Below are positions 1-38,648 of a stretch of 38,648 bases of DNA, in pieces (the stretch's first letter is position 1; each line of letters starts with the position of its first letter). A program made the translations under genes and the position numbers. Source of the stretch: Dehalococcoidia bacterium. Its GTDB lineage: Bacteria > Chloroflexota > Dehalococcoidia > Lucifugimonadales > UBA2985. The stretch is taken from positions 1-38,648 of the forward strand of contig JACVQK010000002.1 in the NCBI GenBank assembly GCA_015661155.1, read 5' to 3'. The notes under the pieces are model-generated. The model searched no databases and had not been told where the DNA came from. It worked only from the letters and a program-made list of their open reading frames with translations.

Positions 1-54
1 CTGGTTGCAGGCTTTCCATGTTTCTATGATGGTGCGAATCGGTACTCTGGACAT
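1..54 (-). CDS. Possible N-terminus of a truncated CDS running off the left edge (MSRVPIRTIIETWKACNQ...)
   Basis: ATG at 54..52 on the minus strand with an open frame to the window edge; only 18 codons visible and no clear SD. Confidence 0.25.
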   Translation of the reverse strand, partial: MSRVPIRTIIETWKACNQ

Positions 55-146
55 GGTTCATTCTACACGCCCTGTACTATATGTTGTGAGAGAATAAGGC
101 CCCTGTACAGGATGTCAAAAGACTCCTTCGACCATCCCCCTGCCTT

Positions 147-638
147 CTAGCCTCGACGGGGGCGGTGCCTGTCTGCACTGTCCAACATTATGGTAACAGG
201 GCCCTCATTCTGTATGTCCACCAGCATACGCTGCTGGAAGCGCCCGGTCTCTGCTCGAAGACCGGTCTCCTTGAACAGCTCAACGGCCCTCTCAAAGAGG
301 GCTTCCGCCTCTTGAGGAGAGGCTGCCCCGCTGAAAGAGGGCCGACGCCCCCTGCGGACATCGGCATAGAGGGTGAACTGGCTTACCAGCAGGAGCTGGG
401 CCGCCACTTCCATGGCGGAGCGATTGAACCTGCCGTCCTCGTCGTCGAAGATGCGCAGACTGACCACCTTGTCGACGATGTAGCGGGCATCCTCCTCCCC
501 GTCTCCCTGCCCTATCCCCAGGAAGACCACCAGGCCTTCACCTATCTGCCCCACCACCTCTCCCCCCACGGCCACGGATGCTCTGGCTACTCGCTGGACA
601 AGGGCACGCACCCCCACATCCCTCTGCTTAGCGACCAT
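147..638 (-). CDS. dtd: D-aminoacyl-tRNA deacylase (Dtd)
   Basis: RALVQRVARASVAVGGEVVGQIGEGLVVFLGIGQGD, LLVSQFTLYADVRRGRRPSF and GPVTIMLDS are Dtd motifs; ORF-track start (869) is too far upstream, true start is ATG 638 or GTG 611. Confidence 0.93.
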   Translation of the reverse strand: MVAKQRDVGVRALVQRVARASVAVGGEVVGQIGEGLVVFLGIGQGDGEEDARYIVDKVVSLRIFDDEDGRFNRSAMEVAAQLLLVSQFTLYADVRRGRRPSFSGAASPQEAEALFERAVELFKETGLRAETGRFQQRMLVDIQNEGPVTIMLDSADRHRPRRG

Positions 639-650
639 CTCAAAACGGAG

Positions 651-727
651 TTTCGAGATGGCGGCTCCCCTCCCCACCCTGGGGCGGGGAGGCTTCATCT
701 CGAAAGTCCCTGCGGACTTTCGAGATG
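651..727. promoter_or_regulatory. Three complementary segments forming alternative hairpins between fmdB-like gene and dtd
   Basis: TTTCGAGATG (651-660), CATCTCGAAA (696-705), TTTCGAGATG (718-727); strongest hairpin is ATCTCGAAAGTCC(697-709)/GGACTTTCGAGAT(714-726). Confidence 0.5.
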
Positions 728-732
728 ATTCC

Positions 733-990
733 CTACTCCTCCTTCGAGGAGGGTTCCTTCTCCTTGTGGGGCTTCTCGCCATCCTCCTCCCCACTTGGGG
801 GAGAGTAGTTCTTCCTGGCGTAGTCCGTGGTATAGAAGCCGCTGCCCTTGTAGATGATGACAGGGGCATGGAACCTCCGGCGTGACATCCCCTGGCAGAG
901 GGGACAAGACTCTACCGGCTCTGCATCAAAGCCCTGCCTCAGCTCAAAGCGGTGGTGACAGCTTCCGCACTCGTACTCGTATGTGGGCAC
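733..990 (-). CDS. FmdB family zinc ribbon protein
   Basis: MPTYEYECGSCHHRFELRQ...CPLCQG with two CxxC knuckles; GTG start. Confidence 0.88.
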   Translation of the reverse strand: MPTYEYECGSCHHRFELRQGFDAEPVESCPLCQGMSRRRFHAPVIIYKGSGFYTTDYARKNYSPPSGEEDGEKPHKEKEPSSKEE

Positions 991-1157
991 TTTACCTCCG
1001 TACTGATATTAGCAGCCGCAGTCTCGGGCTGCTAAGCCTCCCCTTCAATGTAAGAGGTTTTGACGCGCCTGTCAACAAAACGATCCAGTCGACTTCTCCC
1101 CTTCTTTCCTAAGGGGTAGCGCCGCGGCGGTAACTCATGCGGCAAGGGCCGGGGAAC

Positions 1158-1186
1158 TTGACCCCTTTCCAGAGCTGGCCTATGAT
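1158..1186 (+). promoter_or_regulatory. Sigma70-type promoter for tRNA-Pro: TTGACC-N17-TATGAT
   Basis: TTGACC 1158-1163, 17-nt spacer, TATGAT 1181-1186, 8 nt before the mature tRNA 5' end. Confidence 0.75.
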
Positions 1187-1194
1187 TAGGCAAT

Positions 1195-1266
1195 CGGGGT
1201 GTGGCGCAGCGGCAGCGCGCCTGGTTTGGGACCAGGAGGCCGGCGGTTCAAATCCGCCCACCCCGA
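1195..1266 (+). tRNA. tRNA-Pro (anticodon UGG), CCA not encoded
   Basis: 7-bp acceptor CGGGGTG/CACCCCG, D-arm GCGC/GCGC, anticodon stem CCTGG-TTTGGGA-CCAGG, T-arm GGCGG-TTCAAAT-CCGCC. Confidence 0.95.
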
Positions 1267-1483
1267 CTTCTGTGCCCTTCAACCGTCCCGACTCATGGTC
1301 TTAAACGAAATACCTCGCCACTTTTGTTGGCTCCATAACCAAGGCATCACGCTAGAAGCTCTTCAAGCGGAACAGGCCCCGGCTAGCAGGAAAACAACTC
1401 AACAAGACGTTTACTCTACCAATACCCAATCGAGACAGGCCCCAAAGATCATTCTGGGGCCTATGTGTGTGCAGCCCCTTCTT

Positions 1484-2053
1484 TCACCTTGGTTTGTCTC
1501 TGTTCTCAACTGCTATGGGCATCGGCGTATCGGAGGAAAACCTAAGCTGCTCAGGCTTTGCCTCCGATATATACCGCACATTTATCCAAAGTTCCAGATC
1601 ACAATACCACACGTCATCATAAGCGGTGCCCCCAGTAGACCCTACGGTAGGCCACCCGCTCATATTCAACTCGAAGGACTTTCCGGGAACTAGTGTTCCG
1701 ATGTCCAAGTCTTGGCTTCCGATCCTTACCTTGTCCGAAGCTAGGAAGAATCCCCTCGCTGTCACCTGCTGCAGTGTGCCGCCATTATTGGTTACTGTAC
1801 CGCGAAGTCCTGTCCAAACGTATTTGCCTTTATTAAACCCCACACCCTGACTCCAACCACATTCGACGTCACTTACTTGAAGACCTTTGGCAACGGTCGG
1901 CTTGTCAGCGGATGAGGTATTCGGCGTTTCACCCCCTTGGCAGTTCACGGATACCAGGAGAACCAGCAGCAGAAGCCACGACCAAGCCACAGCCCCGAGG
2001 CCCCACCGTAAGGTACGCAAACTTTGAATAGGCGTCTCCGCCCTCCAACCCAA
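1484..2053 (-). CDS. Putative secreted/lipoprotein, possibly FxLYD-like domain
   Basis: Hydrophobic N-terminus WLLLLVLLVSVNC followed by a Ser/Thr-rich linker and a beta-rich domain (GLRGTVTNNGGTLQQVTARGFFLASDKVRIG). Confidence 0.6.
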   Translation of the reverse strand: MGWRAETPIQSLRTLRWGLGAVAWSWLLLLVLLVSVNCQGGETPNTSSADKPTVAKGLQVSDVECGWSQGVGFNKGKYVWTGLRGTVTNNGGTLQQVTARGFFLASDKVRIGSQDLDIGTLVPGKSFELNMSGWPTVGSTGGTAYDDVWYCDLELWINVRYISEAKPEQLRFSSDTPMPIAVENRDKPR

Positions 2054-2082
2054 GGGGGAGCTGGCCTATCCAGCTCCCCCTT
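2052..2082. terminator. Strong 13-bp hairpin at the 3' end of the WLP operon (no T-tract)
   Basis: AAGGGGGAGCTGG(2052-2064) - CCTAT - CCAGCTCCCCCTT(2070-2082), just downstream of the fhs stop. Confidence 0.5.
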
Positions 2083-2093
2083 AAACCTCCTCG

Positions 2094-3866
2094 CTAATCT
2101 ACATCATGAAGTCCTTTGACCTTTCCGGTCTTCACATCCACATCAACCTTTCTGAAAGCTGGGTCAGAGCCGGTTCCAGGCATCAGACTGATGTCTCCAG
2201 CGACTGGGCAGAGGAACTTGGCACCGGAGTAGATCAGGACATCACGGATGGGCAGCGTCCACCCCTTGGGGACACCCTTGAGGGCCGGATTATGGGTCAG
2301 GCTCAAATGTGTCTTGACCATCATGGTCGCATACTCGTCATACTTGGCGTCAGCCTCGAAACTCTTGGCTTTGGCCTCAGCGTCGGCAGACCAGGAGACG
2401 CCATCAGCGCCGTAGACCACCTTGGCGATCTTATCCACCCGGTCTCGCAGTTTCATCTCATTGGGATACAGGAACTGGAAGTTATTCTTCTCCTTGCAGG
2501 CGTCCTTGACGGCATCAGCCAACTCCTGAGCACCAGCGCCGCCATTCGCAAAATGGGTTGCCACGGCGCAACGCGCTCCCGCCGCCTCGGCTATCCTGCG
2601 GACTATGGCAGCCTCTTCCTTGGTATCGGTGGGGAAGCTGTTTATGCACACCACGGGGTTGATGCCAGCCGCCCTGATGGTGTTGATGTGATGGAGCATG
2701 TTGGCACACCCCTTCTCCACCAGTTCAGGGTGGGACTGCTTATAGGCCGCTGGCAAAGCAACGCCAGGCACTACTCTGGGCCCGCCACCGTGCATCTTCA
2801 GCGAACGGATGGAGACAACCAGCACCGAAACATTGGGCTTGAGGCCGCTGTAGCGGGACTTCACATTCCAGAACTTCTCAAAGCCGATGTCGGCAGCAAA
2901 TCCGCTCTCGGTGACGTGATAGTCGAACATCTTCAGCCCCAGGCGGTCAGCGATAACCGATGACTGGCCCACCGCAATGTTGGCGAAGGGTCCGGCGTGC
3001 ACCATGCAGGGCTGGTACTCAGCCGTGCTGCACAGGGTGGGGTTAATGGTGTTGCGCATCCAGGCGGTCATGGCTCCGGCCACCTCCAGGTCCGCGGGAG
3101 TAACCGGATTGCCCTGTCTATCATAGGCTACAGTGATGTTGTTCATTCTCTCCCGCAGGTCAGCCAGGTCCTTGGCGATGGACAGCATGGCCATCAGCTC
3201 GGAGCTTACCGCGATGGCGAATCTGGACTCCATGAGGAAGCCGTTCATGCGCCCGCCGTGGCCGATGGTGATGTTGCGGAGAGCCTGGGCACAGTAGTCC
3301 ATAATCCAGGCCATCTCCACCCGGTTGGGGTCCACATCCAGGCGGCGCATGTGGCTCAGCCTGAGCAACCGTTCATCATCGTAGTTGCGCTCATGCTGCA
3401 TTCTGGAGGTGAGGGCCACCATGGCCAGGTTGTGGGCGTTCATGATGTCGTTGATATCACCGGTAAGACCCATGGAGAACTCGGAATGGGGGATGAGCAC
3501 GGCGTTGCCTCCGCCAGCGGCGGTGCCCTTGACGTTCATGGTCGGGCCGCCGGAAGGCTGGCGAATGCAGCCCCCCACATTCTCACCCTGCTTGCCCAGA
3601 CCCTCGATAAGGCCCATGGTGGTGGTTGTTTTGCCTTCCCCCAGGGGCGTGGGGGTAACCGCCGTCACCTCAACATACTTGCCGTCCGGCCTGTTCTTCA
3701 GGCGCTCCATTATCTTCAGGAAATCGAGCTTGGCCACCTTCCCATAGGCAAGTATCTCATCCTTCTGCAAACCCAGCTTTTGTCGCCACTCCTCGGGGGT
3801 TGGCATGTGCTCTTCGGCTGCATCGGCAATCTGCCAGTCCGCCATTTTCGACACGTCGTAGGGCAT
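2094..3866 (-). CDS. fhs: Formate--tetrahydrofolate ligase (divergent type)
   Basis: [16 protein letters not shown]-loop, [30 protein letters not shown]-terminal [21 protein letters not shown]; start ATG 3866 with aaggaggag SD. Confidence 0.9.
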
Positions 3867-3970
3867 CTTTCTCCTCCTTACGTTTCTCCCTCGTTTTTCA
3901 AAAGAGGGGGAGGGATGTCCACGGACACCCTCCTCCTCCATTGTTCCTGGAAACTCATATGTCAGGCCGA

Positions 3971-3998
3971 GCAGGGCAAGCCCTGCACCCACATTCAA
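3971..3998 (+). repeat. Dispersed hairpin repeat, copy 1 (GCAGGGCAAGCCCTGCACCCACATTCAA)
   Basis: 24 of 28 positions match copy 2 at 4864-4891; related partial copy at 25154-25180. Confidence 0.8.
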
Positions 3999-4014
3999 GG
4001 GTGATCAGGCGACA

Positions 4015-4806
4015 CTAGGTGCTTCCACCTCCCGGGGTCTCCTCCCGCTGGCTGGGAGTGATGTACTGGGGCTGCTTCTTGTAGGGCCTGAGCTTCTCCT
4101 CCACCTCCTCGTTCACCAGTAAGCCGGAGAGGTGCATCAGGGTGTCCTCCAGGCGGTCGTCGATCATTTCCCTATCCATGGCGGCCAGGCAGGGATACTG
4201 GTGGCTCAAGAGCCCTGCCCCGGGCAACGCGTCCTCCGCAGGGGTCCCCTCCAGCCTTGCGGCCATATAGTGAGTGGCACCACAGGGGGAACCCCGGACC
4301 ACCTCAATCCTCTCGATTATACCCGTCTCCGGGTTCACCGTCATGTTGAGCTTGGGCCTGCCGAAGTACCTGGCAAACTCCGATATGAGCTGGCTGGTGT
4401 ACGGTTGCGCCGCCCGCCGATAGCCGACGGCCTCCTCGGTAAGGGTGCAGAAGGTCTTGGGAAAGGCGGACTCCACCCCCATCTGCTCAAGCTCGCGCTG
4501 GAGCTGGTTCTTCAGGCCCGTGCGCATCCACGCGGAGTTGTCGATGGGGCACAGGACAGCCCTGGCTCCCGAGCGCTTGGCTATGGCTGGAATGAGCTGC
4601 GCCGATGAGGAGCTTTCGGTAAAGGCCAGAACCAGGTCTACCTGAGGCATAGTGGGAGGAAGGAACTCCTCGGGGTCATCAAGAATGATGGGGAGTCTAG
4701 CGGGTGGCCGGTAGGTCTCTATCGTCCACTCATGGGGGCCCCGGCTGCGAATGTTGTCCACAAAGCGCTGTCCCCAGAGTCCCTGTACGACGGCTAGTAT
4801 GCGCAT
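4015..4806 (-). CDS. DUF166 domain protein
   Basis: MRILAVVQGLWGQRFVDNIRSRGPHEW..., LDDPEEFLPPTMPQVDLVLAFTE, conserved Cys motifs FCTLTE, GSPCGATHYMAARL, HQYPCLAAM. Confidence 0.8.
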   Translation of the reverse strand: MRILAVVQGLWGQRFVDNIRSRGPHEWTIETYRPPARLPIILDDPEEFLPPTMPQVDLVLAFTESSSSAQLIPAIAKRSGARAVLCPIDNSAWMRTGLKNQLQRELEQMGVESAFPKTFCTLTEEAVGYRRAAQPYTSQLISEFARYFGRPKLNMTVNPETGIIERIEVVRGSPCGATHYMAARLEGTPAEDALPGAGLLSHQYPCLAAMDREMIDDRLEDTLMHLSGLLVNEEVEEKLRPYKKQPQYITPSQREETPGGGST

Positions 4807-4863
4807 TTTACTCCTCAAGAAAGCCCCGCTCCGGGGTCGCCGAAACTGGGCTGTAGTCGTTTA

Positions 4864-4891
4864 GCAGGGATCGCCCTGCACCCACAGTCAA
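4864..4891 (+). repeat. Dispersed hairpin repeat, copy 2 (GCAGGGATCGCCCTGCACCCACAGTCAA)
   Basis: Same orientation as 3971-3998, on the other side of the DUF166 gene. Confidence 0.8.
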
Positions 4892-4941
4892 TCCCGACAC
4901 GTCGGGACTGCACTGGTCTGACCATCCCGACACGTCGGGAT
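4892..4941. repeat. Tandem copies of short palindrome TCCCGACACGTCGGGA
   Basis: Exact copies at 4892-4907 and 4925-4940; related copies at 6455-6470, 26739-26754 and 30691-30707. Confidence 0.8.
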
Positions 4942-5037
4942 GGGGGACATCCCCAGACCCTCGCCAGAGGGGGCTTTGCCCCCTCTGCACTCCCCCAGAG
5001 GCCGTTTTGAGATAGACGTTTAGTCCTGTCCATGGGT

Positions 5038-5925
5038 CTATATCACGAGGCTGTGGCTACGGAGAGCGGGTGCGGGGTCCCGGAAATGCTTGTCGAAACC
5101 CAGCGCCCGGGGAGAGAGGCCAAAAGCCAACCCCATGAGCTCGGTGAAGTAGACAATGGGTATAGTCTTATTCTCCTGGCTGCCGTTGACCGCGTGCTCT
5201 CCCTGGTACGCATCCAGGTTGGTCTGGCAGAGAGGGCAGGCCGCCACCACCACATCTGCGCCCACCTCTCTGGCGTTGTCCAGTATCCTGGTGGTGAGCC
5301 TGGTCACCATGTCCGGCCTGGCCAGGGCTAAAGAGGCTCCGCAGCACTGGGTCTTGTACGACCAGTCCAGGGCCTCGGCACCCAGAACGGCCATCAGCCT
5401 GTCCATGGAGACAGGGTATTCGGGGTGGGCATCACGAGCGATGGCGTGAGGGCGGGTCAGCAGGCACCCGTAGTAGCAGGCCACCTTGAGTCCCGTGAGG
5501 GGCTGTGTCACCTTCTCTTTGATGGCGTCCAGGCCCACGTCCTTCACCATCACATCCAGCAGGTGGCGCACCCGCACACTGCCACCATAGCTGAGGCCCG
5601 CCTCGCTCAGAGCGGCGGCGGCCTGTGTGCGAAGGAGGGAGTCGTGGGCCAGGTGCTGGTTTGCTTTCTCCAGGGCTGCGAAGCAGCCGGAGCAGGGGGT
5701 GACCAGCTCCTGGCTGCCACTCCGCTCCGTCAGAGCCAGGTTACGTCCGGACAGGCTTATAGCCGACACCTCGTCCAGGGTCTGAAAGCAGGTGGCACCG
5801 CAGCAGTTCCAGTCCTCTAGCTCCGGAATGTCCATGCCCAGCGCACGAGCGACCTCTCGGAAGGACATGCCATAGGGCAGAGCACTGGCGGACAGGGCGC
5901 ACCCCGGGTAGAAGGCGTAGCTCAC
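5038..5925 (-). CDS. hdrB: Heterodisulfide reductase-like subunit B (two CCG domains)
   Basis: YPGCALSASA..., DWNCCGATCF, ACYYGCLLTRP, QCCGASLALARP, CPLCQTNLD. Confidence 0.92.
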   Translation of the reverse strand: MSYAFYPGCALSASALPYGMSFREVARALGMDIPELEDWNCCGATCFQTLDEVSAISLSGRNLALTERSGSQELVTPCSGCFAALEKANQHLAHDSLLRTQAAAALSEAGLSYGGSVRVRHLLDVMVKDVGLDAIKEKVTQPLTGLKVACYYGCLLTRPHAIARDAHPEYPVSMDRLMAVLGAEALDWSYKTQCCGASLALARPDMVTRLTTRILDNAREVGADVVVAACPLCQTNLDAYQGEHAVNGSQENKTIPIVYFTELMGLAFGLSPRALGFDKHFRDPAPALRSHSLVI

Positions 5926-6503
5926 GGCGACCCCTTTCGGCTGCGGGCTTTACGCAGCATGGCCCTCACCGCTTTGCCCCCCCGGTGTCTCTCTCCCAAT
6001 ATGTGCAGACGTCCCTGGCGGAAGAGCTGGAGGCCCATGGCCCTGTGCTTTAATGCCTCCCGAAGGTCCGTGGAAAGGTAGAAGCCAGCCAGCATAGGCA
6101 GCTCATGGAGGCGGCCGTAGCGCTCCACCGTTCCAGAAAACGCCCTGAGAAAGGCGGGCACAGTCGCCTGCTTGGGCATCATGCCCCGTTTCATGGCGAT
6201 TCCCTTCAGGGAGTACATCAGGTCTGTCACCGGCACGCCCTGAGGGCAGCGCGCGGCGCACAGATAGCACCCCACGCAGGTCCAGATGGCACTGCTCTCA
6301 AGCACGCGCTCTGTATTGCCAAGCTGCAACAGACGCACCACCTGGTGCGGCCTGATGTCCATGGCGTCCGCCACAGGACATCCCGCCGTGCACCGTTTGC
6401 ACTGGTAGCACAGCGCGACCTGGGCACCGTAGCGCCCCTCCATCTCCTCGGCCTCCCCGACACGTCGGGGCTGGGTCAAGAGCGAAACTTTCCCTTGTAG
6501 CAT
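5922..6503 (-). CDS. hdrC: Heterodisulfide reductase-like subunit C (2x[4Fe-4S])
   Basis: CYQCKRCTAGCPVAD and CVGCYLCAARCPQGVP; start ATG 6503; stop overlaps the hdrB start (ATGA). Confidence 0.9.
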   Translation of the reverse strand: MLQGKVSLLTQPRRVGEAEEMEGRYGAQVALCYQCKRCTAGCPVADAMDIRPHQVVRLLQLGNTERVLESSAIWTCVGCYLCAARCPQGVPVTDLMYSLKGIAMKRGMMPKQATVPAFLRAFSGTVERYGRLHELPMLAGFYLSTDLREALKHRAMGLQLFRQGRLHILGERHRGGKAVRAMLRKARSRKGSP

Positions 6504-6513
6504 GGGTGTCTTA

Positions 6514-7464
6514 TTACCTCTCCGGCGAGACGGAGGCGGCCAGGCGCATGGGCAGCGGCTTGAGGCCCGCCGTCTCCACAATCTCACCCACCGCCTCTTC
6601 CCACTCCAGGGCCATGATGTGGATTCCTGCAATCCCTTCCATCTCGCGTAGCTCCTGGATGGTCTCCACGCATATCTTGATCCCCTCTTTGCGGGCCTCG
6701 TTTCTCTCCACCCCCGCCATCCGCTGAACGACCTCCTCCGGCACATCCATCCCCGGCACCCGATCTCGCATGAACCGGGCAGCCCCCGCCGACCTGATGG
6801 GACCAACCCCTGCCAGGATGTACACCCGCTCGTGGATGCCCCTGTCCCTGACCTCCTGCATCCACTCTCTGAAGCGCTTGATGTTGAAGATGAGCTGGGT
6901 CTGGATGAAATCGGCTCCGGCGTTCACCTTCTTGGCCAGGCGGACGCTCCGGAACTGAAGGGGATGGCCAAAGGGGTTCTCCACGGCACCGACGAAGAGC
7001 CTCGGTTCAGGGTTGAGCTCCTCACCGTTCTGGAACTGCTTCTCATCCCGCATGTTCCGCACCATCTGCGTCAGCTGGAGGGAGTCCAGGTCGAACACGG
7101 GCTTGCTCTGGGGGTGGTTCCCCAGGCTGGGGTGATCGCCCGTCAGGCACAGCACGTTCTTGATGCCCATGGCTGCCGCTCCCAGCAGGTCGGACTGGAT
7201 GGCCATCCGGTTGCGGTCCCGGCACGTAACCTGGACGATGGGCTCCATCCCCTCTTGCAAGGCCATGAGGCCGCAGGCGATGCTGGCCATGCGGACAACC
7301 CCCGTGGGGTTGTCCGTGATGTTGGCCGCCAAAGCGTGGTCTCTGAGGAGCCTCGCCTTCCTTCGCACCACCTCAGCATCCACCGACTTGGGTGGGCCGA
7401 TCTCACTGGTAACGGCGAATCGCCCCTCCACCAGAGCCTGCTCCAGCTTGCTGCCCGCTTTCAT
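6514..7464 (-). CDS. metF: Methylenetetrahydrofolate reductase
   Basis: FAVTSEIGPPKS, NITDNPTGVVRMA, CLTGDHPSLGNHPQSKPVFDLDS, GADFIQTQLIFN; ORF-track upstream extension is spurious. Confidence 0.93.
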   Translation of the reverse strand: MKAGSKLEQALVEGRFAVTSEIGPPKSVDAEVVRRKARLLRDHALAANITDNPTGVVRMASIACGLMALQEGMEPIVQVTCRDRNRMAIQSDLLGAAAMGIKNVLCLTGDHPSLGNHPQSKPVFDLDSLQLTQMVRNMRDEKQFQNGEELNPEPRLFVGAVENPFGHPLQFRSVRLAKKVNAGADFIQTQLIFNIKRFREWMQEVRDRGIHERVYILAGVGPIRSAGAARFMRDRVPGMDVPEEVVQRMAGVERNEARKEGIKICVETIQELREMEGIAGIHIMALEWEEAVGEIVETAGLKPLPMRLAASVSPER

Positions 7465-8129
7465 ATCTTGAGGTCCTCCCTGACTATGCTGCGGCCACCC
7501 CGGCCCATCCCTGCGCTCCAGTCCTTGGGGGGCACTATCTCCTCCAGGGTATCGAGGAGCCCCAGCACCTCCAGCCTGTCGTAGATCAACTGCCAGCCGC
7601 AGGGGATATCCGGAGAGATCTCGCACACGCCGTCGTGGGAGCCGCCACAAGGGCCGTTGAGGAGGCTCTTGCTGCACCGGACTATGGGACACACACCCGC
7701 GAATCGACCCAGGACGCAGTCGCCACAGGCCGCGCAGCGGGCGCTCCAGACGCCCTGCTCCACGGGCATCCCCAGGAAGGAGGTGTTGAGACCCGGGTAG
7801 ACCCGCACCTTGGGAAAGCGCTCGGCGATGGCCTGCACCCCAATGCCGCAGCCCAGGGACAGCACCGCATCCACCGAGGCTATCTGCTCCGCCACCTGGT
7901 CCAGGAACTCCCACTCGCACTGGCGCTTCACCGTGGCTTCCAGGAACTCCTTCTCCTGCCCGCTGACGGCTCCGGCCATGCGCAGAGTGGAGGCCATGAC
8001 CCCCACCTCCTTCTCGCCACCGGCAAAGCACACGGTGACGCAGGTGCCACAACCCAGAATGAGCACCTTCTTGAAGGGGGATATCTGATCCCTGATCTCG
8101 TCCAGGGGTTTCTGCTCGCCCACAATCAT
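7461..8129 (-). CDS. metV: MetV-type methylenetetrahydrofolate reductase C-terminal/zinc-binding partner
   Basis: ILGCGTCVTVCFAGGEKEV, LSLGCGIGVQAIAERFP, CAACGDCVLGRFAGVCPIVRCSKSLLNGPCGGS; ATGA overlap with metF. Confidence 0.9.
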   Translation of the reverse strand: MIVGEQKPLDEIRDQISPFKKVLILGCGTCVTVCFAGGEKEVGVMASTLRMAGAVSGQEKEFLEATVKRQCEWEFLDQVAEQIASVDAVLSLGCGIGVQAIAERFPKVRVYPGLNTSFLGMPVEQGVWSARCAACGDCVLGRFAGVCPIVRCSKSLLNGPCGGSHDGVCEISPDIPCGWQLIYDRLEVLGLLDTLEEIVPPKDWSAGMGRGGRSIVREDLKI

Positions 8130-8563
8130 TTGACCACCTCCTTCTTCTGCCGGGAGACGGGAGAGGGACCCAGATTCCGGATTCGCTCAGTCATCTCGGT
8201 GGCGATCTTGGCGAAACGGGGCCCTTCCGATGAGGAGAGGTTGAACATCTCCAGACGCTCTCCGCCCACCCCGATGGACTCCAGCACCTGCTTGGCGTAT
8301 TGCACCCGGCGCTTCGCCTGTGTGTTCCCACTGATGAAGTGGCAGTTGCCCTCCAGGCAACCCGCCACCATCACGCCATCCACGCCCCCCTCGAAGGCCC
8401 GCAAGATGTGCAGCAGGTCAATGCGGCCGGTGCACATCAGCTTGATGACCAGGATGTTAGGAGGGTAGCGCAGCCTCATGGAGCCCGCCAGGTCCGCCGC
8501 GGCGGAGGCGCAGTAGTGGCAGCAGAAGGCGACTATCTGAGGCTCGAAGCCGTTGGTGCTCAT
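8126..8563 (-). CDS. mvhD: MvhD/FrhD-type hydrogenase iron-sulfur (delta) subunit
   Basis: PQIVAFCCHYCASAAADLAGSMRLRYPPNILVIKLMCTGRID, VMVAGCLEGNCHFISGN; ATGA overlaps with hdrA and metV. Confidence 0.92.
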   Translation of the reverse strand: MSTNGFEPQIVAFCCHYCASAAADLAGSMRLRYPPNILVIKLMCTGRIDLLHILRAFEGGVDGVMVAGCLEGNCHFISGNTQAKRRVQYAKQVLESIGVGGERLEMFNLSSSEGPRFAKIATEMTERIRNLGPSPVSRQKKEVVK

Positions 8564-11500
8564 CGCGCCACGCTCCCCGCGGCCATCAGCTCCACCAGCC
8601 CCTCTATCTTGGCCAGCACCTGGTCGTCCCGGTAGTGGAGCAGCTGGATGGCCTTGGCCGGACACTCGCCGACACATATCCCGCACCCCTGGCAGGCGGC
8701 GGCCTCGATGATGGCCACGCCGTCTCTGATGATGGGCACGTTGTAGGGGCAGATACGGACGCAGGTGAGACAGGCGGTGCACTTCTCCTCCTCAACACTT
8801 GCCACCACCCCACCCACCATAAGCTCATCCTGGGAGATGACCCGGCAGGCCCGGGCGGCTGCCGCCTTCCCCTGGATGATGGCCTCCTCCACAGACTTGG
8901 GGTAGTGGGCCACCCCGCAGAGGAAAGCGCCGTCCGAGGCGAAGTCCACCGGGCGCAGCTTGCTGTGAGCCTCCTGGAAGAACCCTTCCCGGCCCAGGGG
9001 CACCTTGAAAACCCTGCTCAGCTCCTCGGCCCCCGCCGAGGGCACCAGGGCGTTGGAGGAGACCAGCAGGTCGGCGGCAAGGGTGAGACGCTCCCCCAGG
9101 CTCGGCTCAGTGAAGGAGACCTCCAGCGCCTCTCCCGCAGCCTGAACCACGGGCTGGTCGTCGTCGGTGTAGCGCACGAAGATGGCCCCCGCTCGCCGGG
9201 CCTCGGTGTACATCTCCTCCCGGGCACCGTAGGTGCGGATGTCCTTGTACAGCACAACCACCTGGCAGGAGGGATTGATCTCCTTGAGCCTGAGGATGTT
9301 CTTCATGGTCACGGTGCAGCAGACCCGGCTACAGTAGAAGGGCTGCTCATCCCAGGGGCCGACGCACTGGATCACCACGATGCGCTTTGCCTGCCTCAGC
9401 CGTGGGTCGTCGCTCTTGAGGGCCTTCTCCAGGTCGCCCATGGTCACCACCCCGGGGTGCTGGCCCAGCAGGTGCTCGTCTCCCCGGTACTCCCTGCCGC
9501 CGGTGGCGATGATGGTGACACCGTGCTCCACGAGACGCTGGGTCGGGTCGCTGCGGCTGGCCACCCTGGTCTTGAAGTTGCCCACAAACCCGATGGAGCT
9601 TACCACCTGGCTATCGGTGAGAACCTCGACGTTCTGGTTGGCCTGCACCCGCTCCACCAGCTGGGACACCTGCTCGCGGCTGTCCCGCCCCGAACTCAGG
9701 GTGTCGTGCTCCAGCAGAAGACCGCCAAGCTGAGACTCCCGCTCCACCAGGACGACGGGGAATCCCTGCTCGGCCAGGGAGAGGGCCGCGGTCATACCTG
9801 CCACGCCACCGCCCACCACCAGGGCCCGGTCGCTCAGCCCCTGGGGCAGCTTGTACAGAGGCTCAAGGTGACAGGAGCGGGCCACCGCCATGGCCACCAG
9901 CTTCCTGGCCTTGTCCGTGGCCTCATCGTGGCGATCGCCGTGCACCCAGCTGCACTGGTCGCGGATGTTGGCCATCTCGTACAGGTACGGGTTCAGCCCC
10001 ACCTCCCGGACGTTCTCCTGGAACAGAGGCTCGTGGGTGCGGGGAGAGCAGCTTGCCATCACCACCCGGTTCAGGCGGTGCTCCACGATGGCCTCGCGCA
10101 TGGCCTTGAGGGAGTCCGTGGAGCAGGCGAACATGACGTGGTCGGTGTAGACCACGCCGGGGAGTTCCCTGGCCCGGCGGGCCACCTCCTCCACGTCAAC
10201 CACCCCCGCGATGTTGGACCCGCAGTGGCACACGAACACGCCCACCCGCGGCTCCTCACCAACCTGGGACATCTCCGCCGGGAACTCCTTGGGACTGACC
10301 AGGGTTCCACGGCCCGAGGCCAGGAGCCTCTGCACCTCGCCGGCGGCACCGCTGGCCTCCGTCACCGAATCGGGGATGTCCTTGGGCCCCCGGAAGGTGC
10401 CACACAGATAGACGCCCGGGCGGGACGTCTCCAGGGGCGTGGAGGGCGAGGAGTCGCCGAACCCGAAGGAGTTCAGGGCCACCCCGGTGGCCGCGGCCAG
10501 CTCAGAGACGCCCTTGGGGGCTGTCATCCCGACGGAGAGGGCCACCATATCGAACTCCTCGGTGAGGAGCTCGCCCCTCTCGTTCTCGTACTGTAGCAGC
10601 AGGCTCTTGCTGCCGGGCACCTCGGTGAGGGCGGAGGCGCGGCATCGGACGTACCGGATGCCCTCCTCCTGGGCCCGCTGGAAGTAGGCGTCAAACCCCT
10701 TGCCGAAGGCCCGCAGGTCCATGAGGAAAATGGTGAACTCCGCGCCGGGGGGCAGGTGCTCCTTGGCCAGCATCGCCTCCTTGGTGGCGTACATGCAGCA
10801 CACCGCCGAGCAGTACGGGTGCTCCTGGTCCCGAGAGCCGACGCACTGGAACCAGGCGATCTTCCGGGGCTCGACGCCATCCGAGGGGCGGAGGATGCTG
10901 CCCTGGGTGGGTCCGGCGGCGCTGAGGAGCCGCTCGAACTGGAGGCTGGTGAGGACGTTGGGATACCGCCCGAAGCCGAACTCCTCCGAGAGCCCGGCGT
11001 CGTAGATATCGCTGCCGGGGGCGAGGATGACGGCCCCCACCTCCAGCTCCATGTACTGATCCTGCTGCCCCAGGTCTATGGCCCCCAGCTCGCAGAACAT
11101 GACGCACGCCTTGCAGGTGCCGCGCTTGAAGTACATGCACAGGTCTGTGTCTATGAAGGGCACATTGGGGACAGCCTGGGCGAAGGGGGTGTAGATGGCC
11201 TTGCGCTTGCTGAGGCCCAGGTTGAACTCGCTGTCCGTCTTCCAGGGGCACTTCGCTATGCAGATGCCGCAGCCGGTGCATTTGGCCTCGTCCACGTAGC
11301 GGGCGCGTTTGCGGATGGTGGCGGTGAAGTCTCCGGCCTCCCCCGTCAGGCTCACCACGTCGGCGTTGGAGATGATCTGGATGTTGTGATGGCGTGAGCA
11401 CTCCACCAGCCGGGGCGACATGATGCACATGGCACAGTCGTTGGTGGGGAAGGTCTTATCCAGCTGGGCCATGCGCCCGCCGATCCAGGGCGACTTCTCC

Positions 11501-11628
11501 AACAGATAGACCTGGATGCCCGACTCGGCCAGGTCCAGGGCGGCCTGCATCCCCGCGATGCCACCCCCCACCACCAGGGCAGCCCCCACTACCCTGGCCC
11601 CCGTGGCCCCGTTTTGCTGCATCCTCAC
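8560..11628 (-). CDS. hdrA: HdrA-like iron-sulfur flavoprotein with tandem FAD-binding modules
   Basis: Two Rossmann motifs (VVGGGIAGMQAALDLAESG; VVGGGVAGMTAALSLAEQG), internal VGVFVCHCGSNIAG, C-terminal CTACLTCVRICPYNVP and CQGCGICVGECPAKAI. Confidence 0.92.
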   Translation of the reverse strand: MRMQQNGATGARVVGAALVVGGGIAGMQAALDLAESGIQVYLLEKSPWIGGRMAQLDKTFPTNDCAMCIMSPRLVECSRHHNIQIISNADVVSLTGEAGDFTATIRKRARYVDEAKCTGCGICIAKCPWKTDSEFNLGLSKRKAIYTPFAQAVPNVPFIDTDLCMYFKRGTCKACVMFCELGAIDLGQQDQYMELEVGAVILAPGSDIYDAGLSEEFGFGRYPNVLTSLQFERLLSAAGPTQGSILRPSDGVEPRKIAWFQCVGSRDQEHPYCSAVCCMYATKEAMLAKEHLPPGAEFTIFLMDLRAFGKGFDAYFQRAQEEGIRYVRCRASALTEVPGSKSLLLQYENERGELLTEEFDMVALSVGMTAPKGVSELAAATGVALNSFGFGDSSPSTPLETSRPGVYLCGTFRGPKDIPDSVTEASGAAGEVQRLLASGRGTLVSPKEFPAEMSQVGEEPRVGVFVCHCGSNIAGVVDVEEVARRARELPGVVYTDHVMFACSTDSLKAMREAIVEHRLNRVVMASCSPRTHEPLFQENVREVGLNPYLYEMANIRDQCSWVHGDRHDEATDKARKLVAMAVARSCHLEPLYKLPQGLSDRALVVGGGVAGMTAALSLAEQGFPVVLVERESQLGGLLLEHDTLSSGRDSREQVSQLVERVQANQNVEVLTDSQVVSSIGFVGNFKTRVASRSDPTQRLVEHGVTIIATGGREYRGDEHLLGQHPGVVTMGDLEKALKSDDPRLRQAKRIVVIQCVGPWDEQPFYCSRVCCTVTMKNILRLKEINPSCQVVVLYKDIRTYGAREEMYTEARRAGAIFVRYTDDDQPVVQAAGEALEVSFTEPSLGERLTLAADLLVSSNALVPSAGAEELSRVFKVPLGREGFFQEAHSKLRPVDFASDGAFLCGVAHYPKSVEEAIIQGKAAAARACRVISQDELMVGGVVASVEEEKCTACLTCVRICPYNVPIIRDGVAIIEAAACQGCGICVGECPAKAIQLLHYRDDQVLAKIEGLVELMAAGSVAR

Positions 11629-11664
11629 TATCCCCTCTCTCTCATGTCCCGTTACAACGTCCCG

Positions 11665-12585
11665 CTACAGCGACAGATAGGAGTGGGCGTAAATCTGGCG
11701 GTTGTACAGGATATTGATGGTTTTGGCTATGTCCCAGGTCTCCGGGTTCTCCAGCATCGAAGGCTCCACCTGAAACTCCTCGCCGGCGGCCACGGCGTCC
11801 GCCAGGGCCACGTAGAGCCGTCCCCTGGGGGTGGAGGTGTCCCGGCTCTCAACGGTCCTGATCACCCAGATCAGGTCTTTGTCCAGGGCGTTCATGATGC
11901 CCGAGGCGAGGCCCGCCCCCAGCATCATGGCTATGAACACCTGGTTGAGAAGGGGACGGTTCTCCGCGGGAATGCTGTTGGAGACGTTGGATATCCCACA
12001 GGTGGTCTTGGGAGACGGTACAGCCACCTGCTTGAAGTAGTCCACTGCCATAATCGCCTGCACGACCTGGTCCTGCATCCCGTTGACCGTCAGCACCAGG
12101 GGGTCCAGGTACAGGTTCTCCGTGGACAGCCCGTACTGCTCCGCGGCAGGAAGGATGCTGGCCATGACGATCTCCAACCTGGCCTCCGCGGTGTTGGGGA
12201 GGCCCGTGCTTCCCAGGGCCAGGGCAATGAGACTGGCGTTGTACCGGGCCGCCAGGGGCATCATGGTGCTCATGCGGGTCTCGGTGGCATCGGTGCTGTT
12301 GATGATGGGCGGGCGCTTGCACCGCTTGAGGCCGGCCTCCATGGCCGCCGCATTGGTGGTGTCCAGACAGAGGGGTACGTCCACCACATCCTGGATGGCG
12401 TCCACCAGCCAGGGCATGATCTGGTGACCCTCCCGTCTCTGGGGCCCAATGTTCAGGTCCAGAACGTCGGCGCCGTTCTCCACCTGGCTTACCGCCAGGT
12501 TCTGGAGGGTCTTACTGTCTCTTCCCTCCAGCGCAGCCTTGACCCGGGGTGAGATAACGTGGATGGACTCGCCAATCACTATCAT
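11665..12585 (-). CDS. acsE: Methyltetrahydrofolate:corrinoid/iron-sulfur protein methyltransferase
   Basis: MIVIGESIHVISPRVKAALEGRD, NGADVLDLNIGPQRREG, CLDTTNAAAMEAGL, PIINSTDAT, CGISNVSNSIP. Confidence 0.95.
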   Translation of the reverse strand: MIVIGESIHVISPRVKAALEGRDSKTLQNLAVSQVENGADVLDLNIGPQRREGHQIMPWLVDAIQDVVDVPLCLDTTNAAAMEAGLKRCKRPPIINSTDATETRMSTMMPLAARYNASLIALALGSTGLPNTAEARLEIVMASILPAAEQYGLSTENLYLDPLVLTVNGMQDQVVQAIMAVDYFKQVAVPSPKTTCGISNVSNSIPAENRPLLNQVFIAMMLGAGLASGIMNALDKDLIWVIRTVESRDTSTPRGRLYVALADAVAAGEEFQVEPSMLENPETWDIAKTINILYNRQIYAHSYLSL

Positions 12586-12600
12586 ACGGCTTCTTGCTCC

Positions 12601-13425
12601 TTACGGTTTTTCGGCGCCTTTCCTTAACGAAGCGGAGGGTGACACCGCCTCGATTGGCTCGTCCAGCGTCACCAGCCCCAGCTCATGGGCCAGCTTCCGC
12701 ACCATCCTCTGAACCGGCGAGTCGGGTGGCAGCTCCACCATGGGACGCCCGCGGGAGTCCAGCTCCCTCACCGAGTCATCGGAGGGAATGACGGCCAGGA
12801 GCGAGAGCCCCCGGGCCAGAATCTCCTTCTCAACCGCTGGTGGAATGGCCCCCTGGACCCTGTTAAGCACCAGATATATCTGGCCCACCTGGGTGCGAAT
12901 CTCCCGGAGCAGCTCCTGGGCCCTCCCCGCCGCGGTGACCCCCCGAATGGTAGGATCGGAAACCAGCAGCAGGATATCCACATCCCTGGTGGTCTGGCGG
13001 CTGATGTGCTCCATGCCCGCCTCGTTGTCTATGACCACGTAGTCATAGGAGTCGGCTATGTGGTCGATGGCGACGCGAAGGGCGTGGTTGGCGGCGCAGT
13101 AGCACCCCGGCCCCTCGGGCCTCCCCATGGCCATCAGGTCCAGGCTCGGAGACTCCACCAGGGTCTGACGAACGCTGAAGGATATGTAGTCGTGCAAGCC
13201 CATGCCCGCGGGCCGGGTGCTGGTCTGGGAGGTCGCCGTTAGACTCTCCCGGATGTCGCCTATGGAGTCCGGCATGTCCATGCCCAGGGCCATATACAAG
13301 TTCATGCTGGGGTCGGCATCTATGGCCAGCACCGTACCCTTCCGGGTCAGCAGCTTCGCCAGTACGGCAGAGACGATGGTCTTGCCCGTGCCTCCCTTAC
13401 CAGCCACAGCTATAGTAGTGCTCAT
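12601..13425 (-). CDS. cooC: CooC/AcsF-type nickel-insertion ATPase
   Basis: IAVAGKGGTGKTIVSAVLAKLL deviant Walker A, CYCAANHALR, VVIDNEAGMEHISRQTTRDVD. Confidence 0.92.
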   Translation of the reverse strand: MSTTIAVAGKGGTGKTIVSAVLAKLLTRKGTVLAIDADPSMNLYMALGMDMPDSIGDIRESLTATSQTSTRPAGMGLHDYISFSVRQTLVESPSLDLMAMGRPEGPGCYCAANHALRVAIDHIADSYDYVVIDNEAGMEHISRQTTRDVDILLLVSDPTIRGVTAAGRAQELLREIRTQVGQIYLVLNRVQGAIPPAVEKEILARGLSLLAVIPSDDSVRELDSRGRPMVELPPDSPVQRMVRKLAHELGLVTLDEPIEAVSPSASLRKGAEKP

Positions 13426-15398
13426 CTTCCTCCTCTTTCTCCTACGGCAACAGCCTGGGTATTGTTGAGCGAAGCCTGGGCCAACACCTCCTTGACCGAA
13501 GGGAACTCATCGATGTCGGTATGGGGCAGGAAAAGGTTGGAGATGAACTCGTTCATGAAGGAGTTATCGGCCACCAGCTCCAGGTACGTCACCCTATGGG
13601 CGATCTCCTCCACCTTCCGACGCATCCGCCGGGAGATCAGGACCTGGTAGGCCCCCAGGGCCGCGGTGTTGCCCAGGAAGTGAAACTTGTCCCACGGCAG
13701 GTCGGGCAGGAGACCAACGATGATGGACTTCTCCACATTCAGATGCTGCCCGAAAGCGCCCCCGATGAGCACCGCGTCGATGTCCCTGGCGTCAATGCCC
13801 AGGCCCCGCAGCATCACCCCCACCCCCGCGTATATGGCACCCTTGGTGCGTATGAGGTTGTTGATATCCACCTCGGTGAGAAGGATGTCTTGGCCCGTGT
13901 CCGACTCCGACGCCCAGGCCAGCACATAGGCGGGGCCGTGGCTCGTGTCCACTATGCGGCGTCTCCCGCTCTCCTGGCCGCGCTGGATGGCCGTATTGAC
14001 CCTCCCCACCTTGTCCACGATGCCGGTGACGAACATCTCCGCCAGAGCCGCGAGCATCCCGGAGCCGCAGATGCCCTGGGGAGCTCCACCCCCGATGACC
14101 CGCACTTTCGGCTCCAGGGTATGGTAGTTGATGGTCACATCTTCGATGGCCCCGTTGGTTGCCCGCATGCCGCACTCCACTCCCGCCCCCTCAAAGGCGG
14201 GCCCGGCGCTACAGGCACAGGCCGCCATCCAGTCGGAGTTGCCCAGGACTATCTCACCGTTGGTGCCCACATCCATGAAGAGGGCCAACCCCTCCCGCTG
14301 GTGAAGCCTTGAGCCCAGAATGCCGGCGGTGATGTCCCCGCCCACGTAGGCTGCCACCGCGGGCACGCAGTAAACCGATGCCCTGGGGTTGACCCTGAGG
14401 CCCACCTCCGGGGCGCTCACCGCGGGAAAGCTGGTGGCCATGGGAGCATATGGCTCCTCCCGAATGGGCCTGGAGTTCATGCTGAGGAACAGGTGAATCA
14501 TGATGGTGTTGCCCGCCACCACCACGTGGTCGATGTGCTCCGGCTCCAGCTCATGCAGAGCGCACACCTCGGCAATCAGGCCGTTGATGGTCTCGCGCAC
14601 CAGCCGCTGGAGGTGCCTCACGCCATCTCCCCGCTGGCTGTACACGATCCGGGAGATCACATCCTCTCCACAGGACATCTGCCGGTTGAAGGCGCTGGCG
14701 GTATCGATGATACGGCCTGACCGAAGGTTCACCAGAACCACCTTCACCGTGGTGGTGCCGATGTCTATGGCAAGGCCCAAACTTGTGCCCACGGCGTCCC
14801 CCGGCCTGAGGGCCACCAGGCGGGAGGAGCCGCCACTGAGAGCGTGCTCTACCACGGCCGTGGCCTTCCAGCTACCCTCCACCAGGGTCTGGTGAATGCC
14901 CCGCGCCACGGAGAGGTCGATTTCCAGATTCTTGACCCCGGAAGCGCTGGCCAGGGCACGCCGCAGCCGTTCCAGGTCGGCCAGGTTGTCCTTGAGGCTG
15001 GGAGGAGGGAGCTCAAGGAGATACTGGGAGATGACGGGGTCCCGGGGAGGACGCACCCTCCGCGGCACCTTGAGGCTTGCCGTCCCGGAGACCACAAACC
15101 GCTCCCTCACCTTTTCCGGGAACAGCAGGGCGGTCACGTCCCCTCGGACCTCGGTCTGGCAAGAGAGGGCCCAGCCCAGGGCGATCTGCTGGCTGGTCAG
15201 GTGGGCGTTGGGTCTCCTCCACACCTGGCCCTTCTCAATCCGTACAAGACACCGCCCACACCTTCCCTGGCCGCCGCAGGGGATATCCGCATCTATACCC
15301 GCCTGGCGGACGGCATCCTGAAGAAGAGTGCCCTCGGGCACCATTCTCTGCCTTTTGTCTGGCAGGAGGGTAACAGTGCAACGGGAGCTGCTATTCAC
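13422..15398 (-). CDS. acsV: Corrinoid activation/regeneration protein (RACo/AcsV-like): 2Fe-2S ferredoxin plus ASKHA ATPase
   Basis: N-terminal IPCGGQGRCGRCLVRIEKG...LSCQTEV; LGLAIDIGTTTVKVVLVNLRSG; DVGTNGEIVLGN; GICGSGMLAALAEM; ATGA overlap with cooC. Confidence 0.92.
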   Translation of the reverse strand: MNSSSRCTVTLLPDKRQRMVPEGTLLQDAVRQAGIDADIPCGGQGRCGRCLVRIEKGQVWRRPNAHLTSQQIALGWALSCQTEVRGDVTALLFPEKVRERFVVSGTASLKVPRRVRPPRDPVISQYLLELPPPSLKDNLADLERLRRALASASGVKNLEIDLSVARGIHQTLVEGSWKATAVVEHALSGGSSRLVALRPGDAVGTSLGLAIDIGTTTVKVVLVNLRSGRIIDTASAFNRQMSCGEDVISRIVYSQRGDGVRHLQRLVRETINGLIAEVCALHELEPEHIDHVVVAGNTIMIHLFLSMNSRPIREEPYAPMATSFPAVSAPEVGLRVNPRASVYCVPAVAAYVGGDITAGILGSRLHQREGLALFMDVGTNGEIVLGNSDWMAACACSAGPAFEGAGVECGMRATNGAIEDVTINYHTLEPKVRVIGGGAPQGICGSGMLAALAEMFVTGIVDKVGRVNTAIQRGQESGRRRIVDTSHGPAYVLAWASESDTGQDILLTEVDINNLIRTKGAIYAGVGVMLRGLGIDARDIDAVLIGGAFGQHLNVEKSIIVGLLPDLPWDKFHFLGNTAALGAYQVLISRRMRRKVEEIAHRVTYLELVADNSFMNEFISNLFLPHTDIDEFPSVKEVLAQASLNNTQAVAVGERGGR

Positions 15399-15416
15399 GC
15401 ACTCTCCTCCCAGGGG

Positions 15417-16787
15417 CTATTTCTTGGCCCCCTGCAACCGGGCGGTCCAGACGTTCTTCAGATAGCCGGGGATGTCGATGCCCTCCCGCGGCCCCACCAG
15501 CACCGACCAGCCGGGCAGCTCCTCCTCAATCTCTCCGGAGAGCACCGCCACATGACCGGGGATCAACAGAAAGCGGTGGTCCACCCTGCTCCCGACCTCG
15601 TGGGTGGTGACGGTCTTGGCGATCTTCGCGCCGTCGAACTTTCCCGCAGCCCAGGAGGTGAGGACAGAGAGCCCGTCGGTGTCGCATATGACCAGCCATG
15701 CCGGCATGCCGCTGCCATCCACCTCGCCCGCCACGGAGAAGTAGGTGAGGGAGAAGTTGGTGGTGACCAGCACCGGGCTGTCCCTGCCGGGGTCTCGAAT
15801 GGGATAGACGCCGGGCTCCACCTGAATGGGCTTCTGGGGATCGGTGTAGATGTTCTGCCGCAATGTCAGCATGGGGTAGGCGTGATGGGGAGCAAAATGG
15901 TCCAGGACCACGATGCCGGCGTACTTGATGACGAGCTGGCTCGCCAGGAGGGCCTCCTCTTCGGGTGAGATGGAACCCTCCCCGGGGAAAGCTATGACAG
16001 GGTAGCCCACCAGGCGTTCCTTGGACTTGAGCGCCAGGCGGCGAATCTGGGTGAAGGTGTTCAGGGTGTTGCCGAAACCCCGGGCTCCCGGGTCCAGCAC
16101 CAGCTCCTCCACCCCCGCCTTGTTGGCCTGCTCCACCACCTCTGCCACCTGGGAGAGGCCATCGCCCTGGACTGCCAGGGGAGAGCCGTGCTTTGCCGCC
16201 AGAGCGGCCATCTGGGCCACGTTCTCCGAGTTAGCAGCGTATATCAGCGAGCGACGGCCCGCTACCTTGGACAGACCCGCCTCCATCACCCTGGGGTCTT
16301 TGGATATCAGGATGAGGGGCATTTTCGTGATGGAGCTGACCTGCTCCACGCAGGAGGCAAAGGCAGCGGGGTCGCCCTTCGCGTCGTCGATGGCTATGGC
16401 GTTGAGCCTCATGTGGATGCCGACCCGTTCCACGCTGTAGGCGTCCACCGCCGCCACCGTCGCGGCAATGGCCTCCCGGGATTGGGACGTCTTCACCCGC
16501 ACCGCCAGGGCTGTGGGGTTGTAGAAGGTCTTCTCGTGGCGGAACATGACCACCTCGTTGCCCACGGAGAAGGCCCTCTCCCCAGTGCCCACAGTGACCA
16601 GCTGGATGGGTGGACGAGCGGAAGCGTCCAGGGCCTGCTTGGACTCCTCCGAAACGTGGGGACAGGCAGAGAGCTTTATCCCCTGCTGGGACAGCTTCAT
16701 GGCAAAGGCCAGGCAGGTTGGGAAACCGCAGTCCTTGCAGTTGGTCTTGGGCAGCAGCTTGTAGATTGCAATCCCGGACAGTGCCAT
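15417..16787 (-). CDS. acsC: Corrinoid/iron-sulfur protein large subunit (ACDS gamma)
   Basis: YKLLPKTNCKDCGFPTCLAFAMKLSQQGIKLSACPH [4Fe-4S] motif followed by TIM-barrel. Confidence 0.95.
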   Translation of the reverse strand: MALSGIAIYKLLPKTNCKDCGFPTCLAFAMKLSQQGIKLSACPHVSEESKQALDASARPPIQLVTVGTGERAFSVGNEVVMFRHEKTFYNPTALAVRVKTSQSREAIAATVAAVDAYSVERVGIHMRLNAIAIDDAKGDPAAFASCVEQVSSITKMPLILISKDPRVMEAGLSKVAGRRSLIYAANSENVAQMAALAAKHGSPLAVQGDGLSQVAEVVEQANKAGVEELVLDPGARGFGNTLNTFTQIRRLALKSKERLVGYPVIAFPGEGSISPEEEALLASQLVIKYAGIVVLDHFAPHHAYPMLTLRQNIYTDPQKPIQVEPGVYPIRDPGRDSPVLVTTNFSLTYFSVAGEVDGSGMPAWLVICDTDGLSVLTSWAAGKFDGAKIAKTVTTHEVGSRVDHRFLLIPGHVAVLSGEIEEELPGWSVLVGPREGIDIPGYLKNVWTARLQGAKK

Positions 16788-16805
16788 AACATTTACCTCG
16801 CCGCG

Positions 16806-17762
16806 TTAATAATTTGTGGCCATCAGGCTAGCAATGGCCCTCTTCACCAGCCCCACCGCTTTGGGGTGGCGCATCACCAGGATGTCAGCGCCAGCCTGTA
16901 GCTGCGCTATGGCGGTGGTTGTCTCCCATGCGATGCCGCGCCCCTCCAGGTCGCCCCACTGGGTCGGGACTCCATCCCTGGTCTTGGCCTCCTTGAAGCG
17001 CCAGCCCTCCCGGCCCGGGTTGAGAATCATGGGCATGGCGGTCATGGAATCCCCCAGGAGGGCCGCCACGCGAAGGCGCTCCATCACCGAGTAGGTGTAC
17101 TCCAGGCCATAGCCCAGAGCGCCCGTGGTGGGGTCCATGAGAATCCGGTCCCCTGGCATGTCCATGTCGGTGATGAGGATGTTCAGCTGCTTGGCCAGGT
17201 TGATGTCGATGGGAGAGTTGGCAATGACAATGTGTCCATTGGCCATGCAGGTGGCAACAATGGTGCGGTAGTTCTTGTCCTCGCACAGGCCCAGGGCCAG
17301 GCGCTTCCCAGCGAAGGCGTCGGACACCGCCACCAGCACCTCGTTGTCCTTGGCCGCTATGCCAGGGCCGTAGACGATGAGGGGCACGTCCACCGCCGCC
17401 AGCACCTTCTTGACCGCCTCCACCGCCTCGGCGGGCCCGGTGTTCCCCATGTCCGGGTCTGCGCTGCGCAGGGTCAGCGCCACCATGTCGGCCCCAGCCT
17501 CGACCGCCTTTCGCGCCCAGGCCGCCAGCCCCTCGCGCATGACGTCGCCCCAGACAGCCCCCAGCACGGGAGACCAGTTCTGGGGAGCCACGTCCTCCAC
17601 GTCGATGGCAATGGCCGGAGCATGGGGAATGACACCGTCAAAGTGCAAGAAGGGCAGTGTAGTCTCACCTCCCACCACAACCTTCTTGCGGGAGTCACCC
17701 CCCAGGGTAACCTCCCTCACCTTTCCCGCCCACTTCTCAGTGGGAACTAAAATCGCGGGCAT
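16806..17762 (-). CDS. acsD: Corrinoid/iron-sulfur protein small subunit (ACDS delta)
   Basis: KVREVTLGG...VVGGETTLPFLHFDG, GADMVALTLRSADPD, MDPTTGALGYGLEYTYSVMERLRVAAL. Confidence 0.95.
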   Translation of the reverse strand: MPAILVPTEKWAGKVREVTLGGDSRKKVVVGGETTLPFLHFDGVIPHAPAIAIDVEDVAPQNWSPVLGAVWGDVMREGLAAWARKAVEAGADMVALTLRSADPDMGNTGPAEAVEAVKKVLAAVDVPLIVYGPGIAAKDNEVLVAVSDAFAGKRLALGLCEDKNYRTIVATCMANGHIVIANSPIDINLAKQLNILITDMDMPGDRILMDPTTGALGYGLEYTYSVMERLRVAALLGDSMTAMPMILNPGREGWRFKEAKTRDGVPTQWGDLEGRGIAWETTTAIAQLQAGADILVMRHPKAVGLVKRAIASLMATNY

Positions 17763-17793
17763 CTGAGGTCCTCCTTAGCTGCGCCGGGCTAGA

Positions 17794-20118
17794 CTAGATG
17801 AGAGACTCCATGGTGAGCGCCGGGTGCCCCACCTCCTCAAGGAAAGCCATAAGCTGCTCCACGGTGGTGGCATTTCGTCCGTCCGCGATCTTGTCTATCA
17901 GGCCGGGCTCGCCGATGCGCTGGCACGCCTCCCGAAGCTCGGACTCCATGCTCTCCTTCAGGTTGGCGGACATCCACACCACCCGCTTCAGACCACCCTC
18001 CTTGGGAATGAACTTCTTGCTCACCAGGTAATACTTGCCGTGGCCCATCATCCCTGGGCTCTGCTGGCCACCCCCGGCCACTCCCGCCAGGGTGGAGAAG
18101 GCCATTCCCGCCGGCGTCATGCCGGTGTCTTCCCGGGAGACCACCATGAACCCGTTGGCCTCTGGGATGAGCATCATGATGCACTCGAAGCAGCCGCAGG
18201 CGGTCATGGGGGCATCCATGACCGAGTAGAGGGTCAAGCGATTGAAAGTGGAGTTGGAGTGCTGATAAAGGAACTGGTTGGCGGACTCCCACTCCCCCTT
18301 CTCGGCGCTGATAAGCCCCTTCTTGGCAATGGGCTGGTTGGGCCCCGTGGGATTGAGCTCATAGGAGGCCTTGCAGTCCAGCCAGTTGTAGGCCCCGCAC
18401 AGCCCTACCCGCTCCGGGTTGATGATGCAGACGTGGCTGGGGGCGAAGGACTGGCACAGGGTGCAGCTGTAGAAGGTATCCACGGACTCGTCGGTCAAAT
18501 TAGCCGTCTTTATGTTGCGCTCGTTGTACACTCCGCGGGCCACCTCCCGGAGCTCCTCCACCTTCGCCTTGTTGGTGTATATCTTCACCTGAACCTTGTC
18601 CACAATGGCGGAGTAGTCGGCGTGGAGCTTGGCGTGGAGAATGCTGCCCAAGTGGCGCAGCCGGAAGCCGCGCTGGTAGCTCCCCTTGGCTATGCGCACC
18701 CAGGCGATATCCCGCTGCCCGATGTGCTGCACACCCTCGGCGCCGTTGATCATGTGATGTATCTGCCGCTCCAGCACCGACTCGAAGTCCTTCTGCATCT
18801 TGCGGCCCGCCACCTCCACCACTATGCCCAGGGGAACGTTGGCCCCCTCCTTGAAAGTGTCCAGGTCGGGCCCTTCCAGCTCCACACGGCCATCCTGCAC
18901 GTCCTCCGAGTCGGCCATCTTCAGGTACTCGAAGGTGATGCCTCCCTTGCCGCCGAACTCCGCCAGCATCGCGTCCCGGCGGATGATCTCCCCCTCGAAG
19001 GCGGACCCATAGGCCACGGGGATGTCCACCTGGGCCATGCGTATCTTGACCCCCCGGACCTCTATGCACCGCTCTACCAGCCGGTCGGCCCTCTCCAGGT
19101 CGTCCTTCCCCTCGATCTCGTCAAAGGGCATGCTGACCACGTGCTCGTAGGTGGTGATGCCCGTGGGCAGAATCTGAGGGATGAGGGTATCGGCTATGAC
19201 GGGGAAGCCGTAGGTTATGGCCCCCGCGGCGGTGGCGTACTTCAGGTCGTCCACCTCGCCCAGGGCCAGAACGAAGGCAAAGACCCGGTTCTTGTTGTAC
19301 AGAAGAATGTCCCGCGCCTGGCCCCCGGTCATGCCACCAAAGGTGAGAGCGGAGCGGGTGGCGAACCCCAGGGGGTAGATGGCAGAGACGGTGTCTGTGC
19401 CAAAGGGGACTGTGTAGGTATCGTACCCCAACTGCACCCCTTCTTCCAAGAGCTGATGGATGATGCTGCGTCCGTTGACGTTGCCGCAGAGGAAGATGAG
19501 GATGCCCCGCCGCTGAAGCTCCCGAACGATCCTCACAGCGACCTCGTTGGACTTGGCGCAGCCGACGATGGCGGCGAACCCGGGCATGCGCCCGTCCACC
19601 AGCTGGATTCCCCAGGTGCGAAGCTGGATGTCGTCGATGGGGCCGTTGAGAGTGTAGTGCCCGTTCGACTGGGCGGCCGCGGCTCGCCCCGCCCCTACCT
19701 CCTCATCGGGAGAGGTGAAAGCGCCGCTCACCTCCGAGGTTTGAACCTTTATGCCGTTCAGGGGCATCCGCTCGGGCTGCTCCCCCCGCACGAAGCGGAC
19801 CCCCATGATGATCTCCTCGGCGAAGAGGGTAGCCACTCCCGCATCCAGGGTCTCCCCCAGGTAGGGCAACCACAGCCGGTCCGCGGGCACCGGGGCCAGA
19901 AACGACCGGGCTTTCTCCATGATGGGCACCATATCGCCCAGGGTCTGGACCTTTGTGCCCGTATAGCCGTATATGGTGGGGAGAAAATAGGCGGTGTTGG
20001 TGAAGGCGACGGGAGTGTCAGGCCCAAGCTCCTTTATGGCCTGACTCAGCGTCTTCTCCGCCTCAAGAACGATGGCGTGGGATCCCCTGATAGCTGCGGT
20101 TGCGATGTATTTAGACAT
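17794..20118 (-). CDS. acsB: CO dehydrogenase/acetyl-CoA synthase, acetyl-CoA synthase subunit (full-length bacterial type)
   Basis: A-cluster residues CTLCQSFAPSHVCIINPERVGLCGAYNWLDC and ACGCFECI; 774 aa with N-terminal CODH-binding domain. Confidence 0.96.
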   Translation of the reverse strand: MSKYIATAAIRGSHAIVLEAEKTLSQAIKELGPDTPVAFTNTAYFLPTIYGYTGTKVQTLGDMVPIMEKARSFLAPVPADRLWLPYLGETLDAGVATLFAEEIIMGVRFVRGEQPERMPLNGIKVQTSEVSGAFTSPDEEVGAGRAAAAQSNGHYTLNGPIDDIQLRTWGIQLVDGRMPGFAAIVGCAKSNEVAVRIVRELQRRGILIFLCGNVNGRSIIHQLLEEGVQLGYDTYTVPFGTDTVSAIYPLGFATRSALTFGGMTGGQARDILLYNKNRVFAFVLALGEVDDLKYATAAGAITYGFPVIADTLIPQILPTGITTYEHVVSMPFDEIEGKDDLERADRLVERCIEVRGVKIRMAQVDIPVAYGSAFEGEIIRRDAMLAEFGGKGGITFEYLKMADSEDVQDGRVELEGPDLDTFKEGANVPLGIVVEVAGRKMQKDFESVLERQIHHMINGAEGVQHIGQRDIAWVRIAKGSYQRGFRLRHLGSILHAKLHADYSAIVDKVQVKIYTNKAKVEELREVARGVYNERNIKTANLTDESVDTFYSCTLCQSFAPSHVCIINPERVGLCGAYNWLDCKASYELNPTGPNQPIAKKGLISAEKGEWESANQFLYQHSNSTFNRLTLYSVMDAPMTACGCFECIMMLIPEANGFMVVSREDTGMTPAGMAFSTLAGVAGGGQQSPGMMGHGKYYLVSKKFIPKEGGLKRVVWMSANLKESMESELREACQRIGEPGLIDKIADGRNATTVEQLMAFLEEVGHPALTMESLI

Positions 20119-20196
20119 GGCTGAACCCCTTATCCAAAAGATATCTCTCTGATCCTATCGGCACAGACTCCAGCTCACCGGTGACTGAACCCCTGC

Positions 20197-22158
20197 TCAC
20201 GCTGTGATCCCGGCAAGGCGACGGTCGCCGCTCTGGCCGTACTGGTTGGGATCGTAGGTCACCAGCTTCAAGGCCCGGCGCTTGGCATCGATGTGGGCCA
20301 GGGACTTCTGGAGGATCTTATCTATGTCAGGCTCGAACTCCAGCTTGCCACCCACCAGCTCCTCCCATCCCTTGGTCATCAGCTCCACCACCTTCGGGCT
20401 ACCGGACACGGGGGAACCCACCCCGAAGAGGACATAGGCCCCGGAGGCCACGAAGTAGGTGGCGATGGTCAACGCCTTCTCGTTCATCCATTCGGGACAG
20501 ATGCCCACCGCCGGCAGGTCGCTGATGTCGTCCCCCAGACCCCCCTCTTCCACCATCTCCGTCAGCACCGTCAGGATGCGGGAGTTGTCCACACAGGAGC
20601 CCACATGGAGAACGGGGGGAATGCCCACCGCTTCACACACCTCTCTCAGCCCCTTTCCACACTGCTCCATCATCTCCGGCACCAGATACCCGTGCTTGCC
20701 CGCAGCTATGGCACCACACCCCGTGACCACCACCAGCACATCGTTCTTGATGTACTCCTGGATGAGGCGCATTATCCCCCGGTCCTGAGTGACCCGTGGG
20801 TTGTTGCAACCCACCACCCCGGCGGCGCCCCGTATGCGTCCCGACATGATGGCGTCGTTCAGGGGCCGGAAGGAGCCGCGATAGGTGCCGCCCTGCATGT
20901 AGCGGAGGTACTCATGGGAGAACCCCGCCACCAGGTCGCTGAACTGGCTGGGAATGTGGACGCTATCCGGGCGGTTGGGGTAGTTATCGATGGCAGTCCG
21001 GACGATGAGCCGGGCCACCTGATAAGCGTTGTGCGGCTCCATCTCGATGTGGGTGGCCCCTTCGATCTTGGCCTTGGGCGAGGTGGTGATGACCTTGGTG
21101 TGGAAATGGGCCGCTGCCCCCACCAGTGCCTCCATGGTGCACTGGACATCCACGACCATGGCCTCCACAGCGCCGGTGAGGATGGCCAGCTCCTGATGGA
21201 GCATGTTCCCCGCGGATGGCACGCCCTGACGCATCAGCACCTCGTTGGAGGTGCAGCATATCCCCGCCAGGTTGATCCCCTTGGCCCCCTTGGACATGGC
21301 GTACTGGATAAGCTCCGGCTCACGGATGGCCTCGGTTATCTGCTCAGAGAGGGTGGGATCGTGGCCATGGATCACCAGGTTGACCTGATCTGCCTTGAGG
21401 ACACCCAGGTTGGCCTGAGAGGTGCGGGGCTTGGGGGTGCCAAAGAGGATGTCGCTGATGTCCGTGGCCAGCATGGAGCCACCCCATCCATCGGTCATGG
21501 ACGCCCGCAGGGTATGGTGCAGGATGTGCTCGGGGTCCTGGTCCGTTCCCATGCCCGTTCGGTGCAGGGTCTCCACTATCTCCCGGTCTATGCCCCGGGG
21601 CACCAGGTTCAGGCGTCGCCACAGCTCCTGGCGGCGCTTCGGGGCCCGGGAGGCGTAGGTGATCTCCCCCGTCTGCTGTCCGAAGTTGGAGAGCGCCTTC
21701 TCGGCCACCTCCTGGGCCACCTCCGCCACCGGACGCCCCTTGTCCTCGATCCCCATGAGATGGGCTACCTTGCGAAGTTTCCCCTCGTCACGAATGCTAA
21801 AGCCTCGCGCCTCCCCCTTGGCCGCGGCCAGCAGCACGAAGGCCATGTCGCGACCGTGGTCCGAATGGGCCGATGCCCCCGCTGCCACCATGCGAGCGAA
21901 GTTCCTGGCCACGATAGTGGCAGCAGTGGCACCACAGACGCCGGTCACGTCCTCGATGCTCTGCCCCCGCTTGGGCACGAACCGGCACGGGCCCATGAAG
22001 CACATACGACAGCACAGGCCATCCACCCCTATGGGACAGGGTGCCATGGCCTTGGCCCGGCTGAAGGCGGTGGAGAAGCCCTCCGCCTCGGCCAGCTCAA
22101 GCATCTCTATGGCAGCGGGGTCAATACTCTGAGGGGCTTGCCTCTTGCGTTGCGTCAC
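20197..22158 (-). CDS. cooS: Anaerobic Ni-carbon monoxide dehydrogenase catalytic subunit
   Basis: GVDGLCCRMCFMGPCRF, VIHGHDPTLSE, GICCTSNE, VDVQC, VVGCNNPR, VTGCGAIAAGKHG, HVGSCVDNSR (C-cluster ligand set present); GTG start with AGGAG SD. Confidence 0.96.
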   Translation of the reverse strand: MTQRKRQAPQSIDPAAIEMLELAEAEGFSTAFSRAKAMAPCPIGVDGLCCRMCFMGPCRFVPKRGQSIEDVTGVCGATAATIVARNFARMVAAGASAHSDHGRDMAFVLLAAAKGEARGFSIRDEGKLRKVAHLMGIEDKGRPVAEVAQEVAEKALSNFGQQTGEITYASRAPKRRQELWRRLNLVPRGIDREIVETLHRTGMGTDQDPEHILHHTLRASMTDGWGGSMLATDISDILFGTPKPRTSQANLGVLKADQVNLVIHGHDPTLSEQITEAIREPELIQYAMSKGAKGINLAGICCTSNEVLMRQGVPSAGNMLHQELAILTGAVEAMVVDVQCTMEALVGAAAHFHTKVITTSPKAKIEGATHIEMEPHNAYQVARLIVRTAIDNYPNRPDSVHIPSQFSDLVAGFSHEYLRYMQGGTYRGSFRPLNDAIMSGRIRGAAGVVGCNNPRVTQDRGIMRLIQEYIKNDVLVVVTGCGAIAAGKHGYLVPEMMEQCGKGLREVCEAVGIPPVLHVGSCVDNSRILTVLTEMVEEGGLGDDISDLPAVGICPEWMNEKALTIATYFVASGAYVLFGVGSPVSGSPKVVELMTKGWEELVGGKLEFEPDIDKILQKSLAHIDAKRRALKLVTYDPNQYGQSGDRRLAGITA

Positions 22159-22510
22159 TCCTATCTCCTTTTCCAGGACCCTCGCCCTGATATCAAGCTA
22201 CTGTCCAGAGCCGATCGCGGCACAGAGCACGCGACCCATTTTGCCCACACTCTATTGACGCTCTCCCTGTGACAGACAAGTAAACGGGCTATCTAAAGCC
22301 ACCTTTCACCAGTCCCACGAGCGAGTACGCGGTCTGGCAGCCCGAGCCATGTAACCCACGCACACCACGAACGCTGCTTCCAGGCTATATTCCCAAGGGG
22401 CTTCCATCGCCCCGCCATTACTGATAACACATATAGGCTAACATCCCATCAACGAAAACGCAAGCCCTTGCCCTCGGCTGGTTCTATGCCACGAGACACC
22501 CCCAGCCTGC

Positions 22511-22552
22511 CATGGTGCGCCAGCGTATCGGACGCGACAATGGCGCACCGTG
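22511..22552. other. Structured inverted repeat with nested hairpin in the ~600-bp non-coding region upstream of cooS
   Basis: CATGGTGCGCCA(22511-22522)/TGGCGCACCGTG(22541-22552) with inner GCGT(22523-22526)/ACGC(22532-22535). Confidence 0.6.
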
Positions 22553-22758
22553 GGAGGACACCCCCTCCCAGACCCCCCCTCACCACAGCCGTGCTCGCTC
22601 TCCACCATTCCTCACGTCTAGGCAGGCCATGAGGGCACCCCGAGAGGTGTAACGGAAACGATACCCCGTCTCCCTATGTATCGTGGACATATCCGTCATC
22701 CAGGTCGCCTGAAGGAGGGGGTAGAGGTAGCTTCACGAGCCTCCTGCCCGTCGAAGAC

Positions 22759-23121
22759 CTAGATTACGTCCATAATATGGAAGCTCAGGTCTCCCAGGCC
22801 GGAGAGGTGAAACCCCATGCCTATCTTGTGAGGCCCTTTCTCCAGGGAGTGGCCCACCACGACGACGTTGATGGTCCTGTTCAGGGCCAGGGCAAAGGGC
22901 CTCTCCTCGGACACGGCACTGAAGGGGAAACGCTCCCCTCCGACAGTGAGAAACGACTCTTCCATGGGTATCTCCTCACCATCCACCGTAAGGGGCATCA
23001 GCCTCTTGGCATACCCGGAGCCCAGGGTATTCCGCATCTGAAACTGGAAGCCGTCAGCGCCATTGCTCAGGCTGCCTTTGACGTAAACACTCCGCAGAAG
23101 GAACTCCGGCACCGCTATCAT
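22759..23121 (-). CDS. Small conserved beta-rich protein (possibly DUF6379-like)
   Basis: PEFLLRSVYVKGSLSNGADGFQFQMRNTL...VDGEEIPMEE...KIGMGFHLSGLGDLSFHIMD; family assignment from memory only. Confidence 0.5.
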   Translation of the reverse strand: MIAVPEFLLRSVYVKGSLSNGADGFQFQMRNTLGSGYAKRLMPLTVDGEEIPMEESFLTVGGERFPFSAVSEERPFALALNRTINVVVVGHSLEKGPHKIGMGFHLSGLGDLSFHIMDVI

Positions 23122-23247
23122 GTGCTACCTCCTACCATTGGGGATAGACCAGGAGCCGGCGGTGAAGCTCTTGTGGTGGTCACAGGCCCGCTCCACGCTC
23201 CACCATCCCGGAGCGCCCGCTATGAGGGATATCATCTCATCCGCCCG

Positions 23248-23691
23248 TCACTCACCCAGAATCTGGACCATGACCTCTCTGGACCGCGGCATATCCAGCT
23301 CCACGAGAAAGATGCGTTGCCGCCGCCCGAACTGGAGATGGCCATTGATGATGGGGATGGTCTCGCTGGTTCCCAGCAAGAGGTGCTGACAGTGAGCATG
23401 GCCATTGGGACACTCGTCCTCGGTCATGTTCACCGTTCGGACGGAGAAGTCGTTGTGCTGGTAATAGCCGTTGCGGGACGCCACCCTCTCCAGAAAATCC
23501 TCCATATCTTTCAGAAGGAGGGGTTCGTTCTCGTTGATCTTGATGGCAGCGGTGGTGTGCTTGGAGTACACCACCGCGATCCCATTTAGCACCCGGGAGT
23601 CTCTGACAAAACCACCCACTCCCTCGGTGATGTCGATGAACTCCGGTGCCCTGGAGGTGTCCACCATCATGCAATAAGTGCGGGCCTTCAC
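23248..23691 (-). CDS. yjbQ: YjbQ family (UPF0047) protein
   Basis: FIDITEGVGGFV, GIAVVYSKHTTAAIKINENEP, GHAHCQHLLLGTSETIPIINGHLQFGRRQRIFLVELD; probable GTG start 23691, track start 23811 likely too early. Confidence 0.88.
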   Translation of the reverse strand: MKARTYCMMVDTSRAPEFIDITEGVGGFVRDSRVLNGIAVVYSKHTTAAIKINENEPLLLKDMEDFLERVASRNGYYQHNDFSVRTVNMTEDECPNGHAHCQHLLLGTSETIPIINGHLQFGRRQRIFLVELDMPRSREVMVQILGE

Positions 23692-23888
23692 TCCATCCCT
23701 CTCCGCCGTCAGGATTTGTTCAACCCCCTGCTTGCAGATAGTTACCCTAGCAGAACGAAGTAACTTTTTCAACATCCCCTCCGACCTGGGCCCGACAAGT
23801 TGGGACGTCATCGGACCTGACCCCCTTCCATTCGGCAGGCTCTGGCGAGGAGGGAGGAGAGCAGGGGGGTTCTTGGGGCAATTCCCAT

Positions 23889-23917
23889 TTGACTACCTGA
23901 TACCATTATGCTATATT
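23889..23917 (+). promoter_or_regulatory. Sigma70-type extended -10 promoter for infC-rpmI-rplT: TTGACT-N17-TATATT
   Basis: TTGACT 23889-23894, 17-nt spacer ending TGC, TATATT 23912-23917. Confidence 0.8.
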
Positions 23918-23968
23918 GCCCTCTGAGGTGTCTGAAAGCACGTCAACGGTCTAGACCGGGAGGAGCGC

Positions 23969-24526
23969 ATACCACCTAGAGAATACCGCATAAACCAGCA
24001 TATCAGGGTCCCGGAGGTCCTGGTCATAGACGAGGCGAGTAACCAGTTGGGTGCCATGCCCACCTCCGAAGCCCTGAGGCTCGCCCTGGATCGGGGGCTT
24101 GACCTGGTGGAGGTATCCCCCGCGGCAAAACCCCCGGTGTGCAGGTTGCTGGACTACGGCAAATTCCGTTACCTCCAGACCAAGAAGGAACGGGAGGCCC
24201 GCAAGGGCCAAAAGCTCACTTTCCTGAGAGAGGTCAGGTTTCGCCCCAATATCGGCGAGCACGATATGGAGGCCAAGAGCCGACAGGTGAGCAAGCTGCT
24301 GGAGGAGGGGGCCAAGGTTAAACTGACGGTTATGTTCAGAGGCAGGGAAATGGACCACCAGGACATAGGTAGAGACCTCCTGCGCCGAGTGGCTGAGACC
24401 TTCAAAGAGAAGGCCAAGCTGGAGAAGCCTCCTTCCATGGAGGGGCGCAGGCTGAGCATCATCATCACCCCTTCAGGCCAGCGCCCCAGAGCCGACAAGG
24501 AGCCCGAAGAGATCGCAAATGCCTAA
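23969..24526 (+). CDS. infC: Translation initiation factor IF-3, probable non-canonical AUA start
   Basis: Open frame IPPREYRINQHIRVPEVLVIDEASNQLGAMPTSEALRLALDRGLDLVEVSPAAKPPVCRLLDYGKFRY; no ATG/GTG/TTG between the upstream stop (23933) and the conserved N-terminus; GGGAGGAG SD 23958-23965. Confidence 0.9.
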   Translation: MPPREYRINQHIRVPEVLVIDEASNQLGAMPTSEALRLALDRGLDLVEVSPAAKPPVCRLLDYGKFRYLQTKKEREARKGQKLTFLREVRFRPNIGEHDMEAKSRQVSKLLEEGAKVKLTVMFRGREMDHQDIGRDLLRRVAETFKEKAKLEKPPSMEGRRLSIIITPSGQRPRADKEPEEIANA

Positions 24527-24716
24527 GCTGAAGACCCACAAAGGCGCCAAGAGCCGCTTCCACGTGACCGGCACCGGCAAGATACTGCGCATGAAGGGGC
24601 ACGCGAGCCACCTCCGTCGCAAGAAGCCCGCCCGGGTGCTCCGTCTGTATCACCGCAAGCTGGCGGTGAGCCCTTCCGACGTGGCTCGAATCAAGCGGCT
24701 CATGCCCTACATATAA
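24519..24716 (+). CDS. rpmI: Ribosomal protein bL35
   Basis: MPKLKTHKGAKSRFHVTGTGKILRMKGHASHLRRKK. Confidence 0.96.
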   Translation: MPKLKTHKGAKSRFHVTGTGKILRMKGHASHLRRKKPARVLRLYHRKLAVSPSDVARIKRLMPYI

Positions 24717-24744
24717 CCCTTTAACCCTTCTGGGAGTAACCACA

Positions 24745-25128
24745 GTGCCAAGAACCAAACACGGAGTACCCTCTAGAGCGCGTCACAATAAAGTGCTCCA
24801 CATGGCCAAGGGCCATCGGGGTGTGCGGCATACGCTGTACCGACGGGCCAAGGAGTCCCTGCTCCACGCCCTGAGCTATGCCTTCCGCCATCGCCGGGAG
24901 CGCAAAGGGGACATGAGGCGCCTGTGGATTGTCCGCATCAACGCCTCCGCACGTCAGCATGGGCTCTCCTACAGCCAGCTTGTCCACGGCCTTGACCTGG
25001 CGGGGGTGGAGGTGGACCGCAAGATACTGGCGGACCTGGCAGTGAGAGACCCCAACGCCTTTGCCCAGCTGGCAGCCACCGCGAAGGAGAGCCTCTCCCG
25101 CACTGCTGCCACTGCTGCCCCCCTGTAG
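24745..25128 (+). CDS. rplT: Ribosomal protein bL20
   Basis: MPRTKHGVPSRARHNKVLHMAKGHRGVRHTLYRRAKESLLHALSYAFRHRRERKGDMRRLWIVRINA; GTG start. Confidence 0.96.
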   Translation: MPRTKHGVPSRARHNKVLHMAKGHRGVRHTLYRRAKESLLHALSYAFRHRRERKGDMRRLWIVRINASARQHGLSYSQLVHGLDLAGVEVDRKILADLAVRDPNAFAQLAATAKESLSRTAATAAPL

Positions 25129-25153
25129 CAGGGCGAGCCCCTTCGGCTTCGCT

Positions 25154-25222
25154 CAGGGCAGGCCCTGCACCCACACTCAACGGTCGCTGCTCTGGTCTGA
25201 CCGTCCTTCATCTGAAGGACGG
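25154..25222. repeat. Dispersed hairpin repeat, copy 3, plus 10-bp-stem hairpin CCGTCCTTCATCTGAAGGACGG
   Basis: CAGGGCAGGCCCTGCACCCACACTCAA 25154-25180; GGTCTGACC then hairpin 25201-25222, same layout as 4864-4941. Confidence 0.7.
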
Positions 25223-25278
25223 CAAAGGGGCTTCGTCCCTGTGCGCACCCCTTTTTCAGCAATCTCATAGAGATAGAT

Positions 25279-26538
25279 GTGGGAATACTCAGGACACTCC
25301 TCCGCTCCGCCTTCGTCCTGCTCGTCTCCACCATACTGCTGTTCAGCAAAGACTCCCTGAGCTTGAGCCCGGTAGAGGAGCTGGCCAAGGCACACCTCTA
25401 CTCCCTGGTGCAATGGGAGATGGAGAACTTCCTGGACAAAGGGCTGTACCGAGCAAGGCTCCTCCTCACCGGCAACGACCTGGGAGCCCAGGCTAGAACA
25501 GACCTGGTGCTGGAGTACTTCCGCCTAGGGAATCAGGAAGGGGATTTGAAGGGGAGAATCGAAAGGGCCACATATTCATCCCCCACCGACGACAACTATT
25601 CCCTGGATGCCCTCAAAAAGGATCTGGCCCGCGTGGAGAAGGCACGGGGCAGCATGAGGAACAGGGTGGAGGAGGTGCTGGAGGGACAGATCGACGCCGT
25701 CATCGCTCGGGAAAAGCTCCCTCTGGGGGGGCCTTTAAGCTCCCTGGGAGTCCACCTTCCTCCCGTGGACTTCCGCTTCGACTCCTCCCCACGGGTGCTG
25801 GTGGTATCTCCCAGAGACCGCATCGAGATGGCCCAGGGGATTCTCCTCCGACCCGACATCACCCTGGAGGAGATGGAGGCCCTGGAGAGGCGGGTCATGG
25901 AGGAGGAGAACCTGTCCGCCCTGGTGGAAGGCACAGGGGAAGTGGCCACATACCCCAGCGTCATCTCCCCGGGCTTCTCTCTCAGAGACGCCCTGTCCGT
26001 AGCCGCGCACGAATGGCTGCACCACTACCTGTTCTTCCGCCCCCTGGGCCAGACCTACGGGAAGAACGGCGACATGACATCCCTCAACGAGACCCTGGCG
26101 GGCATCTTCGGCCAGGAGATAGGAGGCCTGGTGTACCGGAGGTTCTACGAGGCGCCCGTTGCCCTCAGAGTGTCCCGCAGGGAGGAAGGCTTCGACTTCC
26201 GCGCTGAGATGCACAAGACCCGCCTCCAGGTGGAGCAGCTCCTGAAGGAGGGGAGGGTGGAGGAGGCGGAGGAGTACATGGAGCAACAGAGACGGCTCTT
26301 CGCGGAGCAGGGCTACCTCATCCGCAAGCTGAACCAGGCCTACTTTGCCTTCCACGGCACCTATGGCGACGACCCCTCATCCATAAGCCCCATCTTCGAC
26401 CAGCTCAGCGCCCTCAGGGCCGCCAGCCCGTCCCTGGGGGAGTTCGTGCGGCAGGTGTCCTCGGTCTCCTCCTACACCGACTTCCTGGAGCTGCTGGATG
26501 GGGAAAGTGGTATGGGTGGAATTTTTCCTCCCCCTTGA
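25279..26538 (+). CDS. Membrane-anchored putative gluzincin-like zinc metalloprotease
   Basis: N-terminal hydrophobic segment; HEWLHHYLF (HEXXH, ~26008-26025) followed by NETLA (~26086-26100). Confidence 0.65.
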   Translation: MGILRTLLRSAFVLLVSTILLFSKDSLSLSPVEELAKAHLYSLVQWEMENFLDKGLYRARLLLTGNDLGAQARTDLVLEYFRLGNQEGDLKGRIERATYSSPTDDNYSLDALKKDLARVEKARGSMRNRVEEVLEGQIDAVIAREKLPLGGPLSSLGVHLPPVDFRFDSSPRVLVVSPRDRIEMAQGILLRPDITLEEMEALERRVMEEENLSALVEGTGEVATYPSVISPGFSLRDALSVAAHEWLHHYLFFRPLGQTYGKNGDMTSLNETLAGIFGQEIGGLVYRRFYEAPVALRVSRREEGFDFRAEMHKTRLQVEQLLKEGRVEEAEEYMEQQRRLFAEQGYLIRKLNQAYFAFHGTYGDDPSSISPIFDQLSALRAASPSLGEFVRQVSSVSSYTDFLELLDGESGMGGIFPPP

Positions 26539-26680
26539 GGGGGAGGATCAAGATGGGGGTGAAGCCTCAGGCCGTGGCCTTGCCCCCCATCCTAACCTTC
26601 CCCCCCTTGGGGGGAAGGGACAACGATTCACAGGCTCACCGTGAGCGGCTTTTCATACCACTCTTTTTCACAAGTAAGCA

Positions 26681-28912
26681 CTAGTCTAAACAGACTCGGG
26701 AGGAGAAGGCCTCCTCGACGATGTTACATAACCTGGCATCCCGACCTGTCGGGACAGGGCCATCCACCAGGCCCACCGCTTCCCCCAGGGTGTGTCGGTA
26801 CTCCTGAAGGAAGTCCGGCGGCACTGTGCCCTCCTTCGCGTAACCATCATAGGTGGCTATGGCCTTAGCCATCCTCTCTATCACCCACCGGTCTCCCCGG
26901 AGGTCGGCCAGAGCCAGGAAGAACAGGCCGTCCTTCTCAGGCGAGATGTTCAGGGAGGGAAGCCTGGCCTTGCGGTAAGAGTCGTAGGCGAAGTGGATGA
27001 GAGCCTCCTGGACCGCCAGGGGACTCTTGGAGTCCAGCAGGCTCGTCAGGCGGGCAGCCAGCAGGGGGTCTACGCCGATGAGGCCGTGAACCAGCCCCTG
27101 GGGCGTTCTCCCGGGGCCTTCCACCCCCGCAATGAGGCTCACCGCCTGCTCCAGGTCGGAGGAGAGGATGGCCACCGCCTCCTGGGGATGCTCCCGCGCC
27201 AGGTCTTCCAGGAACAACCCGGATCGAAGCAGGATGTCCAGGGCCTCCTGGGGTTGCCTCTCTCCCCGCTTCGCCACCAGGGCGTACACCTCGGAAAGGT
27301 ACGGCTGGTCTATACGGAAGTTCCCGGAGGTGCTCTGTAGAAGCTCTTGAATGCCCCGGACCATCTCCTCGGCGCTGGCCTCCGCGGAGATTCCCAGGAT
27401 GGTGAGAAGCTCCCCGGGCCCCAGCATCTGCCGCAGCGCCCCGGGGGCATCTTTCAACAGCCTGCGCACCAGGTCATCGTCCATCTCTCGTCCGATAGCC
27501 CTCACCGTTTCCCCGTCTGCCGCCCGCAGCAGCTCTATCACCAGGCCGACCTCGCCCATGTCCTCCTTGGGAGTCTCCTCGATAAGCTCGCCCAGGCCGG
27601 CAGCCCCCGCGGAGGGGTCTTCCTGCGCCCGGCCCAGGATGGAACCGGCCCTATCCACCATCCGACCCAGGCGCTCTATCTCACCGTCGATGCCCCTCCC
27701 CTGGGACTTCGCGACCAGGGGGTCTACGCCCCGACGGTGCAGCTCCATCAGAAGGGCGTTGTCCACCAGGGGCCAGAAGGTGTAGAAGAAAGGCTCCTGG
27801 AAGTGCTGGCCCAGGATGTCCGCCTGCTCTCCCGGAGACCTCCCCTCCAGGCTGGCAAAGACCCCCATAGCCCGCTCCAGGTCCGCCGCGACGACAGGCA
27901 GCTCATTCCGTAGCCCCGCCAGGGTCTCAGGATGGCGTTTGTACAGGGCCAGCTTGTCCCCCAGATAGCCCCTCAGGAAAAACAGGTCCACCGAGAAGGA
28001 ATCTCCCCCTGCGCCCTCCGCTCCGGTGATGACATCGAACTGGCGTGCGAAATCCACCAGCCTCTGCCTCTCCTCTTGAGCCACCACCTCTCCAGTCCCC
28101 TGGGGCAACACCGTTCTCTCCGAGGGCTTCAGCTCCCGGTACTGGCTCAGAGAGAGATGGGCCAGGCCGAAGTACGCCCCGGCAGCCCGTGCGTCCTCCG
28201 GGGAAAGGCCCTGATACCACTCCAGGGCGGAGTACCAGGAGTCGAAGGGGCCCGCCGTGAGAAACCGGTCGTAGTACTTCCTCAGAATGGGCGGAAGAAG
28301 CTGCGAGCTGCCTCCTGTGGCGTGAACCAGGTCGGCCTCACCGAAGTGGAACAGGGGGGGCAGCTCGCCCAGCAGGACGTTGGGTATGTTGCGGAGCCGC
28401 TCCCTCAGGGGCTCGTAGGGGTCGGGAGGCTGGGCCAGGAAGGCTATCAGGTCCCGGTGGTACTGCCCCATGGCCGGATAGGAGTTTCCTGTCTGGGGAT
28501 TATCCCAGCTGAGGTCGGGGCGGCCGGAGACGGGGAAGGCCCCCCAGTAGGCGTGCCCCAGCTCGTGGATCACCGCCTCGGGCTTGGCCTCCCCCACGCC
28601 AGTCCAGCCGTGGAGGCCGTAGCTTCCGAACCACCCTGGTTGCCCCTCCATCTGCCGCACATCCAGCCTCTCCAGGAGCTGGCGACCCTGGGGAGTAAAG
28701 CCGTAGAACGCCTCCAGAGCCTCAATCCGCTCCCGAACCCAGGGGCTCTGGGCAGATTCCACGGGAGTCGCATCCTGGGAGGCACTTCCACGACAGGAAA
28801 GGGCAAGCAGAGACAGCACCAGGAAGGCTAGAAGAGGACACAGAGAGGTGCGTTCAAGGGGTGATGGATAGCCCATGCCTCGATTATAGCCAACGGATAC
28901 AGGCAGCCGCAA
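26681..28912 (-). CDS. Large putative exported protein with HEXXH motif
   Basis: N-terminal signal-like PLLAFLVLSLLALSCRGS; AVIHELGHAYWG; 743 aa open frame. Confidence 0.6.
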   Translation of the reverse strand: MRLPVSVGYNRGMGYPSPLERTSLCPLLAFLVLSLLALSCRGSASQDATPVESAQSPWVRERIEALEAFYGFTPQGRQLLERLDVRQMEGQPGWFGSYGLHGWTGVGEAKPEAVIHELGHAYWGAFPVSGRPDLSWDNPQTGNSYPAMGQYHRDLIAFLAQPPDPYEPLRERLRNIPNVLLGELPPLFHFGEADLVHATGGSSQLLPPILRKYYDRFLTAGPFDSWYSALEWYQGLSPEDARAAGAYFGLAHLSLSQYRELKPSERTVLPQGTGEVVAQEERQRLVDFARQFDVITGAEGAGGDSFSVDLFFLRGYLGDKLALYKRHPETLAGLRNELPVVAADLERAMGVFASLEGRSPGEQADILGQHFQEPFFYTFWPLVDNALLMELHRRGVDPLVAKSQGRGIDGEIERLGRMVDRAGSILGRAQEDPSAGAAGLGELIEETPKEDMGEVGLVIELLRAADGETVRAIGREMDDDLVRRLLKDAPGALRQMLGPGELLTILGISAEASAEEMVRGIQELLQSTSGNFRIDQPYLSEVYALVAKRGERQPQEALDILLRSGLFLEDLAREHPQEAVAILSSDLEQAVSLIAGVEGPGRTPQGLVHGLIGVDPLLAARLTSLLDSKSPLAVQEALIHFAYDSYRKARLPSLNISPEKDGLFFLALADLRGDRWVIERMAKAIATYDGYAKEGTVPPDFLQEYRHTLGEAVGLVDGPVPTGRDARLCNIVEEAFSSRVCLD

Positions 28913-28966
28913 TCCGGACGGAGAGACGAAGAGAAGAGAGGATGATACGGCGGAGGCCCCCTTTCC

Positions 28967-28996
28967 TTGTGGCTCTTAAATGCCCTGTGATATGAT
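28967..28996 (+). promoter_or_regulatory. Candidate promoter for ybeY: TTGTGG-N18-TATGAT with extended -10 TGA
   Basis: TTGTGG 28967-28972, TATGAT 28991-28996, ~40 nt upstream of the TTG start. Confidence 0.5.
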
Positions 28997-29037
28997 GGCA
29001 CTGGGTCTTATTTGCCACAACGTGGGAGGAAGCCATC

Positions 29038-29532
29038 TTGGAGTCTACCCCCTCCCAGAGAGTCGATGTCCAGGTCTTCCCGACCTTCACAGGAAGGGTG
29101 TCCAAGACGTGGCTGAGGACGGTGGTGAATCAGGCCCTGGAGTCCTGTGACAACACCGAGCCCCTGGCCATCAGCCTGGTGATAGCCGACGACGAAACGG
29201 TGCGGGACCTCAACCTGAGATACCGTGGCCTGGATGAGACCACTGACGTCCTGGCCTTCCCCCTCCGGATACCTCAGGAGGACGGCGACCTCGCCGGTGA
29301 AACTTTCCCCCTCCCCCCTGAGGAGACCCCACCCCTGGGAGAGGTGGTTATCTCGTATCCCCAGGCGGCGCGCCAGTCCAGAGAGGGGAAGAGACCCCTC
29401 AAGACAGAACTAGCCCTGCTGGTAGTCCACGGCGTGCTCCACCTCCTGGGGTACGACCACGCAGAGCCTGAAGAGGAGAGCCGCATGTGGGCCAAGCAGG
29501 AGAAAGCCCTGGCGGGAGTCCCCCTCAAATAG
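29038..29532 (+). CDS. ybeY: Endoribonuclease YbeY (rRNA maturation)
   Basis: HGVLHLLGYDHAEPEEESRMWAKQE motif; LNLRYRGLDETTDVLAFPL; TTG start with GGGAGGA. Confidence 0.94.
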   Translation: MESTPSQRVDVQVFPTFTGRVSKTWLRTVVNQALESCDNTEPLAISLVIADDETVRDLNLRYRGLDETTDVLAFPLRIPQEDGDLAGETFPLPPEETPPLGEVVISYPQAARQSREGKRPLKTELALLVVHGVLHLLGYDHAEPEEESRMWAKQEKALAGVPLK

Positions 29533-29545
29533 GAGCGCATCCCGA

Positions 29546-31222
29546 TTGTCCCAGGTACTGTATCGCAAGTGGCGGCCCCAAACCCTGGCAGAGGTGGTGG
29601 GCCAGGACCACGTGACCAGAACCCTCAAACAGGCCGTACTTCAAGGCAGGATAGCCCATGCCTACCTCTTCTGCGGCCCCCGAGGCACGGGCAAGACCAG
29701 CACCGCCCGCATCCTGGCCAAGGCGGTGAACTGCCTCAAACCCTCCGAGGGAGAGCCGTGCAACCAGTGCCCCCCCTGCAAAGCCGCTAACGAGGGAAGG
29801 TCCCTGGACCTGGTGGAGATAGACGCCGCCAGCCACCGCGGGATAGAGGAGATGCGCAGCCTGAGGGAGAAGGTGCACTTCGTTCCCGCCGAGTCCAGAT
29901 ACAAGGTCTACATCGTGGACGAGGTGCACATGATGACGCCCGACGCCTTTAACGCTTTCCTCAAGACCCTGGAGGAGCCTCCCCCCCACGCCATCTTCGT
30001 CCTGGCCACCACCGAGGCCCATAAGGTCCTCCCCACCATCATCTCCCGGTGCCAACGCTTCGATTTTCACCGCATATCCCACCAGCACATCGAGACGCGC
30101 CTTGCCCGGATATGCCAGGGCGAGGGAATCAAGGCCGAGCCTCAGGCCCTGAACGCCATCGCCCGCAGCGCCACCGGAAGCCTGCGAGACGCCGAGAACC
30201 TGCTGGAGCAGCTGGTGGTCTCCTACGACTCCGATATAACCCTGTCCCGGGTGAGGGAGCTGCTGGGCCTGGGAGACGACGAGCTGGCCCTGGAGCTGGC
30301 AAGGCACATCCTCAAGGGCGAGACCCGGGAGGGCCTGAAGACCATCAACGCCGTGGCAGACCAGGGGCTGGACCTGCGCCGCTTCCACCGACAGGTGGTG
30401 GACCACCTGCGGGGCGCCCTGCTCCTCAAGGCCGGCGCGGGAGACGCCCTGGAACACACCCCGGAGACGGTGGAGGCCATGAAGGCAACCGCCGACTCCT
30501 CCACCCTGGCGCACATCCTCAAGGCCGTGCGCCTGTTCGGCCAGGCCACTCCGAGGCAGGATGGCTCCCCCACCCTCCCCCTGGAGCTGGCGCTGTTGGA
30601 CTGCACCCTGGAGGCGGAGCCAGTCCACCAGAGTGCCCCCACGGCCGCAGTCACCAACTCCCGAACTGAGGCACGTCCACCCGTCCGCCGTCCCGATAAC
30701 ATCGGGATGCCCCAGAGAGCCAGGACGGATACGCCTCCCAGGAAGCAGCCCGTTTCGCCAAGGGCCGAAGCGCCAACGCCTCCCGCTCCCGCAAGGGAGA
30801 CGGCTTCCCCCGGCAGAAGCCCCCAACCAGAGCAGGAATCGCCCGGAAAGGGCCTGCCAGAGGCGCAGTGGAATGCCATACGCCTGGCCCTGAAACGGTT
30901 CAAGCCCCAAAAGCTCAACATCGGCTCCCTGCTCCTGGACTGTGGGGCCCCATACGTCGAAGGAGAGTCCCTGGTCCTGGTGTTCAAGACCCGCGCCAAC
31001 ATGGAGCGGATGCAGGGCGAGATGGAGAATCCCGAAACCCGCAGGTTCCTTCAAGAGACGGTGCAACGGGTCGCGGGCACCTCGTACGCCCTGCGCCTGA
31101 GCCTGGCCGACCAGGGAAAGACCAGCGCGGGCACTCCCAAAGGCCACCTGGTGCGGGCGGCCCGGGCCATGGGGGCGGACATAATCGAAGGACCCGAAGA
31201 GGAGAAGAGTCCCAATGAATAA
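29546..31222 (+). CDS. dnaX: DNA polymerase III subunit gamma/tau
   Basis: YRKWRPQTLAEVVGQDHVTRTLKQAV, GPRGTGKTSTARILAKAVNC, CNQCPPCKA, EIDAASHRGIEEMR; TTG start. Confidence 0.95.
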   Translation: MSQVLYRKWRPQTLAEVVGQDHVTRTLKQAVLQGRIAHAYLFCGPRGTGKTSTARILAKAVNCLKPSEGEPCNQCPPCKAANEGRSLDLVEIDAASHRGIEEMRSLREKVHFVPAESRYKVYIVDEVHMMTPDAFNAFLKTLEEPPPHAIFVLATTEAHKVLPTIISRCQRFDFHRISHQHIETRLARICQGEGIKAEPQALNAIARSATGSLRDAENLLEQLVVSYDSDITLSRVRELLGLGDDELALELARHILKGETREGLKTINAVADQGLDLRRFHRQVVDHLRGALLLKAGAGDALEHTPETVEAMKATADSSTLAHILKAVRLFGQATPRQDGSPTLPLELALLDCTLEAEPVHQSAPTAAVTNSRTEARPPVRRPDNIGMPQRARTDTPPRKQPVSPRAEAPTPPAPARETASPGRSPQPEQESPGKGLPEAQWNAIRLALKRFKPQKLNIGSLLLDCGAPYVEGESLVLVFKTRANMERMQGEMENPETRRFLQETVQRVAGTSYALRLSLADQGKTSAGTPKGHLVRAARAMGADIIEGPEEEKSPNE

Positions 31223-31520
31223 GAACCTGCTACGCCAGGCCCAACAGCTCCAGGCCCGGCTGGTCAAGGCCCAGGAGGAGCTGGAGAGCGCCATCGTGGA
31301 GGCCAGCGCCGGGGGAGGCGCGGTGAAGGTGGTAATGACGGGCAAGCTCAAGATTCAGGCCATTTCCATATCTCCCGAGGCGGTGGACCCGAAAGACGTG
31401 GAGATGCTCCAGGACCTGGTGATGACGGCCACCAACGAGGCCATCCAGAAGGCCCAGGCGCTGGCCCAGAGCCGCCTCAGCGCCATCACCGGCGGCATGA
31501 AGATACCGGGGTTGATGTAA
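31215..31520 (+). CDS. ybaB: YbaB/EbfC family nucleoid-associated protein
   Basis: LLRQAQQLQARLVKAQEELESAIVEASAGGGAVKVVMTGKLKIQAISISPEAVDP; overlaps dnaX. Confidence 0.94.
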   Translation: MNKNLLRQAQQLQARLVKAQEELESAIVEASAGGGAVKVVMTGKLKIQAISISPEAVDPKDVEMLQDLVMTATNEAIQKAQALAQSRLSAITGGMKIPGLM

Positions 31521-31536
31521 GGTTGTTGGAGGTGTT

Positions 31537-32382
31537 GTGATGGCTACCGATACGGCGATTCATCGGGTCGCGGAACACGACTTACAGGCCTCTGTGGAGG
31601 AGTATGCCGCGCGGTCTACGGAGGCGCTTCTAAGAAGCGGGGGGGCTGCACTTAAGGACCAGGACTATAAGAAAGCACTCCATATCTTTGAACGGCTTTC
31701 TGAAAAGGGAGGGCGCAGCTTCCTGATCGAGCTAGGCAAAGTCCATGCCTTTAATGGACTGGGGCAGTGGGAGCAGTCCATTGTAACGCTCAAAGGAATG
31801 TTGGGTTTGGGCGACGATAAAGAGGTGTGGCTGCGCTTTGGCTTGGCCTGGGGACAACTGGGGCAGTATGATGACGCTCTAGACACCTACAGTAGGGTAA
31901 TGGAGCAGTGGCCCGATGATGGGGACGCATGGGTTTTCAGAAGCGCACCCTTGGTCAGCTTGGGCCGAATGCAAGTCGCAATAGAGTCTCTCGAAAAGGC
32001 CTATGCCCGCCGCAGCCGGTGCTCCAGTAGCGGTATATGGTCGCTCTACTATTGCAGTGCCCTGTTATTGGTTCTTCTCGGTATCACCAGCATTGAGACA
32101 CGCTCCCTGCCAGACCTGGAAAACAAGACCGAGGCTTTCATCTGGTGGCGTGAAGAGGCCCGCCGTGACAATCAGGCCGATGCCTTCGGAGAGGGGGAGG
32201 CGGCGGCAAAGGGAGTGCTAACAACTGAGCAATCGGCGGCCTACGAGGAGTTCATGTTGAGCGTGCGTCTCGGTTCAATAGAAGACCCCTTTGACAGATG
32301 GAAGGCCCTGGGCGAGGAGATTGGCAAGGTCTGGCCAGAGGGCGTGTCCGCTGTTGAAGCCATCCGAGAGCAACGGGAATAA
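31537..32382 (+). CDS. TPR-repeat protein with one hydrophobic segment
   Basis: Repeats KDQDYKKALHIFERLSEKGG, GLGQWEQSIVTLKGML, QLGQYDDALDTYSRVMEQWPDDGDAW; hydrophobic SLYYCSALLLVLLGI; GGAGGT SD. Confidence 0.75.
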   Translation: MMATDTAIHRVAEHDLQASVEEYAARSTEALLRSGGAALKDQDYKKALHIFERLSEKGGRSFLIELGKVHAFNGLGQWEQSIVTLKGMLGLGDDKEVWLRFGLAWGQLGQYDDALDTYSRVMEQWPDDGDAWVFRSAPLVSLGRMQVAIESLEKAYARRSRCSSSGIWSLYYCSALLLVLLGITSIETRSLPDLENKTEAFIWWREEARRDNQADAFGEGEAAAKGVLTTEQSAAYEEFMLSVRLGSIEDPFDRWKALGEEIGKVWPEGVSAVEAIREQRE

Positions 32383-32801
32383 TGGCAAATTTGGTAGTAG
32401 ATTCTGGCGTATGGGTGGCTTCTTTCTTACCCAACGATAAATACCATTCGGAAGCAGCCCAATTCGTGGACGAGTTCAGAGCCGGAACGCATCACTGCCA
32501 CCTTCCCTATCTGGTTCTAGTAGAGACTTGCGCTTCAGTAGCTCGGCAAGTCCAGGCAGGTCGCATGGCGTACATATCTTGGGTGCGCCAGAGCTTTGAA
32601 GAGTGGACTCAGCAAGGCTTAGTTTCATGGTATGACCTCAATCAGCAACGCACCCACTCCACAGTTGATTTCAACCTGGGTTTGCCGAATCCCCTTCGTG
32701 GAGCCGACTCCGTGATGGCTTCACTGGCAGAGGAACTCGGATATTCCCTAAAAGCCTTTGATGGCGAGATTTTGAATCGTTATCCAGGTGCAACGCCATG
32801 A
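32382..32801 (+). CDS. PIN-domain putative ribonuclease (VapC-like)
   Basis: LVVDSGVWVASFL, YLVLVETCASVA, LRGADSVMASLAEELG, LKAFDGEIL: PIN acidic residues; TAATG overlap with the TPR gene. Confidence 0.85.
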   Translation: MANLVVDSGVWVASFLPNDKYHSEAAQFVDEFRAGTHHCHLPYLVLVETCASVARQVQAGRMAYISWVRQSFEEWTQQGLVSWYDLNQQRTHSTVDFNLGLPNPLRGADSVMASLAEELGYSLKAFDGEILNRYPGATP

Positions 32802-33412
32802 CCTACGACTTCCTGCCATCGGTAGCAGCGCCCCTGGCCCGCCTCATTGAGGAGTTCCACAAGCTCCCAGGCATCGGGCCCAAGACCGCTCAGCGTCTCG
32901 CCTACTACCTCATCCGCATGCCTGCCGAGGAGGCCCACTCCCTGGCGGAGGCCATTCTGGCTGTAAAGGAGCGAATCACCTTCTGCACCGTCTGCCAGAA
33001 CATCACCGAGAGCAGCCCCTGTCCCCTCTGCTCCAGCCAGAGCCGGGACAGGAGCCGCCTGTGCGTGGTAGAGGAGCCCCTGGACGTTCTGTCCCTGGAG
33101 CGCACCCGGGTTTACAAGGGACTGTACCACGTGCTCCACGGGGTCATATCTCCCGCCAGCGGGATAGGGCCGGAGAACCTGAAGATACGGGAGATGCTGG
33201 AACGCCTCAAGGGCAACGAGGTTGAGGAGGTCATCCTCGCCACCAATCCCAGCCTGGAGGGGGAGAGCACAGCCATGTACATCCACAGGCTGCTCTTGCC
33301 CCTGGTCCCCCGGATCACGCGTTTGGCCCGGGGCCTTCCCGTGGGAGGTGACCTGGAGTACGCCGACGAGGTTACCCTGAGCCGCGCCCTTGAAGGCCGC
33401 CAGGAGATGTAG
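32798..33412 (+). CDS. recR: Recombination protein RecR
   Basis: LPGIGPKTAQRLAYYLI, CTVCQNITESSPCPLC zinc finger, TOPRIM; ATGA overlap with the PIN gene. Confidence 0.95.
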   Translation: MTYDFLPSVAAPLARLIEEFHKLPGIGPKTAQRLAYYLIRMPAEEAHSLAEAILAVKERITFCTVCQNITESSPCPLCSSQSRDRSRLCVVEEPLDVLSLERTRVYKGLYHVLHGVISPASGIGPENLKIREMLERLKGNEVEEVILATNPSLEGESTAMYIHRLLLPLVPRITRLARGLPVGGDLEYADEVTLSRALEGRQEM

Positions 33413-33429
33413 AGGCGCCCTTTTCCACC

Positions 33430-34239
33430 ATGACCACTCCACCGAAGATATACAGCACCGAGGCCATCGTCCTCAAGCACACCCCCTTGGGCGAGGCCGA
33501 CTACCTCCTCACCATGTACACTCCCAACCGGGGCAAGACAAGGGCGGTGGCCAAAGGGGCGCGGCGAGTCAAGAGCAGGCTGGGAGGACACCTGGAGCCC
33601 CTCATGCGCGCCTCCCTTCTGATGGCCAGGGGTCAGAACCTGGACGTGGTAAGCCAGGCAGAAGCCCTGGAGGGGTTCCGCACCGTGCGGGAGGACCTCC
33701 AGAGAGTATCCCAAGCCCTCTGCATGGCAGAGCTGGTTGACGCCATTACCCCGGAGGAGCAGCCCAACTACCCCATCTATCGCCTCTTCCTGGAATCTTT
33801 GCGCCGCCTGGAAGGGGACGCCCCGCCGTCGCTGATGCCCTTCTTCCAGCTTCACCTCCTGGAGCAGAGCGGCTTCCGGCCAGAGCTGTACCGGTGTGTG
33901 GAGTGCGACTCAACCCTTGCCCCAGGGCTTCACCGCTTCGCCCCAGACCGAGGAGGAACCCTCTGTGTCTCCTGTCATCCACCGGGCCTGACCATACTTC
34001 CCCTCTCCCTGGACACCCTCAAGGTGCTGCGCTTCCTCCAAAGGGAGGTGTATAATATCGCGGCGAGGCTCCACCTGGAACCTGGTACCCTGCTGGAGAT
34101 GGAGCGGCTCCTGGGAGCCCTTCTGCGGTGCGTCCTGGAGCGAGAGGTGAAAGCCTCCCGGTTTCTGCACCAGGTGAGCCAGGACGACAGGGAAAGGGCG
34201 GAGGCTGCTGCCTCGCCCGCCAACAACATCAAGGAGTAG
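33430..34239 (+). CDS. recO: DNA repair protein RecO
   Basis: EAIVLKHTPLGEADYLLTMYTPNRGKTRAVAKGARRVKSRLGGHLEPL; CVEC...CVSC zinc site. Confidence 0.93.
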   Translation: MTTPPKIYSTEAIVLKHTPLGEADYLLTMYTPNRGKTRAVAKGARRVKSRLGGHLEPLMRASLLMARGQNLDVVSQAEALEGFRTVREDLQRVSQALCMAELVDAITPEEQPNYPIYRLFLESLRRLEGDAPPSLMPFFQLHLLEQSGFRPELYRCVECDSTLAPGLHRFAPDRGGTLCVSCHPPGLTILPLSLDTLKVLRFLQREVYNIAARLHLEPGTLLEMERLLGALLRCVLEREVKASRFLHQVSQDDRERAEAAASPANNIKE

Positions 34240-34242
34240 TGT

Positions 34243-34710
34243 ATGCCAGCAGACCTGAGGGAAGGGCTCTATCTCACCGGGATAGGCATGGTGGTGGTCT
34301 TCCTTGCCCTGTCGGGCCTACTGCTGATAATGGTTGCCCTGCAAAGGCTCTTCCCGGGCAAAGATACCTCTTCGTCAGGCCAGGATGAGGGAACCCCAGG
34401 GCAGAAGCCCCAGGCAGGGGAGAAGCCCACCCCCGCAGAGCTGCCACAGCCACTCCAGGCAGCCAGCAGCCAGAGCTATGGTGGAGTAACCGGAGCGCAA
34501 ATCGCGGCCATAGCCGCGGCAGCCTATCTGGCCATGGAACAAGAGGGGCAGCTTCAGCCAGCCCTACGGGCAACCCCTGCCCTATCCCAGCAGCCCAGCG
34601 GCTGGAGCGCCCAGGGAAGGACTCTCCTTGCGGAGGGCCAGAGCCGTAGACCCCCGCCATACCAACAGAAGCCCCACAGCGCATACTCTCCAAAAGTTGG
34701 CTTGAGCTAG
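34243..34710 (+). CDS. OadG-type sodium pump decarboxylase gamma subunit
   Basis: GLYLTGIGMVVVFLALSGLLLIMVALQRLF single TM plus Pro/Gln-rich tail, directly upstream of the beta subunit. Confidence 0.78.
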   Translation: MPADLREGLYLTGIGMVVVFLALSGLLLIMVALQRLFPGKDTSSSGQDEGTPGQKPQAGEKPTPAELPQPLQAASSQSYGGVTGAQIAAIAAAAYLAMEQEGQLQPALRATPALSQQPSGWSAQGRTLLAEGQSRRPPPYQQKPHSAYSPKVGLS

Positions 34711-34717
34711 TAAACCC

Positions 34718-35821
34718 ATGCCCGATGAGCTGCTAGGTGGATTTCCCGACCTTACCCTGGGAAACGTTACCATGATAGGTATAGCCCTGGCCCTGATGTA
34801 CCTGGGCGTGGCCAGAAAATACGAGCCCTTGCTCCTCATACCCATAGGGATGGGAGTTATGCTTGCCAATCTCCCCTCTACCGGTCTTACCGACGAGGAC
34901 GGATTTTTGTGGATGCTGAAAAGGGTAGGGCTCGATAACGAGCTCCTTCCCCTTCTCATGTTCGTGGGTCTGGGGGCCCTCACCGACTTCACACCCCTGC
35001 TCATGAATCCCATAACCATGCTCCTGGGGGCAGCTGCCCAGTTCGGCATATTTGCCGCCCTTTTGATCGCGTTGTTCCTGGGTTTCGGCATAAACGATGC
35101 AGCATCCATAGGTATCATAGGCTCCGCGGACGGCCCCACCACCATCTACGTCTCCACCCAGCTGGCTCCTGGCCTGTTGGGGCCTATAGCCGTGGCCGCC
35201 TATTCGTACATGGCCATGGTCCCCATCATCCAGCCCCCCATCATGCGCCTGCTGACCACCAGGAAAGAGCGGAGAATCAGGATGTCTTACCCCTCCCAGG
35301 AGGCGTCCACCAGAACCCTCATACTCTTCCCCATCATAGTGACCATCGTGGCCAGCCTCATCTCTCCCAAGGCTGCGCCCCTCATAGGGATGCTCATGTT
35401 CGGCAACCTGCTGCGAGTGGTAGGAGTGGTGGATCGTCTATCCCGGGCGGCCCAGAACGAGCTGATCAACATCACCACCATCTTCCTGGGCCTCACCGTG
35501 GGTTCCACCATCACCGCCGAGCGGTTTCTGGACCTCCAGACCCTGGGCATCTTTGTCCTGGGCCTCCTGGCCTTTGCCTTCGCCACAGCCACCGGGCTCC
35601 TCTTCGGGAAGCTCATGTGTTACCTCTCCAGGGGCAGGATCAACCCCCTCATAGGCGCTGCGGGAATATCGGCCCTGCCCATGTCCGCCAGGGTAGTCCA
35701 CAAGATGGGCCAGGATGAGGACCCGGAAAACTGGCTTCTAATGCACGCCATGGGGCCCAACGTGGCGGGGCAAATCGGCTCCGTCCTCGCCGGGGGTGTG
35801 ATCCTGGGAGTCCTGACCTAG
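34718..35821 (+). CDS. Sodium ion-translocating decarboxylase beta subunit (OadB/MmdB family)
   Basis: FGINDAASIGIIGSADGPTTIYVSTQLAPGLLGPIAVAAYSYMAMVPIIQPPIMRLLTT; MGPNVAGQIGSVLAGGVILG. Confidence 0.95.
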   Translation: MPDELLGGFPDLTLGNVTMIGIALALMYLGVARKYEPLLLIPIGMGVMLANLPSTGLTDEDGFLWMLKRVGLDNELLPLLMFVGLGALTDFTPLLMNPITMLLGAAAQFGIFAALLIALFLGFGINDAASIGIIGSADGPTTIYVSTQLAPGLLGPIAVAAYSYMAMVPIIQPPIMRLLTTRKERRIRMSYPSQEASTRTLILFPIIVTIVASLISPKAAPLIGMLMFGNLLRVVGVVDRLSRAAQNELINITTIFLGLTVGSTITAERFLDLQTLGIFVLGLLAFAFATATGLLFGKLMCYLSRGRINPLIGAAGISALPMSARVVHKMGQDEDPENWLLMHAMGPNVAGQIGSVLAGGVILGVLT

Positions 35822-35854
35822 GAGAGTGATGAAATACCCCTTTCGACCATCCCC

Positions 35855-35884
35855 CTCCCCCCTTCCTAGCCAGGAAGGGGGGAG
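35855..35884. repeat. Intergenic 13-bp palindromic hairpin after oadB-like gene
   Basis: CTCCCCCCTTCCT/AGGAAGGGGGGAG; adjoining CGACCATCCCCCT also at ~129-141. Confidence 0.6.
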
Positions 35885-36001
35885 AATTTGGGTCTGGGGG
35901 TGTCCCCCAGACCCCCGTCAGAAGGGGCTTTGCCCCTCTGGACTCCCCCGGGGTCAGGTTTTGGGATGAGTCCAGGAATAAGGGTCTATCAGAAGCTCCC
36001 C

Positions 36002-36105
36002 TGTCATTCCGAACGCAGCGAAGCGAAGTGAGGAATCTAGGGCCTACCATCCTCGTTAACGGCATAAGTCCTAGATTCCTCGTCGCTCCGCTCCTCGGAA
36101 TGACA
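36002..36105. repeat. ~104-bp imperfect inverted repeat (BIME/MITE-like)
   Basis: TGTCATTCCG...AGGAATCTAG (36002-36040) versus CTAGATTCCT...CGGAATGACA (36071-36105). Confidence 0.8.
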
Positions 36106-36165
36106 TGTGGGTGGCGACGCTCAGATTGTTATCGGCACAAAGAAGGATGAAAATAGCGCCGCCTC

Positions 36166-36222
36166 CTGTCATTCTGGGCGCAGCGAAGAATCTGAGGCCC
36201 TTCGCTGCGTTCAGGGTGACAG
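36166..36222. repeat. Second inverted repeat of a related type
   Basis: CTGTCATTCTGGGCGCAGCGAAG / CTTCGCTGCGTTCAGGGTGACAG. Confidence 0.8.
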
Positions 36223-36287
36223 AATGGTATTATTAGAGCCGTACAGTAGCTACCGTGCCATAACGTTTCCACCCAGGGAGGAACCCC

Positions 36288-36950
36288 TTGTCGCTCAAAC
36301 CGTCTCACGGACATCCATCACTGTGGTTCCCCCAGGTGTTGCTCCTCGGCCTCATTCTGGCCTCTGGCGCGTGCACCGCGGCCACGCCCACCACCACTCC
36401 TACCGCAACCAGAGCGCCCCTGCCGACCCTCTTGCCACCCTTCCCCATCATCACCATCGAGGACTTCGAGGCCGGGCTGGGCCAGTGGTTTCCCGAAGGG
36501 GACGTCCCCATGGACCCCAACAACCCAGGGAGGCTCGTGGCCTGGAGCGTGCTGGTATCATCATCTCAAGCCTTTGAAGGAGACGGATCGGCGGAGTTCT
36601 TCCTGGACGGCCGCCAGGCCGATGGCACCATCTGGATTGCGCGGCCCATGAGGGTAAACACCGAGGAACCCGTGAAGGTGGCCCTCACCTTTCAGCTATG
36701 GAGCGAAAGCGAAAGTTTCAACACCCTGGCCCGAGTGGCAGCCTACGCCGGGGCCAGGAAGCCCGCCGCCGAGGAGGAGCTCGACACCTCTCAGGTGGCC
36801 AACCTGGTCACCGGCTGGCGGGAGTACAACTACGCCTTTTCGGTGCTCCCCCACGAGGGATCTCTATGGGTGGCCGTGGGCATCACCGTTGCATGGGAGA
36901 CGGAAATGACCTATTATATCGACGACATAAGGGTTGAGGTAACCCGGTAG
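36288..36950 (+). CDS. Putative lipoprotein with jelly-roll/CBM-like domain
   Basis: LLLGLILASGAC lipobox; Thr/Pro linker; EDFEAGLGQWFPEG...MTYYIDDIRVEVTR. Confidence 0.7.
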   Translation: MSLKPSHGHPSLWFPQVLLLGLILASGACTAATPTTTPTATRAPLPTLLPPFPIITIEDFEAGLGQWFPEGDVPMDPNNPGRLVAWSVLVSSSQAFEGDGSAEFFLDGRQADGTIWIARPMRVNTEEPVKVALTFQLWSESESFNTLARVAAYAGARKPAAEEELDTSQVANLVTGWREYNYAFSVLPHEGSLWVAVGITVAWETEMTYYIDDIRVEVTR

Positions 36951-37052
36951 GGGAAACCACCCTCACTCATCCCGTATTCCGCCCTGGCATGGCGCAAGGG
37001 CAGCGCTAATATGGGAGGTATCGGCCTAAACAAGAGAAGGAGGGCACGGCTT

Positions 37053-37925
37053 ATGGCAGAGTACAAGAACGTCATCTATGAGGTGCGGGAGCACGTCGCC
37101 ATCATCACCAACAACAACCCGGAGCGGCTCAATGCCCTGAGCGTTGGCCTGAAGCGGGACATTGAGGCGGCGATGATGGAGGCGGCCCACAACTCGGACG
37201 TGCGGGCCATCATCTGGACGGGCGCGGGACGGGGTTTCTCCGCGGGGGCCAACATGGGCGGCAGAGGTGATGAAGACGTCAGAGCTGCAAGAGCTGAAGA
37301 GGGCGAGCAGGGGCTCTTGGGTGCCGTCCAGAGCGCGGAGGAGTTCCGGGAGTGGGGGCTGCGGTGGCAGATCAACGTTCCCCAACCCATCATCGGGGCC
37401 ATAAACGGCTACGCCCTGGGCCGCGGCTTTGAGTACGCCTTGCACAGCGATATCCTCATCGCCTCCGAGCGAGCGGTCTTTGGAGCGCCGGAGATCCGCC
37501 ATGGAACCATAGCCGCAAGCCGTTTGCCCTTCCTGGTGGGCCCCATGTGGGCCAAGCGGATCATCCTCACGGGCGACCACGTCCGCGCCGAGACCGCGCT
37601 GCGGATAGGGCTGGTGATAGACGTGGTTCCCCACGAAAAGCTAATGGACGCCGCCTTTGCCCTGGCGAAGCGCATCAGCTACGTCCCTTACTACGCGGTC
37701 AGGTACAACAAGCGAATGATCGATGGCACCATGGAGGCCATGGGAATGAACACCGCCCTGGCCTACAGCTCCATGCTCGACGCCATCGGCCACGCCACCT
37801 CACGAGAGCATCCCCTTATCCGAGCAACCGACGGAGCAGACCTGCGGAAGATACAGAAAGAGGGGGGAACGCGAGCCTTCATCCAGGCCCGGGACGAGCC
37901 CTTCGGGCCATCGCCCCATCTATAA
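37053..37925 (+). CDS. Enoyl-CoA hydratase/isomerase (crotonase) family protein
   Basis: NNPERLNALS, GAGRGFSAGANM, GAINGYALGRGFEYALHSDILIASERAVFGAPEIRHGTI; start ATG 37053 with aaggagg SD. Confidence 0.88.
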   Translation: MAEYKNVIYEVREHVAIITNNNPERLNALSVGLKRDIEAAMMEAAHNSDVRAIIWTGAGRGFSAGANMGGRGDEDVRAARAEEGEQGLLGAVQSAEEFREWGLRWQINVPQPIIGAINGYALGRGFEYALHSDILIASERAVFGAPEIRHGTIAASRLPFLVGPMWAKRIILTGDHVRAETALRIGLVIDVVPHEKLMDAAFALAKRISYVPYYAVRYNKRMIDGTMEAMGMNTALAYSSMLDAIGHATSREHPLIRATDGADLRKIQKEGGTRAFIQARDEPFGPSPHL

Positions 37926-38026
37926 GGTCTTGAGACCGTATCTGCCGACGCTGTAGAGGGGGCGCGCCTGCACGGGGAAGGACTGACCCTTCGGCATAGC
38001 GCGTTACCCCTTCCTGGAGGAGATGC

Positions 38027-38648
38027 ATGACGACCAGAAAGAGGGACTGGAAGGAGCGGGTCTGGAAGCCGGCCACCGAGCGCTTCCCTGAGCGCCAGGA
38101 GCGCTTCGAGACGACCTCGGAGACGGAGATCGATGTCATCTACACGCCGGAGGACATCGCCAACCAGGACTACCAGCGGGACCTGGGCTATCCGGGCAGC
38201 TTCCCCTTCACCCGGGGCATCCAGCCCACCATGTATCGGGGGCGCATCTGGACCATGCGCCAGTACGCGGGCTTCGCCTCGGCGGAGGAGACCAACCGCA
38301 GATACCACTACCTTCTGGAGCAGGGACAGACGGGGCTCTCCATGGCCTTCGACCTGCCCACCCAGATCGGCTACGACTCCGACCACCCAATAGCCTACAG
38401 CGAGGTGGGAAAGGTGGGAGTGCCCATCTCCCATCTGGAGGACATGGAGACCGTCTTCCAGGGCATCGATCTGTCCAAGGTCTCCACCTCCATGACCATC
38501 AACGCCACCGCCCCCGTGCTCCTCGCCTACTACATCGCCGCCGCGAAGAGGCAGGGGGTAAACCCCAAGGAGCTGCGAGGCACCGTCCAGAACGACATCC
38601 TCAAGGAGTACGTCGCTCGCGGCACCCATATCTATCCGGCAAAGCCCT
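38027..38648 (+). CDS. Methylmalonyl-CoA mutase large subunit, N-terminal part (runs off window)
   Basis: [15 protein letters not shown]...[66 protein letters not shown]...[19 protein letters not shown]; open to window end and absent from the ORF track. Confidence 0.93.

Follow-up and report, generated by a model that had tools for sequence, protein, structure and literature searches.

A DUF166 protein in a Dehalococcoidia Wood–Ljungdahl cluster as a candidate accessory protein of CODH/ACS

The DUF166 gene and its Wood–Ljungdahl cluster

The window, i.e., the whole stretch of 38,648 nucleotides analysed here, carries on its minus strand a 15-gene Wood–Ljungdahl (WLP) cluster that is transcribed in the order CooS, AcsB, AcsD, AcsC, RACo, CooC, AcsE, HdrA, FlpD, MetV, MetF, HdrC, HdrB, DUF166, and Fhs. 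The genes are as follows.

2094–3866, minus strand: fhs, formate–tetrahydrofolate ligase (probable start ATG at about 3866; PF01268, E = 1e-208; NF010032 above cut-off)
4015–4806, minus strand: DUF166 protein, 263 aa (PF02593; alternative in-frame TTG upstream, at 4818)
5038–5925, minus strand: HdrB-like CCG protein (PF02754 in two stretches; TIGR03288, E = 4.9e-58, under its cut-off)
5922–6450, minus strand: HdrC-like 4Fe-4S protein (start approximate; Fer4_17; TIGR03290, E = 1.8e-21, under cut-off)
6514–7470, minus strand: MetF-like MTHFR (start approximate; PF02219, E = 7e-44)
7461–8129, minus strand: MetV (PF12225, E = 2.9e-38)
8126–8560, minus strand: FlpD/MvhD-like protein (start approximate; PF02662, E = 1.7e-48)
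8560–11628, minus strand: HdrA-like protein, 1022 aa (NF040770, E = 2.4e-284)
11665–12585, minus strand: AcsE-like methyltransferase (PF00809; NF005719, E = 3e-74)
12601–13425, minus strand: CooC/MinD-like ATPase (PF01656, E = 2.6e-16; the CooC label is based on fold family and operon position)
13422–15398, minus strand: RACo (PF14574, E = 4e-98)
15417–16787, minus strand: AcsC (PF03599 and PF04060)
16806–17762, minus strand: AcsD (PF03599, E = 1e-39)
17794–20118, minus strand: AcsB (PF19436, PF03598, and PF18537)
20197–22158, minus strand: CooS/AcsA Ni-CODH (PF03063, E = 5e-165; TIGR01702, 610 bits, above cut-off)

Between 4015 and 4806, the plus strand is interrupted by stop codons and an open frame exists on the minus strand only, where translation of the window yields the DUF166 protein; its ATG lies at 4806 with gaggag immediately 5' of it, and its stop codon ends at 4015. 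The initial annotation had placed the gene at exactly these coordinates and between hdrB and fhs in the same orientation, all of which is confirmed; the strand, unstated there, is minus for all three genes. The PF02593 (DUF166) model matches the protein with E = 1.6e-44 and 152.6 bits, far over the Pfam gathering cut-off of 24.4, and the match is nearly full-length, covering model positions 3–219 of 221. It is the sole DUF166 match within the 1.81-Mb genome. Profile searches with the protein returned the DUF166 and DfsP models only, with no match to a P-loop family, and neither a PDB sequence search with DUF166 nor a search of plasmid DNA yielded a match. In the DUF166 family control, a B. subtilis match was also seen, which is probably below the cut-off.

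Most other genes of the cluster overlap or lie less than 80 bases apart, while a gap of 231 bases separates DUF166 from the HdrB-like gene upstream. As this gap carries dispersed palindromic repeats, DUF166 is likely, rather than certain, to share a transcript with the genes upstream. The palindrome TCCCGACGTGTCGGGA occurs at 4892–4907, 4925–4940, 6455–6470, and 26739–26754, i.e., with two copies in the hdrB–DUF166 spacer, and gives 7 strand matches in the window versus 0.03 expected; TGTGGGTGCAGGG repeats are found at 3981, 4874, and 25163. Both are dispersed intergenic repeats.

No acsB gene was detected in the other sampled genomes of the window's family or order. Of the genomes sampled within the order, one has both acsB and a DUF166 above the cut-off and the 39 others have neither, so the WLP locus of the window was either acquired jointly by horizontal transfer or belongs to a mis-binned contig; mis-binning would leave the cross-phylum evidence presented below untouched.

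Invariant residues and predicted fold

The residues of the DUF166 protein were compared in an alignment of 94 divergent sequences, ranging from Chloroflexota relatives with 42–65% identity to the window protein to Bacillota relatives with about 30%; residue numbering starts at the upstream TTG (4818). The codons that bear on a possible metal site are the following.

4549–4551, minus strand: codon of Cys90 (LCPID), unconserved, Cys in the window protein only
4447–4449, minus strand: codon of Cys124 (FCTLTE), Cys in 94 of 94 aligned relatives
4282–4284, minus strand: codon of Cys179 (GSPCGAT), Cys in 94 of 94, followed by the invariant Gly180
4189–4191, minus strand: codon of Cys210 (YPCLA), Cys in 94 of 94
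4132–4134, minus strand: codon of His229 (DTLMH), His in 94 of 94 and in a remote DfsP-like member, predicted to begin the last helix

Besides C124, C179–G180, C210, and H229, the residues D225, P120, and F152–G153–P155 are invariant in all 94 sequences. The window protein keeps every one of them and thus shares the residue set that is common to distant members of the family; it differs from its relatives in a lone Cys at position 90, in its location between hdrB and fhs, and in an Ala that replaces the second Cys (position 181) of a CGC motif common among them. Four Cys residues had initially been described as lying in conserved-looking contexts, which holds for C124, C179, and C210 and fails for C90, the Cys of LCPID: 76 of 84 relatives have Ala at this position, and the window protein alone has Cys. 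C90 was accordingly rejected as a fourth ligand, and the putative site consists of three Cys and one His instead of four Cys. A compensating swap, in which the C90 and Ala181 of the window protein would replace the Ala90 and C181 of most relatives, is a single case and was set aside. Judging from its composition, the 3Cys-1His set is plausibly of a type that ligates metal ions or small Fe-S clusters.

The Cys and His positions recur in the C-terminal half of DfsP, a DUF166 family (seleno)protein (NF041372) that is listed in two selenoproteome reviews (PMC9312934 and PMC13188914). DfsP, with 203 positions, is the shorter of the two, and the window protein scores 68.7 bits against its model, well below the NCBIfam cut-off of 200; the nearest member found, a remote DfsP-type protein (L174), reaches 184 bits and keeps the three Cys and H229 while having lost D225. 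None of the DUF166 matches found contains an in-frame stop that could represent a selenocysteine codon. A match that ends at the C124 codon (in genome G772) was considered as a selenocysteine site and discarded, the sequence being merely cut by the contig end.

Confident AlphaFold models were obtained for the DUF166 proteins of the window (pLDDT 86.8, pTM 0.84) and of locus L112 (pLDDT 93.4, pTM 0.90). In the models, C179 directly precedes a helix and H229 opens the last one. The protein would consist of an alpha/beta N-terminal part and a C-terminal part presenting C124, C179, C210, and H229. Fold searches with the two models against the PDB, and additionally against viral models, gave no match at E ≤ 0.001; KaiC/Rossmann fold matches with TM of about 0.2–0.33 are uninterpretable.

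Co-occurrence, gene neighbourhoods, and fusions with CooS

Among 301 Chloroflexota genomes, DUF166 exceeds the cut-off in six, all of different families, and acsB is present in each of these six in comparison with 43 of the 301 overall (Fisher p = 6e-6); in a Bacillota phylum, 15 of 16 DUF166 genomes hold acsB versus 90 of 300 overall (p = 7e-8), with the reservation that both tests treat genomes as independent and thus overstate significance, above all for the Bacillota set, in which about half of the hits belong to one clade. Of 50 genomes tested in which DUF166 lies outside a WLP cluster, 44 have acsB elsewhere; CooS was found in two of the remaining six, which leaves four exceptions without either gene by these searches. 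DUF166 is thus nested within acsB genomes in two phyla and is in the main confined to genomes with CODH/ACS, and the suspected WLP association survives the survey. The dependence is one-way: 37 of the 43 Chloroflexota genomes with acsB have no DUF166, and CODH/ACS therefore has no general need of it.

A similar pattern is seen in archaea. We take COG1810 to be the DUF166 family, and, to our knowledge, Methanosphaera stadtmanae is without CODH/ACS. A survey from 2007 recorded COG1810 (MMP0976) and CdhB (MMP0984) both in methanogens and A. fulgidus, and both as absent from M. stadtmanae (PMC1852104). DUF166 therefore shares its archaeal pattern of presence and absence with CdhB, the CODH epsilon subunit (PF02552), which is also its neighbour in L112; CdhB is, however, a structural subunit of a Pfam family unrelated to DUF166.

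The neighbourhoods of 80 relatives were fetched and their genes called with a simple codon-usage script, so that neighbours scored as absent may have been missed. Even though many contigs are short, WLP genes are present at 18 of the 80 loci; the other 62, some of them on short contigs, are not beside WLP genes. Several arrangements recur. DUF166 opens the series DUF166–Fhs–HMA–CooS–AcsB–AcsD–AcsC–RACo (e.g., L059, L074, and L101), follows Fhs in Fhs–DUF166–HMA–CooS (L122 and L126, with an extra gene intervening in L126), and closes AcsB–AcsD–AcsC–RACo–AcsE–CooC–CooC–DUF166 (L062, L076, L085, L096, and L107), where the L076 and L096 clusters additionally hold MetV–MetF. It adjoins CooC in these last five loci as well as in L116, L104, and G772, and in L112 it is flanked by cdhA and cdhB within CdhA–DUF166–CdhB–CdhC–CdhE. 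Five Bacillota genomes share the acetogen-type cluster CooS–CooC–Fhs–DUF166–FchA–FolD–MetV–MetF–Lpd–CooC–AcsD–AcsC–AcsE–AcsB, the labels FchA, FolD, and Lpd being confirmed with Pfam in one of them. Several copies thus adjoin fhs and not CODH itself.

In three related genomes (G307, G391, and G569; loci L128, L157, and L167), DUF166 and CooS form a single protein of 908–932 aa, with DUF166 at the N-terminus and a complete Ni-CODH catalytic subunit behind it. The CooS half of the L128 fusion scores 711–713 bits with TIGR01702, whose cut-off is 478, and its alignment to the CooS of the window shows that the HGH, CCTGNE, QC, GCNN, and TGCAAG motifs are kept. The fusion gene ends an AcsE–CdhD–CdhA–CdhB–CdhC–CdhE operon, with the CdhA and CdhB labels confirmed in L128. 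The fused copies bear an extra FCTGCTDCTEC insert (CxxCxxCxxC), which is absent from most members, including the window protein. Not every DUF166 copy is encoded with or fused to CODH; the three fusions and many operons are. As a separate observation, these loci (L128:1646–12668, L157, and L167) place an archaeal-type CdhA–CdhB–CdhC–CdhE operon, ending in DUF166–CooS, in Bacillota that additionally possess an acsB of the bacterial type; in G391, both sets adjoin.

On a tree of the 94 sequences, the WLP-linked state requires at least seven changes, and the deepest branches on either side of the midpoint are WLP-linked. The recurrence of DUF166 inside WLP clusters on several separate branches bears out the association that had been proposed from the window alone.

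In nine distinct WLP clusters from Chloroflexota, counted from ten loci of which one place was fetched twice (L061:5333–5668, L101:12774–13112, L059, L063, L074, L088, L114, L122, and L126), the gene directly before cooS encodes a protein of about 111 aa with an HMA fold (PF00403, E = 1.3e-7). It has His-His (ADHHV) in place of the metallochaperone CxxC and, from its sequence, is a candidate CODH metallochaperone; the window itself holds no gene for it.

Possible roles in relation to CODH/ACS

That DUF166 belongs with CODH/ACS is well supported. The partners to which it is fused, or beside which it lies within operons, are CooS, CdhA/B/C/E, and CooC, and this assignment is therefore preferred over pterin, corrinoid, or Hdr-MetFV metabolism. 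From the window, a role in C1/corrinoid or Fe-S metabolism had been suggested, of which metal or Fe-S handling is plausible in view of the invariant 3Cys-1His set, and the corrinoid part is not sustained, the partners being CODH/ACS proteins. MeaB and B12-radical-SAM neighbours of close Dehalococcoidia relatives were considered as a corrinoid link and dismissed, as they belong to one clade and are mixed with unrelated genes. The pterin-linked redox step and the tie to MetFV-Hdr that had likewise been put forward find no support: no pterin or folate genes lie around the CooS-fused and cdh-type copies, and HdrABC-MetFV adjoins DUF166 essentially in the window alone, for which reason this partnership was rejected.

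We see about an even chance that DUF166 is a dedicated accessory protein of CODH/ACS, whose 3Cys-1His site would hold a metal or cluster and which would help to build, activate, or repair the active site of the enzyme or to protect it. Among the roles considered, this one is the best fit, given that DUF166 has the catalytic subunit and the nickel-insertion ATPase as partners and that many species possess the enzyme without DUF166, as holds for CooT and CooJ. CooC, CooT, and CooJ are nickel accessory proteins, optional in CODH operons as DUF166 is; CooT and CooJ have Cys/His-rich metal sites (PMC6006190), and CooC often adjoins DUF166. None of the three is homologous in sequence to DUF166, which is larger and also occurs fused to CooS. 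Several CODH-operon proteins are of unclear function, and the dependence on CooC is not universal among CODHs (PMC6006190). We postulate that C124, C179, C210, and H229 may be the ligands of a metal ion, either Ni or Fe, or of a small Fe-S cluster, that DUF166 would dock on the Ni-CODH subunit, or on the CdhA/AcsB complex, also where it is a separate protein, and that, together with the CooC ATPase, it might serve to assemble the Ni-Fe-S active site, to activate it, or to repair it.

The main rival to assembly, activation, or repair is a redox role, in which the 3Cys-1His site would carry an Fe-S cluster, or a redox-active thiol or selenol, that exchanges electrons with CODH, and the CxxCxxCxxC insert of the fused forms would represent a second cluster. 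The position of DUF166 at the CooS N-terminus, beside the CooS Fe-S motifs, the insert itself, and the annotation of the sister family DfsP as a (seleno)protein are consistent with it. However, most members, the window protein among them, have no such insert, three Cys and one His are sparse for a low-potential ferredoxin-like carrier, and CODH is normally served by separate ferredoxins, so that we regard this role as rather unlikely.

A sensor or regulator of the WLP that responds to CO, redox state, or metal, as opposed to a maturation factor, is improbable. It would account for an N-terminal extension of about 120 aa in one Anaerolineae clade that resembles a NarL-type receiver, for the LuxR-type response regulator directly upstream of DUF166 in L040, and for another sub-clade that adjoins DUF438-hemerythrin-PAS proteins; yet the receiver likeness is by eye, Pfam finding no receiver domain in the extension, a DNA-binding domain is absent, the link to regulators is limited to one clade, and the fusion partner is the enzyme itself. 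The extended proteins occur in L040 (9291–10412, the locus in which the upstream gene was checked), L059, L060, L061, L063, L074, L088, L094, and L101, and the receiver-like part is without the phospho-Asp.

Still less probable is a part for DUF166 in the folate (methyl) branch, as an enzyme or as a helper acting with Fhs. The adjacency of fhs in the window, in the L059–L101 clade, in L122 and L126, and in the acetogen-type cluster points in this direction, but no fhs was detected next to the CooS-fused, cdhA–cdhB, and CooC-linked copies, CODH is also near in the other fhs-linked clusters, and methanogens use tetrahydromethanopterin. Furthermore, the acetogen-type cluster misses no folate step, since FchA and FolD are both present. 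Finally, a mere passenger, brought beside CODH/ACS by chance or by a mis-binned contig, would agree with the otherwise acsB- and DUF166-free order of the window and with the 62 of 80 copies outside WLP clusters, and is highly improbable given that fusions occur in three genomes, that adjacency recurs on separate branches, that DUF166 depends strongly on acsB in two phyla, and that both DUF166 and CdhB are missing from one archaeon.

Returning to assembly and activation, we tentatively extend the proposal, at a lower probability than that of the accessory role as such, to an unrecognised and ancient CODH/ACS assembly or activation factor common to methanogens, Archaeoglobus, acetogens, and Chloroflexota. 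Its fold would be without a PDB counterpart, its metal site would be of the 3Cys-1His type, partly a selenol in DfsP, and it would act beside CooC and, in certain lineages, as the N-terminal domain of CODH itself. No report of a link between DUF166 and CODH was found in the literature searched, in which the family is named only in the two selenoproteome reviews cited above, and the main text of a synteny analysis from 2026, which covered 1351 CODH operons, makes no mention of DUF166. The building of the metal clusters of CODH and ACS is still poorly understood. The tracking of CODH/ACS by DUF166 across phyla, together with the invariant metal-type site and the fusions, turns a family of unknown function into the subject of a specific test and makes DUF166 a candidate to be co-expressed with recombinant CODH/ACS.

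Most Anaerolineae copies of DUF166 lie outside WLP clusters. Among 102 close same-strand neighbours, the sole frequent type is a DUF438-hemerythrin-PAS protein (11–13 cases), and these cases fall within a single part of the tree. DUF438-hemerythrin-PAS proteins are plausible sensors of iron, O2, or NO, and one may speculate that such neighbours agree with a role of DUF166 in protection or repair. DUF166 paralogues beside these proteins were noted in L041, L056, L066, L067, L075, L078, L082, L084, L090, L091, L093, L111, L115, and L117, in some cases with a COX1-family oxidase gene nearby. In addition, short ORFs of about 245–310 aa that match the CdhC domain of AcsB were observed in G311 (on the L052 contig), G316, G318, G306, and G519, where they come beside another acsB match in the same genomes.
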